DNA of 64,000 bases from the NCBI GenBank assembly GCA_014874485.1, contig JADBJK010000011.1:1-64000 (forward strand). The letters run 5' to 3'. Under the pieces are notes generated by a model. It was not told the origin of the DNA and did not search any database. It saw nothing but the letters and a program-made list of their open reading frames with translations. This document shows positions 1 to 64,000 of the stretch, in pieces. The first letter of the stretch is position 1, and each line of letters opens with the position of its first letter. The position numbers and the translations under genes are program-made. Source of the DNA: Chloroflexota bacterium (lineage in GTDB: Bacteria; Chloroflexota; Anaerolineae; DTLA01).

Positions 1-40
1 TCGGAGGAGTGTAGCCACGAGCTCGCCATCGCGCCACTCC

Positions 41-162
41 GGTGGTACACATCGGGCGACTGCGGGTGGTACACATCGGGCGATCACGGGTGGTACAGAT
101 CGGGCGACTGCGGGTGGTACACATCAGGCGGCGATGCCTGGTACAGTATAGGGCGATCAATG
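41..162. repeat. 24-bp tandem repeat, about five copies
   Basis: Units of 24 bp begin at 41, 65, 89 and 113, followed by a degraded fifth unit to about 162. The core is GGTGGTACACATCGGGCGAC. Because 24 is a multiple of three, the array is read in frame on the minus strand as an eight-residue repeat (SPDVYHP-like). That repeat forms the tail of the truncated transposase that overlaps it. There are no unique spacers, so it is not a CRISPR array. Confidence 0.9.
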
Positions 163-392
163 ACAAACCCGCTGATAGGCCGTTCCCCGTCTTGACGCAG
201 AATGAGGTGATAGTGGTTCGGCATCAGGCAATACGCGATTATGCCCACTTGCCAATCCTGGATGCATGCCTTGATACGCTCCAGTAGAAAGCGATAGTTT
301 TCATCGCTTCGGAATATCCTCTCGCGGTTGGCCCCACGGTTGTAGATGTGGTAGTATTCGCCAGGCGCAAAAGCCACTTTTCTGCGCGCCAT
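84..392 (-). pseudogene. Truncated Y1 (REP-associated tyrosine) transposase
   Basis: The 102-residue product starts at an ATG preceded by GAGGAGGG, so the start is well supported. Residues 10-75 match the IS200/Y1 (RAYT-like) transposase family: an early HIYNRG segment, then the metal-binding HUH motif in MPNHYHLIL (HYH at residues 60-62). Full-length family members run well beyond 130 residues and carry the nucleophilic tyrosine after the HUH motif. Here the protein is cut shortly after residue 75 and finishes in an eight-residue repeat encoded by the 24-bp tandem array. It is therefore probably inactive. REP-like palindromes lie nearby at 477-509 and elsewhere in the window, which fits a RAYT ancestry. 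What mobilised them cannot be shown from here. Confidence 0.75.
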
Positions 393-414
393 AATCCCTC
401 CTCGGATCGCTCTC

Positions 415-534
415 AGGTGCGCCGCACGTGAATCCCCCACGCACCCCGCGCTCCTCACCAACGCAATTCGCCGCTCACGTGCGACGCACCTTGGAGGTGC
501 GTCGCACGTAAATCCCCCACGCACCCCGCGCTCC
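415..534. repeat. Pair of 40-bp direct repeats flanking a palindrome
   Basis: The 40-bp segments at 415-454 and 495-534 match with two differences (core AATCCCCCACGCACCCCGCG). They start 80 bp apart. The second overlaps the right arm of the 477-509 palindrome. The 147-bp gap between the transposase remnant and gtrA consists mostly of this repeat and the palindrome. Confidence 0.8.
477..509. repeat. REP-like palindrome, copy 1
   Basis: Arms of 14 nt (ACGTGCGACGCACC and its complement) surround a 5-nt loop. The same palindrome recurs at 17144-17178 and 24978-25012, always between genes. It lies about 85 bp upstream of the start of a Y1 transposase remnant, the usual partner of REP elements. 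Confidence 0.85.
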
Positions 535-539
535 ACTGC

Positions 540-992
540 TCACTTGATTCCGCGGTACGTCCAGACGCGATTCACCCCGAAGTTCCAGAACAGGACGACG
601 ATGATGGCAATCGCCTTGGCCACGTTGTACCCCAAAGGCCCCAGCCAAGGCCCGAACACGTACCGATCCAGGCTCAGAAACACGACCTGGTTGATGGCAA
701 GCCCCGCCACGTTCACCAGGGCGAACTGCGCCAACTGGCTCCTCAGCGGGCGCTCGCGCGACTCCGGGAACGTCCACAGCCGGTTCCACGTGAAATTGTT
801 GATAACCGCCAGCGAAAACGAGCACGTGTTCGCCCAGAACTTGCTGAACCCGAACACCAGGTGCAGCAGGTTCAGCACCCCGAAGTCCACCACCGCGCCG
901 GACGTGCCCACGATGGCGAATTTGATGAAGCGGACGAACTCCTTGCGGTTCGTCTGGGCCAATTCCAGCAATCGCGTCAATTTCCACCTCAC
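540..992 (-). CDS. GtrA-like membrane protein
   Basis: A polytopic protein of about 150 residues with four predicted membrane helices, matching the GtrA/DPMS family. These small proteins are thought to translocate or present undecaprenyl-linked sugars for surface polysaccharide modification. Recognisable features are the first helix starting near FIKFAIVG, the NFTWNRLWTF segment between helices two and three, and the closing NFGVNRVWTY. No ATG fits. A GTG at 992 lies two bases after the stop of the upstream ligase gene; a TTG at 980, preceded by GAGGTGG, is an alternative. It is cotranscribed with the O-antigen ligase, which supports a role in surface glycans. Confidence 0.8.
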   Translation of the reverse strand: MRWKLTRLLELAQTNRKEFVRFIKFAIVGTSGAVVDFGVLNLLHLVFGFSKFWANTCSFSLAVINNFTWNRLWTFPESRERPLRSQLAQFALVNVAGLAINQVVFLSLDRYVFGPWLGPLGYNVAKAIAIIVVLFWNFGVNRVWTYRGIK

Positions 993-994
993 GC

Positions 995-2455
995 TCAAGG
1001 TTTTGTCTCCGAGACGCGGGCCGTCGGGCGCTCGTCGTAGAAAGCCCAGGCCATGCCCAGGGCCATGCCCACCAGCATATTCATCCCGTGCACGTACAGG
1101 TTGTCCACCACGTTGTGCACGCACAGGTGCACCAGCATCCCCAGCGCCCCGATGCACAAGGCGCGCGCCAGGCCCGAAGCGCGGCGTGCCGAGCGACCTG
1201 TCTGCGCCAACGCCGCGGCGATGACCGCCAGGTATGCCCCAAGCCCTATCAGCCCCGCCTCCGCCGCCACGTTGATGTAGTAGTTGTGCGCGTGCCCCAG
1301 CGGGTCGCGCCAGATGCCGATGGCATAGGCAGGGTACACAGCCTCGTAATTGCCGAATCCCACGCCCAGCCACGGTCGGTCGCCGAACATGGCCCAGCCC
1401 GCCTGCCAGTGGGCCATGCGCTCCACGATGGCCCAGTTGGCGTCGGTAACCTCTACGGTGCGCACGTCAAAGGGCCGGAAGTACGCCCCCACATCGGCAA
1501 ACCGCTCCACGATGGCGGGCGGGAGCACATTCGCCGCCGCACCTGCCCCCAGGAGCGCGACAGCCAAGGCCGCCGCGATCAGCAGGGCCGCTGCCCACCG
1601 CCTGCCGCGCAGCAGGATGACCGTCGCCGTGCTGGCCGCTAGCCCGATCCACGCCCCGCGCGACCAACTGGCGACGATTCCCCCCAGCGCCAGGGCGGCA
1701 GCGATGGCCACGCCCACCCACGCGGCGACCCGCCACTGTCGGGTGGCGATGACCTCCCACCACGCCGCGGGGGCCGACAGCACCAGCGCCAGCGCCAGGG
1801 GGAACACCAAACCCAGGTATCCCGCATACGGGTTCGGCTGCTCAAATGTGCCGTAGGCGCGCATGAACCGCCCCAAGAGCACGAACCCCTCCGGCCCCGC
1901 CTGCCGGAAGAACTGGTACAGCCCCAGCAGCCCCTCCAGCGCCGCGCCCAGGAGCACAAACCCGGCCGCGACGTAGATGCGCCGGCCGCGCAGCAAGTTC
2001 CCCGCGGCCAGGAAGATGACCAGCAATTCGCCCCAGCGCAGCAGTTCCTTCACGCTGTGCGCCAGCGACAGCGCCCCTAGCGTGCTCACAAGCCCCACGA
2101 AGAGGAACACCACGAGCGCCCAGGTCAGCGGCGCGCGCCACCGAATCGGCTCCCGCAGCGCCAGGGCGCGCAGAACCCACGCCCCCGCCACCAGAATCCC
2201 CACCGCCTCCGCGCCGCCGATGGAGATCGGCCCCACGGCGAACTCGCGCAACGAGCCGAACGGGACGGCCAGCGCCAGCAAATACAGCGCGAAGTGGGGG
2301 CGGATGAGCGTGAGCACGACCACGAGCGCCCCCGCGATGGCTGCCGTGGCCACGGTCAGAGGCGCGAGCGCCACGAGGAATGCGGCGACCAGCACCAGGC
2401 CGCCTAACGTTACCCCTGGGGCATGCCTACGCAGTTCCCACCACAACGCCTTCAT
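995..2455 (-). CDS. O-antigen ligase / Wzy-like polymerase family membrane protein
   Basis: A 486-residue protein dominated by about twelve hydrophobic segments. A large external loop (about residues 310-375) carries the WLGVGFGNYEAVYP motif typical of the Wzy_C (O-antigen ligase) family. Members polymerise or ligate lipid-linked oligosaccharides at the outer face of the membrane. An arginine-rich cytoplasmic segment follows the tenth helix. The gene is followed with almost no gap by gtrA and preceded by a UDP-glucuronate decarboxylase gene, forming a short polysaccharide cluster. Ligase and polymerase cannot be told apart by sequence. If the organism has a single membrane, the acceptor would be a cell-wall polymer or protein rather than lipopolysaccharide. 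Confidence 0.82.
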   Translation of the reverse strand: MKALWWELRRHAPGVTLGGLVLVAAFLVALAPLTVATAAIAGALVVVLTLIRPHFALYLLALAVPFGSLREFAVGPISIGGAEAVGILVAGAWVLRALALREPIRWRAPLTWALVVFLFVGLVSTLGALSLAHSVKELLRWGELLVIFLAAGNLLRGRRIYVAAGFVLLGAALEGLLGLYQFFRQAGPEGFVLLGRFMRAYGTFEQPNPYAGYLGLVFPLALALVLSAPAAWWEVIATRQWRVAAWVGVAIAAALALGGIVASWSRGAWIGLAASTATVILLRGRRWAAALLIAAALAVALLGAGAAANVLPPAIVERFADVGAYFRPFDVRTVEVTDANWAIVERMAHWQAGWAMFGDRPWLGVGFGNYEAVYPAYAIGIWRDPLGHAHNYYINVAAEAGLIGLGAYLAVIAAALAQTGRSARRASGLARALCIGALGMLVHLCVHNVVDNLYVHGMNMLVGMALGMAWAFYDERPTARVSETKP

Positions 2456-2513
2456 GTCTCAGTCCGGCTTCTGCCCGGCAAGGCGGACGCGCCGCCCGCC
2501 TCACGCGATGCGC

Positions 2514-3452
<939 letters not shown>

Positions 3453-3518
3453 GCCGCTGTCTCCCGAAACAGAATGCCCGGCACTCGCGCCGGAACCTGC
3501 CCCTCAGGGGGCGCGCGT

Positions 3519-3547
3519 AGTATACTCAAGGCCCGCGAGGGCGTCAA
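3519..3547 (-). promoter_or_regulatory. Promoter of the polysaccharide operon
   Basis: On the minus strand TTGACG (3542-3547) and TATACT (3519-3524) are separated by 17 bp. They lie 67 bp upstream of the decarboxylase start. Confidence 0.7.
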
Positions 3548-3575
3548 AGGTGGCTCGCAGGCGTGCGCCCTGCAT

Positions 3576-3603
3576 TTGACCGCCGCGCCCGCGCCGGTAC
3601 AAT
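3576..3603 (+). promoter_or_regulatory. dinB promoter
   Basis: TTGACC (3576-3581) and TACAAT (3598-3603) are 16 bp apart, about 75 bp before the dinB ATG. It stands back to back with the decarboxylase promoter in a 224-bp divergent region. No LexA-type box was evident by eye. Confidence 0.65.
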
Positions 3604-3676
3604 AGCCCCAGGGCGCGGCGGGGCGTCGCCCGCAACGCAAGCGGACCGATGGGCGACCCCGGCCGCGTGAGGATGT

Positions 3677-4903
3677 ATGGCAAACCAGACGCGCAAACCC
3701 AAAAGCGACTCCCAGCCCGCCGGCACGCGCCTCCGCTGGATTCTGCACATAGACCTGGACGCCTTCTTCGCGTCGGTGGAAGAACTGCTGAACCCGGACC
3801 TGCGCGGGAAGCCCGTCATCGTGGGCGCGTCCCCTGCCCATCGCGGGGTGGTGGCGTCGGCATCCTACGCCGCCCGCGAGTACGGCGTTCGCTCGGCCAT
3901 GCCCACCGCCCGCGCGTTGAAACTCTGCCCCCACGCGATTCTCGTGCCCCCACGCCATCACGTGTATGGCGAGTTCTCCGACCGCGTGATGCTCATCCTG
4001 CGCGACTTCTCCCCCATCCTGGAGCAGGTCTCCATTGACGAGGCGTTTCTGGACCTCACCGGCTGCGAGCGCCTGTGGGGGCCGATACCCGACGTCGCGC
4101 GGCGCATCCAGCAGCGCGTCATGGACGAAGTGGGGCTATCGGCGTCGGTCGGCTTGGCGTCCAACAAACTGGTGGCGAAGATCGCGTCGGACCTGCGCAA
4201 GCCGCGCGGCTTCGTGTACGTGGCGCACGGGCGCGAGGCCGAGTTCCTGGCCCCGCTGCCGGTGGAGCGCCTCTGGGGCGTGGGCAAGGTTACCGCAGCG
4301 GCCCTCCACCGCCTCGGCGTCGAGACCATCGGCAACCTGGCGGCGCTTCCCGAGTCGGTGCTCGTGGATGCATTCGGGCCGCATGGGGCCGCGCTCAAGT
4401 GCCGCGCCCTGGGCCAGGATGACAGCCCGGTTATCACCGAATGGCAAGCCAAATCGGTCAGCAACGAGGAGACCTTCGCCACAGACCAGACCGACGAGGA
4501 GTTTCTCCGACACGAGTTGCTGCGCCTCAGCGACAAGGTCGCCGCCCGCCTCCGCGCCAACGGTCAGGCCGGGCGCACGGTGCGGCTGAAGATCCGCTAC
4601 CACGACTTCGCCACGGTGCTGCGGAGCGAGACCCTGCCCATGCCCACCGATTCGGCCCGCGACATCTACGAGACCGCCCTGGCACTCTGGCACAAGCACT
4701 GGCAGAAGGGGCGCGCGGTCCGACTCGTGGGCGTCGGCGTGGCAAATCTGGAGAGCGCACCCTACCGCCAACTGGGCCTGTTTGACGACGCCCACCCCCG
4801 CGAGGACAAACTGGCGCGTACCCTGGACGAAATCCGCGACAAGTTCGGGCGCGACGCCATTCGGCGGGCCTCGCTGCTGCGGCCCGACGAGGACGCGGAC
4901 TAG
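3677..4903 (+). CDS. dinB: DNA polymerase IV (Y-family translesion polymerase)
   Basis: A 408-residue Y-family polymerase for error-prone bypass synthesis on damaged DNA. The metal-binding carboxylates are visible in HIDLDAFFASVE (from about residue 24) and SIDEAFLD. The YAAREYGVRSAMP fingers motif follows the first, and a helix-hairpin-helix region (LWGVGKVTAAALHRLGVETIGNL) the second. The little-finger domain ends in RRASLL. A basic N-terminal extension of about 20 residues precedes the catalytic core. No clear C-terminal clamp-binding QLxLF peptide is visible, although RQLGLFD near residue 365 is close to that pattern. The ATG is preceded by GTGAGGA. The 3' end overlaps sfsA by four bases tail to tail. 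Confidence 0.96.
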   Translation: MANQTRKPKSDSQPAGTRLRWILHIDLDAFFASVEELLNPDLRGKPVIVGASPAHRGVVASASYAAREYGVRSAMPTARALKLCPHAILVPPRHHVYGEFSDRVMLILRDFSPILEQVSIDEAFLDLTGCERLWGPIPDVARRIQQRVMDEVGLSASVGLASNKLVAKIASDLRKPRGFVYVAHGREAEFLAPLPVERLWGVGKVTAAALHRLGVETIGNLAALPESVLVDAFGPHGAALKCRALGQDDSPVITEWQAKSVSNEETFATDQTDEEFLRHELLRLSDKVAARLRANGQAGRTVRLKIRYHDFATVLRSETLPMPTDSARDIYETALALWHKHWQKGRAVRLVGVGVANLESAPYRQLGLFDDAHPREDKLARTLDEIRDKFGRDAIRRASLLRPDEDAD

Positions 4904-5586
4904 CCCAGGGGAATCTCGCCGACGACCTCCACCCCGCCCTCGCCAACCGTGCAGGTGCAACAGACCACCGTTACCCCGCGCCGAATCGCATCCCGCAGGG
5001 CCGCGCCGAACGCAGGGTCGGTCTCATCGTTCGGGCGGAAGTGCGTGGCGTCGCTGCGCTGCACCACGAAGGCCACCGCCGCACGCTGCCCCGATTCCGC
5101 CAGCGCGGCCAACGTCTGCAGATGGCGACGGCCCCGTTCCGTGGGCGCGTCGGGGAACAGGGCCACGCCCCCGCGCACGAGGGTTACGCTCTTGGTCTCC
5201 ACCCAGCAGCGGTCGTCGCCGCGCCCCAGCAGCAAATCCACGCGGCTATGGCCGACGGTTACCTCCCGCTGGACCGTCAGCCACCCCGACAGCGGCCCTC
5301 CCCCGCCCCGTTGCAGCCACTCGGCGAACAGGCGCGGCGGCAGGCGGGCGTCCACCGACACCCACCCGCCCGAACCCCAAACCAGCGCCAGGTCAAAGGC
5401 GGTTCGGCGGGCAGGCGCATGGGCCGGGGCAAGGCGCACTTCGGTGCCGGAGACAAGCAGTTCGCGCATGCGCCCGGAGTTGGGCACATGCACGGGCACG
5501 AGGCGGCCCGCCATGTCCACCGTGGCGCGAAAGCGGTTGTCCCGCGCCACGAAACGGGCCGAAACCAGCGGGGCCGGGAACCGCAT
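4900..5586 (-). CDS. sfsA: SfsA family DNA/RNA nuclease-like protein
   Basis: A 228-residue protein matching SfsA along its length. It has an N-terminal OB-like part with RFVARDNRF and HVPNSGRM, then a restriction-endonuclease-like core with SRVDLLLG and CWVETKSVTLV, and FPDAPTERGRRHL and the DPAFG segment near the C-terminus. SfsA was first described as a sugar fermentation stimulation protein; the fold suggests a nucleic-acid binding or nuclease role whose biological function is unsettled. The gene starts two bases after the DUF3786 stop codon, so the two are translationally coupled. It converges on dinB with a 4-bp overlap. Confidence 0.93.
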   Translation of the reverse strand: MRFPAPLVSARFVARDNRFRATVDMAGRLVPVHVPNSGRMRELLVSGTEVRLAPAHAPARRTAFDLALVWGSGGWVSVDARLPPRLFAEWLQRGGGGPLSGWLTVQREVTVGHSRVDLLLGRGDDRCWVETKSVTLVRGGVALFPDAPTERGRRHLQTLAALAESGQRAAVAFVVQRSDATHFRPNDETDPAFGAALRDAIRRGVTVVCCTCTVGEGGVEVVGEIPLG

Positions 5587-5588
5587 GC

Positions 5589-6221
5589 CTACTTCCCGGC
5601 GGCGTGGACAAGCCGCGATGCGAGGTACCCGCCCAGCACGGCCAGGTCTTCGGTGGGCAGGTAGTTCGCCGCCGCGGCGTCAAACAGCACGTTGGCCGAC
5701 GGAGAAAACTCCTCGTCGCCCTTGTACACGATGACGGCAAGCCACACCCTCGGCAGCGCGCGGAACAGGTACGAGGCATCGCCGAACGTGAGACGGTCTC
5801 CGCCCAATGCCTTGGCCGCGCGGTGGAATGCCTCTATGTCGGTGCCGAAGCGGGCGCGAATGCGGTGGCTGGCGCGGCCCTGGAACGCGGGGTCGTACAC
5901 CAGCGCGTCGGGCAGTTCGCGGAACGCGACCCAGCGACCGGCGGGTGGCGCCCCATCGGCCGTGAGCAGATAGTGCAGCAGCAGGATGCGCGTGGTGATG
6001 GGCACTTCGGCCTCGCTCCCCACCAGCCGCACCTCGCCATCCGGGTGGCTGATGGTGTACTTCTCGCCCGTGAGCGTCAGGGACACCAGGCGCGAAGCCG
6101 TGTCAAAATCCGCGCCGGCTTTCCAGGCGGTTTCCTGTGGCTCTCGCTTCCTCCAGTCTTCCAGCGCCTTCTCCAGCGCTGGCCCGTACCGTTCCTCCGA
6201 TGTGCGCGGCCCGAGTACCAT
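5589..6221 (-). CDS. DUF3786 domain protein
   Basis: A 210-residue protein of the DUF3786 family, whose function is unknown. The family is seen mainly in anaerobes and often near corrinoid or one-carbon genes. Diagnostic segments are ITTRILLLHYLL in the middle, FRELPDALVYDPAF, and the closing block with RALPRVWLAVIVYKGDEEF and LPTEDLAVLG. The ATG at 6221 is chosen over an upstream ATG because AAGGAGG sits directly before it. A TTGAAC-17-TATACT promoter lies 39 bp upstream. It is the first gene of an operon with sfsA. No corrinoid genes accompany it here. Confidence 0.85.
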   Translation of the reverse strand: MVLGPRTSEERYGPALEKALEDWRKREPQETAWKAGADFDTASRLVSLTLTGEKYTISHPDGEVRLVGSEAEVPITTRILLLHYLLTADGAPPAGRWVAFRELPDALVYDPAFQGRASHRIRARFGTDIEAFHRAAKALGGDRLTFGDASYLFRALPRVWLAVIVYKGDEEFSPSANVLFDAAAANYLPTEDLAVLGGYLASRLVHAAGK

Positions 6222-6259
6222 AGTGGCCTCCTTATGGGGTTGGTGGTTGCTCTCCCGCA

Positions 6260-6288
6260 AGTATAGCGGAAAGCGCGCGAACGTTCAA
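6260..6288 (-). promoter_or_regulatory. Promoter of DUF3786-sfsA
   Basis: On the minus strand TTGAAC (6283-6288) and TATACT (6260-6265) are separated by 17 bp. The start codon is at 6221. Confidence 0.75.
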
Positions 6289-6294
6289 GTCGGG

Positions 6295-6323
6295 TTGACA
6301 CAAGCCCCAGTTGCCGCTAAACT
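6295..6323 (+). promoter_or_regulatory. dgt promoter
   Basis: TTGACA (6295-6300) and TAAACT (6318-6323) are 17 bp apart, 83 bp before the dGTPase ATG. It is back to back with the divergent promoter at 6260-6288; only 6 bp separate the two -35 boxes, so the two units may compete for polymerase. Confidence 0.72.
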
Positions 6324-6406
6324 GATGTGCACGGTCGGGCTCTGATCGGCTTGACGGTCAGAATGCCCCAGGCACGACGCATCTCCGAGATTTGTGAGGT
6401 TCGGCC

Positions 6407-7561
6407 ATGATTTACACGAGGGAAAAACTGGAGGAGATAGAAGCCGCCACGCTGGCCCCCTACGCAGCGAAGAGCGGCCAGTCGCGCGGGCGCAAGTACC
6501 CCGAAGACGAGCACCCTTACCGCACGGCGTTCCAGCGCGACCGCGACCGCATCATCCACACGACCGCCTTCCGCAGGCTGGAGTACAAGACGCAGGTCTT
6601 CGTGAACACCGAAGGCGACTACTACCGCACGCGCCTGACGCACACGCTGGAAGTGGCGCAGATCGCCCGCACCATCGCCCGCGCCCTGGGAGCCAACGAA
6701 GACCTCGCCGAAGCCATCTCGCTGGCCCACGACCTGGGGCACACGCCCTTTGGCCATTCGGGCGAGGAGGCGCTGAACGAACTGATGAAGGATCGCGGCG
6801 GGTTTGACCACAACCACCAGTCCCTGCGCATTGTGGAGGAACTGGAGCGCCGCTATCCCGAGTTTCGCGGCCTGAACCTGACCTGGGAAGTGCGCGAGGG
6901 GATGATCAAGCACGAGACCGAATACGACAAGAGCGCCGCCGTGGGCTACGAACCGGAGAAGGCCGCGACGCTGGAAGCGCAGATTGTCAACGTGGCCGAC
7001 GAAATCGCCTACAACTCCCACGACCTGGACGACGGCCTGCGCGCGGGCATCCTGCACCCGGACATGCTGCGGGGCATGGAACTGTGGGAGGAACTGCTGG
7101 CCGCGTTGAACGTGCCGCCGGGAACGTTTGACGAACTCACGCGCCACCGACTGATCCGCAAACTCATCGGGCGCGAGGTTACCGATGTGGTGCAGGAGAC
7201 CAGCCGCCTGCTGACAGAGCACGGCATCCGCTCGGTGGACGACGTGCGCAACCTGGGGGCGCCCATCGTGCGATTCTCCGAGGAGTTGCGGCGGAAGAAC
7301 CGCGCCCTCAAGGATTTCCTCATGCGCAACTTCTACCGCCACTATCGGATGGTGCGCATGTCGCAGAAGGCCAAGCGCATGATCGGCGACCTGTTCCACG
7401 CCTACATGAGCAACCCGGCCCAACTGCCGTTCTCGGTGGAGGAGCGCGCGTGCGAAACCGGCGATTTGGCCTGCGTCATCTGCGACTACATCGCCGGCAT
7501 GACCGACCGGTTCGCCATCCAGGAGCACCAGCGGTTGTTTGACCCCACGGTGCAGGTGTAG
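6407..7561 (+). CDS. dgt: Deoxyguanosinetriphosphate triphosphohydrolase-like protein
   Basis: A 384-residue HD-superfamily enzyme that would cleave dNTPs to deoxynucleoside and triphosphate, controlling nucleotide pools in the cytoplasm. Visible motifs are FRRLEYKTQVF, the metal-binding TRLTHTLEVAQIAR histidine, and the HD pair in LAHDLGHTPFGHSGE, followed by FDHNHQSLR. The NVADEIAYNSHDLDDG block supplies the final metal-ligand aspartate. The length fits the type 2 dGTPase-like proteins. The ATG is preceded by GTGAGGTT. It is a single-gene unit with its own promoter and a strong hairpin 8 bp after the stop codon. Exact nucleotide preference cannot be read from the sequence. Confidence 0.93.
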   Translation: MIYTREKLEEIEAATLAPYAAKSGQSRGRKYPEDEHPYRTAFQRDRDRIIHTTAFRRLEYKTQVFVNTEGDYYRTRLTHTLEVAQIARTIARALGANEDLAEAISLAHDLGHTPFGHSGEEALNELMKDRGGFDHNHQSLRIVEELERRYPEFRGLNLTWEVREGMIKHETEYDKSAAVGYEPEKAATLEAQIVNVADEIAYNSHDLDDGLRAGILHPDMLRGMELWEELLAALNVPPGTFDELTRHRLIRKLIGREVTDVVQETSRLLTEHGIRSVDDVRNLGAPIVRFSEELRRKNRALKDFLMRNFYRHYRMVRMSQKAKRMIGDLFHAYMSNPAQLPFSVEERACETGDLACVICDYIAGMTDRFAIQEHQRLFDPTVQV

Positions 7562-7569
7562 GGAAAAGA

Positions 7570-7599
7570 CGCGCCGCCGGAGATTCCTTCGGCGGCGCG
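7570..7599. terminator. Bidirectional terminator hairpin
   Basis: A perfect 10-bp GC stem (CGCGCCGCCG and its complement) with a 10-nt loop lies between the converging dgt and the 7614 gene. No long T tract follows on either side. Confidence 0.65.
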
Positions 7600-7613
7600 C
7601 GTTATGACATCGG

Positions 7614-8621
7614 TCAACTCGCGGTCGGCGCGGGGGACTGCTTCAGGAACGGCTCCATCCGCACAACCAGCCGCTCAAAGTAACTGTTGGCGGGCTGTTC
7701 GCTGCCGTAGGCGACCTCGGTCAGGCTGGCCTTCAGCCGCAGGCGCTCCGTCTCCAGGGTGAACTCCGCCCCCGGCTGGGCCAGCAGCAGTTCGCCTTTG
7801 GGAGCCAGCGCCGCACGCATTTCTGCGTCCCCATGCGCCCACTCGCTCATCAGCACCTTCGTTACCGTGCGGATGTCCGTCTTGTCAAACAGCCAGATTT
7901 CCAGGGCCGTAACGCGATTCGGCGTGCCTTCGGCCAGCGTCTCGCTGATGCCCATGCCGCATTCGCCCAGGAATTCCCCTTCGGGCGACTCAATGCTGAA
8001 GGACTCGTCGTAGGTCGCCTCGCTGGACCGATAGGTGGCCACATAGGCGTTCAGACGGATGGTCCCTCCGGGCGCAGGCGCAGCGGGCGCGCTTGGCGCC
8101 GGGCCGCGCCGAGAAGCCGCCTGCTTCTGCTTGCGCGTGAGATACCCGATGGCGGCAAGCGCAATCAGCAGCAGCACCACGACGCCCAGGATGACGGGGA
8201 GCCATCGCACCAGGCCCGACGTGCCCTTGGCTGCCGGCTGCGGCGCGGGAGCAGGAGCCGGCGCGGCCACCGCCTCCAGCCCTAGCGCCTGGCGCAGCAT
8301 CTCCAGGTTCTGCGCCTCCAGGCCCATCTGCCTGGCGCGGCGGTCCTCAATCAGGCTCTGCAGAATGCTCGCCAGTTCCTTCCGATCCCAGTTCTGCAAC
8401 CGCTGCTGGGCCAGGCCCGAATCGCCGTTGGTGGCCAGCGAGTCCGCCACCATCGCCACATAAGCCTGTTTGTGCTCGGCCCGCAAATCCCATGGGTCTG
8501 CGTCCACCCACTTCACGGGCCACAGCCACCAGCCGATGACCAGCCAGCCCAGCAGGAGCCCCACGATTAGCCCCGCGGCACCCGCCACAAGGACTTCCTT
8601 CTTCTTCAACTGCGTCAACAT
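7614..8621 (-). CDS. Two-TM membrane protein of unknown function
   Basis: This 335-residue protein was not assigned to a named family. The ATG at 8621 follows GGAGGGACGAAC, so it is preferred over upstream starts. Residues about 10-35 form a long hydrophobic helix rich in glycine, leucine and tryptophan. About 100 soluble residues follow, with a charged, helix-prone stretch, then an Ala-Pro linker. A second membrane helix (about 137-160) is followed by a basic RKQKQ stop-transfer signal and another Ala/Pro linker. The C-terminal 150 residues look like a compact beta-rich domain. It is monocistronic with its own promoter (8710-8738). The layout, soluble domains on either side of two helices, suggests a sensor or envelope scaffold, but this is a guess. 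Confidence 0.75.
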   Translation of the reverse strand: MLTQLKKKEVLVAGAAGLIVGLLLGWLVIGWWLWPVKWVDADPWDLRAEHKQAYVAMVADSLATNGDSGLAQQRLQNWDRKELASILQSLIEDRRARQMGLEAQNLEMLRQALGLEAVAAPAPAPAPQPAAKGTSGLVRWLPVILGVVVLLLIALAAIGYLTRKQKQAASRRGPAPSAPAAPAPGGTIRLNAYVATYRSSEATYDESFSIESPEGEFLGECGMGISETLAEGTPNRVTALEIWLFDKTDIRTVTKVLMSEWAHGDAEMRAALAPKGELLLAQPGAEFTLETERLRLKASLTEVAYGSEQPANSYFERLVVRMEPFLKQSPAPTAS

Positions 8622-8709
8622 GTTCGTCCCTCCTGACATGAGGTGCTGCGGCGCGAGATGGACAGGCCGCAAGCCGCCTGCACCCGCGCACTACCCTGGA
8701 CACTGCCAC

Positions 8710-8738
8710 ATTCTAGCACAACATTTCGCCAAAGACAA
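8710..8738 (-). promoter_or_regulatory. Promoter of the 7614 membrane-protein gene
   Basis: On the minus strand TTGTCT (8733-8738) and TAGAAT (8710-8715) are separated by 17 bp. The start codon at 8621 leaves a leader of roughly 80 nt. Confidence 0.62.
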
Positions 8739-8848
8739 TGGCCGCTCCCATCAGTTTCAAGTCCACCTTTTGTCGGTGAACCGCATGCATCCGCCGGTAA
8801 CTCCCGCTGGCCGTCGGTTGCGGCGCACCTGCGATTCGGCCCCGAACC

Positions 8849-9922
8849 TCAAACCCGCACGAACGGGTCCTTGTCGGCCTGGGTCAGAATCTCCGCGCCC
8901 GACTCGGTGATGAGCGCCATGTCCTCAATGCGCACGCCGCCCCATCCGGTGAGGTAAATCCCCGGTTCCACCGTAACCACATGCCCGGGCGCGAGCGTGT
9001 CCTGCGTCCGCTGGTTCAGCCCGGGCAACTCGTGCACCGCCAGCCCCACGCCGTGCCCCAGGCCGTGGCCGAAGTTCTCGCCGTAGCCGGCCTCGGCGAT
9101 GATGGTGCGGGCGGTCGCGTCCACGTCGGGCCCCAGCGCGCCGGGCGCCAGCCTCGCCTCTGCGGCCTGCTGGGCGCGCAGCACGGTGTCGTACACCTGG
9201 CGGAATGTGCCATCGCCGTTGCCCAGGTACAGAGTCCTCGTGAGGTCCGAATGGTAGCCGTGCACCCTGGCACCCATGTCCACCACGATAGGCTCGCCCG
9301 CACGAATCTCCCGGTCCGAGGCCAGGGCGTGGGGCATCGCGCCGTTGGGCCCCGACGCCACGATGAGGTCAAAAGCGATCCCGTCCGCGCCGTGGGTCCG
9401 CATCCAGACTTCCAAATCCCAGGCCACCTGCTTCTCCGTCATGCCGGGCCGAATCGTCCGCTTCAGGTAAGCGTAGGCCGCGTCGGCAATCGCCACGGCC
9501 TGGCGGATGAGGGCGAGTTCTTCCGCCTCTTTCACGGCCCGGATGCCCTCCACCACGCCCTGGGTGGGCACGAGCGTCGCCTCGCGGACCTTCTCGGCCC
9601 AGACCTTGTACTCGGCGCAGGTTACGTGGGCGCTTTCAAACCCCACCCAGTCCACGCCCGCCTGGGCCAGCAGGTCGGGCAGGGCCGTCGCCACGTCGCG
9701 CTCCAGTTTCACGATCTCAAACCCGGGCGCTTCGCCCGCCGCGCGCTCCGTGTACCGCGAGTCGGTCAGGAGCACTGCGCGGTCGGCGGTTACGAACAGC
9801 GTCCCCGCCGAGCCCGAAAACCCGCTCAGGTAGTAGCGGTTCAGCGGGTGCGAGATGAGCATGGCGGGCAACTGGAGCGCCGCCATCCGTTCGCGAAGCC
9901 TGGCAAGCCGTTCTGTTTTCAT
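8849..9922 (-). CDS. M24 family metallopeptidase (Xaa-Pro aminopeptidase-like)
   Basis: A 357-residue peptidase removing N-terminal residues next to proline, probably cytoplasmic. Residues 1-125 form the creatinase N-terminal domain (LISHPLNRYYLSGFSGSAG). The pita-bread catalytic domain follows with the five metal ligands visible: VVDMGARVHGYHSDLTRT (two aspartates), GHGLGHGVGLAVHE (histidine), TVEPGIYL and VRIEDM (two glutamates). The ATG at 9922 has GAGGAGAG upstream. It sits 28 bp after the Xer recombinase gene and is probably in the same transcript. Substrate preference among prolidase and aminopeptidase P types is not certain. Confidence 0.93.
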   Translation of the reverse strand: MKTERLARLRERMAALQLPAMLISHPLNRYYLSGFSGSAGTLFVTADRAVLLTDSRYTERAAGEAPGFEIVKLERDVATALPDLLAQAGVDWVGFESAHVTCAEYKVWAEKVREATLVPTQGVVEGIRAVKEAEELALIRQAVAIADAAYAYLKRTIRPGMTEKQVAWDLEVWMRTHGADGIAFDLIVASGPNGAMPHALASDREIRAGEPIVVDMGARVHGYHSDLTRTLYLGNGDGTFRQVYDTVLRAQQAAEARLAPGALGPDVDATARTIIAEAGYGENFGHGLGHGVGLAVHELPGLNQRTQDTLAPGHVVTVEPGIYLTGWGGVRIEDMALITESGAEILTQADKDPFVRV

Positions 9923-9950
9923 CAACGCTCTCCTCGTTCTTCGTGTGCAA

Positions 9951-10946
9951 TCAGCGTGCCACGTGGGTGGGTTGTGCGCCCTGTGCCGGCCCGGCGTTTG
10001 TGTTGTTCGCATGTGCACGCGGGTGGGCGCGCAGGTACACCTCGCGGAGCCGCTCTTGGCTCACGTGGGTATAGACCTGGGTGGTGGAGATGTCCGAATG
10101 GCCCAGCATCTCCTGGATGAAGCGCAAGTCGGCCCCGCCGTTGAGCAGGTGCGTCGCAAAGGTATGCCGAAGCACGTGGGGCGTAACCCGCCGCGTGATG
10201 CCGGCAGCACGGGCCGCCTCCCGCACCAGGTTGTCCACGCTCCGCGACGACAGGCGCAGGCCAAAGCGGTTCACGAACAGGGCATCGGTGGCGGCGGCCC
10301 GGTGCGCTGCGGCCAGCAGGCGTGGCCTCCCCTCGGCCAGGTAGGCGTCCAGTGCCCTGCAGGCCGGCTCGCCCAGGAATGCGATCCTCTCCTTCGCGCC
10401 CTTGCCCCACACCCGCAGCCGCGCGTCCTCCCGCTCGTAGTCGCCCACGTTCAGCCCCACCACCTCGGACACGCGGATGCCGCTGGCGTACATCACCTCC
10501 AGGATGGCGCGGTCGCGCAGGCCGGCGGGGGTGGTGATGTCGGGAACGTGGAGCATGGCCAGCACTTCGGGGTACTCCAGATACCTGGGGAGCCGCTCCG
10601 GCAATCGGGGCAGGGACACCATGCGGAACGGGTTCTGGGCGATGTCGCCGTTGCGCATGAGGTACTGCGCGAAGGAGCGGAGTTCGGACAGGCGGCGGGC
10701 GACGCTGGCCTGGGCCAGATTGCGGCTGCTCAACCAGAGCAGGTATCGGCGGATCAGCGGCACGTTGATCGCCGCCCAGTCCGCTGCGTCCTCGCCCGCC
10801 GCGAAGTCAATGAACTCCTGAATCTCCGTGCTGTAGTTCTTGACGGTGTAGGGCGATGCGCCCTTCTCGTAGCGCAAGTACGCCACAAAGCGATCCAGGT
10901 GCTGTTGCAGAATGGATGGCTCTGTGCCCTCGGTTTGTGCGCTCAT
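9951..10946 (-). CDS. Tyrosine recombinase XerC/XerD-like
   Basis: A 331-residue site-specific recombinase. Residues 12-100 form the SAM-like core-binding domain (RFVAYLRYEKGASPYTVKNY). The catalytic domain shows the full set of residues: arginine in SGIRVSEVVGL, lysine in WGKGAKER, HxxR in HVLRHTFATHLL, the GH in MLGHSDISTTQ, and the nucleophile in VYTHVS. The organisation matches XerC/XerD chromosome-dimer resolvases, and its place between topA and a peptidase gene rather than beside phage genes favours a housekeeping role. A short low-complexity tail of about 20 residues follows the last helix. It begins nine bases after the topA stop codon. Confidence 0.92.
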   Translation of the reverse strand: MSAQTEGTEPSILQQHLDRFVAYLRYEKGASPYTVKNYSTEIQEFIDFAAGEDAADWAAINVPLIRRYLLWLSSRNLAQASVARRLSELRSFAQYLMRNGDIAQNPFRMVSLPRLPERLPRYLEYPEVLAMLHVPDITTPAGLRDRAILEVMYASGIRVSEVVGLNVGDYEREDARLRVWGKGAKERIAFLGEPACRALDAYLAEGRPRLLAAAHRAAATDALFVNRFGLRLSSRSVDNLVREAARAAGITRRVTPHVLRHTFATHLLNGGADLRFIQEMLGHSDISTTQVYTHVSQERLREVYLRAHPRAHANNTNAGPAQGAQPTHVAR

Positions 10947-10955
10947 AGATGCTGC

Positions 10956-13313
10956 CTAACTCTGCGCCGGCTGCGCTGCAAGTTCGGCGATCTGCGTCTC
11001 CTCGCCGCATTTGGCGCACACGGCCACGCCCGGCGCTTTGGGCTTCTCGGTCAGAAGCCCCCCGCAGTGGGGACAGGGCTGGGGTAGCGGCCGGTTCCAG
11101 GTGGCGAACTTGCAATTCGGATAGTTCGCGCAACTGTAGAACGTGCGCTTTCGGCGCGTGCGCTTCTCCACCAAGTCGCCGCCGCACTCCGGGCATTTCG
11201 CCCCCGTGGGCACCAGGATGGGCTTGGCGTTGCGGCACTTGGGGAACGCGCTGCATGCCAGGAACTTGCCGAACCGCCCGCGCTTGATGACCATCGGGCT
11301 GCCGCACTTCTCGCAGACCTCGTCCGTCATCTCCACGGGTATCGTGGTCGGCTCCATGTTCTTGCGCGCCGCCTCAACGGTCGCGCGGAACGGCTCGTAG
11401 AACTCGCGCAGCACGCGCACCCAGTCCTTTTCTCCCGATGCCACCTCGTCCAAACGGCTCTCCATCTCGGCGGTGAACCCCACGTCCATCACTTCCGGGA
11501 AGTGCTTGATGAGCAGGTCGTTGACGATGAACCCCAGTTCTGTGGGGACAAGCCTTCGCCCCTCAATCTGCTCCACGTAGCCGCGCTCCTGGATGGTGGA
11601 CAGAATCGGCGCGTAGGTGCTGGGCCGGCCGATGCCTTTCTCCTCCAGCGCGCGCACCAGCGTCGCCTCGGTGTAGCGCGGCGGCGGCTGGGTGAAATGC
11701 TGCTCCGGGAACACGCCGCGCAGGTCCAGCATCTCGCCGACCGACAGCGGTGGCAGCATCCGCTCCTGTTCCTCTTCGGCCACTTCGTCCTCGTCCCGCT
11801 GCTCCATGTATACCTGCATGAAGCCGGGGAACTTCACCCGCGAGCCGGTGGCCCGCAGGCCGTAGGTCGCGTTCGCGTTCCCCACGGGCGAAACCCGGCT
11901 GTCCGCGGCGATGTCCACCGACACCGTGTCCAGCACCGCCGACGCCATCTGGCTGGCCACGAACCGCTTCCAGATGAGGTCGTACAGGCGGTACTGGTCG
12001 GACGTGAGGTACTGGCGAATGGCCGCCGGCTCGCGGAACACCGACGTGGGGCGGATGGCCTCGTGGGCTTCCTGCGCGCCTTTGGTCCTGGTCTTGTACG
12101 TCCAGGGCTTGGGCGGCACGTAAGGGGAGCCGAACTTCTTGCCGATGTAGTCCAGCGCCTCCCGCTGGGCGACCTCGGCCACATTGGTAGAGTCGGTGCG
12201 CATGTAGGTGATGAGGCCCACGCTCCCCTCGTCGCCGATGGGCAGACCTTCGTACAACTGCTGCGCCACGGCCATGGTGCGCTTGGGCGAGAAATGCAAC
12301 CGCCGCGACGCCTCCTGCTGGAGCGTGCTGGTGATGAATGGCGGGGCCGGGTTACGCCGCACCTCCTTCTCGCGCACGTCCAGAACGGCGTACAGCGACC
12401 GCTCCAGGTCCTCCTTGAGGGCCAGCGCCTCCTCGCCCCGATGGCACTCAAACTTCTCGCCGCGCACCTTGACCAGCGCCGCGCGGAACGGCCGGTCATC
12501 GCCCCGCTTCTTCGCCGCCTCCGGCTTCTTGGCCAGTTCCACGTCCACCGACCAGTACTCCTCGGGCACGAAGGCTTGAATCTCGCGCTCGCGCTCCACC
12601 ACCAGCCGCACGGCCACCGACTGCACCCGCCCTGCCGACAGGCGGTTGCGCCCCAGGTTCTCGCGCAGGAGCGGGCTGAGCGTGTAGCCCACGATGCGGT
12701 CCAGGATGCGCCGCGTCTGCTGCGCGTTCACCAAATCCTGGTTGATGCCCGACGGATGGCTGAAGGATTCCTCTATGGCAGGCTTGGTGATCTCGTGAAA
12801 CACCACGCGATAGACCGGCTTGCCCCGGATGCTGCTGCCCAGCGTCTCCTTCAGATGCCACGAGATGGCCTCGCCTTCGCGGTCGGGGTCGGTGGCCAGG
12901 TAGATTTCCGCAGCGGCAGCCGCCTCCTTCTTGAGTTCCTTGACCACCTCGGCCTTCTTGGCCGGAATCACGTAGCGCGGCTTGAAGTTGTTCTCCAGGT
13001 CCACGCCCATGCGGTTCATGGGCAAGTCGCGGATATGCCCGACCGAGGGCTTCACCTTGTACCCTTTGCCCAGGAACTTGCCGACGGTGCGGGCCTTGGC
13101 CGGCGACTCCACGATGACCAGTTTGCCTTCGCCCTTCGGCGCGGCGGCGTCGGCGGGCAGGGCATCGTGCGCCTCGGTTCGGCCCAGCCGCGTGAGGGTC
13201 GTCCCACAGACCGCGCATTGGCCGCGGGTTGCCGCCCTCCCGTTGGTCAGGAAGATCGGCTCTGCGTTGACCATTTCGCGCTGCGTCTTGCACTTCACAC
13301 AATAGGCTTCCAT
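10956..13313 (-). CDS. topA: DNA topoisomerase I with N-terminal zinc ribbon
   Basis: A 785-residue type IA topoisomerase that relaxes negative supercoils. Residues 1-40 form an extra zinc ribbon (CVKC at 5-8, CAVC at 33-36) of the DUF5679 type, joined by an Ala-rich linker to the Toprim domain (KLVIVESPAKA, then ATDPDREGEAISWHL). The catalytic tyrosine lies in GLITYMRTDSTN. Two C-terminal topoisomerase zinc fingers are visible (CEKCGSPMV and CPECGGDLVEKR), plus a third CxxC pair set (CPHCGG, CAKCG). The ATG is preceded by AGAGAGG. The N-terminal ribbon is not part of the standard enterobacterial enzyme and looks like a lineage-specific addition. Confidence 0.96.
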   Translation of the reverse strand: MEAYCVKCKTQREMVNAEPIFLTNGRAATRGQCAVCGTTLTRLGRTEAHDALPADAAAPKGEGKLVIVESPAKARTVGKFLGKGYKVKPSVGHIRDLPMNRMGVDLENNFKPRYVIPAKKAEVVKELKKEAAAAAEIYLATDPDREGEAISWHLKETLGSSIRGKPVYRVVFHEITKPAIEESFSHPSGINQDLVNAQQTRRILDRIVGYTLSPLLRENLGRNRLSAGRVQSVAVRLVVEREREIQAFVPEEYWSVDVELAKKPEAAKKRGDDRPFRAALVKVRGEKFECHRGEEALALKEDLERSLYAVLDVREKEVRRNPAPPFITSTLQQEASRRLHFSPKRTMAVAQQLYEGLPIGDEGSVGLITYMRTDSTNVAEVAQREALDYIGKKFGSPYVPPKPWTYKTRTKGAQEAHEAIRPTSVFREPAAIRQYLTSDQYRLYDLIWKRFVASQMASAVLDTVSVDIAADSRVSPVGNANATYGLRATGSRVKFPGFMQVYMEQRDEDEVAEEEQERMLPPLSVGEMLDLRGVFPEQHFTQPPPRYTEATLVRALEEKGIGRPSTYAPILSTIQERGYVEQIEGRRLVPTELGFIVNDLLIKHFPEVMDVGFTAEMESRLDEVASGEKDWVRVLREFYEPFRATVEAARKNMEPTTIPVEMTDEVCEKCGSPMVIKRGRFGKFLACSAFPKCRNAKPILVPTGAKCPECGGDLVEKRTRRKRTFYSCANYPNCKFATWNRPLPQPCPHCGGLLTEKPKAPGVAVCAKCGEETQIAELAAQPAQS

Positions 13314-13337
13314 GCCATGCGCCTCTCTTTGCGTAGT

Positions 13338-14435
13338 CTAGAGGTACTGTCGCTTGTTCGCCTTGCGGAGCATCTCCACAAGGGCCTTCACGTCTTGCGC
13401 GCGATCCTTCGGGCACACCAGCACCACGTCGTCGGTGTCCACAATCACCATATCCCTCAGCCCGATGGCCGCGACCAGCCGCTTGCCGCCCCAGATGAGG
13501 GTATCGGCCGTGTCCAGCACGACGTGCTCGCCCAGGATCACATTGCCCGCGCCGTCCGCCTGGATGACCTCCGCGACGGCTTTCCACGACCCCACATCGT
13601 TCCAGCCGACGGAGATGGGGATGACGACGACGCGCCGCGCCCTCTCCATGATCCCCACGTCCACGGTTACCGGCTGAATCGTGGGCCACACCCGCTCCAG
13701 CACGGCGCACGCGTCGGGCGAGTCCAGCGCGCAGTCAATCTCATCCAGCGCCGCGCTCAAGTCCGGCAGCAGGTTCCGCATCTCATCCAGGATGCGGGAA
13801 ATCTGCCAGACGAAGATGCCGCTGTTCCAGTAGTACCGGCCCGACTCCACGAATTGGCGCGCCCGCTCGGCGTCGGGCTTCTCCGTGAACTGCAACACAT
13901 GGAAAGCGGGCATCGCAGGCGCATCGTCCACCGGCTCGCCGCGCTCTATGTAGCCGAAGCCGGTCTCGGCCCAGCGCGGGGTAATCCCCAGCGTGGCGAT
14001 GTACCCCTTCTCGGCCAGGGCCACCGCCGACTGCAGCGCCGCGCGGAATCCGTCGGGGTCCAGGATCACGTGGTCGGCGTGGAGCGACGCCATCACGCCG
14101 TGGGGATTCTTGCGCCGCATGTGCAGCGCCGCCAGCCCGATGCAGGGGGCCGTCCCCTTGCCCATCGGCTCCACGATGATGTTCTCCGACGGCAATTCCG
14201 GCAGGTGCGCGCGGACTTGGTCGGCGTGGGCCGCAGCCGTTGCCACGTACACCTGATGCGGCTCCACCAGGGGAGCGATTCGGAGATACGTCTCCCTCAG
14301 GAGCGAATGTTCTCCGCCTATGGACAGAAGGTGCTTGGGCATGTGCTCGCGGCTGCTGGGCCACAGGCGCGTCCCGAAGCCCCCCGCGAGTATGAGGATG
14401 TTCAGTGCAGCGATGGTCAAGTCCCCCTTCCTCAT
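13338..14435 (-). CDS. manC: Mannose-1-phosphate guanylyltransferase
   Basis: A 365-residue nucleotidyltransferase making GDP-mannose from mannose-1-phosphate and GTP. The signature LAGGFGTRLWPSSREHMPK is at residues 15-33, the PMGKGTAPCIGLAA segment follows, then LHADHVI, FTEKPD and the VGWNDVGSWKAV motif. The single-domain length lacks the isomerase half of ManC/AlgA fusions. The ATG at 14435 overlaps the dprA stop as ATGA; a TTG five codons later, preceded by GGAAGGGGG, is an alternative. GDP-mannose could feed the mannosyltransferase-like gene at 19348 and the envelope glycosylation genes at 50-64 kb. The link to dprA looks positional only. Confidence 0.92.
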   Translation of the reverse strand: MRKGDLTIAALNILILAGGFGTRLWPSSREHMPKHLLSIGGEHSLLRETYLRIAPLVEPHQVYVATAAAHADQVRAHLPELPSENIIVEPMGKGTAPCIGLAALHMRRKNPHGVMASLHADHVILDPDGFRAALQSAVALAEKGYIATLGITPRWAETGFGYIERGEPVDDAPAMPAFHVLQFTEKPDAERARQFVESGRYYWNSGIFVWQISRILDEMRNLLPDLSAALDEIDCALDSPDACAVLERVWPTIQPVTVDVGIMERARRVVVIPISVGWNDVGSWKAVAEVIQADGAGNVILGEHVVLDTADTLIWGGKRLVAAIGLRDMVIVDTDDVVLVCPKDRAQDVKALVEMLRKANKRQYL

Positions 14436-15547
14436 CCAGATTGCGGCCGGTACACCTGCCGCCCTTCTCGCACGGCCACGTAGTTCATGCTGCCGACGTG
14501 CCGCACCAGGCCCTTGAGTTCCATCATCACGAGCGTGCTGTTCACGTCGGCGATGGACATGCCGGTGGCCCGCGCCAACTCATCCACGTGAATGGGCTCC
14601 GCCGCCATGTGCTGGAGGAGCAACTCCTCCCCGCTGGTCGCCGGCAAAGTCTCCCGCGCCTCCACGAACTCCTGCACCATGTTCAGGTTGAGTTCCTGCA
14701 GGATGTCCTCGGCGCAGACGACCGGCTTCGCCCCGTCGCGGATGAGTTCGTTGACGCCACGGCTGCCTGCCGCCAGGATGTTGCCCGGCACGGCGAACAC
14801 GTCGCGGCCCTGCTCCAGCGCATGCCGCGCCGTGAGCAACGCGCCGCTCTCGCGTCCTGCCTCCACCACCAACGTCCCCAGGGCAAGCCCGCTGATGATG
14901 CGATTGCGTGCAGGGAAGTTCCCCGCCTCAGGCTTCGCGCCGATGGGATACTCGCTCACCAGCGCGCCGTTCTTCACGATGCGCTCGGCCAGTTCGCGGT
15001 GCTCGGCGGGGTAGATGACATCCACGCCCGACCCCAGCACGGCGATGGTGCGGCCGCCGACTGCCAGCGCCGCGCGGTGCGCCTCTCCATCAATCCCGCG
15101 GGCCAGCCCGCTGACAATCGTAACCCCGCACCGCGCGATCTCCGAGGTCAGCAGGTGGGCCACCTCGCGCCCGTAGGTGCTGGCCTTGCGCGTGCCGACC
15201 ACCGCCAGCGCCAGTTCGTCCCTGGGCAACATCTGGCCCCTGATGTACAGCACCGGCGGCGACGCCGTGATGTTGCGGAGCAGGCGCGGGTAGTCGGAAT
15301 CCCGCCAGGTGAGGACTCTTGCGCCTGCGCGTTCCACGCGGGCCATCTCCCGCTCCAGCGAGACCTTCGCGCGGGTCTCCTGGAGCGCCTGGATGCTCTT
15401 AGCGTCCAGTCCGGCGGCGGCCAGGTCCCAAGCACTGGCCTCCCACGCCCGCGACAGGTCGCCGAAATGATCCAGGAGCATACGGACGCGCTTCGGACCG
15501 ATGCCGGGCACGAGATTGAATCCTACCCAGAACGCGACCTCATCCAA
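14432..15547 (-). CDS. dprA: DNA-processing protein DprA
   Basis: A 371-residue protein that loads RecA on incoming single-stranded DNA during transformation. An N-terminal helix-hairpin-helix region (NLVPGIGPKRVRMLLDHFG) precedes the Rossmann-like DNA-binding core, with VVGTRKAS, SGLARGIDGEAHRAAL, VLGSGVDVIYPAEH and FPARNRIISGL. A C-terminal winged-helix domain follows. I place the start at a TTG (15547) with AAGGAGAG eight bases upstream, because the promoter read at 15571-15599 would exclude the longer frame. Its presence hints at natural competence, but no other competence genes are in the window. Confidence 0.93.
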   Translation of the reverse strand: MDEVAFWVGFNLVPGIGPKRVRMLLDHFGDLSRAWEASAWDLAAAGLDAKSIQALQETRAKVSLEREMARVERAGARVLTWRDSDYPRLLRNITASPPVLYIRGQMLPRDELALAVVGTRKASTYGREVAHLLTSEIARCGVTIVSGLARGIDGEAHRAALAVGGRTIAVLGSGVDVIYPAEHRELAERIVKNGALVSEYPIGAKPEAGNFPARNRIISGLALGTLVVEAGRESGALLTARHALEQGRDVFAVPGNILAAGSRGVNELIRDGAKPVVCAEDILQELNLNMVQEFVEARETLPATSGEELLLQHMAAEPIHVDELARATGMSIADVNSTLVMMELKGLVRHVGSMNYVAVREGRQVYRPQSG

Positions 15548-15570
15548 CCCTGCGACTCTCCTTCTGGGCA

Positions 15571-15599
15571 AGGATATCCAAACCGCGCCCGCCTGTCAA
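15571..15599 (-). promoter_or_regulatory. dprA promoter
   Basis: TTGACA (15594-15599) and TATCCT (15571-15576) are 17 bp apart on the minus strand. A start near 15564 leaves a leader of under 20 nt that holds the Shine-Dalgarno sequence. Confidence 0.65.
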
Positions 15600-15763
15600 G
15601 CGGCGCAAGAACCCGATTCGGCTCCGCGCGATTGCGAGCGCGGCAAAGCCACCTCGGATGGCAACCGCGAATGACCGCGAATTCGCGCGGGTGAGCACGC
15701 ATCATTTTGGGGACGGCGTGGCGGGGGCAGGGACCAGGGGCAACGAATCAGCGCACGGGCGCG

Positions 15764-16330
15764 TTACACCAAGCCCGGAAGCAGGTGCACCGTCATCCGG
15801 CCCTGCGCGAGGTCTATATCCAGGATGACGTCGGAAATGGCGGGCAGCCAGATTTCGCCCTGCGGCGTGTCCACGACGTACACGTCGTTCGCCGGCAAGG
15901 AAAGCACTTCGGATACCGTGCCGAGTGGCTCTCCCGCGTCGGTCCAGACCCGCAGGCCCACAATCTGGTGAACGTAGAACGTGCCCTCTGGCAAGGGCAT
16001 GGCCTGCTCCACCGGCACCGTAACCTCCGCGCCGCGAAAGGACTCCACCGCGTTGCGGTCGTCCAGCCCCACGAGTTTGATGAGGACATCGCCCTCGTGG
16101 AACCGCACCTTCTGAATGGTGTAGCGGCGGTGTTCGGGGCCGATGCAAATCTCCGCGCCCGGGCGGAACCGCTCGGGGAAATCGGTGAGGATTTGCACGC
16201 GCACCTCACCCCGGACGCCGTGCGGGGCGCGCACCTGGCCCACAATCAAAAAGCGAGGCTCAGTCGGCAGGTCTCGCCCGACTGAGCCGTTCTCGTCGCG
16301 AAGCGGCTGATCGTCCGCCACGCGCGCCAT
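15764..16330 (-). CDS. rimM: Ribosome maturation factor RimM
   Basis: A 188-residue 16S rRNA processing factor acting on the 30S head together with protein S19. The N-terminal RimM beta-barrel starts at FLIVGQVRAPHGVRGEVRV after an unusual 25-residue hydrophilic leader. The PRC-barrel domain includes HQIVGLRVWTDAGEPLG and VYVVDTPQGEIWLPAISDV. It overlaps the khpA stop codon by one base (TGATG), so translation is probably coupled. The order rpsP-khpA-rimM is the conserved arrangement in many bacteria; trmD and rplS, which often follow, are not found downstream. Confidence 0.95.
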   Translation of the reverse strand: MARVADDQPLRDENGSVGRDLPTEPRFLIVGQVRAPHGVRGEVRVQILTDFPERFRPGAEICIGPEHRRYTIQKVRFHEGDVLIKLVGLDDRNAVESFRGAEVTVPVEQAMPLPEGTFYVHQIVGLRVWTDAGEPLGTVSEVLSLPANDVYVVDTPQGEIWLPAISDVILDIDLAQGRMTVHLLPGLV

Positions 16331-16557
16331 CAGTCAATCTCCAGGACGTAGGGCTTGCCCTTCTGGGCAGCCCCCACCCTCAACAGCGCGCGCATGGCAT
16401 TGGCCACGCGGCCTTCCTTGCCGATGACCCGCCCCATGTCCTTGGGGGCCACCCGCAGATGGAGGATGATGCGCGCAGACGTTACGCGCTCGTCCACACG
16501 CACCGCCGAAGGGTCGTCCACCAGGGACTTGCTGATGTACTCAATGAGTTCTTTCAC
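16330..16557 (-). CDS. khpA: KH-domain RNA-binding protein KhpA
   Basis: A 75-residue single KH domain. The diagnostic loop is in GRVIGKEGRVANAMRALL. KhpA binds RNA, usually with KhpB, and affects cell size and division in Gram-positive models. The start codon is GTG, with GAGAGG upstream. It lies between rpsP and rimM as in many genomes. Confidence 0.93.
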   Translation of the reverse strand: MKELIEYISKSLVDDPSAVRVDERVTSARIILHLRVAPKDMGRVIGKEGRVANAMRALLRVGAAQKGKPYVLEID

Positions 16558-16602
16558 AGAAGCGCCTCTCTGGGTTGCCGCGCTGCGGCACGCAGGGCCT
16601 CG

Positions 16603-16890
16603 CTACGCCGTGGGCTGTCCGGTGCGGCCCTGCTTGGCGGCGGCCCACTTGTCCATGATGCCGGTCTTGGTGAGCATCCGCAACACCGCATCGCTGGGCT
16701 TCGCGCCCTGGGACAGCCAGTGCAGCGCCCGCTCCTCGTTGATCTGCACGGTCTCCGGCTCCGTCCGAGGGTTGTAGAAGCCGATGACCTCAAGGAATGC
16801 GCCGTCGCGGGGCGCTTCGCGCTCGGTTACCACGATACGGTAACTGGGTTGTTTCTTGGCACCAACTCGTCGCAAACGAATACGCAACAT
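16603..16890 (-). CDS. rpsP: 30S ribosomal protein S16
   Basis: A 95-residue ribosomal protein, complete, starting MLRIRLRRVGAKKQPSYRIV, with the family block GFYNPRTEPETVQINEERAL. It assembles early on the 5' domain of 16S rRNA. It is the first gene of rpsP-khpA-rimM and has its own promoter (16926-16954), so it is separated from ffh by a 452-bp repeat-filled gap. Confidence 0.98.
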   Translation of the reverse strand: MLRIRLRRVGAKKQPSYRIVVTEREAPRDGAFLEVIGFYNPRTEPETVQINEERALHWLSQGAKPSDAVLRMLTKTGIMDKWAAAKQGRTGQPTA

Positions 16891-16925
16891 CTTTTCTCAA
16901 CCTACTCCTGAAAGATTAGCAATGG

Positions 16926-16954
16926 AATATACCACAGGGTTCGCAAAACGGCAA
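16926..16954 (-). promoter_or_regulatory. rpsP operon promoter
   Basis: TTGCCG (16949-16954) and TATATT (16926-16931) are separated by 17 bp on the minus strand. The start codon is 36 bp from the -10 box. Confidence 0.7.
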
Positions 16955-16973
16955 ACTCGCGCCCCAGGGACGA

Positions 16974-17144
16974 GTGCATTTCGGTTTGGGGGCAAGGCTG
17001 CTGCAATGGGCCGCCTCTTTCGCCGCCTGACGTAGGGCGATGGGTCTGCTTGACCTCACCTAACCCCTCCCACACCCTTCCCTTTCCTCTCCGCGGGCGG
17101 AGAGGAAAGGGGAGGGCCGGGGTGGGGATAGGTGAGGTAGATTC
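16974..17144. repeat. Incomplete copy of the MITE-like element
   Basis: The left end (GTGCATTTCGGTTTGGGGGC) and the long hairpin part (17052-17143) match the complete element at 21824-22090. That hairpin pairs ACCTCACCTAACCCC with its complement and centres on CCGCGGGCGG. About 40 bp of the middle and the whole right end are missing. A REP-like palindrome begins exactly where the match stops. The rest of the 16891-17343 gap holds the rpsP promoter, that palindrome and a TGTCAT-type repeat. Confidence 0.8.
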
Positions 17145-17178
17145 ACGTGCGACGCACCTCCGAGGTGCGTCGCACGTG
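17144..17178. repeat. REP-like palindrome, copy 2
   Basis: A perfect inverted repeat with 17-nt arms (CACGTGCGACGCACCTC) and one central base. A further 12 bp on its right (CCCTGTAACGTC) recur, in inverted orientation, beside copy 3. Confidence 0.9.
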
Positions 17179-17214
17179 CCCTGTAACGTCCTCGCCAGAA
17201 TCGCACGCCCCATC

Positions 17215-17282
17215 TGTCATGCTGAGCGAAGCGAAGCATCTCACTTGGGGCGGCTCTTCGCTCCTCACCACTCAGAATGACG
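17215..17282. repeat. TGTCAT...ATGACG inverted repeat (variant)
   Basis: Outer arms TGTCATGCTGAGCGAAGCGA and CTCAGAATGAC belong to the widespread family of TGTCATTGCGAG-type intergenic repeats also found at 24.9, 45.5 and 61 kb. Confidence 0.7.
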
Positions 17283-17343
17283 GTCTACCGCCATGCCTCG
17301 GCCACTCCACGCCTCGCGATGACCACCCACTGGGCGATGGCCA

Positions 17344-18666
17344 TCACCGAAACAGGTTCAGCAGCCCGCCCTTCTTCCCGCCGGCCATGCTTTTCATCAT
17401 CCGCTGCATCTGCCGGAACTGGGACAGAAGTTGATTCACGTCCTGCACGGTGGTGCCGCTGCCCCGCGCGATGCGGCGCTTGCGGCTGGCGTTGATAATC
17501 TCCGGCCGCTGCCGCTCCTCCGGCGTCATGGAATTGATGATGGCCTCCACTTGCTTCATCTGCTTCTCGGTCAGGTCGGCGGGGATGTCACGGCTCGCCT
17601 GGGCAAGGCCGGGGATCATCTCCAGCAGTTGGCTCACCGGGCCCATCTTGCGGACCTCGCGCAACTGCTTGCGGAAGTCCTCCAGGTCAAACGTCGCCGT
17701 CCGCAGTTTGCGGGCCATCGCCAGCGCCGATTCCTTGTCCAGCGACGCTTCCGCCTTCTCAATGAGGGTCAGCACGTCGCCCATGCCCAGGATGCGCGAC
17801 GCCAGCCGGTCCGGGTGGAATGGCTCCAGCGCGTCCGGTTTCTCGCCGGTCGCCAGGAACTTGATGGGCACGCCGGTAACTTCGCGCATGGAGATGGCCG
17901 CGCCGCCGCGCGCGTCGCCATCCACCTTGGTGAGAATCAGGCCGGTGAGGCCCACCTGCTCGTTGAACTCCGTGGCCACGCGCACCGCATCCTGCCCGGT
18001 CATGGCGTCGGCCACCAGGAGCACCTCGCTCGGCTTCACCGTGGCCTTGATGACCTTGAGTTCCGACATCATCTGGTCGTCAATGTGCAGGCGGCCCGCT
18101 GTGTCCAGGATGACGACGGTGTACGCCGCCTTACGCGCGCGGTCCAGGGCGTTGGCGCAGATCTTGGGCGGCGGCGTGCTGGTGCCCTCCGAATGCACCG
18201 GAATCTCCAGTTGCTTGCCCAGGACCTCCAGTTGGGTTACCGCGGCGGGGCGGTAGGTGTCGGCGGCCACCAGCATGGGCCGCTGCCCGGCCTTCCGCAG
18301 GTGCAGCGCCAGTTTGGCGGCCGTCGTCGTCTTGCCTGACCCTTGCAGGCCGACCAGCATGATGACGTTGGGCGGCGGCCCCGACAAGTCCAACTTGGAC
18401 GGCTGGCCCAGCGTGGCGATGAGTTCCTGGTGCACGATCTTGATGACCTGCTGGGCAGGCGTAAGGCTGCGCGCCACCTCCGCACCGACGGCGCGCTCCT
18501 TGACTCGCGCCAGGAACGTTTTGACGACGGCGTAGTTGACATCGGCCTCAAGCAGGGCGAGCCGAACCTCGCGCAGCGCGGCGTCTATGTCCTGCTCGGA
18601 CAGTTTGCCGCGGCCCGAAAGGCGGTCAAATATCCCTTGTAGCCTGGCGGTCAGCGTATCAAACAC
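17344..18666 (-). CDS. ffh: Signal recognition particle protein Ffh
   Basis: A 440-residue SRP54 GTPase that binds signal sequences and 4.5S RNA and delivers ribosomes to FtsY. The N domain (1-85) carries ALLEADVNYAVVK. The G domain shows GLQGSGKTTTAAKLA, DTYRPAAVTQL, DTAGRLHID and TKVDGDARGGAA. The methionine-rich M domain (from about 325) contains the RNA-binding GSGTTVQDVNQLLSQF region and ends in a short Gly-Lys-rich tail. The start codon is GTG. A TTGACG-17-TACAAT promoter lies 30 bp upstream. No gene for SRP RNA was seen. Confidence 0.97.
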   Translation of the reverse strand: MFDTLTARLQGIFDRLSGRGKLSEQDIDAALREVRLALLEADVNYAVVKTFLARVKERAVGAEVARSLTPAQQVIKIVHQELIATLGQPSKLDLSGPPPNVIMLVGLQGSGKTTTAAKLALHLRKAGQRPMLVAADTYRPAAVTQLEVLGKQLEIPVHSEGTSTPPPKICANALDRARKAAYTVVILDTAGRLHIDDQMMSELKVIKATVKPSEVLLVADAMTGQDAVRVATEFNEQVGLTGLILTKVDGDARGGAAISMREVTGVPIKFLATGEKPDALEPFHPDRLASRILGMGDVLTLIEKAEASLDKESALAMARKLRTATFDLEDFRKQLREVRKMGPVSQLLEMIPGLAQASRDIPADLTEKQMKQVEAIINSMTPEERQRPEIINASRKRRIARGSGTTVQDVNQLLSQFRQMQRMMKSMAGGKKGGLLNLFR

Positions 18667-18695
18667 GGGTACACCTTTCGCGTAACTGGATGCGG

Positions 18696-18724
18696 ATTGT
18701 AACCCCCAAGCCCCGCGCCGTCAA
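18696..18724 (-). promoter_or_regulatory. ffh promoter
   Basis: TTGACG (18719-18724) and TACAAT (18696-18701) are 17 bp apart on the minus strand. Confidence 0.72.
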
Positions 18725-18753
18725 ATCCACGTCGGCCCGCGCGCCCGATGAGG

Positions 18754-19341
18754 CTATTCGTGCTTCTCCTCGGTCTTGCGCCACACGAAGTACATGCGCT
18801 GGAAGGCCGTGATGTTGGTCAGAATCGCCAGCACCCACAGCGCCAGCGGCACCACGTCCAGCAGCAAAGCGATCACCAGGATCGCGATGCGCTCAAACCG
18901 CGTCAGAATCCCCTCTTTGCACTCCACGCCGATGCCCTCGGCCCGTGCCCGCGCATAACTGACCATGATGGAGCCGATGATGGCAGCGTAAATCAGGATG
19001 GTGTGCAACGTTGTCCCGTGGTGGATGTAGTACAACAGCAGGCCGAAGTACATCAGCGCTTCGGAGAACCGGTCCAGGTTGGAGTCCAGAAACGCGCCGA
19101 AGCGGCTCACGCGGTTGGCGGCCCTGGCCACCGCGCCGTCCAGCGCGTCAAAGATTCCCGCGAAGACGATGAGCAGCGCCCCCCAGAAGAACCATCCCTG
19201 CGACAGCACGTAGGCGATGCCCACGTGCATCACGAAGCCCGTCAGCGTCAGCGCGTTGGGCGAGATGCCCGTCCGCGCGATCGCCAGGGCCACAGGGTTG
19301 ATGATGCCGTACGTCCATTTTCTCAAGCGTTCGCCGATCAT
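18754..19341 (-). CDS. CDP-alcohol phosphatidyltransferase (PI(P) synthase-like)
   Basis: A 195-residue integral membrane enzyme. The CDP-alcohol signature is complete: DALDGAVARAANRVSRFGAF followed by LDSNLDR, giving the D(x2)DG(x2)AR(x8)G(x3)D(x3)D pattern at about residues 64-92. About six hydrophobic helices follow the usual layout. It transfers a phosphatidyl group from CDP-diacylglycerol to an alcohol. The neighbours, a GT4 mannosyltransferase-like gene and an acyltransferase, match the mycobacterial set for phosphatidylinositol mannosides. I therefore favour inositol (or inositol phosphate) as acceptor over glycerol phosphate. The signature alone does not decide this. Confidence 0.85.
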   Translation of the reverse strand: MIGERLRKWTYGIINPVALAIARTGISPNALTLTGFVMHVGIAYVLSQGWFFWGALLIVFAGIFDALDGAVARAANRVSRFGAFLDSNLDRFSEALMYFGLLLYYIHHGTTLHTILIYAAIIGSIMVSYARARAEGIGVECKEGILTRFERIAILVIALLLDVVPLALWVLAILTNITAFQRMYFVWRKTEEKHE

Positions 19342-19347
19342 AAAGCC

Positions 19348-20496
19348 CTACCTAGCCTCCCTCTTGCGCCGTTTGTCCAGCAGTTCGTAGTAGTAGTCCA
19401 GGACCTTGTCCGTAACCGTGTCCCAACTGAATTCGCGGGCGCGCCGAAGCCCCGCCTCGCCCATAGCCCGCCCCATCTCCGGATTCAGGAGAATCCGCTC
19501 CAGCGCGCTCGCCAGCGCCTCCTCATTCTCTGGCGGGACCAGCAGCCCCTGCACGCCGTTCTGCAGCACCGAGCGGTAACCCGGGATGTCCGTCGCCACG
19601 ACAGGCCGCCCCGACGCCATCGCCTCCAGCAGCACGATGCCGAAACTCTCCGATCCGGTGGACGGCGCGCAGTACACCGTGCACGTCCGGTAGTAGCGCG
19701 GCAACGCCCCCGACGGCACGTAGCCCACAAAGCGCACGTCCCGGATGCCGCGCTCGCGCACGTAGCGAACGTAGGGGTCTTTGTCCTCCTTGCTGAACGC
19801 GCCCGCCACGATGAGCCTCGCCTCCGGCACGCGCGGCTTCAGAATCTCAAACGCCTTCAGCAGATACCGAAAGCCCTTGCGCTTCTCCAGGCGGCCCAGG
19901 AACAGGATGTTCGGCCTGCCGTCATTGAACCGCTCAATCGGCTCCACGTTCGTGTCCGAGAAGGCTTCCACATCAATGCCGTTCGGGATCACCCGATACT
20001 CACCCGGAAAGTACGACGCCACGTAATCCCGCGCGGCCTCGGACACGGCAATCCGCCCGTCCAGCCGCTCCATGAGCCGCTCCAGAATCACCTTCCATGC
20101 GGAGTAGGTGAAACTCGTCTCGCGGTAGGCGTGGAACGTCCCCACGTTCACGGCGTTGGAGTGGTACAGCATGGCCCAGGGCAGCGTCGGCGTGAGCGGC
20201 TCCTGGAGGTGAACGACATCAAAGTGGTGCTCCTCCAAGATGTCCTTGGCGCGGTTGTAAACTCTAGGCGACAGGGAGATGCGCGCCTGCGAGCCTGCGA
20301 ATGGGAAAGAGACGATGTGCTTGGTGGCCGCGATGACGTGCTCGGGCAGTTCGGCGTCTTCCGGGCACGGCGCGATGATATGCACCTCGTGGCCCTTCTT
20401 GCGCAGCGTCGCGCTCAGATGTCGGATGTGTTCCGTTACGCCGCCTGGGTACGGGTACTCATACGGCGCAACCATCGCGATGGTCAGTCGTTCCAT
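19348..20496 (-). CDS. GT4 glycosyltransferase, PimA/PimB-like
   Basis: A 382-residue GT-B enzyme. The N-terminal domain starts with MVAPYEYPYPGGVTEHI, the glycine loop typical of mannosyltransferases acting on lipid acceptors. The C-terminal domain has FLGRLEKRKGFRYLLKAF and the EX7E nucleotide-sugar motif ESFGIVLLEAMASG. It probably adds mannose from GDP-mannose to a phosphatidylinositol-type lipid on the inner membrane face. GDP-mannose synthesis is encoded nearby (13338). It overlaps the acyltransferase gene by 13 bp and ends seven bases before the CDP-alcohol transferase gene, so the three are one operon. Confidence 0.88.
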   Translation of the reverse strand: MERLTIAMVAPYEYPYPGGVTEHIRHLSATLRKKGHEVHIIAPCPEDAELPEHVIAATKHIVSFPFAGSQARISLSPRVYNRAKDILEEHHFDVVHLQEPLTPTLPWAMLYHSNAVNVGTFHAYRETSFTYSAWKVILERLMERLDGRIAVSEAARDYVASYFPGEYRVIPNGIDVEAFSDTNVEPIERFNDGRPNILFLGRLEKRKGFRYLLKAFEILKPRVPEARLIVAGAFSKEDKDPYVRYVRERGIRDVRFVGYVPSGALPRYYRTCTVYCAPSTGSESFGIVLLEAMASGRPVVATDIPGYRSVLQNGVQGLLVPPENEEALASALERILLNPEMGRAMGEAGLRRAREFSWDTVTDKVLDYYYELLDKRRKREAR

Positions 20497-21359
20497 ATCC
20501 TACGAAACACCACCCACTGAGAAGGGTCTCGCCGCATTTCCCTTTCCGCAACCGACAGCACCTGGCGCATGGTCTGCTCCACCGTCGCATCGTCCGGCTG
20601 CTTCACGACGGGGAACGCCATCGGCGGGTACGCGCGCAGGACATAGCGAGCGCCGGGGAGCCGCCAGTTGAGCACCAGCAGCACCGGCACGCCCGTCCGC
20701 AGCGCCAGCAGCGCGAACCCGTCGGGCAGATGCGCCGGCGCGCCGAAGAACTCCACCATGCGCCCGCTGTTCGTGGCGTCGCGGTCCAGCGCCAGGCCCA
20801 CCCCCTCGCCGCGCCGCAGCGCCCGCATGATCTCCGTCAGCGGCCCGTCCACCGGCAGCAGGTTCAGCCCTTTGGCCGAGCGGAGCCGGCACAGGTACCG
20901 AAACAGCGCCTCGGGCTGCACGTGCTCGGCCGGTGCCCAGCACGGCTTGCCCACCAGCGGCACGATCTGGAGCGACAGTTCCGGGTTGCCGTAGTGGGCC
21001 GAGACGATGATGACCCCGCGTCCCTGGGCGAATGCCTGTTCCACGTGCTCCCAGCCTTCGGTCTCTACCCGCTCCCGAATTTGCTCCAGCGGGCGCTTCG
21101 CCATCCAGAAAAGGTCAAAGTAGTTCTTCAGGCTGCAACGATAGGTATTGCGGGCCAGCCGCTCCAGTTCCTTGTCGCCTGGGTCGCTGCCCATGACCCG
21201 GCGGATGTTCGCTTTGACGATGGCCCGCTCGCGGGGTCGCAGCCGCGCCACCACATCGGCGATGCGGTCCAACAGCCAGTGGCCCACGCGGATGGGAATG
21301 AAGGGCACCAAGAACCCTGCGATTCGGTACACATAGTACGTCAACACGGTCGGCTTCAC
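20484..21359 (-). CDS. LpxL/HtrB-like lipid acyltransferase (PIM acyltransferase-like)
   Basis: A 291-residue membrane-associated acyltransferase of the lipid A biosynthesis/PatA family. The catalytic H(x4)D/E motif is in SAHYGNPELS, and the DRDATNSGRMVEFFG block supplies a second conserved site. An N-terminal hydrophobic segment anchors it to the membrane. Family members acylate lipid A in Gram-negatives or the mannose of phosphatidylinositol mannoside in actinobacteria. No lipid A genes are in the window and the flanking genes are PimA-like and CDP-alcohol transferase, so a glycolipid acylation role is more likely. It starts six bases after the arsR gene. Confidence 0.85.
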   Translation of the reverse strand: MKPTVLTYYVYRIAGFLVPFIPIRVGHWLLDRIADVVARLRPRERAIVKANIRRVMGSDPGDKELERLARNTYRCSLKNYFDLFWMAKRPLEQIRERVETEGWEHVEQAFAQGRGVIIVSAHYGNPELSLQIVPLVGKPCWAPAEHVQPEALFRYLCRLRSAKGLNLLPVDGPLTEIMRALRRGEGVGLALDRDATNSGRMVEFFGAPAHLPDGFALLALRTGVPVLLVLNWRLPGARYVLRAYPPMAFPVVKQPDDATVEQTMRQVLSVAEREMRRDPSQWVVFRRIWND

Positions 21360-21365
21360 CGAATC

Positions 21366-21680
21366 CTAACTCCTGGCTTCGTCGTGAGGGTCGTTGTTGG
21401 GCGACAGCAGATGCGACATGTGCGCGATGTGCAGGCGGAGCGCGTCGGGGCTGAGGGAGCAGTACACCTCGCGCCCGACCTTGCGAACCTGCACCAGCCC
21501 GGCCCGCGTCAGAAGCCGCAGGTGCCACGAGACCAGCGGCTGGCTCACCCGCAGCGTCTTCGCCAGGCCGGACACGTTCATCTCGCCGCCATCGGCCAGC
21601 AGCGTCAGAATCCGTAGGCGCAGCCCATCCGCCAGGGCCCTAAAGTATGCGGCTAGCGCGTGGAAATCCGATTGGAGCAC
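21366..21680 (-). CDS. ArsR-family winged-helix regulator
   Basis: A 104-residue transcription factor. The wHTH core runs from FRALADGLRLRILTLL through VSGLAKTLRVSQPLVSWHLRLL to VGREVYCSL. The metal-binding CxC of classic ArsR/SmtB sensors is absent, with only one cysteine present in the wing, so the signal is probably not a metal. It is the first gene of the glycolipid operon and is likely to regulate it, binding the ATAAA-N6-TTTAT inverted repeat beside its promoter. Placement of a regulator in this operon is unusual compared with actinobacteria. Confidence 0.9.
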   Translation of the reverse strand: MLQSDFHALAAYFRALADGLRLRILTLLADGGEMNVSGLAKTLRVSQPLVSWHLRLLTRAGLVQVRKVGREVYCSLSPDALRLHIAHMSHLLSPNNDPHDEARS

Positions 21681-21703
21681 AGCGCACCTGCAGGGAAAGA
21701 TTC

Positions 21704-21748
21704 ATAAAGAAGCGTTTATACATTACACCCGTTTCCCAGATTTGTCAA
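21704..21748 (-). promoter_or_regulatory. arsR operon promoter with candidate operator
   Basis: On the minus strand TTGACA (21743-21748) and TAATGT (21720-21725) are 17 bp apart. Immediately downstream, an inverted repeat ATAAA-N6-TTTAT (21704-21719) covers the probable start site, where a bound repressor would block transcription. Autoregulation is an inference. Confidence 0.6.
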
Positions 21749-21823
21749 AGCGGCGCGGGAGCGGCGAAGCCCTGCGGCCGGCCCGCACACATGACCGCCG
21801 TGGGCCGCGCAACTCGTCGGCGT

Positions 21824-22090
21824 GGGTGCATTTCAGTTTTGGGGGCAAGCCTGCTGCGATGGGCACGTCGGAGCAGGCCGTGAGCCGCTCCCCACCAATG
21901 AAATCCACTTTCACCGCCCGACGTACGGCGAAGGGGCTGCTTGACCTCACCTAACCCCTCCCACACCCTCCCCTTTCCTCGCCGCGGGCGGAGAGGAAAG
22001 GGGAGGGCCGGGGTGGGGATAGGTGAGGTAGATTCTGCGCGACAACCTAACGACATTCGGTCGTTTTCGCCCCAAAATGGAAATGCACCC
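21824..22090. mobile_element. MITE-like element, 267 bp, with terminal inverted repeats
   Basis: The ends are 21-nt inverted repeats matching at 19 positions (left GGGTGCATTTCAGTTTTGGG, right ends ...GGAAATGCACCC). They are flanked by a probable 8-bp target duplication, GTCGGCGT at 21816-21823 and CTCGGCGT at 22091-22098, seven of eight bases alike. The interior holds a long GC-rich hairpin (about 21943-22031) and no coding frame of note. A deletion derivative lies at 16974-17144. It fills most of the 472-bp divergent gap between arsR and nfi. Confidence 0.75.
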
Positions 22091-22105
22091 CTCGGCGTGT
22101 GCGAC

Positions 22106-22134
22106 TTGCAGCGCCTGCGCGTTTGTGGTACAGT
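22106..22134 (+). promoter_or_regulatory. nfi-sirtuin promoter
   Basis: TTGCAG (22106-22111) and TACAGT (22129-22134) are 17 bp apart. They start 16 bp past the right end of the MITE-like element and lie 19 bp before the nfi start codon, which has GGAGGG upstream. Confidence 0.62.
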
Positions 22135-22152
22135 TCGCGCGGAGGGCTGGTC

Positions 22153-22857
22153 ATGCACGTTCCCGCGGTAGACTTTTCCGCGTACACCCCACAGCAAGCC
22201 GCGGAGGAGCAGCGGCAACTGGCGTGCAGGGCGGTTCTGTGCCCGCTGCCCCACCCGCCGGCGACGGTCGCCGGGCTGGACGTGGGCATCCGCGACGGCA
22301 TTGCCTGCGCCGCCGTCGTTGTCCTGTCGTATCCTGACCTGCGGGCAGTGGCCTGGAGCGTAGCCCGCGCGCCGGTCTCGTTCCCCTACATCCCCGGCCT
22401 GCTGGCCTACCGCGAGATTCCCGTGGCGTTGGCCGCGCTCCGCCAACTGGACATCGCCCCCGATGTGCTCGTGTGCGACGGCCAGGGCATCGCCCACCCG
22501 CGCCGCATGGGCATCGCCACCCACCTAGGCATCCTGCTGGACCATCCCACCGTCGGCTGCGCCAAATCGCGGCTGTGGGGGACCCATGCCCCGGTGGGCG
22601 AGGCGCGCGGCGAGTGGCAGCCCCTGGACGACCACGGCGAGACCATCGGCGCGGCGCTGCGCACGCGCGCGGGCGTGAAGCCGGTGTACGTCTCGCCCGG
22701 GCATCGCGCCGACCTGGACAGCGCGGTGCGCCTTGTCCTGGCCTGCGCCCCGCGCTACCGCCTGCCCGAACCCACGCGACTTGCGCACCTGCTGGCCGCG
22801 GTGGGCGAGGCAGAGTTCCTCGCCTGGGTCAAGCGAAAGGAGATGAAACGCGGATGA
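22153..22857 (+). CDS. nfi: Endonuclease V
   Basis: A 234-residue deaminated-base repair nuclease that nicks DNA one base 3' of inosine. The catalytic carboxylates fall at the expected places: D43 in GLDVGI, E88 in YREIP and D109 in VCDGQGIAHPRRMG. PYIPGLLAYRE includes the tyrosine wedge region. The ATG at 22153 is preferred over an earlier ATG because of its Shine-Dalgarno. The stop codon overlaps the sirtuin start (ATGA), so the two proteins are made from one mRNA. Confidence 0.95.
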   Translation: MHVPAVDFSAYTPQQAAEEQRQLACRAVLCPLPHPPATVAGLDVGIRDGIACAAVVVLSYPDLRAVAWSVARAPVSFPYIPGLLAYREIPVALAALRQLDIAPDVLVCDGQGIAHPRRMGIATHLGILLDHPTVGCAKSRLWGTHAPVGEARGEWQPLDDHGETIGAALRTRAGVKPVYVSPGHRADLDSAVRLVLACAPRYRLPEPTRLAHLLAAVGEAEFLAWVKRKEMKRG

Positions 22858-23612
22858 TGGATTCCACCGACGCCATCCGGAAAGCCGCCGACATCCTGCG
22901 GGCGGCCAAGCACGCCGTCGCGCTGACCGGCGCGGGCCACAGCACCCCATCGGGCATCCCCGACTTCCGCAGCCCCGAAAGCGGCTTGTGGGAGAAGTAC
23001 GACCCCATGGTGGTCGCGTCCATCCAGTCGTTCCGCGCCAACCCGCGCCTGTTCTACGACTGGATTCGCCCGCTGGCCCGCCAGACCGCCGAGGCCAAGC
23101 CGAACCCGGCCCACTACGCCCTGGCGCGGCTGGAGGCGAAGGGCATCCTGAAGGCAGTCATCACCCAGAACATTGACGACCTGCACACGAAGGCCGGCTC
23201 GCGGCGGGTATTGGAACTCCACGGCCACCTGCGCACGGCGACGTGCATCCGCTGCGGGCGCACGGCCGACGCCGCACCCATCGTGCGCCGCTTCCTGGAG
23301 GAAGACTGGCTTCCCACCTGCGAGTGCGGCGGGGCCATCAAGCCCGACGTAGTGCTGTTCGGCGAGATGCTGCCGGTGGACGTGTTCATGGAGGCCGACG
23401 CCGAGGCGCGCGCCTGCGACGTGATGCTGGTGGCGGGCAGTTCGCTGGAGGTGTACCCCGCGGCGGATTTGCCGTTTGTCGCCCGGCAGCACGGCGCTCG
23501 GCTCATCATCGTGAACCTTCAGCCCACGCCCGCCGACCCGGTGGCCGACGTCGTCATCCACGACGATGTCGCCGCCGCCCTGCCGCGCATCGCCGACCTG
23601 TGCTCGGGATGA
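22854..23612 (+). CDS. cobB: NAD-dependent protein deacylase (sirtuin)
   Basis: A 252-residue sirtuin removing acyl groups from lysine using NAD. The Rossmann loop shows TGAGHSTPSGIPDFRS (GAGxS with the usual IPDFR), TQNIDDLH and the catalytic histidine in LELHGHLR. The structural zinc is held by CIRC and CEC cysteines. SSLEVYPAADL and VNLQPTPAD complete the NAD site. Two adjacent ATGs are possible starts at 22854 and 22857. Its coupling to endonuclease V is tight at the gene level; a functional link is not established. Confidence 0.95.
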   Translation: MMDSTDAIRKAADILRAAKHAVALTGAGHSTPSGIPDFRSPESGLWEKYDPMVVASIQSFRANPRLFYDWIRPLARQTAEAKPNPAHYALARLEAKGILKAVITQNIDDLHTKAGSRRVLELHGHLRTATCIRCGRTADAAPIVRRFLEEDWLPTCECGGAIKPDVVLFGEMLPVDVFMEADAEARACDVMLVAGSSLEVYPAADLPFVARQHGARLIIVNLQPTPADPVADVVIHDDVAAALPRIADLCSG

Positions 23613-23621
23613 GAGCGAGGA

Positions 23622-23694
23622 TCACCGCGGAGATCACAGAGACCGCAGAGGAGAACAATGCTTGGTTTCTCCGCGCTCTCGTCCTCGGCGGCGA
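23622..23694. repeat. CACCGC(A/G)GAG-type inverted repeat
   Basis: TCACCGCGGAGATCACAGAG at one end and TCCTCGGCGGCGA at the other resemble the repeats at 35514-35586 and 38045-38102. This is a degenerate copy between the sirtuin and aminotransferase genes. Confidence 0.5.
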
Positions 23695-23721
23695 ACAAGT
23701 CATTACACTTGAGGAGATGCT

Positions 23722-24846
23722 ATGGAACTGCACGAGTACCGGAGCCTTTTCCCGTCTGTAGCGAATCATGTGTACCTGAATCACGCGGCCTGCTCGCCGT
23801 TGCCTGCGCCCACCGTCCAGGCAACCCAGAGCCTGCTGGAGGAGCAGCACCTGTACGGCTGCCGCTACTCCAACGGCTGGATGGGCCTGGTGGACAAGAT
23901 ACGGGACACAGCGGCTCGGTTCATCGGCGCGTCGCCCGAGGAAGTGGCCCTGACGCGCAACACCAGCCACGGCCTGCTCCTGGTGGCCAACGGGCTGCCG
24001 TGGCGGAGCGGCGACAATCTCATCGTGCCCCATGGGGAGTTCACGGCCAACGTGTACCCCTGGCTCACGCTGCGCGGCAGGGGCGTGGAAGTGCGGTTCG
24101 CGCCCATGCGGGACAATCGCATCCTGCCCGAGGACATTGAGGCGCTCATGGATTCCCGCACGCGCCTGGTCGCCATCAGCGCCGTGCAGTTCGGGAGCGG
24201 GTTCCGGTGCGACCTGCACGCCATCGCCGCTATCTGCCGGGCGCGGGGAGTGCTCCTGTGCGTGGACGGCATCCAGGCGCTGGGCCAGGTGCCGTTCAAC
24301 GTCAACGACCCGCAGGTGGATTTCCTGTCGGCCGGCGGCCCCAAGTGGCTCATGGCTCCCCTGGGGACGGGCATCTTCTACTGCCGCAAGGGGCTGATTG
24401 AGCAGTTGGCGCCCGTGTTCATGGGCTGGCGCAGCACGCTGGACTCCGAGAACTACTACGACTACAACATGCCGTGGCATCCGACCGCCAGGCGGTTTGA
24501 GGAGGCCACGCTGAACATCCCAGGTCTGTTGGGGTTGCAGGCGAGCATGAACCTGCTCACGGAGGTGGGACTGGAGCGGATTCGGGCGCACCTGCTCCGG
24601 CTGACGGATGCGCTGGCCGATGGGCTGCGGGCGCGCGGGTACGTCATCACGACGCCAATGGACTCGGAGTCGGAGCGCTCGGGCATTGTCTGCTTCAAAC
24701 ACCCCGTGCGGAAGGCGGCGGAGATTCACGCGCAACTGACGGCGGCGAACGTCATCGTCTCCCTGCGCGGGGACGTGATCCGCGTCTCGCCGCACTTCTA
24801 CAACACGCTGGAGGAGATTGAGTCGCTGCTGCGTGCGCTGGGGTAG
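23722..24846 (+). CDS. Class V aminotransferase-fold PLP enzyme
   Basis: A 374-residue PLP enzyme of the NifS/isopenicillin N epimerase-like group. The PLP-binding lysine is K208 in SAGGPKWLMAP, with the ring-stacking aspartate D182 in CVDGIQALG and a TRNTSHG substrate/cofactor loop near residue 80. The mobile loop with the catalytic cysteine of true IscS/NifS desulfurases was not seen. A cysteine-desulfurase role for the neighbouring thiI is therefore uncertain, and the actual reaction remains open. It has GAGGAG before the ATG and is not in an operon with thiI, which is on the other strand. Confidence 0.85.
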   Translation: MELHEYRSLFPSVANHVYLNHAACSPLPAPTVQATQSLLEEQHLYGCRYSNGWMGLVDKIRDTAARFIGASPEEVALTRNTSHGLLLVANGLPWRSGDNLIVPHGEFTANVYPWLTLRGRGVEVRFAPMRDNRILPEDIEALMDSRTRLVAISAVQFGSGFRCDLHAIAAICRARGVLLCVDGIQALGQVPFNVNDPQVDFLSAGGPKWLMAPLGTGIFYCRKGLIEQLAPVFMGWRSTLDSENYYDYNMPWHPTARRFEEATLNIPGLLGLQASMNLLTEVGLERIRAHLLRLTDALADGLRARGYVITTPMDSESERSGIVCFKHPVRKAAEIHAQLTAANVIVSLRGDVIRVSPHFYNTLEEIESLLRALG

Positions 24847-24858
24847 TACCTTATAGCA

Positions 24859-24968
24859 TGTCATTGCGAGGGCGCGGAGCGCCGAAGAAGCCAGCCAGAC
24901 TGTCATTCTGAGGCGCGCAGCGCCGAAGAATCTCGTCAACCCAGATGCTTCGCCTCGCTCGCAATGAC
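24859..24968. repeat. TGTCATTGCGAG-type repeat, compound copy
   Basis: It opens with TGTCATTGCGAGGGCGCGGA, contains an internal TGTCATTCTGAG segment, and closes with CTCGCTCGCAATGAC. It abuts a REP-like palindrome. The 286-bp gap 24847-25132 holds only these two repeats and unassigned sequence. Confidence 0.8.
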
Positions 24969-24977
24969 GTTACAGGG

Positions 24978-25012
24978 CACGTGCGACGCACCTCGGAGGT
25001 GCGTCGCACGTG
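24978..25012. repeat. REP-like palindrome, copy 3
   Basis: A perfect inverted repeat with 17-nt arms and a single central base, identical in its arms to copy 2. The adjacent GACGTTACAGGG is shared with copy 2 in inverted orientation, so the mobile unit is longer than the palindrome. Confidence 0.9.
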
Positions 25013-25132
25013 AGGGCTGCCCCGCTTGGAACAGATGGAGTGCAGGGACGCGGCATCCGCATCCCCACGTGGCCGCCCTGCCGAAGTCAGGGGCGACGGA
25101 TGCGGGCACTTCTCGGCGACCACCGCCCCGCC

Positions 25133-26251
25133 CTACGGCAGCACGTCCGCCAACTGCTCCCGCAACTCCAGCCACTTGTCCATGGCGGGGCGGGTAACCA
25201 CCGACGGCGGCAGGAACGGGCACCCCTGCGACTCCCGCGTGGACACGTCAAACGTGCCGATGGCCCGCGCCAGGGCCATGATGTCCACCTTGTCGTAGCC
25301 GATGAGCGGGCGCAGGATGGGCTTGGCGATGCCCAACGAGATCATCTCCAGGCTTGGCAGCGTCTGGCTGGCCACTTGCCCCACGTTCTCGCCCGTAACG
25401 ATGGCGTGGGCTCCGATTTCCTCGGCCAGCCGCGCCGCCCTGCGGAGCATGGCGTGCTTGCAGAACAGGCACGTCCACCGCTCGGCCCGCAGGTCGTGGA
25501 GCCGCTCCACAATCGGCGCCATGACCTCGTGATGGCTCACCACCAGCGGCTTGATGCGCCACCCGTAGGCGTATCGGTCCAGGACTTGGCAGTTCTCCAA
25601 CGCCTTGGCGGTTTCCACCTCGCTCTGGGTAAAGTGGAGCGGGGCCACGCCGCACCCGCGCTTCATCATCACCCACGCGGCCACAGGCGAGTCAATCCCG
25701 CCCGAAATCAGCGCCACGACCCTGCCCTGGGAGTTCAGCGGCAGGCCGCCGGGCCCAGGGTGCGCCGCCGCGAAAATCAGCGCCTCCTCGCGGCGAATTT
25801 CCACGCCTATCGTTACGTCCGCGGCGTCCGACAGGTCCACCCCCGCCCCGGTTGCCACTCGGACCGCCTCGCCCACCTGGGCGTTGATCTGCGGCGAGGT
25901 CAGCGGGAACCCCTTATAGGCGCGGCGGGCCTCCATGCGGAAGGTGCGGCCCGGCCCCAGCCCTGCGCTCCGAGCGACGGCCAGCGCCTCTGCGGTGATG
26001 GCCTCCATATCCAGCGGCGCGGAGCGAACCGGACTGAGCGACACAATCCCGAAGACCCGCTGGAGATGGGGCAGCGCCGCTTCCACCGCGTCGGTCTCCA
26101 CATACAGCCGCTGGCCGTGCACCGATACCTCGCCCGCCAGGTGGTTGCGTTTCAGGCAATCTTTTATGTTAAGCCGCAGCCGCCGAACGAACACGTTGCG
26201 GTTTCGCCCCTTCAGCCCGATCTCCCCATACCGCACCAAAATCAGACCCAT
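25133..26251 (-). CDS. thiI: tRNA uracil 4-sulfurtransferase ThiI
   Basis: A 372-residue enzyme adding sulfur to U8 of tRNA, and possibly to ThiS for thiamine synthesis. An N-terminal ferredoxin-like region (RYGEIGLKGRNRNVF) and THUMP domain (to about residue 160) precede the PP-loop ATP pyrophosphatase (LISGGIDSPVAAW). The CLFCKHAML segment, with conserved cysteines, and the TGENVGQVASQTL motif follow. There is no C-terminal rhodanese domain, so it resembles the short ThiI type that takes sulfur directly from a desulfurase. The ATG at 26251 follows GGGAGGGG. An intrinsic terminator lies just before it. Confidence 0.95.
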   Translation of the reverse strand: MGLILVRYGEIGLKGRNRNVFVRRLRLNIKDCLKRNHLAGEVSVHGQRLYVETDAVEAALPHLQRVFGIVSLSPVRSAPLDMEAITAEALAVARSAGLGPGRTFRMEARRAYKGFPLTSPQINAQVGEAVRVATGAGVDLSDAADVTIGVEIRREEALIFAAAHPGPGGLPLNSQGRVVALISGGIDSPVAAWVMMKRGCGVAPLHFTQSEVETAKALENCQVLDRYAYGWRIKPLVVSHHEVMAPIVERLHDLRAERWTCLFCKHAMLRRAARLAEEIGAHAIVTGENVGQVASQTLPSLEMISLGIAKPILRPLIGYDKVDIMALARAIGTFDVSTRESQGCPFLPPSVVTRPAMDKWLELREQLADVLP

Positions 26252-26272
26252 CGCGTCCCCTCCCAAAAACAA

Positions 26273-26303
26273 GGCGGGGCAAGGGGGTGCCCCCTGCCCC
26301 GCC
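26273..26303 (-). terminator. Intrinsic terminator after secDF
   Basis: On the minus strand a long GC hairpin (GGCGGGGCAGGGGG paired with CCCCCTTGCCCCGCC) is followed by TTGTTTTT. It lies 22 bp after the secF stop and ends 21 bp before the thiI start. Confidence 0.85.
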
Positions 26304-26325
26304 GGAAGTTCATGTCAGCGCCGCT

Positions 26326-27249
26326 TTAGGCAGTAGCAGGGCGCCGCCCAAACAGCCTGCGGAAGAACGCGCCGATCTCGCCTTTCTCCCAGACGACGAG
26401 AAGCGGCACCGCCGTGAACAGCGAAGCGTAGGTCTCGCTCAGCATGCCAACCAGCATGACGAGGATGAACTGCTTGATGGTCGCGCCGCCGAACAGCAGG
26501 ATCGCCAGCAGAACGAACATGGCGTTCAACTGCGTCGCCAGCGACCGGTGGAGCGTCTCCAGCACGCTGCGGTTCACGATGGTCTCGTAATCCTCGCCGC
26601 GCCGCCGCGGGATGTTCTCACGGATGCGGTCAAACACCACGATGATGTCCTGCACGCTGAACCCGATGACCGTCAGCAAGGCCGTCAGGAACAGCGCGTC
26701 CACCTCCCAGCCCAGCACCTTGCCCAGGATGGAGAACAGCCCGGTAACCACGAGAATGTTCTGCACGATGGCGACCACCGCGCACACGCCGTACCGGAAC
26801 GCATGGGGCACCTTGCGGAAGGCCAGCAGGATGAACAGCACAATCGCCAACGCCGTGAACCCGATGGCCGTGAACGCCGACTGCGTAACTTCCTTGCCCA
26901 CCGACGGCCCCACCGAGCGGAAGTACAGTTCGGTTACCGGCCCGAACCGCTCCTCAACCTTCTTCACCAGTTCCGCTTTGGTCTCCTCGTCCACCTGCTT
27001 CATGCGGATAAGCACCGTGCGGTCGTCGCCCACGGTGGTCGCCGACGTGTCCGAATACCCTGCGTCCACGAAGACGTCGCGGACTTCAGTCGGCAGGACG
27101 GGCTTCTCAAACCGCAGTTCCAGCGCCGCACCGCCGGTGAAATCAATGCTGGGCTTCAGCCCGTTGATCGCAAGGGACACGACGCCCGGAATCAGGATGA
27201 GCAACGTGATCAGAAAGTACCAGTATCGTTTCTGCGCGAAACTAAACAT
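26326..27249 (-). CDS. secF: Protein translocase subunit SecF
   Basis: A 307-residue membrane protein. It has one N-terminal helix, the large periplasmic domain with LKPSIDFTGGAALELRF, then five helices containing FSVQDIIVVFDRIREN and NRSVLETLHRS. SecD and SecF use the proton-motive force to pull secreted proteins from SecYEG. It begins 24 bp after the secD stop with its own GGAGG. Confidence 0.97.
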   Translation of the reverse strand: MFSFAQKRYWYFLITLLILIPGVVSLAINGLKPSIDFTGGAALELRFEKPVLPTEVRDVFVDAGYSDTSATTVGDDRTVLIRMKQVDEETKAELVKKVEERFGPVTELYFRSVGPSVGKEVTQSAFTAIGFTALAIVLFILLAFRKVPHAFRYGVCAVVAIVQNILVVTGLFSILGKVLGWEVDALFLTALLTVIGFSVQDIIVVFDRIRENIPRRRGEDYETIVNRSVLETLHRSLATQLNAMFVLLAILLFGGATIKQFILVMLVGMLSETYASLFTAVPLLVVWEKGEIGAFFRRLFGRRPATA

Positions 27250-27273
27250 GACGCCTCCTCAAGTCCGTTCCTA

Positions 27274-28716
27274 TCAGACGCCCATGAGCCAGTGCTTGCC
27301 TTCAATCTTCTCGCCGACCGCGTCAAACAGCGTCCGCAGGAACGTCCGGGTTACCGTGATGGCCGTGAAGATGTTGATGATCACACCAAGCCCCAGGGTG
27401 ATGGCAAACCCCTTCACGATAGACGCCCCGAAGTTGGAGCCGAAGATGTACAGGATGGCGCACGTGATCAGCGTGGAGATGTTGGAATCGCGGATGGACG
27501 TCCACGCGCGGTCAAACCCCGCCGCCAGGGCGCTTTCCAGGCTGCGCCCCGCGCGAATCTCTTCCTTCATGCGCTCAAAGACCAGGATGTTGGCGTCCAC
27601 CGCCATACCGATGGACAGCAGGAAACCCGCGATGCCCGGCAGGGTCAGCGTTACGGGAATGAGTTTGTACACCATGAAGTTCAGCAGCCCGTAGAGAATC
27701 AGCGCGAGCGCCGCCATCAGCCCGGGCAGGCGGTAGTAGGTAACCATGAACAGCAGGACAACGATGACACCGATAATGCCCGCCGTCGTGCTCTGCCGCA
27801 CGGAATCGGATCCCAGCGTTGCGCCCACCGTGCGGTTGTCCACAACCTTGAGCGGAACGGGCAGCGCGCCGTATTTCAACTGAATCGCCAGGCTGCGCGC
27901 CTCGTCCAGCGTGAAGTTGCCCTCAATCACGCCGCGGCCATCGGGAATCGCCGACTTGATGACCGGGCACGAGATCACCACGTTGTCCAGCACGATGGCC
28001 AGGTAGCGCCCCACATTGGCCGCCGTGTGGTTGGCGAAGAGTTGCGCGCTCTCCGGCTGCAGTTCAAACTCTATGACCGGCTTGCCCATGTTGTCAAAGC
28101 CCACATCGGCCCTCTTGAGGTCCTTGCCGGTCATGACCGTCTTGTAGATGATCTCCGGCGTTGGGGTCGGCGTAACCGTGGGCGTCGTCGTGCCCGTCTC
28201 GGTAACGGTGCCCGTGGGCGCGACCGTGGCGGTGGCCTCGGTGGTCGGCGTAACCGTCGGCGTAACCGGCTCGGTCAGAGAGGCACCGAACGTCGTCTTC
28301 ACCACCGTGCCAGGCTCAATGAAGGTCTCGGAGTCAATGAACTCCAACCGGCCGGTCTGCCGAAGGGTTGCGATGGCCTGGTCGGGGTCCTTGATGCCGG
28401 GGAGTTCCACGATGATGCGGCGGTCGCCCTGGAGTTGCACCAGTGCCTCCGTAACGCCCAGGCCGTTGACGCGGTTCTCCACGATGGTGCGCGCGGCTTC
28501 CATCGCATCGGCGCTCGGCGGAGTCGTCTCGGGCACGTCGGCCTCCAACAGCACCTGTGTGCCGCCTTGCAAGTCCAAGCCCAGGCGCACGGAAATGTCC
28601 CGCGTCTCCTTTATCAGCGGTAGTTTCAGCGTATTGTGGCCCGGCCAGTCAATCCACAAAGCCACTGCCGCGATGAGGATAACGAGAATCAGCAAGTTGA
28701 AGTTCCGATCCCTCAT
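27274..28716 (-). CDS. secD: Protein translocase subunit SecD
   Basis: A 480-residue membrane protein with the expected plan: one N-terminal helix, the periplasmic P1 region starting RLGLDLQGGTQVLLE, then five helices with MAVDANILVFERMKEE. About residues 148-188 form a run of Thr, Pro, Val and Ala (TPTPTPE-like) inserted in the periplasmic part. This looks like a flexible linker rather than a folded domain. GAGGAGGAG lies upstream of the ATG. The gene is transcribed with secF. Confidence 0.97.
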   Translation of the reverse strand: MRDRNFNLLILVILIAAVALWIDWPGHNTLKLPLIKETRDISVRLGLDLQGGTQVLLEADVPETTPPSADAMEAARTIVENRVNGLGVTEALVQLQGDRRIIVELPGIKDPDQAIATLRQTGRLEFIDSETFIEPGTVVKTTFGASLTEPVTPTVTPTTEATATVAPTGTVTETGTTTPTVTPTPTPEIIYKTVMTGKDLKRADVGFDNMGKPVIEFELQPESAQLFANHTAANVGRYLAIVLDNVVISCPVIKSAIPDGRGVIEGNFTLDEARSLAIQLKYGALPVPLKVVDNRTVGATLGSDSVRQSTTAGIIGVIVVLLFMVTYYRLPGLMAALALILYGLLNFMVYKLIPVTLTLPGIAGFLLSIGMAVDANILVFERMKEEIRAGRSLESALAAGFDRAWTSIRDSNISTLITCAILYIFGSNFGASIVKGFAITLGLGVIINIFTAITVTRTFLRTLFDAVGEKIEGKHWLMGV

Positions 28717-28775
28717 GAAGTGCTTCTCCTCCTCAGCCGGGATGGTGTTCCCGACTCAAGTTCTTCAACACAAAC

Positions 28776-28810
28776 CAGGGCTCCTTGGCACGCGGCTCCC
28801 AGGAGCCCTG
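28776..28810 (-). terminator. Hairpin between the kor-cca operon and secD
   Basis: Perfect 10-bp arms (CAGGGCTCCT and its complement) with a 15-nt loop lie downstream of the 28849 gene and upstream of secD. Outer CAAAC/GTTTG pairs could extend it. The T tract is weak. Confidence 0.55.
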
Positions 28811-28848
28811 ATTGTTTGAAGCCGTTTCTTGGTGCGGCCCATTATAGC

Positions 28849-29196
28849 CTACGGCAATAGCCGTGTCAAATACCTTGCGGCCTCGCGGAACACGCCTTCC
28901 TCATCCAGGCCGTCGGTGGCGATGACCAGGTCTGCATGCTCGCGGGCGTGCTGCACGCGTTCGCGCATCTCCGCGTACAGTCGCGGCGTCATCAGCGAGT
29001 TGGGCCGCCGCCGCATCACCGTCTCGTACTCCGCGTCCAGGAAGATGAGCACGTCGGGTGGGTGAATGCGCTGCCACATGTCGGGCACGTAGGAATGCTC
29101 CTGGGCGATTTCCGCGGCCTCGTACCCCGCCTGCCTCAACCGCCACGCCAGCGACGTCTTCCCCGCTCCGCACACCCCAACGATGCCGATCCTCAT
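28849..29196 (-). CDS. Small P-loop NTPase, function unknown
   Basis: A 115-residue protein with a Walker A loop GVCGAGKTS at residues 7-15 and a hydrophobic DVLIFLDAE strand near residue 50 (possible Walker B). An arginine-rich lid-like stretch MRRRRPN follows. Size and layout recall very small adenylate-kinase or shikimate-kinase relatives, but no substrate motif could be named. It starts 15 bp after the phosphatase gene, last in the kor-cca transcript. The Shine-Dalgarno is weak, which may indicate coupling. Confidence 0.72.
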   Translation of the reverse strand: MRIGIVGVCGAGKTSLAWRLRQAGYEAAEIAQEHSYVPDMWQRIHPPDVLIFLDAEYETVMRRRPNSLMTPRLYAEMRERVQHAREHADLVIATDGLDEEGVFREAARYLTRLLP

Positions 29197-29211
29197 ACCA
29201 CAGGTCTGTCC

Positions 29212-29931
29212 CTAAATCGGAACGCGCACCACCAGCCGGCGAACTCCCCCATCCTCGCGCCTGGGCAAAATGCCGAGCGCCAGCACGCTGATGTCGTCGG
29301 CGGGACGGCCGGAGTCCAATTCCGCCGCCCGGCGCAGCAGGGCATCCGCCACCGCCTCCGGGTCGGATGTTCGCTCGGCCACCTCACGCGCGTAGCCCAG
29401 CACGTCCCACGGCCCGTTGCTCCGGCCCGCGCTCCAAAGCCCATCGGTAGCGACGACAACCCACGTCCCCGCCTCAAAGGGGAACTCCAGAATCGCGGGC
29501 TTGGTGGCGGCGTACAGTCCAACCGGCTGGGCCGATTCGTCTATCTGGCTCCACACCCCCTCGCGCCGCACGATGGCCGGGCACTGCATGTTGCGCGAAA
29601 GGACGACGGTCTTCGTGGTCAGGTCCAGCGACAGGATGGTCAGGTCGGCGCGCACCTTGCCCTGGTACTGGGTGAACAGGTAGTCGTGGGCGGCGCGCGC
29701 GGCTGCGCCATCCCTCACCCCCTCGCCCAGGAGCGACACCACCTTGCGCGCCACCATGTTGCTGATGGCCTTGGCCCCGCGCCCGCTGCTCTGCCCGTCC
29801 ACCAGGACGAAGGACAGCCCCCCGCGCGGCCGCTCAATCATCTCCAGCGTGTCGCCGCTCTCGCGTGTGGCGTACTTGCCCACCTTGGCCGCGGCCACCC
29901 GCAACTCCAGGCCCACGTCAACGATCTCCAT
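29212..29931 (-). CDS. SpoIIE/PP2C-type serine phosphatase
   Basis: A 239-residue stand-alone PPM phosphatase domain without sensor or membrane segments. Metal-binding aspartates are visible in FVLVDGQSSG, VVVATDGLWSAG and RPADDISVLALG, the three landmarks of the SpoIIE/RsbU group. Such enzymes dephosphorylate anti-sigma antagonists or other phosphoserine proteins. No kinase or STAS partner is adjacent, so the target is unknown. Its start overlaps the end of the CCA-enzyme gene by 14 bp, implying coupled expression. Confidence 0.85.
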   Translation of the reverse strand: MEIVDVGLELRVAAAKVGKYATRESGDTLEMIERPRGGLSFVLVDGQSSGRGAKAISNMVARKVVSLLGEGVRDGAAARAAHDYLFTQYQGKVRADLTILSLDLTTKTVVLSRNMQCPAIVRREGVWSQIDESAQPVGLYAATKPAILEFPFEAGTWVVVATDGLWSAGRSNGPWDVLGYAREVAERTSDPEAVADALLRRAAELDSGRPADDISVLALGILPRREDGGVRRLVVRVPI

Positions 29932-31633
29932 CGCGCCGCATCCTTTGCCGCTTGCACACCATCCGCGCCGCCAGTGCCAGCGCGTCGTCGCGGGTCGCAA
30001 CCTTGCCTTCCGCCTGCGCTTCGCGGATCGCCTCCAACAGCGTGCCGATGATCGGCCCTTCACCGAGGTTCAGCGCGGTCATCAGGTCCCGCCCGCTGAC
30101 CACGGGCTGGGGCGACACGATGTGCGGCTCGCGCAGGCACGCCTGGAGCACGCGCCGCACGATGGCCTGCGCCGCCGGCCAGTTCGGGTCTTGCTCCACC
30201 GGCTGCGTGGCGAACAGGTCGCCCAGGAACAGCAACGCCGCCGCCACCGCCCCATCGCCCAGCGCCCGATGGAACCGATACAGCGCGCGGTTGGTAACGC
30301 TTCGCGTCCGCACCAGCGACAGCAGCCACATGTGCTCGCGCACCACGCCCGACACCAGCGCCACCGCCGCGGCGCTGTACCGAAGCCTTGTCAACGCCTG
30401 GGCTGCCATCTCCGCGCCCACCTGCGGATGATTGTAGAACCGCACGCGGCCCCCCTCCTCCGTCCGCGTGGCGGGCTTGCCCACATCGTGCAGCGCCGCC
30501 GCCAGTTTCAGCAACGCGAGCCGCGACTCGCCCGGCGCGACGCTGACCGCCAGGTAGTCGGCCACATCCTGCCGCAGAGGGCCCAGCGCCGCCGCGAAAT
30601 CCGCCCACGGCCCGCCAGTCCCCGCACCCGCCAGCGCATCCGCCAGGGCCTCCACCGCCTCCACCGTCCGCAGGCTGTGCTCCAGGGCATCCCATCGGTG
30701 CGGCAGAGGCTGCGCCACCCCTCGCAGGCCCGCCAGTTCGGGCAGGAACACGTCCAGCAGGCCGAGGCGGTCCATATCCCGCAGGCACGCGCCGAAGGCC
30801 GGCAGCGCCGCCATGCGGTTCACCTCGTCCCGCACCCGCTCCGACGCCACCTGCGCCAACAGCGGCGCATGTGCTGCGACGGCCTGCTCCAATCCAGGGG
30901 CCGCCATCAGGCCCAGTTCGTGGACAAAGCGAACCACGCGGAGGGTCCGCACCGGATCGTCCCGAAACACGTCGCCCGACACGGGTCGCAGGACACCCGC
31001 CGCCAAATCGGCCAGGCCGCCCGTCGGGTCCACGATGGTCTCGCGGCGCAGGTCGCCCAGAGGCATCGCCATAGCGTTGATGGTGAAGTCGCGGGCGCGC
31101 AGGTCGGCTTCCAAGTCCGGCCCGCGAAGCGCCGCCACATCCAGCGAAAACGGCGCCCCGTGCCAGGAGAACAGCACCCGCGCCACATCCCGCTGCTCGT
31201 CCAGGGGGTAGAAGGCCCCGCCCAGCGCGTCGGCCACACGCCTGCCCAGGGCGAGCGCGTCGCGGGGCACCACGATGTCTATGTCGTGCACGGCGCGCCC
31301 CAGCAGCAGGTCGCGCACGCTGCCGCCCACCAGGAACGCCGAAGGCTCCCACTGGCCCACCAGTTCGGCCACGCGCCGGATAGCGTCCTGCGCCGCGCCG
31401 TACTGGGCGACGGAGTCGGCAACCCGCCCGCGCGACGAACGCCGTCCATCCTGCGCCCCGCGCGAATCGGCCGCGTCGGGCGGCACGTACACCATCTGCG
31501 GCTCCTCGCGGCGGCGCGCGGCCTTGGCGGCCTGGTACGCCTCCTCCTCGGTGCGCCCCACGCCGACCACCCGACCCCTCACCAGGGCAACCCAGTACCC
31601 CGCGTAGGCGCGCAGTTCCGGTTCGCCTGGCAT
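29918..31633 (-). CDS. CCA-adding enzyme family nucleotidyltransferase, HD domain, with N-terminal extra domain
   Basis: A 571-residue class II polymerase-beta-type nucleotidyltransferase. The active site is FLVGGSVRDLLLGRAVHDID, followed by RDFTINAMAM and the RTLRVVRFVHELG tRNA-acceptor recognition region. An HD hydrolase domain follows (ALHDVGKPATRTEEGG, then FYNHPQVGAEMA). It probably completes or repairs tRNA 3' CCA ends; poly(A) polymerase activity is possible. Residues 1-50 form an additional small domain (YAGYWVALVRGRVVGVG) of the DUF5678 type, joined by an Arg-rich linker. It starts 22 bp after korC, so it may be read from the korDABC promoter. Confidence 0.88.
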   Translation of the reverse strand: MPGEPELRAYAGYWVALVRGRVVGVGRTEEEAYQAAKAARRREEPQMVYVPPDAADSRGAQDGRRSSRGRVADSVAQYGAAQDAIRRVAELVGQWEPSAFLVGGSVRDLLLGRAVHDIDIVVPRDALALGRRVADALGGAFYPLDEQRDVARVLFSWHGAPFSLDVAALRGPDLEADLRARDFTINAMAMPLGDLRRETIVDPTGGLADLAAGVLRPVSGDVFRDDPVRTLRVVRFVHELGLMAAPGLEQAVAAHAPLLAQVASERVRDEVNRMAALPAFGACLRDMDRLGLLDVFLPELAGLRGVAQPLPHRWDALEHSLRTVEAVEALADALAGAGTGGPWADFAAALGPLRQDVADYLAVSVAPGESRLALLKLAAALHDVGKPATRTEEGGRVRFYNHPQVGAEMAAQALTRLRYSAAAVALVSGVVREHMWLLSLVRTRSVTNRALYRFHRALGDGAVAAALLFLGDLFATQPVEQDPNWPAAQAIVRRVLQACLREPHIVSPQPVVSGRDLMTALNLGEGPIIGTLLEAIREAQAEGKVATRDDALALAARMVCKRQRMRRDGDR

Positions 31634-31655
31634 CGCCGCCGCCTTCGCCCGCCCA

Positions 31656-32243
31656 TCAGGAAGCGCGGCTTGGCGCAGATTGGCCGCGCTCGGCCTCGGC
31701 GCGAATTCGTTCTGCCTCGGCCAGCCCCGCCTCCAACGCCTTGAGGTTCAGCGCCTCGGTCCCTTTGGGTGCTCGCGCGCGCACCGCTGCCTCAATGGCC
31801 TTCCTGGACACCACGCCGGTCAGCCCCACGATGATGCCCAGCGCCACGATGTTCGCCGTGATGCGGCGGCCTGTAGCCTCCTCCGCAATTTTGGTGATGG
31901 GAATCATGTAGGCGCGGCTCGTGGGCACACGGTCCACGTGCACCGAGTCCACGATAAGGATGCCGTTCTTCTTCATGCCGTACACGTACTTGCTGCACGC
32001 CTCCTGGCTCATGCACAGGAGCAGGTCCGCGGCGATGACCTTGGGATAGTCAATCACGCCGTCGCTGATGACCACCTCGGCCTTGCTGGCCCCGCCGCGG
32101 GCCTCCGGCCCGTAGGACTGGGTCTGCACGGCGTTCTTCCCGTCATACACCGCCGCCGCCTCGGCCAGGATAAGCCCGGCCAGGATAAGCCCTTGCCCCC
32201 CTTCACCCGCCAGTCGGATTTCGTAGCGGTCGTTCATTTCCAT
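31656..32243 (-). CDS. korC: 2-oxoacid:ferredoxin oxidoreductase, gamma subunit (first set)
   Basis: A 195-residue subunit of the four-polypeptide KorABCD type. Family motifs are GEGGQGLILAGLILAEAA near the N-terminus, QTQSYGPEARGGAS, and PKGTEALNLKALEAG near the C-terminus. It completes the TPP enzyme that oxidises a 2-oxoacid to acyl-CoA with reduction of ferredoxin. GAGGAGG precedes the ATG. It is the last Kor gene before the CCA enzyme gene. Confidence 0.93.
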   Translation of the reverse strand: MEMNDRYEIRLAGEGGQGLILAGLILAEAAAVYDGKNAVQTQSYGPEARGGASKAEVVISDGVIDYPKVIAADLLLCMSQEACSKYVYGMKKNGILIVDSVHVDRVPTSRAYMIPITKIAEEATGRRITANIVALGIIVGLTGVVSRKAIEAAVRARAPKGTEALNLKALEAGLAEAERIRAEAERGQSAPSRAS

Positions 32244-32270
32244 AGTGCCTCCTCAATGGCGCGCCGGGCA

Positions 32271-33113
32271 TCACGCCTTGCGCTGCGCCGCCATGGCCTG
32301 CTCTATGATCTTGGCGTAGGCGGCCGTGTACTCCGGCAACTCGCGCTCGTGGAAGATGCCGCGGACGATCTTGCCCTGCAACTGCTCGGGCGTCATCTTG
32401 GCGGCGGCCTCGCGGGTTACGCTGTTCTCCTTCTGCCAGCGCAGCATGTCCACCGCCGTGCCGAGTTTGTTGATGCGCCCGAAGGTCGTGTGGCAGTAAC
32501 TCACCGCCTCCACCACCGAGAACCCCTCGTGCACGAGCGCCTTCTCAATGAGCCGATCCAGTTCCACGGCGTGATAGACCGTGCCCCGCGCCACGAACGT
32601 CGCACCCGCCGCGATGGCCAGTTCGCAGATGGGGAACGGCTGGTCAATGTTGCCGTAAGGCGCGGTCGTGGCCAGGCTGCCTGTGGGCGTCGTCGGCGAG
32701 TACTGGCCGCCGGTCATGCCGTAGATGGAGTTGTTGATGACGATGGCCGTGATGCCGATATTGCGCCGCGCAGCATGGATGAAGTGATTGCCGCCGATGG
32801 CCAGCGCGTCGCCGTCGCCCATGATGGCGATGACGTGCATCTTCGGCTTCACCATCTTCAGCCCCGTGGCAAAGGCCAGCGCCCGCCCGTGGGTCGTGTG
32901 CATCGTGTTGAAGTCCATGTACACCGGCATCCGCCCGCTGCATCCGATGCCCGACACCATGGCGATATCGTCCTTCTCCCAGCCCAGGCGGTCTATCGCG
33001 CGAATCAGCGCCCCCATGACAATGCCGATGCCGCACCCCGGACACCACACGTTGGGGAACTTCTTGTGCCGCCGGAGATAGCGGTACATGCGGTTCTCTT
33101 CGTATCGTCTCAT
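32271..33113 (-). CDS. korB: 2-oxoacid:ferredoxin oxidoreductase, beta subunit (first set)
   Basis: A 280-residue TPP-binding subunit. CPGCGIGIV near residue 24 and GIGCSG supply iron-sulfur cysteines. The TPP/magnesium motif is GDGDALAIGGNH followed by INNSIYGMTGGQ. The protein is slightly shorter than POR beta, as usual for the Kor group. It starts just after the korA stop with GGAGAAG upstream. Substrate is probably 2-oxoglutarate, though pyruvate or branched-chain oxoacids are not excluded by sequence. Confidence 0.94.
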   Translation of the reverse strand: MRRYEENRMYRYLRRHKKFPNVWCPGCGIGIVMGALIRAIDRLGWEKDDIAMVSGIGCSGRMPVYMDFNTMHTTHGRALAFATGLKMVKPKMHVIAIMGDGDALAIGGNHFIHAARRNIGITAIVINNSIYGMTGGQYSPTTPTGSLATTAPYGNIDQPFPICELAIAAGATFVARGTVYHAVELDRLIEKALVHEGFSVVEAVSYCHTTFGRINKLGTAVDMLRWQKENSVTREAAAKMTPEQLQGKIVRGIFHERELPEYTAAYAKIIEQAMAAQRKA

Positions 33114-33115
33114 GG

Positions 33116-34237
33116 CTACTTCTCCTCAATGGCGGCCAGTATCTGCTGCGGCGTGATCATCTCCCCGTTTGCCAGGTTCACCCGCCGCACCTTCTGCCTG
33201 CCCACGACGCGCTCCACTTCCAGCGCCAGTTGCCCCAGGTTCATCTCGGGCACGATCACGCGCCTGCACTGCCGCGCCAGCCGCTCGGTAATCTCTTCGG
33301 GGAACGGCCAGATGGTCTCCAGTTTCAGGAAGCCCACCCTGTACCGCTTGGCCCGCGCCAGTTTCACGGCGTGGCGCGCCGAGCGAGCCGTCGCGCCGTA
33401 GGCCACCACCAGCACCCGCGACCCCGCCGGAAAATCCTCCTCCCAGGAGATGATGTCCTGGCGGTGCTGCTCAATCCGCCCGAACGCCCGCGCAATCCAG
33501 GCGTCAATCTCGTCCACGCGCTCGGTGGGGAAGCCGGCCCGGTCGTGGAACAGGCCGGTGATGTGATACCGATACCCCTCGCCGAACGGGGCCAGCGGCG
33601 GCACGTCGGTGCTGGGGTCCTCAAACGGGAAGTACCACTCGGGCGGCACGTGGGCGGCCACCCGGTTGGTGATCTCCAGCGACTCGGGCGGGGGCAGTTC
33701 CACCCGCTCCCGCATGTGGCCCACCACCTCGTCCATGAGCAGGATGACCGGCGAGCGGTACTTCTCCGACAGGTTGAACGCCCGCACCGTGAGCAGGAAC
33801 GTCTCCATTACCGACGACGGCGACAGGACGATGATGGGGTGATCGCCGTGGGTGCCCCAGCGCGCCTGCATCACATCGCCCTGCGCCGGCTTGGTGGGCA
33901 GGCCCGTGCTCGGCCCCGTGCGCTGGACGTTGACGATGACGCAGGGGATTTCCGCCATCGCCGCGTAGCCGATGTTCTCCTGCATCAGCGAGAACCCCGG
34001 ACCGCTGGTCGCCGTCATGGCCTTGACGCCGCCCACCGACGCGCCGATGACCGCCGCGATGCTGGCGATCTCATCCTCCATCTGGATGAAGGACCCGCCC
34101 ACCTGGGGCAGTCGCCGAGAGAGGAGTTCCGCGATTTCCGACGAGGGCGTGATGGGGTATCCGGCGAAGAAGCGGCACCCCGCTGCAAGCGCCCCCTCCA
34201 CGCATGCTTCATTGCCCTGCATCAGTCGTGCCGCCAT
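33116..34237 (-). CDS. korA: 2-oxoacid:ferredoxin oxidoreductase, alpha subunit (first set)
   Basis: A 373-residue pyrimidine-binding subunit with GCRFFAGYPITPSSEIAE at the N-terminus, QMEDEIASIAAVIGAS, ATSGPGFSLMQENIG and the VNVQRTGPSTGLPT motif. It contributes to the TPP site at the alpha-beta interface and binds CoA. The ATG at 34237, with AGGAGG seven bases before it, lies inside the 3' end of the ferredoxin gene, so the two overlap by 29 bp. Confidence 0.94.
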   Translation of the reverse strand: MAARLMQGNEACVEGALAAGCRFFAGYPITPSSEIAELLSRRLPQVGGSFIQMEDEIASIAAVIGASVGGVKAMTATSGPGFSLMQENIGYAAMAEIPCVIVNVQRTGPSTGLPTKPAQGDVMQARWGTHGDHPIIVLSPSSVMETFLLTVRAFNLSEKYRSPVILLMDEVVGHMRERVELPPPESLEITNRVAAHVPPEWYFPFEDPSTDVPPLAPFGEGYRYHITGLFHDRAGFPTERVDEIDAWIARAFGRIEQHRQDIISWEEDFPAGSRVLVVAYGATARSARHAVKLARAKRYRVGFLKLETIWPFPEEITERLARQCRRVIVPEMNLGQLALEVERVVGRQKVRRVNLANGEMITPQQILAAIEEK

Positions 34238-34517
34238 CCGCATCCTCCTCCACATCCGTTACAACGATGGCCAAATCGGGGCAGTGGACGTCGCACCAGT
34301 GGCACGCCGTGCACTGATCCTCGTGGGCCACCACCGGCCTGCCGTCCTCGTCCATCTCGTACACGTGCTGCGGGCAGAACGCAATGCAGATGCCGCAGCC
34401 CTTGCACCAGTTGTCAAAGACGTGCACGCGGCCCCGACGCCGCTTCTTTCGCCCCGTGGGCGCGGGCGCAGTTTCCTCCGCCGCGACCGCCTGGGGGCTA
34501 TCCTGTTCCTCCGACAT
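34209..34517 (-). CDS. korD: Ferredoxin-like delta subunit (first kor set)
   Basis: A 102-residue 2[4Fe-4S] protein. The cysteine clusters are CKGCGICIAFCP and CTACHWCDVHCP. Both ends are low-complexity, with a basic N-terminal stretch (GRKKRRRGR). It passes electrons from the TPP centre to external ferredoxin. It is the first gene of korDABC, with AGGAGG before the ATG and a promoter at 34565-34592. Confidence 0.92.
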   Translation of the reverse strand: MSEEQDSPQAVAAEETAPAPTGRKKRRRGRVHVFDNWCKGCGICIAFCPQHVYEMDEDGRPVVAHEDQCTACHWCDVHCPDLAIVVTDVEEDADGGTTDAGQ

Positions 34518-34564
34518 CGTGTCTGCTCCTCCTGTTGTGCCTGGAAGTACAAAGGCCCAGGCCT

Positions 34565-34592
34565 ATTCTACGAGTTTGGCCGTTCGCGTCAA
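34565..34592 (-). promoter_or_regulatory. Promoter of korDABC (first set)
   Basis: TTGACG (34587-34592) and TAGAAT (34565-34570) are 16 bp apart on the minus strand, about 48 bp before the ferredoxin start. Confidence 0.7.
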
Positions 34593-34615
34593 GGTTGTGG
34601 GGTTCCCATACCACA

Positions 34616-34644
34616 TTGCCACCCCCGAAAAGGTGTGCTACAAT
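34616..34644 (+). promoter_or_regulatory. Promoter of the MNT antitoxin gene
   Basis: TTGCCA (34616-34621) and TACAAT (34639-34644) are 17 bp apart. This plus-strand promoter diverges from the korDABC promoter. Confidence 0.68.
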
Positions 34645-34698
34645 AAATGCGGAGTGGCGGGGCAAGCGCTCGCGTGAGTCTGTGAGAGGGGTCGTACT

Positions 34699-35037
34699 GT
34701 GGCAAATCTGGCGGACATCCTACCCATGCCCGAAATCGCCGAATTCTGCCGTCGGTGGAAAATCCGCGAATTGGCAGTGTTCGGCTCTGCCCTGCGCGCA
34801 GATTTCGGCCCACAGAGCGACATTGACCTCATTGTAACCTTTGTGGACGACGCCGACTGGAGTTTGCTTGACCACATCAGGATGCAGCAGGAACTCCAAG
34901 ACCTCCTCCAACGCGACGTTGACCTAATCACAAGGCGCGCGATAGAACAGAGCCGCAACTGGTTGCGCCGCAAGGAGATTATGAGCACGGCTTCTGTGAT
35001 CTTCCCTCAGTCTAGGGTGGCGTATGGGGCGAGATGA
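34699..35037 (+). CDS. MNT-type minimal nucleotidyltransferase (HEPN-MNT antitoxin)
   Basis: A 112-residue protein with the minimal nucleotidyltransferase site: GSALRADFGPQSDIDLIV (G29, S30, D41, D43) and a third carboxylate D75 in DVDLI. Such proteins adenylylate and silence their HEPN RNase partner in HEPN-MNT toxin-antitoxin pairs. The start is a GTG with GAGAGGGG upstream; an ATG nine codons later is possible. Base composition is less GC-rich than its neighbours, suggesting acquisition. The partner gene overlaps its 3' end but is damaged. Confidence 0.88.
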   Translation: MANLADILPMPEIAEFCRRWKIRELAVFGSALRADFGPQSDIDLIVTFVDDADWSLLDHIRMQQELQDLLQRDVDLITRRAIEQSRNWLRRKEIMSTASVIFPQSRVAYGAR

Positions 35038-35234
35038 GGCTACGCTGCTGGACATCGTGAACGCCGCACGGGCCGTCCTTGCATTCACGCAAGGTATACA
35101 GCAGCCCGACATACAGACGTCAAGACCCGGCGGCGGACTGGAACGAAGTGTGGCGAACCGCCACGGCAGACGTGCCTGACCTGCTGAACAAACTGGAGAT
35201 GCTGCTGGGGCAAGACAGCCAGCAAAACGAGTAG
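35024..35234 (+). pseudogene. HEPN (DUF86) toxin remnant
   Basis: Starting at an ATG overlapping the MNT gene by 14 bp, the frame reads MGRDEATLLDIVNAARAVLA, a typical DUF86 HEPN beginning. After about 27 codons the similarity jumps, one frame over, to DWNEVWRTATADVPDLLNKL, the family's C-terminal end, closing at a TAG at 35234. About 60 codons, including the whole central part with the RNxxxH RNase motif, are missing. The product would lack the catalytic residues. I read it as an internal deletion in a toxin gene, leaving the antitoxin intact. Confidence 0.78.
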
Positions 35235-35349
35235 CGCTCACCGCGCGAGAAGCGCCGCTCCTTGCGGTTTCGCGCGGCATGACTTCGCGCCGGGGCCGCG
35301 GGCGCGCTCGGGGGACACACAGCCTGGCTCGCGCCTGAACCCCCGGCCC

Positions 35350-35490
35350 CTACTTCCCCTCCCGCCCCGCCTTCAGCACGCGCACGCTGTTGCTGCGGCA
35401 CTTGGGGCACATGCGCTCCTTCTCGGGGTCGTGCTCGCCCTCCCACTCGTGCCCGCACCGCATGCACCGAAACCGCACCTTCTCCGCCAT
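35350..35490 (-). CDS. Small zinc-ribbon protein
   Basis: A 46-residue protein with two CxxC pairs: CMRCGHEW at residues 9-16 and CPKC at 28-31, followed by a basic tail. A strong Shine-Dalgarno (AGGAGGTGG) two bases before the ATG supports real translation despite its size. It is 96 bp downstream of hdrA, separated by a CACCGCAGAG-type repeat, and may be the last gene of that transcript. Role unknown; such ribbons bind zinc or an iron-sulfur centre or mediate protein contacts. Confidence 0.8.
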   Translation of the reverse strand: MAEKVRFRCMRCGHEWEGEHDPEKERMCPKCRSNSVRVLKAGREGK

Positions 35491-35513
35491 CGCCACCTCC
35501 TGCGCTTGCTATG

Positions 35514-35586
35514 TTCACCGCAGAGCACGCAGAGAACGCAGAGTTTATATGGTTTTCTCAGCGGTCTCTGTGGTCTCTGCGGTGAA
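35514..35586. repeat. CACCGCAGAG-type inverted repeat
   Basis: Ends TTCACCGCAGAG and CTCTGCGGTGAA are perfect complements enclosing AGAGAAC- and TCTCTG-rich sequence. The repeat ends at the base before the hdrA stop codon. Related copies are at 23622-23694 and 38045-38102. Confidence 0.85.
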
Positions 35587-37983
35587 TCACGCCTTTAGAA
35601 CTTCCATCGTGTACCGAATCTCCTCCGGCGTAACCGACGCGCGCAACTCCTCCATCTCGCGCATCGTCTTGGCCCACTTCTGCCCCTCTGCCGCGCTCAC
35701 CCACTCCAGTTGCAGCCGTTCGGGGCGAATCCCCAGTTTCTCCAGCCGGTCCCACAGGCGGTCCACCCGCCGCACCGTGTTGCGGTTCGCGTTGATGTAG
35801 TGGCAGTCGGCGTAGTGGCAGCCCGACACCAGCACCACCGGCGCGCCCTTGCGGAAGGCGTACAGCACGAAGTCCTCGTCCACGCGCCCGCTGCACATGG
35901 TGCGGATGACCCGCGCATTGGGCGGGTACGCCATGCGGCCCGTGCCCGCCGTGTCCGCCCCAGCGTAGGAGCACCAGTTGCACGCGAAGGCAACGATCTT
36001 GTCCTGCGGCCGGTTCTCCAGGATGGCGTCTATCATCGCGTAGATGGCCTGGTCCGAGAAGTGCCGCATCTGAATTGCGTTGAACTTGCACTCGGCCGCG
36101 CACGTCCCGCACCCCGCGCACGCCGCCGTTACCACCTTCGCGGGCGTCTTCGCCTTCACGTCCACCGTGATCGCACCATACGGGCACACCTTGGCGCACA
36201 GCCCGCAGAACTTGCACTTGTCGGGGTCCACCACCGCCGTGATGGCTTCCACGGCGATCTTGCTCTTGTTCAGCAGCACCTGTGCCCGCGCCGCCGCCGC
36301 GCTCGCCTGGGTTACACTGTCCTTGATGTCCTTGGGTGCCTCCACGCACCCCGCCAGGTACACGCCCTTGGTCGGCGTGTCCACGGGCTTCAGTTTCGGG
36401 TGCGACTCCATCAGGAAGCCGTCGCTCGTCCGCGAAAGGGTCAGCAACTGCCGCACCAGTTCCGTGTCGCCGCTGGGCACCGCGCCGATGGACAGCACGA
36501 TCATGTCGTGCTCGTGCTCCTCAATGCGATTGGCCGTCGTGTTCTCCACCACCACCCGCAGCGTCCCCGTGGCGGGGTCGCGGGTTACCTCGCCCGGCAG
36601 TCCGCGGATGTACCGCACCCCCGCCGCCTTGCTCCGCTTGTACAGGTCCTCAAACCCCTTGCCGAAGGCGCGGATGTCCATGTAGTACACCGTCAGGTCC
36701 ACGTCGGGGTAGTGATCCTTCAGCAGGAGCGTGTCTTTGATCGTGTTCATGCAGCAGATGTTGGAACAGTACGGGTTGCCCTTCTTCTCCGAGCGCGAGC
36801 CCACGCACTGGATGAACGCGATGCGGTGCGGGTGCTTGCCGTCGCTGGGCCGAATCAGATTCCCCTCTGTCGGGCCGCCCGCCGAGATGAGGCGCTCAAA
36901 CTCCATGCTGGTGATGACGTCCTCGTACCGCGTGTAGCCATACTCGTCCAATTCCGTCGGGTCATATGGCTCCATGCCAGTGGCCACGATGATCGCGCCC
37001 ACGTTGAGGTCCAGGATTTCGTCGCGCATGTCAAAGTCAATGCACTTCTTCTCGCACTTCTCCACGCACTTGCCGCAGGCAATGGGCACGTCGCCCAGGC
37101 ACTCTTGCATGTTGATGACATACGCCGACGGGACCGCCTGGGGGAACGGGATGTAGATGGCGCGGCGTGTGGACAGCCCCGCCTCAAACTCGTTGGGCAC
37201 CGCCACCGGGCACACCTTCGCGCAGTCGCCGCAGGCCGTGCACTCGTCCTCGCGCACGTACCGCGCCTTCTTCCGCACCTTCACCTTGAAGTTCCCCACG
37301 TACCCGGAAACGTCCTCTATCTCGCTGTAGGCCAGCAACTTGATCTTGGGATGTCGACCGACATCCATCATCTTCGGCCCGAGGATTCATATGGAACAGT
37401 CCATGGTGGGATAGGTCTTGTCCAACTGCGCCATAATCCCACCGATGGACGGCTTTTTCTCCACGAGATAGACCTGATGTCCGGCGTCGGCCAGGTCCAG
37501 GGCCGCCTGGATGCCCGCCACGCCGCCGCCGATGACCAGCGCCGCGTCGGTAACGGGGATGTGCTCCTCGTCCTGCGGGTAGAGCCAGCGCGCCCGCGCC
37601 ACGGCGGCCTTCACGATGTCCTTCGCCTTCTCCGTGGCCAACTGCGGCTCGCGGAAGTGCACCCACGAGCAGTGCTCGCGGATGTTCGCCATCTCCAGCA
37701 GGTAGGGGTTCAGGCCCACCGACTGGATGCAGGCGCGGAAGGTCGGCTCGTGCAGGCGCGGCGAGCACGAGGCCACCACCACGCGGTTCAGGCCGTGCTC
37801 CACCACCAGGCGCTTGATCTCCTGCTGGCCTGGGTCCGAGCAGGTGTACTTGTTCCGCGCCGCGACGACCACATCGCCCAGCGTGGCGGCGAACGCCCGC
37901 ACCTGCTCTGTGTCCACGCTCCCCGCGATGTTCGTGCCGCAGTCGCACACGAACACCCCTATACGCAGTTCCTCTCTCGGCAT
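35587..37983 (-). CDS. hdrA: HdrA-like selenoprotein with C-terminal MvhD domain (in-frame UGA read as Sec)
   Basis: Read through a UGA at 37387-37389, the frame gives a 798-residue heterodisulfide reductase A. Residues 7-21 hold the HdrA N-terminal cysteine motif ([14 protein letters not shown]); the FAD loop is [19 protein letters not shown]. Then comes the flavin-proximal motif, normally DCSICIL: here D-C196-S-I-Sec199-I-L-G-P-K. Downstream are several [4Fe-4S] clusters ([35 protein letters not shown]) and a fused MvhD domain ([21 protein letters not shown]). HdrA performs flavin-based electron bifurcation. Both halves are in the same frame, uninterrupted otherwise, and a SECIS-like hairpin follows the UGA. 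Sec in HdrA is known in some methanogens and bacteria. AAAGGAG precedes the ATG. Without Sec insertion a 198-residue fragment results. Confidence 0.88.
37349..37366 (-). promoter_or_regulatory. Bacterial SECIS-like hairpin in hdrA
   Basis: On the mRNA, GGAUGUC and GACAUCC form a perfect 7-bp stem closed by the loop GGUC. The stem begins 20 nt after the UGA and the loop 27 nt after it. Bacterial SECIS elements lie directly downstream of the UGA, and the E. coli fdhF element has the same GGUC apex. SelB binding is an inference. Confidence 0.75.
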
Positions 37984-38044
37984 GTGCGTCTCCTTTGAAT
38001 GCGAACGGCTTCTTCTACCAACTCACTCCTTCGGCCCCCTGGTC

Positions 38045-38102
38045 TCACCGCAAAGCCTGCGGTTGATTGCCCTCGGCGTTCTCGGCGCGCTCGGCGGTGA
38101 AA
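38045..38102. repeat. CACCGCAAAG-type inverted repeat (degenerate)
   Basis: TCACCGCAAAGC and GCTCGGCGGTGAA form imperfect outer arms between hdrA and the UbiA gene, related to the repeat at 35514-35586. Confidence 0.6.
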
Positions 38103-38111
38103 TTGCCCTAC

Positions 38112-39101
38112 TTATGTCAACCAACGCACCAGCCCGCCGATGAGCAGGCAGACCGACGCGAACAGTTCCAGCGCGAAGTGCACCTTGAACGTATTGAGCG
38201 TCAGTTCGTTGATGCCGTCGCCCTCGTACCCGCGTGCTGCCATCTTGCGGAAGTTGTCCACCGCCGTCGGCAGCGCAAACGCCAGCGGGATGAGCGCCGC
38301 GTACACCGGCACGCCCCACGCCCACGCCGTCGCCATCGCCGCCAGCGAGATGACCAGGTTCACGCGGTAGAGCACCGACGCCCGCTCCGGCCCCAGCACC
38401 ACCAGCCACGTGCGCTTGCCCGACTGGGCGTCGGTCCGCCGGTCGGCGTACTCGTTGGCCAGGATCACGTTCAGTATGGACAGCGCCAGCGCGATGCACA
38501 GGGGAACCAGCGCGGGAGAGAAGCGCCCCGCCTGCAGATAGTACCCCGAGATCACCGTCAGCGCGCCGGAACACGTGGCGATGACCAGTTCTCCCATGCT
38601 GTGGTACACCAGCATCAGCGGCTTGCCGGTGTAGAACCAACCGGCCAGCGCGCCGAACAGCCCCAGCGGGATAGTCCACGGGCCGGTGTGCAGCAGGAAC
38701 CGCAGTGACAGCCCCAGCGGCAGCGCCGCCACCAGCAGCCCCACCGCGAAGTACAGCGCCCGCTTGCGGTTCGTGATCTTGTTCTCCACCAGCACGCGGA
38801 TGCCGCCCGAATAGGCGCTGAACTCCCAGTTGTTCAAATCGGTCTCGTAGTCAAAATACGTGTTGCCCGCGTTCACGGCCCCAACGATGAGAAACACCGT
38901 TACCGACGACACGATGAAGACCGGCCAGTTGAACTGCCCCGTCTCAAAGTAGGCCAGCACCGCGCCCAGCGCGAACGGCAGCGACGCGGACAGAATGATG
39001 AACCGCGCCACCATGATCTCGTAGAACGCTCGGGCACTGTCCGGCTCAATCCCATCTAGCCGCTGCCTGTAGTATCGGTGAACTTCCTCAAAGGTCGGCA
39101 T
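38112..39101 (-). CDS. UbiA-family prenyltransferase
   Basis: A 329-residue integral membrane prenyltransferase. The first prenyl-diphosphate motif is NAGNTYFDYETD (N80, D84, D88) and the second is NEYADRRTDAQSGKRT. About eight hydrophobic helices follow the UbiA/MenA pattern. It attaches a polyprenyl chain to an aromatic or other acceptor, for example in menaquinone synthesis. No other quinone gene is in the window. The radical SAM gene lies 25 bp upstream in the same direction, so the pair may share a pathway. ATG at 39101 is favoured by GGAGAAGGGG. Confidence 0.87.
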   Translation of the reverse strand: MPTFEEVHRYYRQRLDGIEPDSARAFYEIMVARFIILSASLPFALGAVLAYFETGQFNWPVFIVSSVTVFLIVGAVNAGNTYFDYETDLNNWEFSAYSGGIRVLVENKITNRKRALYFAVGLLVAALPLGLSLRFLLHTGPWTIPLGLFGALAGWFYTGKPLMLVYHSMGELVIATCSGALTVISGYYLQAGRFSPALVPLCIALALSILNVILANEYADRRTDAQSGKRTWLVVLGPERASVLYRVNLVISLAAMATAWAWGVPVYAALIPLAFALPTAVDNFRKMAARGYEGDGINELTLNTFKVHFALELFASVCLLIGGLVRWLT

Positions 39102-39126
39102 GTCCCCTTCTCCGTGTTGCACAAGA

Positions 39127-40047
39127 TCAGGCTACGATGCGGAACAGGCGAAATGCCTCAAGGATGGCCGACGGCGAACCGTTGTACACGGCCTGCACCT
39201 CGGCCATGACGCCATACCCACAGTTCTCGCAGATGCGCGGGTCCACCAACCGCGCCCCGCACCCCTCCACGACCATGCCGTTGGGGTGGGCCAGGTGAAT
39301 CAGCCAGTGGGTCTTGTTCCACCCAGGCTTCAGCATCAAGCGGAACGCCGTCTCCGAGTTCAGGATGGGGTACCCCTGGCGCTTCAGCGCGATGATGCGC
39401 TCCACCGCCGCTGCCCGCTGCGCGTAATCCAGCGTGTGCTCCTCCACGCCTGGGTACGGAATCTGGAAGTTGACCGAGATGCCCTTGATGCGCGGCATCG
39501 CCTCCACGATGTTGCGCACGTTGGCTTCCAGGTCGTGCACGTTGATCTTGGACAGCGTGATGTTGGCGTACATGTTCGGGTTCTGGCTCTCGGCCACGTT
39601 CTTCGCCATGGTGGCGTAACTGCCCTTGCCGCGCACCTGGTCGTGCACGTCGGGAGAACCGTCCACGCTGATCCACACCAGGTCGCACGGGTTGTCAATC
39701 GGCAGAATCGCATTCGTTACGCAGGCCACCTTGTAGAACCGCTTCTTGGCATCCCGCACCAGATCGTTGAAGCGGTAGTCGCCATCGTGCCACAGGGTTG
39801 GCTCGCCGCCCTGCAGGAACAGGATGCGCACGCCGCGGTCCAGAAAGGACTGCATCATCTCTTCCAACTGCGCCCGCGTCAGGTGCTCGCGGGGAATCTC
39901 CGAGCCGACATACGGGCAATGCGCGCAGGCCAGGTTGCAGTACGACGTGATGTTGATGCCGCCCACCAGCGGGTCTCGCTTCCCCAGCACCCGCGTGCGG
40001 ACAAAGTAGCGGGCGTAGTGGCCCAGTTCGCTGAATTGTACGTTCAC
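39127..40047 (-). CDS. Radical SAM protein, substrate unknown
   Basis: A 306-residue radical SAM enzyme with the cluster motif C37-x3-C41-x2-C44 in SYCNLACAHCPY. QGGEPTLWHDGD and the ISVDGSPDVHDQVRG segment complete the half-barrel. Near the C-terminus, EGCGARL and ICENCGYG could bind a further cluster (shortened SPASM-like). The start is a GTG with CGGAGGA upstream; no ATG fits. It lies between HdrCB and UbiA genes and is probably cotranscribed with UbiA. The reaction cannot be named from the sequence. Confidence 0.85.
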   Translation of the reverse strand: MNVQFSELGHYARYFVRTRVLGKRDPLVGGINITSYCNLACAHCPYVGSEIPREHLTRAQLEEMMQSFLDRGVRILFLQGGEPTLWHDGDYRFNDLVRDAKKRFYKVACVTNAILPIDNPCDLVWISVDGSPDVHDQVRGKGSYATMAKNVAESQNPNMYANITLSKINVHDLEANVRNIVEAMPRIKGISVNFQIPYPGVEEHTLDYAQRAAAVERIIALKRQGYPILNSETAFRLMLKPGWNKTHWLIHLAHPNGMVVEGCGARLVDPRICENCGYGVMAEVQAVYNGSPSAILEAFRLFRIVA

Positions 40048-40114
40048 CCCAGGTCCTCCGTGAGTTAGGATGAGTGTAAGGATGAGACACTTATGCACAG
40101 GCTGTGCGAATTGA

Positions 40115-41254
40115 TCATATGTCTGCGAGCGCATCCGCCAGGACGCAGACCAAATCGCGGACGGCCACCCGCGGCCCCGACGCCGAAGTCGGTCCGCTCA
40201 TGGCGCAGGTGAAGTGAATCTGGCACTTGGGGCAGGCCGTTACCATCGCTTCGGCTCCCGCAACCAGGGCCTCGCCGATGCGCTCGTCCTGGAGCGCCTT
40301 CGCCACCTGCCCGCATTGCGTCCATACGCTGGTCCCGCAGCACAGCGCCCGCTCGCGCGCGTGCTCCATCTCCCGCAACTCGGCGGCGGCCTGGAGCACC
40401 GCGCGGGGCGCGTCGTACTCGCCGCCGTGCCGCCCCAGCCGACAGGGGTCGTGGAACGCCACAGGCAACGCGCCCTTGCGGAAGGCTATCTTCCCATCGG
40501 CCAGCGCCTGCGCCAGCACCTGCGAGATGTGGAGCACCTCCACCTTCAGGCCGCACGCTTCGGGGTAGTCCAACTTCAGCGTGCGGTAGCACTCGGCGCA
40601 GGACGTAACGATGCGGCGAATCCCCGCCTGGGCGAACAGCGCCGCGTTCAGGCTCGCCAGTTTGCGGAACCCCTCCGCATCGCCCGCCCACAGCAAATCG
40701 TGCCCGCAGCACCGCTCGTCGGCCAGCACCCGCGGCGCGATGCCCATATGGTTGAGCAACCGCACGGTGCTCTGGGCGATGGCCACTCCCTCAAACCCCT
40801 GCGCGCGGAACATCACGTCGTAGTGCGGCAGGCACCCCACGAAGTACAGGGTGTCCCCATCGGCGGACACCTGCAGGTCGTCCGTGAGCCAATCCAGGCG
40901 GTTCTGACGCAAACCCGGCTCCTGCATCAGGCGCATCCAGGCGAAAATCGCATCGCCATGAGTGCACGCCCCAGCGTTGCCCGACTCCCTCGCCAGCGCG
41001 CGCACGTCGCGGGCGAACTCCGAAAAGTGCACGTCGCCGGGGCACAGCGCGCTGCACCGCAAGCACGTGAGGCACTTCCACACCTCGTCGCCGCCGAGCC
41101 ACGTGCTTGGGTCATCGTTCACGGCGCGCTCCACCAGGCGGCGCGGCGAGAATCCCGCGTCCTTCCTGGCGACAGGGCAGACCGCCGTGCACTTCCCGCA
41201 ACTCAGGCACAGATAGGCGCGGTTCTCTCGGAGTGCTGTCTCCAGTGCGTTCAT
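40115..41254 (-). CDS. HdrC-HdrB fusion, iron-sulfur heterodisulfide-reductase-like subunit
   Basis: A 379-residue fusion. The HdrC part (1-110) carries two [4Fe-4S] sites, CLSCGKCTAVCP and CLTCLRCSALCPGD. The HdrB part has two cysteine-rich CCG domains: ERCCGHDLLWAG with SCAECYRTL, and ALCCGTSVWTQCG with ACPKCQIHF. These hold the noncubane clusters that reduce disulfides in methanogens. In non-methanogens the electron acceptor is usually unknown. It starts one base after mvhD with GGAGGACG, so HdrCB, MvhD and the HdrA-type fusion form one expression unit. Confidence 0.9.
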   Translation of the reverse strand: MNALETALRENRAYLCLSCGKCTAVCPVARKDAGFSPRRLVERAVNDDPSTWLGGDEVWKCLTCLRCSALCPGDVHFSEFARDVRALARESGNAGACTHGDAIFAWMRLMQEPGLRQNRLDWLTDDLQVSADGDTLYFVGCLPHYDVMFRAQGFEGVAIAQSTVRLLNHMGIAPRVLADERCCGHDLLWAGDAEGFRKLASLNAALFAQAGIRRIVTSCAECYRTLKLDYPEACGLKVEVLHISQVLAQALADGKIAFRKGALPVAFHDPCRLGRHGGEYDAPRAVLQAAAELREMEHARERALCCGTSVWTQCGQVAKALQDERIGEALVAGAEAMVTACPKCQIHFTCAMSGPTSASGPRVAVRDLVCVLADALADI

Positions 41255-41255
41255 G

Positions 41256-41660
41256 CTACGTCCTCCGACCGTCCACAAGCCCGCGCGCGAAGGATGCGAT
41301 GCGTTCGGCGCAGGCGGTCGCGCTCCCCTCGGGAACCGAATCCACCGCCAGGCGCGTCGGTGCGATGCCGAGCAGGTGCAGCAGATCCGACGCCTGCCGC
41401 GCCAGGGCCTGGGCATGTTCCCCGCCCACGCCGTAATGGCAGCGGTCGGGTGCGCAACCCAGCGCCAGGACGCCATCCGCGCCCGCCTGGAATGCCTTGA
41501 GAATCAACCCCGCGTGAAGCCGTGCCAGGCAAGGCAGGCGCACGACGCGCACCTGCGCATCCAGACCTTGCCGTGCCCGCCCCAGTTCCTCCAGGCCGCG
41601 GTATCCCTCCCAGTTGCATGCGAAGACCACAACGCGCGGATGGTTGGTGTGTGCGGTCAT
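41256..41660 (-). CDS. mvhD: MvhD/FrhD-like iron-sulfur subunit
   Basis: A 134-residue protein of the methyl-viologen-reducing hydrogenase delta family, which passes electrons into HdrA through a [2Fe-2S] centre. The first motif reads FACNWEGYRG, where the family (and the copy fused to hdrA at 35587) has [10 protein letters not shown], so one conserved cysteine is replaced by glutamate. PCLARLHAGLILKAFQAGADG and LGCAPDRCHYGVG are otherwise normal. The start is one base after the preceding stop. Cluster binding may differ from the standard subunit. Confidence 0.87.
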   Translation of the reverse strand: MTAHTNHPRVVVFACNWEGYRGLEELGRARQGLDAQVRVVRLPCLARLHAGLILKAFQAGADGVLALGCAPDRCHYGVGGEHAQALARQASDLLHLLGIAPTRLAVDSVPEGSATACAERIASFARGLVDGRRT

Positions 41661-41661
41661 C

Positions 41662-44600
41662 TCACTTCCACCCCCGGCACAGGAGTTCCAGCGACAGCGC
41701 GATGTCCCGGTCGGAGTACGCGCCCTGCACCATCGCGCCCGATGGGCACCGCGCGACGCACAGGCCGCACCCCTGGCATCGGCCCGCGATGACCGAGGCC
41801 GCCTGTCGCCCGCCCGCATCGCGTATCTCCACTGCGCCGAACGGGCATACCTCCGCGCATGTCCCGCACGCCCGGCACAGCGCCTCGCGCACGCTGGCGC
41901 TGCTCCCATCGCGGCGGATAACGCTCCGTCCCAGGAGCGCGCTTGCCTTTGCCGCCGTCGCCTCAAGGGCTGCTTTCGGCGCGTCCGCGCTCACGTGGAG
42001 GATGCCCGGAACCCGGTGGTCTGGCTCCATGCCCACGAGCACCACCGCCCCGCACGTGGCCGCCATCTCGCCGCGCTCCCCGTGCAGGGTTACGCGGAAG
42101 TCGCCGATAGCGCCCTCTACCCGCGCAAGGCTGGCCCCCGGCAACACCTGCACCCCGGCCAGCGCATCCGCACCCCGAGCGCCCTCCCGCGTCGCCCACG
42201 ACGTGGCCAGGCCCACGCGCGACAGCAGCCTCGCCATCTCCCGCGCCGCCTTGCCCTCGCCCACCACCAGCGCCGCGGGCATCACCGGATACTCGGCGAA
42301 GGCCATGTCGGCCCCGCCCATCCTGGCGCGGGCAACGCCCAGCGCAATCAGGCTTTCCGCCACAGCGTTCGCCTCATCCGCATCCTCGTACAGCCACGCG
42401 CACTGCTCGCGGATGTTCACGAACTCCAGCCACGCGCCGGCCTCGTTCAGGGGCAACAGTTGGGCCTTGCACCGAAGCCGCTGCGTCGTGCACGAATAGC
42501 AGACCTGGTCCAGCGCGCAGCAGGAACACGCCGCCACCACCACGCGGTTCAGCCCGTGTTGCTCCACGACCTGGGCCAGGCGCGCACCGGCATCGGGCGC
42601 GCACGCCTGCTCCACCACTTCGGCCCACGCCACATCGTGCAGCGTCGCCACGCGCCGGGCAATCGCCTCCAGCGCCAAACGCTCGGCGACTTGCCCTTGG
42701 CAGGCACACAGCCAGACGCCGATGCGGGGGCTTGCTGCCACCGCGCGCCGCCTCCACGTGGCGATGGTCTGGCGAGGCCGCCCCGCCGCGAGCGCCAGCA
42801 GTTCCGCCGCGGCTGCCGACGCCCCCACGCGGTCCCCCGCCGACACGCGCCGCACCCCCCGCCCGGCCGCCATCACCAAATCGAGCCGCGCCTCCGCAAG
42901 GATCACGCCCGACACCGCCAGGTCGCGCTGCTCCTCCACCCAGTCGTGGCGAATCGCGCGCGGCTCGCACACGCGCACGCACGCCAGGCATTCGGAGCAG
43001 GGGCCGCACGTGAGGCAACGGCTCGCCTCGGCCACCGCCTGCTCCGGGTCAAACCCCAGTTCCACTTCCTTGAACGTGGACAGCCGCTCGTCCATCGGTA
43101 TCGTGGGCACAGGCAGGCGGGGGCGCGGTTGGCGTTGCGCATCCGACAACTCCCGACGCGCCACCGGCACGTCCGCATCGGCTTCCTCCACCGCCACGCC
43201 CCGCAGGTAAGCGTCTATCGCCGCTGCCGCGCGCTTGGCCGAGGCGATGGCGTGAATCACCGACACCGGCTGCGTGATGGCGTCGCCCGCCGCAAACACG
43301 CCGGGCCGGTTGGTCATGTAGGTCCGGCGGTCCACGTCAAACGTGCCCTGCGGCGTGATGCGCAACCCATGCCCTTCGCCCAGGAATCCCAGGTCGGGCG
43401 ACTGCCCGATGGCCGGCACCACCACGTCCACGTCCATGCGGAACTCGCTGCCCTCAATCGCGACGGGGCGACGACGGCCCGAGGCATCCGGCTCGCCCAG
43501 CCGCATGCGCACGCACTCCAGCCCTGCCACGCGGCCATCCCGCTCCAGCACGCGCAGCGGCGCGACCAGGAACTGGAACGGAATCCCCTCCCGCTCGGCT
43601 TCTTCCACCTCTTCGGGAATGGCGGGCATCTCCTCGCGCGAGCGGCGGTACAGCACCGTAACGTCCTTCACCCCCAGCCGCCGCAGCGACCGCGACACGT
43701 CCATCGCCGTGTTCCCGCCGCCGATGACGGCCACGCGGGTATCGGCCCCGCGCACCAGCACCCGCTCCAGCCCCTGCCTCCACTGCGGGTCGTCCACCTG
43801 CTGCGACAGGTTGAGCATCTTGAGCAGGCGTGCGCCGTGGACAACGCCCTCCAAATCCTCGCCTGGGATGCCGAGTTCGGTGCTGCGGTGCGCCCCCACG
43901 CCGATGAAGATGGCCTCGTACCCCTGCGCGAACAAGCCCTCCAGGCCGCCTTCCTGCAATCGCACCGGCGAGTTCAGGCGAATCTCCACGCCCAGGGCCT
44001 CTATGGCCGCTATCTCCATGCGCAGGATGTCCTTGGGCAGCCGGTAGGGCGGAATGCCGACGGCCAACATGCCACCTGCGACGGGCAGCGCCTCAAAGAT
44101 GGTAACCCGATACCCGCGCAGCGCCAGTTCCACCGCGACCGTCAGCCCTGCGGGACCGGAGCCGATGACCGCCACCCTGCGCCCGCCGCCGACATCGGGA
44201 GTCCGCTCCTTGCGGCCCAGGAGCGACGGGCGGCGCTCCGCCTGCAATTCATAATCCGCGACGAACCGCTTCAGCGCGCGGGTAGACACGGCTTTGTCCA
44301 CCTCGTTGCGGCGGCAGTTGGCCTCGCACGGGTGATCGCACACGCGCCCGCACACCGCGGGGAACGGAATCGCCTCGCGGATGAGTTCCAGCGCTTCCTC
44401 AAACCGCCGCTGGGCGATGAGCGCCACGTAGCCCTGCACGTGGATGCCGCCCGGACACGTGTCGGAGCATGGCGCGCGCCCGGCCCGCTCAATCGCGTAC
44501 ACGTCGGGGACGGCGTCCGCGGGCCGCCAGATGGCGCGGCGCGTCCCGTCCACGACCACCGGACACACCTTCTCGCATTCGCCGCAGCCGGTGCAGCGGT

Positions 44601-44871
44601 CCAAATCCACGAAGCGGCTGCGGACCCGGACGGCGGCCCGGAATCCAGCGCCCTGTCGCGCCAGAGCCACCAGCGACGCCGGCGCGAGAAACCGAATGTT
44701 TGGATGGCGCGAGACCTGCAACAGCCAAGCCCGCGCGTCCAGGTCGCCCGCGGGCACTGCGAACCACGGGCTTGCGCTCACCAGCGACACCTGCGCCCCG
44801 GCCTCGGCCAAATCCCAGGCCGCCTGCGCCCCCGCCAGCGTCCCACCAACGACCAGGAACCCTTCCGTCAT
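41662..44871 (-). CDS. Giant HdrA/GltD-type flavoprotein fusion
   Basis: A 1069-residue multi-domain protein. Residues 1-60 resemble the HdrA flavin domain, but the catalytic-cysteine motif is degenerate (DLDARAWLLQVSRHPNI). A [4Fe-4S] site (CTGCGECEKVCP, 93-104) follows. Residues 130-560 are a full GltD-type NAD(P)H oxidoreductase: cysteine cluster around 174-186, GSGPAGL, GGGNTAMDVSR, AIGQSPDLG and FAAGDA. A cysteine cluster CLTCGPCSECLACVRVC (619-635) leads to a second HdrA N-terminal motif (IGVWLCACQG, 717) and two C-terminal clusters (999-1009, 1032-1042). It likely links NAD(P)H with the Hdr and ferredoxin pools. It overlaps the korC-type gene by four bases and leads into mvhD and hdrCB. 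Confidence 0.88.
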   Translation of the reverse strand: MTEGFLVVGGTLAGAQAAWDLAEAGAQVSLVSASPWFAVPAGDLDARAWLLQVSRHPNIRFLAPASLVALARQGAGFRAAVRVRSRFVDLDRCTGCGECEKVCPVVVDGTRRAIWRPADAVPDVYAIERAGRAPCSDTCPGGIHVQGYVALIAQRRFEEALELIREAIPFPAVCGRVCDHPCEANCRRNEVDKAVSTRALKRFVADYELQAERRPSLLGRKERTPDVGGGRRVAVIGSGPAGLTVAVELALRGYRVTIFEALPVAGGMLAVGIPPYRLPKDILRMEIAAIEALGVEIRLNSPVRLQEGGLEGLFAQGYEAIFIGVGAHRSTELGIPGEDLEGVVHGARLLKMLNLSQQVDDPQWRQGLERVLVRGADTRVAVIGGGNTAMDVSRSLRRLGVKDVTVLYRRSREEMPAIPEEVEEAEREGIPFQFLVAPLRVLERDGRVAGLECVRMRLGEPDASGRRRPVAIEGSEFRMDVDVVVPAIGQSPDLGFLGEGHGLRITPQGTFDVDRRTYMTNRPGVFAAGDAITQPVSVIHAIASAKRAAAAIDAYLRGVAVEEADADVPVARRELSDAQRQPRPRLPVPTIPMDERLSTFKEVELGFDPEQAVAEASRCLTCGPCSECLACVRVCEPRAIRHDWVEEQRDLAVSGVILAEARLDLVMAAGRGVRRVSAGDRVGASAAAAELLALAAGRPRQTIATWRRRAVAASPRIGVWLCACQGQVAERLALEAIARRVATLHDVAWAEVVEQACAPDAGARLAQVVEQHGLNRVVVAACSCCALDQVCYSCTTQRLRCKAQLLPLNEAGAWLEFVNIREQCAWLYEDADEANAVAESLIALGVARARMGGADMAFAEYPVMPAALVVGEGKAAREMARLLSRVGLATSWATREGARGADALAGVQVLPGASLARVEGAIGDFRVTLHGERGEMAATCGAVVLVGMEPDHRVPGILHVSADAPKAALEATAAKASALLGRSVIRRDGSSASVREALCRACGTCAEVCPFGAVEIRDAGGRQAASVIAGRCQGCGLCVARCPSGAMVQGAYSDRDIALSLELLCRGWK

Positions 44872-45425
44872 GAGCGGCTCTCCACCAGTTTGCGGCCGTA
44901 GTCCAGCCCGGCCTGGAACGCCTTGAGGTTGAGTTCCTCCGTGCCCTTGGGCACCGATTCGCTCACCGCGCGGCGCATGGACTCCTCGGACACGACGCCC
45001 GCCACCGCCGTCAGGAAGCCCAGCATGACGATGTTGGCGACCATCTTCCGCCCCACCTCCGCCTCAGCGATGCGTGTGGCCGGGATGGCGTACACCTTCA
45101 CCCCCTCCGGCAGCGGGCCTAGCACCACCAAGTCCTCATCCACCAGCAGCAGATTCCCGTCGTGCAGCGTTGGCGCGTACTTGTTGTACGCCTCCTGCGA
45201 CATGATGACCACGACCGACGGGTCTATCAGGTGCGGATACTGCACGGGCGCGTCGGAGAGAACCACCTGCGCCGCGCACGCGCCCCCGCGCGACTCCGGC
45301 CCGTAACTCTGGGTAAACGTCGCGTACTTGCCGTCGTAGAGGGCCGCGGCCTTACCCAGGATGTACCCCGCCAGGATGATGCCCTGCCCTCCGAACCCCG
45401 TCAGCCGTATCTCCGTTCGCGCCAT
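44868..45425 (-). CDS. korC: 2-oxoacid:ferredoxin oxidoreductase, gamma subunit (second set)
   Basis: A 185-residue Kor-type gamma subunit with GFGGQGIILAGYILGKAAAL, FTQSYGPESRGGAC and PKGTEELNLKAFQAGL. The ATG at 45425 has GGAGGG upstream. Its stop overlaps the start of the HdrA/GltD-type fusion (ATGA), tying the oxidoreductase physically to the Hdr module. A TGTCATTGCGAG repeat separates it from korB. Confidence 0.93.
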   Translation of the reverse strand: MARTEIRLTGFGGQGIILAGYILGKAAALYDGKYATFTQSYGPESRGGACAAQVVLSDAPVQYPHLIDPSVVVIMSQEAYNKYAPTLHDGNLLLVDEDLVVLGPLPEGVKVYAIPATRIAEAEVGRKMVANIVMLGFLTAVAGVVSEESMRRAVSESVPKGTEELNLKAFQAGLDYGRKLVESRS

Positions 45426-45491
45426 CGCGCCCTCCATGTGTTGCGTTGGGTGTTGCCGATGGAGTCTAGTGCCACAACCTCAGTTATGACC

Positions 45492-45563
45492 TGTCATTGC
45501 GAGCGAAGCGAAGCAATCCCACACCCGAGATTGCTTCGGGCGCTGCGCACCCTCGCAATGACA
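45492..45563. repeat. TGTCATTGCGAG repeat inside the second kor operon
   Basis: Perfect outer arms TGTCATTGCGAG/CTCGCAATGACA with an inner AAGCAATC/GATTGCTT pair. It sits in the 144-bp gap between korB and korC of one operon, suggesting insertion after operon formation. Confidence 0.88.
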
Positions 45564-45569
45564 GAAGCC

Positions 45570-46394
45570 CTACCCCACCTCGCCCCAGACGGGCTTCTCT
45601 ATGTCCACAAACTTGCCCACGATAATGTCGCCGCCCAGTTCAATATCCACATCGCGCGGGTCGGCCCCGTGGACGATGCGGCTGCGCTCGCGGTAGTAGC
45701 GCAGGTGCTCCAGCCCCTCGCGCAGTTTGTTCATGCGCCCGTACAGCGTGGGGCACGGCGAGATGATCTCCACAAAACTGAACCCGCGCTTCATGAGCGC
45801 CTCGCCGATGGCCTTCTCCAGACGGCGCACGTGCAGCACGGTCCAGCGGGCCACATACACCGCCCCGCTCCCTGCCGCCAGGTAGGGCAAGTTGAACGGA
45901 TGCTCCGCATTGCCGCGGGGCGACGTAGTCGTGCGCGCGTGCAGCGGGGTCGTCGGGGCCAGTTGGCCGCCGGTCATCCCGTAGTTGAAGTTGTTCACGC
46001 AGATGACCGTCATGTCCACATTGCGGCGGGCGGCGTGGATGAGGTGATTGCCACCGATGCCCGCCAAGTCCCCGTCCCCGCTGAACACCACCACCTTCAG
46101 TTCGGGGTTGCCCAGTTTCAGCCCGGTGGCGAAGGGGATGGCTCGCCCGTGCGTCGTGTGGAACGAATCCAGGCGCACGTAGCCCGCCACGCGCCCCGTG
46201 CAGCCAATGCCCGACACCACCACCACCTTGTCCATGTCCAGCCCGGACTTGATCAGCGCGCTGACAAAACAGGTGAGCGCCGTCCCCAGCCCGCACCCTG
46301 AACACCAGATGTGCGGCAAGCGGTCCTTCCGCAGCACAGCGTCCATCGGGTGCGATTCCGCCATCTCCACCTCTTGCGGCACCGTTTCAATCAT
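45570..46394 (-). CDS. korB: 2-oxoacid:ferredoxin oxidoreductase, beta subunit (second set)
   Basis: A 274-residue TPP-binding subunit. Features are WCSGCGLGTALTCF, GIGCTGRVAG, the TPP motif FSGDGDLAGIGGNH and VNNFNYGMTGGQLAPTTP. It aligns throughout with the first set's KorB but is clearly divergent, so the two enzymes probably have different substrates. GGAGGG lies before the ATG. Confidence 0.94.
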   Translation of the reverse strand: MIETVPQEVEMAESHPMDAVLRKDRLPHIWCSGCGLGTALTCFVSALIKSGLDMDKVVVVSGIGCTGRVAGYVRLDSFHTTHGRAIPFATGLKLGNPELKVVVFSGDGDLAGIGGNHLIHAARRNVDMTVICVNNFNYGMTGGQLAPTTPLHARTTTSPRGNAEHPFNLPYLAAGSGAVYVARWTVLHVRRLEKAIGEALMKRGFSFVEIISPCPTLYGRMNKLREGLEHLRYYRERSRIVHGADPRDVDIELGGDIIVGKFVDIEKPVWGEVG

Positions 46395-46408
46395 CTGCAC
46401 CCTCCCCG

Positions 46409-47563
46409 TCAGCGGCCCGCGGCCTTGCGAATCAACGCCAGGATGTCGTGCGGGTCGTGCAAGTCCCCGCCCGCGTGGCCCGCCAGGTACACGTCGGCCT
46501 TGCCCGCCGCGCACCGCTCCACCTCGTACACCATCTGCCCCAGGTTGATTTCCACCACGACGAAGGCGCGAACCCGCCCCGCAAGTGCGCGAATCTTCTC
46601 CTCCGGGAACGGCCACAGCGTGATGAGCCGCAGCATTCCCACCTTGATGCCTTCCTGCCGCGCCTGCTCCATCGGCCAGTACGACGTGCGCGCCGAGATG
46701 CCGTAGGTAACCACCACCACTTCGGCATCGTCCAGGTTCTGCTCCTCCACGTCTATCATCCGATGGCGATTCCGGCGTATCTTCTCCACCAGCCGCGTGA
46801 TCATCCGCTGCTGCGTAACTGCGTCCACCATCGGATAGCCGCGCTCGTCGTGGGTGAGGCCGGTAACGTGAATCCGATACCCCTCGCCGGCGTTCACCAT
46901 CGCGGGCACCAAGTCCTCGCCCGCCTCATACGGCTTGTACGCGTCGGGTCCAACCGTCGGCTTGCGGCGCGGGTAGATGGGAATCTGCTCCGGCGGCGGG
47001 ATGACCACCTTCTCCGTCATGTGGCCCACTTCCGCGTCGGTCATCACCAGCACCGGCGTGCGGAACTCCTCCGCCAGGTTGAAGGCGCGGATGGTGAGGT
47101 CAAACAACTCCTGCGGCGAACTGGGGCACAGCGCGATGATCTCGTAGCAGCCGTGAGAACCCCAGCGCGCCTGCATCACATCGCCCTGCCCCACCAGCGT
47201 TGGCAGGCCGGTGGACGGCCCGCCGCGCTGTACGTTCACCACGACGCACGGCGTCTCGGTCATGATGCCCAGGCCCAGGTTCTCCATCATCAGGCTGAAG
47301 CCAGGGCCAGAGGTGGCGGTCATGGCGCGACGCCCCGCCCAGGACGCCCCCAGCACCGCGTTCATGGACGCCAGTTCGTCCTCCATCTGGATGTAGATGC
47401 CGCCCACTTCGGGCAGGCGGGCCGCCATGCGTTCGGCGATCTCCGTCGCGGGCGTGATGGGGTACCCCGCGAAAAACCGGCACCCCGCGCAGATGGCCGC
47501 CTCGGCGCAGGCGTCATCGCCGCTCATGAAGTACTCGCCGAAGAGAAGCCGAGGCTCGCTCAT
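46409..47563 (-). CDS. korA: 2-oxoacid:ferredoxin oxidoreductase, alpha subunit (second set)
   Basis: A 384-residue subunit with CRFFAGYPITPATEIAE, QMEDELASMNAVLGAS, ATSGPGFSLMMENLG and VNVQRGGPSTGLPT. It is the pyrimidine- and CoA-binding partner of KorB. Its start overlaps the ferredoxin gene by four bases (ATGA), so translation is coupled. Confidence 0.94.
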   Translation of the reverse strand: MSEPRLLFGEYFMSGDDACAEAAICAGCRFFAGYPITPATEIAERMAARLPEVGGIYIQMEDELASMNAVLGASWAGRRAMTATSGPGFSLMMENLGLGIMTETPCVVVNVQRGGPSTGLPTLVGQGDVMQARWGSHGCYEIIALCPSSPQELFDLTIRAFNLAEEFRTPVLVMTDAEVGHMTEKVVIPPPEQIPIYPRRKPTVGPDAYKPYEAGEDLVPAMVNAGEGYRIHVTGLTHDERGYPMVDAVTQQRMITRLVEKIRRNRHRMIDVEEQNLDDAEVVVVTYGISARTSYWPMEQARQEGIKVGMLRLITLWPFPEEKIRALAGRVRAFVVVEINLGQMVYEVERCAAGKADVYLAGHAGGDLHDPHDILALIRKAAGR

Positions 47564-47829
47564 GGCGCCACCTCCATTTCTTCACGGACGTGGATGGCAA
47601 ATTCGGGGCACAGCATCTCGCAGAGGCCGCAGGCAACGCACTGCTCGGGGTGGAGCGCATAGGGGGGGTGATAGCCCTTCTGATTGAACGTCTCGGAAAT
47701 CGCCAGCACGTCGCGCGGGCAGAACTCCACGCAGAACCCGCACCCCTTGCACCGTTCCACGAGGACGGAAATCTTGCCGCGCGGCACCACAATCTTATCG
47801 GCATCCAGAGGACGACGCCAAAGCCTCAC
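47560..47829 (-). CDS. korD: Ferredoxin-like delta subunit (second kor set)
   Basis: An 89-residue 2[4Fe-4S] protein with CKGCGFCVEFCP and CVACGLCEMLCP. The start is a GTG with AGGAGGAG six bases upstream. It opens the second kor operon, with a consensus-like promoter at 47974-48001 and a hairpin in the leader. Confidence 0.9.
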   Translation of the reverse strand: MRLWRRPLDADKIVVPRGKISVLVERCKGCGFCVEFCPRDVLAISETFNQKGYHPPYALHPEQCVACGLCEMLCPEFAIHVREEMEVAP

Positions 47830-47862
47830 GCTGCTCCTCCTGTCGGTTTCTCGTGAAAACTG

Positions 47863-47900
47863 GGGCGCTCCATTGCAACCCCTGAGCGAATGGAGCGCCC
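47863..47900 (-). promoter_or_regulatory. Leader hairpin of the second kor operon
   Basis: A perfect 12-bp stem (GGGCGCTCCATT and its complement) with a 14-nt loop lies between the promoter and the ferredoxin start, inside the likely 5' leader. It ends about 34 nt before the start codon and is followed by a short AGTTTTC. It could be an attenuator, or instead the sucCD terminator. Confidence 0.55.
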
Positions 47901-47973
47901 TCGGTACCAGCAAGCGTTCCACACTCCGCCCAAGCGCCATCGCTTACGCGCGTGCGGCGTCCATGCAAAAGTC

Positions 47974-48001
47974 AGTATACTGACAGCCGTGCGTCTGTCA
48001 A
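47974..48001 (-). promoter_or_regulatory. Promoter of the second kor-hdr operon
   Basis: TTGACA (47996-48001) and TATACT (47974-47979) are 16 bp apart on the minus strand, directly after the sucD stop. A CAGTATACTG palindrome covers the -10 box and could be an operator. Confidence 0.75.
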
Positions 48002-48006
48002 AGTTA

Positions 48007-48873
48007 TCAGGCGGTTTCTGCCACCAGGTCGGCCACTTCCACCGGATGACGGGCGATGCGGACGCCTGCCTCCCGCAGGGCCGCGACCTTCTCCGCTGCC
48101 GTGCCCGTGCCGCCGGAGATGATGGCCCCCGCGTGGCCCATGCGCTTCCCCGGCGGGGCGGTCTGTCCCGCGATGAACGCGGTAACCGGCTTGGTCATGT
48201 GCGTGGCGATGTACTCGGCCGCCCGCTCCTCGTCCGTCCCGCCGATTTCGCCGATGAGCACCACATGCTCCGTCAGCGGGTCATCCTGGAACAACTTCAG
48301 GGCGTCAATGAACGTGGTGCCGATAATCGGGTCCCCGCCGATGCCGATGCAGGTGGACTGGCCGATGCCCCTCTGCGTCAGGGCGTACACGACCTCGTAG
48401 GTGAGCGTCCCGCTGCGCGACACCACCCCCACCTTGCCGGGCATGTGGATGTGCCCGGGCATGATGCCCACCTTCGCCTCGCCGGGCGTGATGAGGCCCG
48501 GACAGTTCGGCCCGATGAGCCGCGTGGACGTGTGCTTCAAGTACTCGCACACCTTCACCATGTCCAACACGGGAATGCCCTCGGTGATGCAGACGACGAG
48601 TTCAATCCCCGCGTCCGCGGCCTCCAGGATGGCATCCGGCGCGAAACGGGCGGGCACGTAGATGATGGACGTGTTCGCGCCCGTGGCGTTCACCGCCTCC
48701 TTCACCGTATCAAACACCGGCACGCCCGCGGCCCACTCGCCCCCCTTGCCCGGCGATGTTCCGCCGACCACCTTCGTGCCGTAGGCGATCATCTGCAGCG
48801 TGTGAAACTCCCCTTCGCGGCCTGTAATGCCCTGCACCAGCAGGCGCGTCTGCTTGTTCACCAAAACGCTCAT
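48007..48873 (-). CDS. sucD: Succinate-CoA ligase, alpha subunit
   Basis: A 288-residue CoA-binding subunit interconverting succinyl-CoA and succinate with substrate-level phosphorylation. The CoA domain shows [26 protein letters not shown] near the N-terminus and the phosphorylated histidine lies in [10 protein letters not shown]. The active pair with SucC is interrupted by a HIT gene, but both are on the same strand. Succinyl-CoA is the product expected of a 2-oxoglutarate:ferredoxin oxidoreductase, encoded immediately downstream. Confidence 0.97.
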
Positions 48874-48896
48874 CGCATTCCTCTCTTATGTCAACG

Positions 48897-49316
48897 TCAA
48901 GATTGTGGCTCAATGGCTTTGCGGATGCGCTCTGCAGCCCGCTGCAAGTCGGCGTCGCCGGCGAAGTACTCCCGGCGCAGGGCGATGGAGCGGTCGCCCG
49001 CCCAACGCGGCAGGACGTGGATGTGGAAGTGGAACACCGTCTGCCCCGCGGCGGGGCCGTTGCTCTGGAAGATGTTCACGCCATCGCACCCAAAGGCAGC
49101 CTTCACCGCGCGGGCCACCTTCACCGCCGTGCGCATCGCCGCCGCTGCCTCTTCCGGATCAATCTCAAACGCGTCGGCTGCGTGGGTCTTGGGCACCACC
49201 AGCGTGTGCCCCTCGTGAATCGGCATGATGTCCATGAACGCCACCGTCGCCTCGTCCTCGTACACGATGTGCGCCGGAGCCCGTCTGGCGATGATATCGC
49301 AGAACACGCACCCCAT
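48897..49316 (-). CDS. HIT-family nucleotide hydrolase
   Basis: A 139-residue histidine-triad protein of the Hint/PKCI group. It begins CVFCDIIARRAPAHIVYED and the catalytic triad is in HFHIHVLPRW. Such proteins hydrolyse nucleoside phosphoramidates or AMP-lysine bonds. GGAGGGG precedes the ATG. Its position between sucC and sucD (17-bp and 23-bp gaps) is unusual and places it under the same control. Confidence 0.95.
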   Translation of the reverse strand: MGCVFCDIIARRAPAHIVYEDEATVAFMDIMPIHEGHTLVVPKTHAADAFEIDPEEAAAAMRTAVKVARAVKAAFGCDGVNIFQSNGPAAGQTVFHFHIHVLPRWAGDRSIALRREYFAGDADLQRAAERIRKAIEPQS

Positions 49317-49333
49317 ACCGCCCCTCCGAGTCG

Positions 49334-50473
49334 CTACGCCTCGCCGCGAGCCGCCGCGACCGCCAACTGCGCCGCCTCCACCAGCGAGGTCGTGGCGCGC
49401 ATGTTGGCGTTCGCCAGCAGCCGCCGCCCTTCCTCCTCGTTGGTGCCCACCAGGCGCACCACCATCGGCACGTTCGGCTTGACCTCCTCCAGCGCCGTCA
49501 GGATGCCCTTGGCCACCTCGTCGCAGCGGGTGATGCCGCCGAAGATGTTGAACAGCACCGACTTCACGTTGGGATCCGAGAGAATCATGCGTAGGGCAGC
49601 CGCCACCTTGTCGGCCTTGGCCCCGCCGCCGATGTCCAGGAAGTTCGCGGGCGCGCCGCCGAACAGTTTGATGACGTCCATGGTGGCCATCGCCAGCCCG
49701 GCGCCGTTGACCATGCACCCCACGTTGCCGTCCAGTTTCACGTAACTCAGCCCGTGCTTGCGCGCCTCGGTCTCGGCGGGCGCTTCCTCGTCCAGGTCGC
49801 GCATCTCCTCCAGGTCGGGATGGCGGAACAGGCCGTTGTCGTCCAGGACGATCTTCCCGTCCACCGCCAGCAACTTGTGCTCATCGGTAACGACCAGCGG
49901 GTTGATCTCGGCCAGCGACGCATCCGTGCCCACAAACGCCTTGTACAGGCCCTGCGCGATGGCCGCGAACGACCCGACCAAGTCCTTGTCCAGGCCGATG
50001 CCAAAGGCGATCTCGCGGGCCTGGAACGGCTGAAGCCCCAGGAACGGGTTGATGCTCACCTTGTAAATCTTCTCGGGCGAAACGCGGGCGACTTCCTCTA
50101 TCTCCACGCCGCCCTCCGCAGACGCCATCATCACGGCACGCTTGGTCGCTCGGTCCACCACGACGCCCAGGTAGATCTCCTTCTGAATCCGCGCGGCCTC
50201 GTCCACCAGGACCTTCTTCACCTTCAGGCCCTTGATGTCCATGCCCAGAATCTGGCCGGCGATGCGCTCGGCTTCCGCGGGATCGCGGGCCAGTTTGATG
50301 CCGCCCGCCTTGCCCCGCCCGCCGACGAGCACCTGCGACTTGATGACGACCGGCTTGCCCAGCCGCGCCGCAATCGCCCCGGCCTCCACCGGCGTCGTCG
50401 CCACGTCCCCCTCCGGAATCGGGACACCGTAGCGCGCGAAGATGCGCTTGGACTGGAACTCATGCAGTTTCAC
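49334..50473 (-). CDS. sucC: Succinate-CoA ligase (ADP-forming), beta subunit
   Basis: A 379-residue ATP-grasp subunit. Features are [34 protein letters not shown], the [18 protein letters not shown] phosphate region and [14 protein letters not shown]. It starts with GTG preceded by GGGGAGG. First gene of sucC-HIT-sucD. Confidence 0.97.
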
Positions 50474-50540
50474 GCTGACCTCCCCGTAATGTCAGGCTAT
50501 TCTCGTAGAACCCAATGAGACCCGTGAAAACCAGAGGCCA

Positions 50541-51453
50541 TTATGGCCCGAATGGCGCGAAGACCATGATGCGATGGTTCCCAGAGTCCGCCACGATCAG
50601 CCGCCCACTCTCATCCACCGCCAACCCAACGGGCAGACTGAACCGACTCTCATCCATCCCGTACTCCCCATAACTCGCCACAAACTCCCCCTCCACCGTC
50701 CACTCCAACACCCGATGCCCCTCTGGATCGCTTGCAAACACGTGCCCCCTGCCATCCACCGCCAGGTACGGCTTGTTCAACACCGACTCCCCTGCCCACG
50801 CCTTCACGTCCCACGCCTTCTCAAACTTCATCCCCGCACCAAACCGCTGAATCCGACGATTCCACGTGTCCGCCACGTACACCTTCCCGTCCTTGTCCAC
50901 CGCCAACCCTACGGGCTCCCAGAACTGCCCTGGCCCCGCGCCAAACCCACCGTACCCCGCGATGTACTGCCCCTCCGCCGTGAACTGCTGGATGCGCTCG
51001 TTCCCCGTGTCTATCACCAACACCGTCCCGTCCGCCGCAAGCGCCACCGCACGCGGCCCGTAGAACGCCCCAGGCAGCGCCATCGCATCCCCCGCCGAAT
51101 CCCCGCTCTCCCCCCACATCGTCAGGAACTTCCCGTCCTTGTCAAACTTCTGCACCCGATAGTTCCACGTGTCCGCCACGTACACGTTCCCATCCTTGTC
51201 CACCGCGATCCCCCACGGCTCGTTGAACTCCCCAGGCCCGCTCCCGTACTGCCCCCAACCTCGCAGATACCGCCCGTTCGCGTCAAACACCTGCACCCGA
51301 TGGTTCCCCGTGTCCGCCACGTAGATGTTCCCCGCCCCGTCCACCGCCACCCCGCGCGGGTCCTGGAACTCCCCACGCCCCTGCCCCTGCCGTCCAAACG
51401 TCAGCACCGCAGGCACCAGCACCTTCTTCACCGCGTACGGGTCCTCGGTTACG
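50541..51453. repeat. Near-identical 913-bp duplication (NHL propeller), copy 1
   Basis: This segment and 53727-54639 differ at only a scattering of positions, including G/A at 50573, although the upstream parts of the two genes are well diverged. Both encode the NHL propeller and end at the stop codon. Confidence 0.92.
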
Positions 51454-53666
51454 ACGGGCGGCTGCTGGGGCACCGCGCCGCCGATGCTGTACTTCCACAT
51501 CAGCGAGGCGATGTCCTTGCGCACGTACATGGCGAAGTCGTGCCGATTCGGCCACGTGTCGGCGGTGTACTTGTACTTGCGCCACCACAGGATATCCCAG
51601 ATTTCCGCGCGCTTGACAGGGTCTTGCAGCATGGCCCGCAAGCGGGACGGGGTCAGCCCTTTGTAGTCCTCCACGGGCCACCACACCAATTGCCGCCACG
51701 ACTGCGTCGGGAAACGGTAGTAGTTGTCGCCCAGGAAAGGCCGCACCTTGTCCTCGTTGCACGAATCCACCAGCACCACAGGCACGGTAAATATCTGCGG
51801 GCTTGCCGATGTCCCGCCGTCCCAGTATTGGAAGTAGTGCCGATTGGGGTACTCGCGCAGGTACCATTCCAGTGGCCACGCCAGGCCGCCCACGTCGTCC
51901 TTCGGATTCGCCCTGTCCCGCAGGTCGCCGCCGTCGTAAGACAACTCAATGGACGTGTCCCCGTACAGCCGCTCGGATATCTCGGCGATTTCGCTCATCG
52001 TCTGTTTCACGAATTGCGTGCCGTGGGCGTACACGATGAACTCTTTCGCGGTGTCGTAGTTCACGTAGTTGGCCATCCACGTGAACCGCACCGTGAGCAG
52101 GAACAGGAGCGCGAATGCCGACACCGCCGTGCACCGCATGGCGAACCGCACGCCCAATCGCATCGTCGCGTAATAGTACAGCGCCCAGAGGACGGCCATG
52201 ACCACGGCCGCGTTGAGAATCCATGTCGCCGTCCGCGACAGGTCTTGGAGCGACATCCCCGCGAACGGCCTCAGCAGGAACAGCCGCACGATGACGAACA
52301 CGGCGAACGGCACAAGGAGAACGAAGCCCGCAGCCCCTCGCTTCCACGCCTCGCGCCAGTCCACGCCGCCGATCCAATCCTGCGCCAGCCGCCCCGTGAG
52401 CAGGGCCATCGGCAGGACGGGGTGCAGCACCAGCCACGGCATCTTCTCCCCCGCCCAACTGTACAACGCCGTGGCCGCAATCGTCCAGAAGACGAGGAAC
52501 GGGACAAAGGGAAGCGCGTCCTTCTCCTCGTCGGCAGACCCGCGCACGAACGCGTAGTACACAAGCCCCACCACCGCCCCCAAGAGCGGCAGGAACTCGT
52601 ACATCGGCATTAGCACGAAGTAGTAGTACCAGGGCTGGTCTCCTCGCTGCACGCTGTGCTGCTGGAGCCAGTAGACCACCTGCCCGATGGTGCCGCTGTA
52701 CAGGCCCCTGAGGTTGCTGAACACGGTGGTGTACAGCACCACGAAGATCACCGCCGCCGCGACAGCCGTCCACGCGACCGCACGCCACCGCACGGCCGCC
52801 AGGCCCGACGACACGGGCGCGCGCTCGCCCATGTGTCGCCACGCGAAGCCCGCCAGCCCGAACGCGAAGACGAAACACGCGACCAGGACGAGGTCGGGCA
52901 GGGGACGCGGGGTGGGGGTCAGCACGCTGCCGCCCGAACGCACCGTGAGCCAGAGCGCCGCGACGAGGAACCCGCCGCCCGCCGCCAGCAAGGCCGACCG
53001 CACGACCACGCGCGCCGACGCTCCCAGTCGCTCCCAGGCCACAGCCCACAGCACGAAGACCACGAAGATGAAGCCCGTGATGTACGCCACTTCTTTGGTG
53101 GCAATGGACAGCAGCGCCACGATGCCGAACAGGTAGATGTAGCGATCCTTGCGCTCGTCCAGGAAGCGGAACAGCGCGATGAGCATCAGCACCGACCAGA
53201 CGGCGATGTAGATGTCATTGCGGATGTAGCGCGAATAGTACAGGAACGACGGCGAGAACGTGAGTATGACAGCCGTTGCGAACGCGCCCAGCCGCCCCAG
53301 CCACTTGCGCAGGAAGTAGGGCAGAACCGCCAGCGACGCGCCGAACAGCGCGGGCACAAGCCGCGCCGTGAAGTCGCTCACGCCGAAGAGGTAGTAGGCC
53401 AGCGCGTTGGCGTAGAACAGGAACGGCCCGTGCATCATCGGGTCGTGCACGTACCCCTGCCCCGCGTACAACTTCCACGAGAACAGGGCGTGCAGGCTCT
53501 CGTCGTGGCTCATGCTGCGCGCGCCCAGGTTCCACAGGCGCATCGCCAACGCCACGGCGAACAGCGCGAAGTACGCCGCCTTCTCCCAGGTCAGCCACGC
53601 CAGCGCCCGCGCCGCAGGCTGCTGCCACCACCTTTGCAGTTCCGAATCGCGCTCCGTCTCGCTCAT
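50541..53666 (-). CDS. Agl23/GT39-like membrane protein with C-terminal NHL propeller (copy 1)
   Basis: A 1041-residue protein of the TIGR03663 (Agl23-associated) type. Residues 25-560 hold about twelve membrane helices; the GT-C-type acidic motif SMSHDESLH lies in the first external loop, and WYYYFVLMPMYEF later. A soluble region (about 560-740) follows, then six NHL repeats (RGVAVD, GIAVDKDG, ALAADGTV, GLAVDKDG, LAVDGRG, GLAVDESG) forming a probable six-bladed beta-propeller outside the membrane. It probably transfers sugars from a lipid carrier to surface glycans or proteins. ATG 53666 is chosen; GTG codons lie just upstream. Its 3' 900 bp nearly duplicate copy 2. Confidence 0.85.
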   Translation of the reverse strand: MSETERDSELQRWWQQPAARALAWLTWEKAAYFALFAVALAMRLWNLGARSMSHDESLHALFSWKLYAGQGYVHDPMMHGPFLFYANALAYYLFGVSDFTARLVPALFGASLAVLPYFLRKWLGRLGAFATAVILTFSPSFLYYSRYIRNDIYIAVWSVLMLIALFRFLDERKDRYIYLFGIVALLSIATKEVAYITGFIFVVFVLWAVAWERLGASARVVVRSALLAAGGGFLVAALWLTVRSGGSVLTPTPRPLPDLVLVACFVFAFGLAGFAWRHMGERAPVSSGLAAVRWRAVAWTAVAAAVIFVVLYTTVFSNLRGLYSGTIGQVVYWLQQHSVQRGDQPWYYYFVLMPMYEFLPLLGAVVGLVYYAFVRGSADEEKDALPFVPFLVFWTIAATALYSWAGEKMPWLVLHPVLPMALLTGRLAQDWIGGVDWREAWKRGAAGFVLLVPFAVFVIVRLFLLRPFAGMSLQDLSRTATWILNAAVVMAVLWALYYYATMRLGVRFAMRCTAVSAFALLFLLTVRFTWMANYVNYDTAKEFIVYAHGTQFVKQTMSEIAEISERLYGDTSIELSYDGGDLRDRANPKDDVGGLAWPLEWYLREYPNRHYFQYWDGGTSASPQIFTVPVVLVDSCNEDKVRPFLGDNYYRFPTQSWRQLVWWPVEDYKGLTPSRLRAMLQDPVKRAEIWDILWWRKYKYTADTWPNRHDFAMYVRKDIASLMWKYSIGGAVPQQPPVVTEDPYAVKKVLVPAVLTFGRQGQGRGEFQDPRGVAVDGAGNIYVADTGNHRVQVFDANGRYLRGWGQYGSGPGEFNEPWGIAVDKDGNVYVADTWNYRVQKFDKDGKFLTMWGESGDSAGDAMALPGAFYGPRAVALAADGTVLVIDTGNERIQQFTAEGQYIAGYGGFGAGPGQFWEPVGLAVDKDGKVYVADTWNRRIQRFGAGMKFEKAWDVKAWAGESVLNKPYLAVDGRGHVFASDPEGHRVLEWTVEGEFVASYGEYGMDESRFSLPVGLAVDESGRLIVADSGNHRIMVFAPFGP

Positions 53667-53726
53667 CCGCGTATGCACCACACCCGCCGAACTCGGCCAG
53701 CGTTTATGTCAAGTCGCATCCGACTT

Positions 53727-54639
53727 TCACGGCCCGAATGGCGCGAAGACCATGATGCGATGATTCCCAGAGTCCGCCACGATCAGCCGCCCACTCCCAT
53801 CCACCGCCAACCCAACGGGCAGACTGAACCGACTCTCATCCATCCCGTACTCCCCATAACTCGCCACAAACTCCCCCTCCACCGTCCACTCCAACACCCG
53901 ATGCCCCTCTGGATCGCTTGCAAACACGTGCCCCCTGCCATCCACCGCCAGGTACGGCTTGTTCAACACCGACTCCCCTGCCCACGCCTTCACGTCCCAC
54001 GCCTTCTCAAACTTCATCCCCGCACCAAACCGCTGAATCCGACGATTCCACGTGTCCGCCACGTACACCTTCCCGTCCTTGTCCACCGCCAACCCTACGG
54101 GCTCCCAGAACTGCCCTGGCCCCGCGCCAAACCCACCGTACCCCGCGATGTACTGCCCCTCCGCCGTGAACTGCTGGATGCGCTCGTTCCCCGTGTCTAT
54201 CACCAACACCGTCCCGTCCGCCGCAAGCGCCACCGCACGCGGCCCGTAGAACGCCCCAGGCAGCGCCATCGCATCCCCCGCCGAATCCCCGCTCTCCCCC
54301 CACATCGTCAGGAACTTCCCGTCCTTGTCAAACTTCTGCACCCGATAGTTCCACGTGTCCGCCACGTACACGTTCCCATCCTTGTCCACCGCGATCCCCC
54401 ACGGCTCGTTGAACTCCCCAGGCCCGCTCCCGTACTGCCCCCAACCTCGCAGATACCGCCCGTTCGCGTCAAACACCTGCACCCGATGGTTCCCCGTGTC
54501 CGCCACGTAGATGTTCCCCGCCGCGTCCACCGCCACCCCGCGCGGGTCCTGGAACTCCCCAGGCCCCTGTCCCTGCCGCCCGAACGTCAGCACCGCAGGC
54601 ACCAGCACCTTCTTCGCCGCGTATGGGTCCTCGGTTGCC
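53727..54639. repeat. Near-identical 913-bp duplication (NHL propeller), copy 2
   Basis: Partner of 50541-51453, in direct orientation 3186 bp away. The sharp end of similarity inside the coding region (after TCCTCGGTT) points to gene conversion or a recent replacement. Confidence 0.92.
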
Positions 54640-56801
54640 GCGCCCGTGGGCTGCGGCGCGACGCCCGCCGCGAACGTGCCGTACTCCCACAGTTGCGCCG
54701 TGATGTCCTTGCGGATGTACAGGATCATCTCCTCGCGGTACGGCCAGTCGTTGAGCGCATAGGGATACTTACGCGCCCAGAGGATGTTCCAGATTTCGGT
54801 GCGCTTGGTCGGATCTTTCAGCATGGCCCACAAGCGGGCAGGGGTCAGCCCCTTGTAGTCCTCCACGGGCCACCACATGACCAGGCGCGGGAAGCGGTCG
54901 TAGTTCGCCAGCAGCGGCCGCACCTTGCCGTCATTCCAACCGTGCACGATGACGATGGGCGAGTCCAGCGCCTCTCGGCTCGGGCTCTCGCCGGTGAACG
55001 AAATCGCGTTCGGGAAGTCCCGCAGGTACCAGTTGCCAAAGGGGAAGCCCGTCCGCGAATCAAAGGCGACCTTGATGCGGTTGTCCCCCACCGTTCGGCG
55101 CGAGATGTCCAGAATCTCGTTCAGCGTTACCTTCGCATCCTGGGTGCCGTGCGCGTACACGATGAGTTCCTTGGCGTTGTCGTAGTTCACGAAACTCGCC
55201 ATCCAACTGTACCGCACGGTCAGGACCAGCAGGACGGCGAAGGCCGACGCCGCGCACGTCCGCAGCGCCACCCCCGTGCCCAACCGCTCGCCCAGCCGCA
55301 CCAGCGCCCAGGCGATGCCCGCCGCCACGCCGAGGGTAACCAGCCACAGCATGGTCGCGTTCAGTTGCGCCTGCGTGAACCCTGCGAACGGACGGATGGA
55401 CAGCAGTTTGACCAGCGTGTACCCGCCCGCAGGCACCAGCGCGAAGAACGCCAGCACCTCTCCCCTGCGTGCGCCCGCCCACTGCCCATCGCCCAGCCAA
55501 TCCTGGAGCAGGCGGCCCGTCAGCAGGATGAAGGGCAGCACCAGGTACACCGTGTGCTGCGGCATCTTCTCGCCGGTCCAACTGTGGATGGCCACCGCCG
55601 ACACCGCCCAGAACGCGACGAACGGCACAAACGGTACGGCGTCCCGCTCCGGATGCTGCCGCCGCCAGGACGCCACGTAGTACACAATCGCCGCCACCCC
55701 GCCCACCAGCGGCAGGAACTCGTACATGGGCATCAGGACCAGCAGGAAGTAGTACCAGGGCTGGCCGCCCCGCGCCTCGCCGTGCTGCCCGAACCAGTAG
55801 GACAATTGGCTGATGGGGCCGGTCAAGCCCCTGGGGTTGGTGAAGAACGTGGTGTACAGGAGCACGACCACACCCAGGCCGATGCCGACCATCGCCCAGA
55901 ATTGCGGCCAGCGGATGGATGCCAAAGCCCGCCCCACCGGCCGCTCCTTGCCCGCGCCTCGGTGCGCCCAGCCCGCCAGCACCGCCGCCGCGAACAGGCA
56001 CGTGATCACCACCAGCACCGGCAGGAGTGCGCTCCGCACGGTTCCCACAGGCTGGGGCCGGTTCGTGAGCCACACCAGCAGCGCGAGGGCCACGGCGCTC
56101 ACGCCCGCGCCGATTTGCCGCACCTGCCGTGCCGCCGACTCCGACAGCCGCTCCCACACCAGCGCAACCACCACGAACGCCACGACGATGAACCCCATGA
56201 TGTAGGCCACGGCCTTGGTGCACAGGTAGAACCCCACCGCTGCGCCGAACAGGTACAGGTACTTCGGCTTCCGCTCGTCCACGTAGCGCAGGAAGCCGAT
56301 GGCCATGAGCATCGTCCAGACCGCACCGTAGATTTCGTGCAGGTTGTCCCGCGAGTAGAACAGCAGGAACGGCGACACGGTCAGCATCACGGCGGCGGCC
56401 AGCGCCCCACCGCGCCCCAGGTACTTGCGCAGGAAGTAGGGCAGGAGCACCAACGCGGTCCCGAAGAATGCCGACGCCAGCCGTGAGGTGAAGTCGCTCA
56501 CCCCGAACAGCGCGTACATGAGCGTGTTCGCCAGGAACAGGAACGGCCCGTGGGTGATGGGCCCGCTCACGGGGTCAAACTTGAAGATGGAGCCGACCGA
56601 ATAGGGCTGCCACGAGAAGTACAGGTGCTGGCACTCGTCAAAACTGACGGCGCGCGCGCCCAGCGCCCACAAGCGCAGTGCCAGCGCCACGACCGCGATG
56701 AGGATATACGCGGCCTTCTCCCGCGTCAGTTTCTGCAGGCTATCCAGGACCGGCGTCTCCCACCAGTCCCTGTTGTCGGAAACCGGTACGGTTCTAGGCA
56801 T
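53727..56801 (-). CDS. Agl23/GT39-like membrane protein with C-terminal NHL propeller (copy 2)
   Basis: A 1024-residue paralogue of the 50541 gene with the same plan: about twelve helices, the acidic motif AVSFDECQH in the first external loop, WYYFLLVLMPMYEF, WPVEDYKGLTPARL in the soluble region, then six NHL repeats. The membrane half has diverged from copy 1 while the propeller is almost identical at DNA level. The ATG at 56801 has only a weak Shine-Dalgarno. The gene lies 8 bp after the third paralogue's stop, so these are cotranscribed. Confidence 0.85.
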   Translation of the reverse strand: MPRTVPVSDNRDWWETPVLDSLQKLTREKAAYILIAVVALALRLWALGARAVSFDECQHLYFSWQPYSVGSIFKFDPVSGPITHGPFLFLANTLMYALFGVSDFTSRLASAFFGTALVLLPYFLRKYLGRGGALAAAVMLTVSPFLLFYSRDNLHEIYGAVWTMLMAIGFLRYVDERKPKYLYLFGAAVGFYLCTKAVAYIMGFIVVAFVVVALVWERLSESAARQVRQIGAGVSAVALALLVWLTNRPQPVGTVRSALLPVLVVITCLFAAAVLAGWAHRGAGKERPVGRALASIRWPQFWAMVGIGLGVVVLLYTTFFTNPRGLTGPISQLSYWFGQHGEARGGQPWYYFLLVLMPMYEFLPLVGGVAAIVYYVASWRRQHPERDAVPFVPFVAFWAVSAVAIHSWTGEKMPQHTVYLVLPFILLTGRLLQDWLGDGQWAGARRGEVLAFFALVPAGGYTLVKLLSIRPFAGFTQAQLNATMLWLVTLGVAAGIAWALVRLGERLGTGVALRTCAASAFAVLLVLTVRYSWMASFVNYDNAKELIVYAHGTQDAKVTLNEILDISRRTVGDNRIKVAFDSRTGFPFGNWYLRDFPNAISFTGESPSREALDSPIVIVHGWNDGKVRPLLANYDRFPRLVMWWPVEDYKGLTPARLWAMLKDPTKRTEIWNILWARKYPYALNDWPYREEMILYIRKDITAQLWEYGTFAAGVAPQPTGAATEDPYAAKKVLVPAVLTFGRQGQGPGEFQDPRGVAVDAAGNIYVADTGNHRVQVFDANGRYLRGWGQYGSGPGEFNEPWGIAVDKDGNVYVADTWNYRVQKFDKDGKFLTMWGESGDSAGDAMALPGAFYGPRAVALAADGTVLVIDTGNERIQQFTAEGQYIAGYGGFGAGPGQFWEPVGLAVDKDGKVYVADTWNRRIQRFGAGMKFEKAWDVKAWAGESVLNKPYLAVDGRGHVFASDPEGHRVLEWTVEGEFVASYGEYGMDESRFSLPVGLAVDGSGRLIVADSGNHRIMVFAPFGP

Positions 56802-56809
56802 CTATCCCA

Positions 56810-58537
56810 TCACTCTGACGAGGCTTGAATCCACAGCACGGCGCGGGTCTGCGACGGTGCGGGGAGCGCTCGCCACAAGGCCCAGCGCCACCAATCCCTG
56901 GCCGGCAGCGCCCGCCACCGGAGGTCCCGCGTCAGTTCGTATGCCTGGCCGACATACGCGCCCTGCGCCGCCGGCTGCACCCCCTCGGGCGCGATGATGG
57001 CCTCGGCGCTCACAGGCCCTGCGACCCCCGCGAAGACCCGCAGATTGCGAAACTCGCGCAGGTACCACTGCATCACCGCCGGGTCGGGCAGCATCACGGC
57101 AACCGACATCTGGTGCGCGTCGCCCACCCGGCGCAGCGACCACGTTGCCACATCCGCTGCCAGCGCCCGCGCCTGGGGCGATGTCGGCGCGGGGTCCAGA
57201 CACTCGGCGTTCTTCCCGCCCGCGTTGTACGCCGAGCCCAGCGCCGCCGACAGGGTGATGACCAGCGCCAGCGCCGCGACCGACAGGCCGAGGTTCCGCA
57301 GCGCGTTGTCCACGCTGTACAGCCCGCCCTGGCCCACCGTCAACACGACTACCAGCCCGACGCCAACCCACGCGAGCAAGACAAACTCAACGTTGCCCCT
57401 CTCGGCGAAACCGGCCAGTTGCAGGTAGATGTACGCCACCAGGATGGCGAACACGGCCACGTACACGCCGTCGCGTGCGCCGCGCCAGTCCGCCCGCGCG
57501 TTCTGCCACAGCCGCGCGATCTCCCTGCCCGCCAACAGCGCCAGCGGAGCCGTAACCAGCAGAAAATCGCCCGATGTGCGTGCGGGCCACGCCGCCAGCA
57601 TCACCGAAAGCCCGAGCGCGCACCCCAGCAGACTGCTCCCCAGCAGATCCCGCTCGCGGACGGCGCGAACCCCGCCGACGATGCCGAACACCACCACCAC
57701 AGGCTCGTACAGCGTAGGCCACAGGAGCGGGCTGAACCAGGGCAGCGCCCCCACCACCCCGAACCCGCGCCACCATTCATCCAGCACGTCGCCAAGCCCG
57801 CGCAGACCCTGCACGTGGAAGAGCAGCAGCGTGCCGACGGCCAACACCGTCCCCAGCCACACCAGGCCCGCGGTCCGAAGGCGCGCGCCGCCGGCCTGCA
57901 CGCGCTCCTGGAGCACAGCGATGGCGGCGTGGCCCCGGCGGCCCAGTCCCCACGCCGCACCCGCCACCGCAAGCAGCGCCAGCAACACGAAGTACGCCCC
58001 TGCGCCCGAGGCCAACAGCAGCCCCAACAGCACAGCGCCCACGTACAGGGCGCGCGGCGCTCCCGTGTCCGCGAATCGTGCCAGCGCGGTGGCCAACGCC
58101 AGCCCCAGCCCCGCCGCCAGCACCTCCGTCCCCATCCAGCGCGACGCGAACAGCGACAGCGGCGACACAGCGAGCAGGACCGCCGCGAGGAACGCTCCTG
58201 CGTGGCCCAGGCGCTCCCGCCAGAAGTAGGGCACAAGCACCAGGAGCGCCCCGAAAAGGGCCGGCAGGAGACGCGCCATGAAGTCGCTAGCGCCGAACAA
58301 GAAGAAGATGAGCGTTGTGGTGTGGGTGAGCAGCGGGCTGCCCACCACCGTCGGCTCTTGGCCCTGGGCCAGTTGCCACGCCCCCAGCGCCCGCGCCGCC
58401 TCCGCCGAACTCAACGGGCGGGCGTCCAGGTCCACCAGACGGAGCATAAGGGATACTACGAGAAGAGCGACGTAGAGTGCCGTCTCTACCGTTATGCGGG
58501 ACCAGAGGCTGTTCTTGGCATCAGGCTTTTCGGTCAT
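56810..58537 (-). CDS. GT39-like membrane protein without propeller (third paralogue)
   Basis: A 575-residue protein with about twelve helices, related to the membrane halves of the two neighbouring Agl23-like proteins (LVDLDARPLSSAEAARALGAWQ at the family's signature position, GASDFMARLLPALFG). The acidic motif DE seen in the relatives is AE here (SSAEAA), so a catalytic carboxylate may be lost. There is no NHL propeller, only a soluble C-terminal part of about 130 residues. It could be an inactive partner or use a different acceptor. The ATG at 58537 is chosen on homology; the Shine-Dalgarno is weak. Confidence 0.78.
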   Translation of the reverse strand: MTEKPDAKNSLWSRITVETALYVALLVVSLMLRLVDLDARPLSSAEAARALGAWQLAQGQEPTVVGSPLLTHTTTLIFFLFGASDFMARLLPALFGALLVLVPYFWRERLGHAGAFLAAVLLAVSPLSLFASRWMGTEVLAAGLGLALATALARFADTGAPRALYVGAVLLGLLLASGAGAYFVLLALLAVAGAAWGLGRRGHAAIAVLQERVQAGGARLRTAGLVWLGTVLAVGTLLLFHVQGLRGLGDVLDEWWRGFGVVGALPWFSPLLWPTLYEPVVVVFGIVGGVRAVRERDLLGSSLLGCALGLSVMLAAWPARTSGDFLLVTAPLALLAGREIARLWQNARADWRGARDGVYVAVFAILVAYIYLQLAGFAERGNVEFVLLAWVGVGLVVVLTVGQGGLYSVDNALRNLGLSVAALALVITLSAALGSAYNAGGKNAECLDPAPTSPQARALAADVATWSLRRVGDAHQMSVAVMLPDPAVMQWYLREFRNLRVFAGVAGPVSAEAIIAPEGVQPAAQGAYVGQAYELTRDLRWRALPARDWWRWALWRALPAPSQTRAVLWIQASSE

Positions 58538-58572
58538 CCCGATTTGCGGCTTCCTCGTCGGTCGTTGGGAAC

Positions 58573-60936
58573 TCAGCGCGGGTATCGGTAGATGCGCACG
58601 CCGCCCACGTCGTACACGCGCACGGCGATGGAATCCCACCGATTCACCACGGCGTCGGACAGGCCGTACTTGCTCCGCTCCAAGTCCCCTATGTAGATAT
58701 AACTTATACCATAGGTGTCCAGCAGCGTCAAAGATTCGGGACTGTCAGGGGCGCGGTAGATTCGCTCCACGTCCGAGGCGCGGCTGCCCGCCGGATTCCG
58801 CTTCCCGCGCCATTGCTGCTCGTGGAAGTCCCACCCCAGCACGGTGGGCAGCCCCGTGCGCGCCGACACGCGGGCCGCCTCACTGTAGGAGCCGCCGGTC
58901 GCCTCCAGGATGACGGGCGCGTCCTGCACGTTGGCGTTGAGCCACTGGATGGCGTCGTACTCGGCCGGATAGTACTTCTGAACGAAGGCCAGGCAGTTCA
59001 GCGTGGCCTGGCCGCGGAACCCGCCCGCCTTGGAGTACCCCGCCGCGAACGTATAGACCAGACTCGCCGCCAGGAGCACGGCAAACACCGCCGCGAAGGC
59101 CCCGCGCCCGACGGCGGCCCACCTGCTCGCCCCGCGCGAACCGCGCCCGAAGATGGCCCACAGCGCGTATGCCCCGCCAAGCCCCAGCAGCACCCACGCC
59201 TGGTAGTAGAACTTGAACACGGTGTTCATGCGCGTCCCGAAATAGTCCTTCAGGAACACGAACTCCACCGCGAAGGTCAGCAGGAAGCCCACGATCATCA
59301 TCAGCGCGACCGCTACGTCATCCAGCGCACCGGAATCAGAGGCCGTATCCTGGGCCAGTCGCCGCGTCGCGGCAAGCGCCAGCATGCCGGTTATCAGGAT
59401 CACGCCGAGCGCCGTCCATTTGCCCATGATGAGCGACACCAGCGCAAGCACGGCCACCACAATGCCGATGGTCTGCACATCGCCCGTCGCGGCGATCCTG
59501 CGCCCGCGAACCCAAGCCTGCGTCGCGTACACCAGGAACGCCACGCTGGTGCACAGGAACAGCCCGAACATCACGAAGTAGTGCCACGGGCGCGTCTTGT
59601 TGATGACCACCAGCCCGACGCCGCTGGCCTGCGACCCAAAGCCGATGTAGAACGGCAGGAACAGCAGCACGCCGAGGATCAGCGCACGCCCCGCCCACAC
59701 CGCAACATCCAGCAGGTATGCCCTGTCCAGCCTGCGGCCCGCCGCGTACCGCCCCGCGGCATAGCACAGCGCCACCACCGCCCAGTAGATGGGAAAGTCC
59801 CACGTGTTCAGGAACCCCAGCGCACCCAGGCACAGCGCGATGAGCAGGTTGCGCTCCCAATCCTGCGCCAGGTACGTGGGGAGCCAGGCCCAGATACCGC
59901 CCTTCTTCGGCAGCGTCGGCGGCTTCTGCTCCGCCGCCCAGCGGATGACCTGCACCGCCAGGGCAATCGCCACCATGACGAACGGCAGCGCCAGCACGTG
60001 CGGGTGCATGTCCCCCAGGATGAAACTGAAGTACGGGAACTCATCAATGACTTCCTGATGCTCGCCCAGCAGGTTCGTGTCGTACACCACGCGGGACGCC
60101 CGCCACCACCACCAGTGGTCCTGCGGAATCCACGAGCCGGTTATCGGCGCATCGGCCAGCCCCTTGATCTGCACCCACTTCCAGAACGCCGCCGAGCCGA
60201 TGCCCCGCGAATGCAGCGCGTCCAGCAGCCCCTCCAGATTGCCCACCAGCGCCACGAACAGCGGCCCGAACAGGCTGAACCCGATGGCCCGCCCCTCGCT
60301 ATCCTCGCGCTTCCACGCAACCAGTTCGTACACCACGCCGAAACTGCCCGTGAGCGTCAGCGCGAACAGCAGCGCGATGCCCACGTTGAACGCCACGGCA
60401 GGCACCGTGCCCGCCAGTTTCGTCAGCATGGCGATGATGACGTAGCCGAAGTAGTAGTAACTGATGGCGTAGCCCGACAGCCAGGGGTCATGCGGCGGGA
60501 AGGTGTCGCTGCGGAGAATGGCGTTCAGGAACGCGAACTCCATCGGCTTCTCGGTACCCACCAGGTCGGGGTCAAAGGCGCGGAAGAGCGCCCACCCCGC
60601 CAAGCCAACGAGGAAGATGGCCTCGGTCGCCACGATGTAGCGCCAGCGCTCGCGGACGAAGCCGCGAAGTTCGTCCAGGTTTCCCCCGCCGCGCCGGTAG
60701 AACAGCACCGACAGCACCAGCACCGCCGCCCACGCGACCAGAATCCCGCCCGCGCTGTTGGGCAGCAGTTTCAGCGAGCACAGGAGCCAGAACACGTAGG
60801 CGACGAGCAACAGCCCCAGCGCCTTGGCCAGCGCGTATCCCCGTCCTGGCAGCCGATTGAACAGCCGCAACGCGACGGGCAGCGCCGTCCATCCCGCAAG
60901 AGTAACCAGCGCCCACCACGCCAGAACAGACAGCAT
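58573..60936 (-). CDS. DUF2298 (YYY-motif) polytopic membrane protein, copy 1
   Basis: A 787-residue membrane protein of the DUF2298 family, found in Chloroflexota and archaea and named for its YYY motif. The signature is present: GTEKPMEFAFLNAI, DTFPPHDPWLSGYAISYYYF and the late GLPTVLGWDFHEQQW. About 18 hydrophobic segments precede a small C-terminal extracytoplasmic domain. The family is thought to act on surface glycosylation, without a defined reaction. GGAGGCACG precedes the ATG. It lies upstream of the three GT39-like genes, probably in one unit. Confidence 0.85.
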   Translation of the reverse strand: MLSVLAWWALVTLAGWTALPVALRLFNRLPGRGYALAKALGLLLVAYVFWLLCSLKLLPNSAGGILVAWAAVLVLSVLFYRRGGGNLDELRGFVRERWRYIVATEAIFLVGLAGWALFRAFDPDLVGTEKPMEFAFLNAILRSDTFPPHDPWLSGYAISYYYFGYVIIAMLTKLAGTVPAVAFNVGIALLFALTLTGSFGVVYELVAWKREDSEGRAIGFSLFGPLFVALVGNLEGLLDALHSRGIGSAAFWKWVQIKGLADAPITGSWIPQDHWWWWRASRVVYDTNLLGEHQEVIDEFPYFSFILGDMHPHVLALPFVMVAIALAVQVIRWAAEQKPPTLPKKGGIWAWLPTYLAQDWERNLLIALCLGALGFLNTWDFPIYWAVVALCYAAGRYAAGRRLDRAYLLDVAVWAGRALILGVLLFLPFYIGFGSQASGVGLVVINKTRPWHYFVMFGLFLCTSVAFLVYATQAWVRGRRIAATGDVQTIGIVVAVLALVSLIMGKWTALGVILITGMLALAATRRLAQDTASDSGALDDVAVALMMIVGFLLTFAVEFVFLKDYFGTRMNTVFKFYYQAWVLLGLGGAYALWAIFGRGSRGASRWAAVGRGAFAAVFAVLLAASLVYTFAAGYSKAGGFRGQATLNCLAFVQKYYPAEYDAIQWLNANVQDAPVILEATGGSYSEAARVSARTGLPTVLGWDFHEQQWRGKRNPAGSRASDVERIYRAPDSPESLTLLDTYGISYIYIGDLERSKYGLSDAVVNRWDSIAVRVYDVGGVRIYRYPR

Positions 60937-60966
60937 CGTGCCTCCAGAGCCCCACACTTCATCCGC

Positions 60967-61049
60967 CATTCTGAGGAGCAAGAACCTCATTCCCGCGCAA
61001 CAAGAGGTCGCGCGACTTCAAGAGATTCTTCGCTCCGCTCAGAATGACA
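60967..61049. repeat. CATTCTGAGG-type inverted repeat
   Basis: CATTCTGAGGAGCAAGAACC at one end and GCTCAGAATGAC at the other form the variant arms of the TGTCATTGCGAG family. First of several repeats filling the 388-bp gap between the two DUF2298 genes. Confidence 0.7.
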
Positions 61050-61102
61050 CCCCTTGACCGAATCTCAGCCCTACCATTCGGCCATAGGGATTCTTGACGG
61101 TA

Positions 61103-61173
61103 TGTCATTGCGAGGGCGCGAAGCGCCGAAGAATCTCGCCAACCGAGATTGCTTCGCTTCGCTCGCAATGACA
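61103..61173. repeat. TGTCATTGCGAG repeat
   Basis: Arms TGTCATTGCGAG and CTCGCAATGACA with inner GATTGCTTCGCTTCG. Close match to the copy at 45492-45563. Confidence 0.88.
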
Positions 61174-61182
61174 GGTAAAAGC

Positions 61183-61298
61183 TGTCATTGCGATGGCGCA
61201 GAGCGCCCGTAGGGACAATTCATGAATTGTCCCTACTGAGGCGCGAAGCGCCGAAGAATCTCGCCAACCGAGATCGCTTCGCTTCGCTCGCAATGACA
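61183..61298. repeat. TGTCATTGCGA repeat carrying a nested palindrome
   Basis: The outer arms match the neighbouring copy, but the middle is interrupted at 61209-61236 by an unrelated perfect palindrome. The two copies are 9 bp apart in tandem. Confidence 0.85.
61209..61236. repeat. Perfect 28-bp palindrome (GTAGGGACAATTCA arms)
   Basis: The 14-nt left half GTAGGGACAATTCA is followed directly by its exact complement. Found only here in the window. Confidence 0.88.
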
Positions 61299-61324
61299 AT
61301 GGCAATCTCCTCCATGGTCAAGCC

Positions 61325-64000
61325 CTACTTCACCATCCGATAAATCTTGACTTCCTGGCTGGAAAACGCCAACTGCAGGATACCCTGTTCCACCCAGCGG
61401 TCAAACTTGGACGGGCCTTCCTCGCCGTAGAGCGCCCTCTCGGTCTGCCCCACGTAGATCATGGAAACGCCGTACTTCCTCAGGAGCGAAAGGGCTTGCT
61501 GGTCGTCCAGCGTGCTGTAGATGGTGCGCACGTCGGCGTAGCGCCCCTCCACCGTCCCCGGCGGCATGAGCATCCGCTGCTGAATCTGGTGCCAGTCCCA
61601 GCCGATGACCGTCGGCAGCCCCGTGTAGATGGAGACGCGGGCCACCCAGCGATAGAACGATGTCGCGCCCTGCAACACCACCGGCGAGCCGTCCACGTTC
61701 TGCAGGAGCCACAGGATGCCTTCCTTGTCCCATTTCAGATCCTGCACCTGCTCGTTCTCCCAGAACTGCGCCTTGGGCGAGTCCATGAACGCCATGCCAT
61801 CCAGCGAGGGGCCTAGGCTTGGGTCGTAGCGCAGGCCGATGCGCGCGGGCGTCGCCGTTACGGTGTACAGCAGCGACATGGCGACGAGAAACGCCAGCCC
61901 GCCGCGGAAGAACTTCTGCCAGCCGCGCGCCCAATTGCGGCTGCGCTCGGCCAGATGGGCCAGGGCAACGGCGGCGGCGATGGCCCACATGACCCACACC
62001 TGCAGGTAGAACTTGAACACGGTGTTCATGCGGCCCACGTCGCCCTTCAGCACCACGATCTCCACCGCCATGGTCAACGCCAGGCCTGCCAGAATCAGCA
62101 GCGCCACGAACCGCTCCTCTGCCGACGCCCGCTTCTGGAAGAACAGCGCCACCGCCACCACAAACGGCAGGAGCAGGAAGGCCACAACGGGGTACTTGAG
62201 TTGCAGCAGCACATACGCCGCAAGCCCCAGCGTTACGGCGGCCATCACCAGCCCCGTCCACCACCCCGCGAACGACGGGCTCAGCGCCTGGGTAAGCGAC
62301 CACCGCCTGGCCGCATGACGCCGCTGGGCAGCCATGCGCCCGATCCAACCCATCACGCCGCCCGCACCCCTGCCGAAGCCCTTGTCCAGCATGTAGGCCA
62401 GCAGGATGAACATCCAGAGTCCGGCAATCGTGAGGAACTCGCCCACGCGCGTGCGCTGGCCCTTCCACATCTCCACGCTGGTGTAGTAACTGCCATAGTA
62501 GGCGTGGAACGGGTAGAACAGCGCCACCGCCATCCCCGCCACAAACACGGCCTGCACCGCGACCTTCAGCACCCATTGCCAGGCGATTCTGCCCTCGCGG
62601 GCGTAGCCCCGAATCGCCAGCGCGCCGACGGCGATGACGAAGTACGTCGGGAAGTCCCACGTGTTCGTGGGCCACAGCGCCCCCAGCACCAACGCCAGGC
62701 CCAGCAGGATGCCCAAATCCCACTCGCGGGCGAGGCCCCACAGCCGCGCTAGGATGGACGCATTCGGCGGGACCTGGGCTGCGCCCGACCGCGCCCCGCG
62801 CACGACGTTCACCGCCATCCCCAGCGCCAGCAGCGTGAACGGCAGCGCAATGAGGTGCGCGTGCAAATCCGCGAACAGGAACGTGAAGAACGGGAACTCG
62901 TTGACCGTGTCGGGGATCGTGCGGGTCGCGTTCCAGAACCACCACTCCCGCGCGAACCCCAGCGACGCGCCCGACAGCACTTTCCACAGCCCCGTGAGCA
63001 CTCGGACGACGGGCACCAGCCCTGGAATGCTGCTCTTGAACTCGGGCACGCCCAGCCGCATCAGCCCCCCGACGATGAGGTTCATGTTCCCCAGGTTGCC
63101 GAAGAACACCACGAACGCCACGCCCACGAGGCCGTACAGCCACCCCTGGATGCGCGTGCCCATCGCGCCGCGAACCCGCTCGGGCAGCAGGTGGTACGTT
63201 ACCGTGAACGCCCCCAGGCCCGTCAGCGCCGCCAGCAAGGGCACCGCCAGGTTGAAGGCCACCCACGGCACAATGCCCGTGAACTTGGTGAGGGTGCCCA
63301 CGATGATCTGGCCCCAGTAGTAGTAGTTCATGTAGCCGCCCGCGAACCACGGGTCATAGGGCGGGAACGTCGTGCTCTTGATGACCGCGTTGAGGTACGC
63401 GAACTCCATGGGCTTCTCGCCGCCCAGGTAACTGTGCCACAGGTCGGGATTGCCCCAGCGCACCAGCAGCCAGATGAAGAACAGCACGAGGAACAGCCCC
63501 TCTATGGCAACCAGATGCCGCCACCGCTCCCGCAGGAATCGTCGCAGGGCCTGGCGCTGGGTGTATCCCACGGCGCTCGCCACGACCACGAGCAGCAACA
63601 GCGCCAGGCCGATGGTCAGCCGCGTGAACCACGCGATCCTCAGCGCCACCGCAATCCAACTGACGAACACGAACAGGAGGATGCCAAACGTCTTGGACAG
63701 CGCATATCCGCGGTCGGTCATGTGGCGGAACAGCGGGAACCCGATGAGGAACCCCAGCACGCCGAGCAGTTCCACCAGCAACAGCCACACCAGCGTCGGG
63801 ACGCGGTTCACCCACGAGTTGGGGTTGAAAATCTCGCGCCACGTGCCGCCTTGCTGCTGGATAGCCAAATCCTCGGGGCTGAGCAGCAGCGTCTTGAACT
63901 TGGACGCCTGCTTGGCCGTGTAGTGCGGGATCGCGTTCCAGTCGGCGGGAGCGATGGCCGCGGCGATCTGCTCCGCCGTGATCGGCTCCACCTTCTGGAA
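61325..64000 (-). CDS. DUF2298 (YYY-motif) polytopic membrane protein, copy 2 (partial)
   Basis: At least 891 residues; the frame stays open to the window edge, so the true start lies beyond 64000. The N-terminal visible part contains a hydrophilic segment before the first helix (VNRVPTLVWLLLVELLGVLG), then the family signature GEKPMEFAYLNAVIKS and YDPWFAGGYMNYYYWG, and late TGLPTVIGWDWHQIQQR. About 18 hydrophobic segments are visible. It is similar in plan to the 58573 gene but longer at both ends. Function is presumed similar, in surface glycosylation. Confidence 0.85.
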   Translation of the reverse strand, partial: FQKVEPITAEQIAAAIAPADWNAIPHYTAKQASKFKTLLLSPEDLAIQQQGGTWREIFNPNSWVNRVPTLVWLLLVELLGVLGFLIGFPLFRHMTDRGYALSKTFGILLFVFVSWIAVALRIAWFTRLTIGLALLLLVVVASAVGYTQRQALRRFLRERWRHLVAIEGLFLVLFFIWLLVRWGNPDLWHSYLGGEKPMEFAYLNAVIKSTTFPPYDPWFAGGYMNYYYWGQIIVGTLTKFTGIVPWVAFNLAVPLLAALTGLGAFTVTYHLLPERVRGAMGTRIQGWLYGLVGVAFVVFFGNLGNMNLIVGGLMRLGVPEFKSSIPGLVPVVRVLTGLWKVLSGASLGFAREWWFWNATRTIPDTVNEFPFFTFLFADLHAHLIALPFTLLALGMAVNVVRGARSGAAQVPPNASILARLWGLAREWDLGILLGLALVLGALWPTNTWDFPTYFVIAVGALAIRGYAREGRIAWQWVLKVAVQAVFVAGMAVALFYPFHAYYGSYYTSVEMWKGQRTRVGEFLTIAGLWMFILLAYMLDKGFGRGAGGVMGWIGRMAAQRRHAARRWSLTQALSPSFAGWWTGLVMAAVTLGLAAYVLLQLKYPVVAFLLLPFVVAVALFFQKRASAEERFVALLILAGLALTMAVEIVVLKGDVGRMNTVFKFYLQVWVMWAIAAAVALAHLAERSRNWARGWQKFFRGGLAFLVAMSLLYTVTATPARIGLRYDPSLGPSLDGMAFMDSPKAQFWENEQVQDLKWDKEGILWLLQNVDGSPVVLQGATSFYRWVARVSIYTGLPTVIGWDWHQIQQRMLMPPGTVEGRYADVRTIYSTLDDQQALSLLRKYGVSMIYVGQTERALYGEEGPSKFDRWVEQGILQLAFSSQEVKIYRMVK

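Follow-up and report, generated by a model that had tools for sequence, protein, structure and literature searches.

The gene hdrL*, which lies in the 64,000-nucleotide stretch of Chloroflexota DNA that we analysed as a whole (the window), encodes a distinct, conserved sub-form of the HdrL kind, in which a GltD-type module sits among parts of HdrA that have lost much of their flavin domains. The findings taken together are, on balance, best explained if this protein is an NAD(P)H-linked iron-sulfur wiring hub joining a 2-oxoacid:ferredoxin oxidoreductase (Kor), a separate bifurcating HdrA and HdrCB. A potential near -500 mV is required of the electrons that serve 2-oxoglutarate:ferredoxin oxidoreductases, and the means by which anaerobes afford them often goes unexplained; a gene block in which Kor is joined with a bifurcating HdrA and an NAD(P)H module is a concrete, testable answer. 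Both the anatomy of the protein and the genetic partnership of hdrL* with the kor genes, which probably encode a 2-oxoglutarate:ferredoxin oxidoreductase, are firm. Co-location is no proof of a complex; we infer cofactor occupancy, the physical complex, bifurcation, its direction and the identity of the disulfide, and regard the complex and its bifurcation as a well-grounded hypothesis.

We assigned domains by Pfam, NCBIfam and PDB sequence searches and by profiles built in the analysis, and these confirmed the open reading frame, the 1069-residue fusion and the domain order that the initial annotation had claimed (Table 1). Up to about residue 130 the searches matched the start of an HdrA-like flavin domain and a [4Fe-4S] site, followed by GltD-type (132-640), HdrA N-domain (716-900) and C-terminal ferredoxin (954-1062) matches; the profiles gave the order FADa(partial)-FdI-G4-GltD-HN-FdC, in which neither FADb part remains, and divided the GltD part into a cluster domain (131-209) and an FAD/NAD(P) module (231-558). 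The N-terminal HdrA-like part is indeed a degenerate HdrA flavin domain, as had been proposed, although it is the first half of that domain and not the HdrA N-terminal domain: it aligns to HdrA 145-291, GGTLAG replaces GGGxAG within residues 5-46, the DCSxC motif is missing and the MAQLDKTxPTxDCSxC stretch is mostly gone. The cysteine cluster noted after GltD is also present, but is better described as part of HdrA; its cysteines 619-635 align to the latter half of the ferredoxin inserted in HdrA, and GltD is therefore inserted inside this ferredoxin, as in type III HdrA. Across 17 aligned relatives, 32 cysteines of the protein are invariant.

Table 1. Positions of hdrL*, its domains and the neighbouring genes in the window.
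Feature	Position	Strand	Remarks
hdrL*	41662..44871	(-)	1069 aa, ATG start, TGA stop; flavin-stripped HdrA-GltD-HdrA fusion
hdrL* residues 5-46	44734..44859	(-)	First half of an HdrA flavin domain, degenerate; matches positions 2-43 of the 86-position FADa profile
hdrL* residues 77-129	44485..44643	(-)	HdrA inserted ferredoxin, first half; C93, C96, C99, C103
hdrL* residues 131-558	43198..44481	(-)	GltD cluster domain and FAD/NAD(P) module; GGGNTAMD...YRRSREEMPA
hdrL* residues 618-635	42967..43020	(-)	HdrA ferredoxin, second half; C619, 622, 625, 628, 631, 635, all invariant
hdrL* residues 714-851	42319..42732	(-)	HdrA N-domain with new motif CSCCALDQVCYSC
hdrL* residues 862-980	41932..42288	(-)	Second HdrA flavin domain, a bare Rossmann shell; second half missing
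hdrL* residues 991-1060	41692..41901	(-)	HdrA C-terminal ferredoxin; two CxxCxxCxxxC sets, two clusters
hdrA-mvhD fusion	35587..37983	(-)	In-frame TGA (Sec) in TMDCSI[U]ILGPKM
hdrCB	40115..41254	(-)	379 aa; HdrC dicluster (8 Cys) and two intact CCG sites
mvhD-like	41256..41660	(-)	134 aa; Cys 15, 44, 69, 74 invariant in 19 relatives
korC, 2-oxoacid:ferredoxin oxidoreductase gamma	44868..45437	(-)	4 nt overlap with hdrL*
korB, TPP subunit	45570..46394	(-)	ORF opens at 46616; homologues begin near residue 75
korA, alpha subunit	46409..47563	(-)	PRK08659 above cut-off
korD, delta ferredoxin	47560..47940	(-)	8 Cys invariant, 17/17
sucD, succinate-CoA ligase alpha	48007..48873	(-)	Above cut-off
sucC, succinate-CoA ligase beta	49334..50473	(-)	Above cut-off

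An AF2 model of the whole chain (mean pLDDT 70, pTM 0.44) was weak at the clusters, with pLDDT below 50 at residues 88-105, 129-155 and 615-645; the C-terminal 358 residues modelled alone had a pLDDT of 79. This C-terminal model matched whole HdrA (8rvy) with a Z score of 20.2 over 334 residues at an rmsd of 11.0, which therefore reflects domain shifts. Because its residues 148-276 align to residues 142-588 of the HdrA flavin domain (7bke; Z 15.0, rmsd 2.1 over 126 residues), the C-terminal flavin remnant is modelled as a single Rossmann shell without the second half. The best structural matches of the GltD part were StnC (8oh5, Z 32.3), NfnABC (9bov, Z 32.0) and NfnI (5jca, Z 30.8); match lists were dominated by the GltD domain for the whole chain and by the flavin shell for the C-terminal model, the cluster domains being barely sampled. 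By PDB and structure matches the two ends are HdrA-derived and not ordinary GltD- or DsrL-type extensions.

In all 20 relatives that share this shortened build (short forms), the second half of each HdrA flavin module is missing and only a bare Rossmann shell remains. The FADb profile, which matches HdrL at two places and type III HdrA at one, had no match in the window protein or in any of the 20 short forms. By the profiles, a count of flavin sites, as suggested by the initial annotation, seemed to leave a single one, the GltD FAD, which is likely the one flavin that occupies the hub. GxGxxG is intact in the shells of two relatives (L157 and L126), and in some relatives a shell could bind FAD. 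HdrA flavin modules can persist as apparently empty scaffolds for iron-sulfur wiring.

The gene block of the window runs sucC, sucD, korD, korA, korB, korC, hdrL*, mvhD, hdrCB, radical SAM, UbiA, hdrA-mvhD. Coupling by overlapping codons, as originally claimed, holds for korC and hdrL*, but hdrL* and mvhD, and mvhD and hdrCB, are each separated by 1 nt. In relatives, the recurrent core is korDABC-hdrL*-mvhD-hdrCB-hdrA, and sucC or sucD lies upstream of it in 9 of 19; korA lies near 15 of 19 short-form loci compared with none of 40 type III and none of 24 HdrL loci, and the four short-form loci without korA nearby (L011, L129, L130, L133) stop at or near contig edges before korA. The block order is retained in three other families despite hub identities of 31-37%, and in f44 MvhD is fused to the hub; an apparent MvhD-HdrCB fusion in L121 and L124 was rejected, these being overlapping frames only. 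The eight HdrC cysteines and both CCG sites of HdrCB (C141/182/183/219/222 and C271/305/306/341/344) are kept in 17 of 17. KorA and KorC score above the NCBIfam 2-oxoacid cut-offs and KorB and KorD below them; 2-oxoglutarate specificity is not readable from sequence alone, and the presence of sucCD in the block points to 2-oxoglutarate and succinyl-CoA as the substrate pair of Kor.

Five loci from Fidelibacterota, Acidobacteriota and other bacteria have the order kor - [GltD-ferredoxin-MvhD] - hdrCB - hdrA, with hdrA split at the Sec position. Their simpler hub, of about 790-920 residues and without the HdrA N-terminal parts, is also found at L080, which is cut before kor. Because the Fidelibacterota and Acidobacteriota block has this simpler hub, the shared core is GltD, ferredoxin and MvhD, and the HdrA shells are optional. 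So strikingly conserved a gene block supports the earlier proposal of a hub linking NAD(P)H, a 2-oxoacid:ferredoxin oxidoreductase (OFOR) and Hdr.

The separate HdrA of the block keeps, by alignment, the equivalents of Glu356 and Lys409 (5odc numbering), which have been named key or essential for HdrA bifurcation (PMC12054007); the region that carries them is absent from both HdrA-like parts of hdrL*. Its TGA, equivalent by alignment to residue 197 of 5odc, is found in most loci, and a Cys codon (TGT/TGC) occupies the position in L157, L159 and L122, the HdrA of L122 being of a different, unfused type. Alignment of the in-frame TGA with a Cys of homologues, together with Sec machinery in the window genome (tRNA-Sec, 67.9 bits against a cut-off of 47; SelB, 349 bits against 242), identifies this HdrA as a selenoprotein, of which HdrA examples are already known (PMC2702500). 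The fold of a SECIS-like hairpin was no better than shuffles.

In the mechanism we propose, the GltD FAD would exchange hydride with NAD(P)H and feed electrons one at a time into a chain of [4Fe-4S] clusters, while the HdrA-like ends, made up of cluster-binding parts and empty Rossmann shells, would provide an electron wire and a docking surface. The hub would serve three partners: the predicted low-potential 2-oxoglutarate oxidoreductase KorD/KorAB; MvhD with the complete HdrA, where flavin-based bifurcation or confurcation would take place; and HdrCB, of the disulfide type and with a higher potential. Most likely, electrons from NAD(P)H would divide at HdrA into two streams, of which one would reduce a disulfide-like acceptor at HdrCB and the second would power the reductive carboxylation of succinyl-CoA to 2-oxoglutarate; the same parts would allow the reverse, in which oxidation of 2-oxoglutarate and a dithiol would yield NAD(P)H. 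Reductive 2-oxoglutarate synthesis fits the window genome because neither OGDH E1 nor citrate synthase was found in its 96%-complete assembly, where absence is weak, and CODH/ACS is present. A COX1-family gene is present as well, so that a purely fermentative setting is not certain, and, given also the completeness of the assembly, the direction is held loosely. Tentatively, and with less confidence than in the hub itself, we suggest that the block may encode an undescribed complex in which HdrA-bifurcated NAD(P)H oxidation would drive Kor directly. A protein wire dedicated to this task would take the place of free ferredoxin, and the reduction of a disulfide or similar acceptor would cover the cost of making 2-oxoglutarate reductively; such a complex would occur in several phyla and with two hub designs.

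It is also conceivable, if unlikely, that no bifurcation takes place and that the hub works simply as a DsrL-like NAD(P)H:ferredoxin-type reductase for 2-oxoglutarate oxidation, with HdrCB and HdrA as the electron sink. The single flavin apparently left in the hub is consistent with this, as is the reduction of the hub to GltD-ferredoxin-MvhD within the same block in Fidelibacterota and Acidobacteriota; however, HdrA with its bifurcation residues, MvhD and intact HdrCB are encoded at nearly every locus uncut by a contig end. Nor do we think it probable that the acceptor is a quinone and not a disulfide, with HdrCB passing electrons to menaquinone or fumarate in the manner of its GlpC, LdhH and TfrB relatives. 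These three are the best NCBIfam relatives of HdrCB, and a UbiA prenyltransferase gene stands in the block within the window genus, but in the other families the block contains neither it nor the radical SAM gene, and both CCG sites of HdrCB are intact.

The GltD module has the FAD and NAD(P) Rossmann motifs and the N-terminal cluster domain of GltD/NfnB/StnC-type proteins. Judged by its residues, the window motif GGGNTAMD...YRRSR fits NADP(H); because this second Rossmann motif is without its Arg pair in four relatives (L129, L132-134), the nucleotide may differ between species. Lys201, conserved in 17 of 17, corresponds to StnC Lys170 at the proximal cluster, where bifurcating NfnB has Glu, and the FAD of StnC is non-bifurcating (PMC10482914); by analogy, the GltD FAD of the hub is probably non-bifurcating too. 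Because of this match to StnC and not to NfnB, we place bifurcation at the separate HdrA and regard the hub as an NAD(P)H port and wire. NfnB-like bifurcation at the GltD FAD, in which the low-potential electron would pass through the GltD clusters to KorD and the higher-potential one through MvhD to HdrA/HdrCB, seems to us quite doubtful: in structure, NfnI/Xfn (Z 30-31) match the GltD part almost as well as StnC/NfnABC do (Z 32), and R277 (17/17) is the Arg that holds FAD N5 in NfnB, but the same Arg occurs in non-bifurcating StnC, the proximal-cluster Glu of NfnB is Lys here, and the block has its own complete HdrA, in which both key residues are present.

The initial annotation had also proposed a search for the same domain order in other Chloroflexota genomes. 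In a scan of GTDB genomes, 80 of the 299 related stretches obtained were retained and sorted by profiles built in the analysis. A search of 396 genomes of the class Anaerolineae found short forms in 17 of them, in 8 families, and 3 further Chloroflexota families outside the class carry the form at 31-37% identity. Full-length relatives are 40-92% identical to the window protein, which, like the purifying selection given below, argues against a chance reading frame. All 20 short forms carry the motif CxCCxx[D/E]QxCxxC in the HdrA N-domain, compared with none of 139 other HdrA N-domains (31 HdrL, 43 type III and 65 plain HdrA), which have a CxPRxHExxF-like reading in its place. In a tree of N-domains the short forms are monophyletic (support 100/98, and in all 200 bootstrap trees). 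Their GltD modules are not one group, with at least 3 changes forced in a tree with many open forks, and this disagreement with the N-domain suggests that the GltD part has been exchanged. Derivation from HdrL-type HdrA-GltD fusions is the best explanation of hdrL*. A decaying or mis-assembled HdrL gene, in which loss of the flavin halves was functionless erosion, is refuted: 2 x about 240 residues are missing relative to HdrL and the shells lack standard FAD motifs, but the losses are the same in 20 sequences from 11 families, 32 cysteines are invariant in the aligned relatives, the N-domain is monophyletic with its own invariant motif, selection is purifying (dN/dS of 0.098/0.524 = 0.19 against the G040 orthologue) and a full HdrL paralogue is encoded separately in the same genome.

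The initial annotation knew of no described complex of this arrangement. This needs qualification, because HdrL and type III HdrA are known HdrA-GltD fusions, but no close characterised homologue was found, and an OFOR-HdrL-MvhD-HdrCB block was not found in the literature searched, in which subscription papers are thinly covered and absence is weak. The fusion type is thus known, and the flavin-stripped CxCC form with its exclusive tie to KorDABC, HdrCB and HdrA(Sec) appears not to have been described. HdrL was named in Desulfobacterium autotrophicum as a heterodisulfide reductase/glutamate synthase fusion beside mvhD (Strittmatter et al. 2009, PMC2702500). Like HdrL of D. autotrophicum HRM2 and its relatives, hdrL* has an adjacent MvhD gene and the order FADa-ferredoxin-GltD-...-HdrA N-domain-...-C-terminal ferredoxin, with GltD preceded by an HdrA flavin/ferredoxin half and followed by an HdrA N-domain. 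In contrast, HdrL-type proteins (FADa-FdI-G4-GltD-FADb-HN-FADa-(FdI)-FADb-FdC by profiles, about 1400-1600 residues) keep both FADb halves, and with them two complete HdrA flavin modules, have the ordinary CxPRxHE motif and lack korA nearby; hdrL* is shorter by about 240 residues twice over.

In a 2025 survey, HdrA with an inserted GltD is type III, for which NAD(P)H input has been proposed (PMC12054007). Type III HdrA (HN-FADa-FdI-G4-GltD-FADb-FdC by profiles, about 1140 residues) shares with hdrL* the GltD between two halves of the HdrA ferredoxin, but has its N-domain first, a complete flavin domain and no korA at its loci; in hdrL* the N-domain follows GltD and FADb is absent. The GltD core resembles the NF045663 dicluster protein, PRK12771 and similar GltD proteins, which are without HdrA parts, and hdrL* falls below each curated cut-off (PRK12771, the best NCBIfam match of the GltD part, 492 bits against 516; NF045663, 186 against 530). 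An ordinary GltD protein with simple ferredoxin tails was rejected as an identity for hdrL*, whose ends match HdrA of solved structure. In StnC of the Stn transhydrogenase (8oh5; PMC10482914) and in NfnABC (9bov, 9n5u), a GltD module with 39-44% identity to that of the hub feeds a separate bifurcating module, and StnC shares the proximal-cluster Lys; StnC, however, forms a fusion with NuoG and has the HydBC-like StnAB as its partner, whereas hdrL* is fused to HdrA parts and has HdrA/HdrCB as partners. With the HdrABC-MvhD complexes (5odc, 7bkb, 8rvu) the block has in common MvhD, an HdrA with bifurcation residues and the HdrC/HdrB cluster sites, but where those complexes take their input from a hydrogenase or formate dehydrogenase module, the window block has a predicted 2-oxoglutarate oxidoreductase and an NAD(P)H hub of the GltD type.

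The in-frame TGA of the HdrA2-MvhD fusion in the block probably encodes selenocysteine; the codon at this position is one for cysteine in the related loci L157 and L159, and the window's own genome carries both tRNA-Sec and SelB. The radical SAM gene and the UbiA gene between hdrCB and hdrA are restricted to the window's genus, and korD'A'B'C', of which no counterpart was seen at the equivalent place in other loci whose sequence covers the region, is possibly placed there in a genus-specific manner. Further upstream, the sucC-sucD gap holds a plus-strand ORF of 133 aa that, judged by its codon GC, looks like a chance ORF. The first two proteins in the row of large membrane proteins bear tails matching ScyF/NHL-type models.

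Locations of features in the window and in related loci (L) and genome contigs (G:C)
Feature	Position	Strand	Detail
korD'A'B'C', second OFOR set	31656-34517	-	~1 kb downstream of hdrA
HdrA2-MvhD fusion	35587-37983	-	in-frame TGA, TMDCSI[U]ILGPKM
Radical SAM gene, UbiA prenyltransferase	38112-40134	-	between hdrCB and hdrA
sucC-sucD gap	48874-49333		460 nt
Row of large membrane proteins	50541-63991	-	TIGR03663 (Agl23-associated), TIGR03662
Full HdrL (1536 aa), neighbouring genes	L135:10914-15521 and 15491-15973		own genome, G000:C115
HdrL-like proteins of the class	L103 (G048:C378), G074:C573, G006:C134
Simpler hub, GltD-ferredoxin-MvhD	L054, L055, L061, L064, L078, L080		about 790-920 aa

Loci of Fidelibacterota, Acidobacteriota and further bacteria share the kor-hdrCB-hdrA block and carry the simpler hub in it. 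The own-genome full-length HdrL adjoins a double HdrA of 1048 aa, followed by an MvhD that is split by one in-frame stop and is possibly another selenoprotein. The three HdrL-like proteins of the class each have one in-frame TGA within the matched region, a pattern that would fit a selenocysteine-containing HdrL like that of Desulfobacterium autotrophicum.
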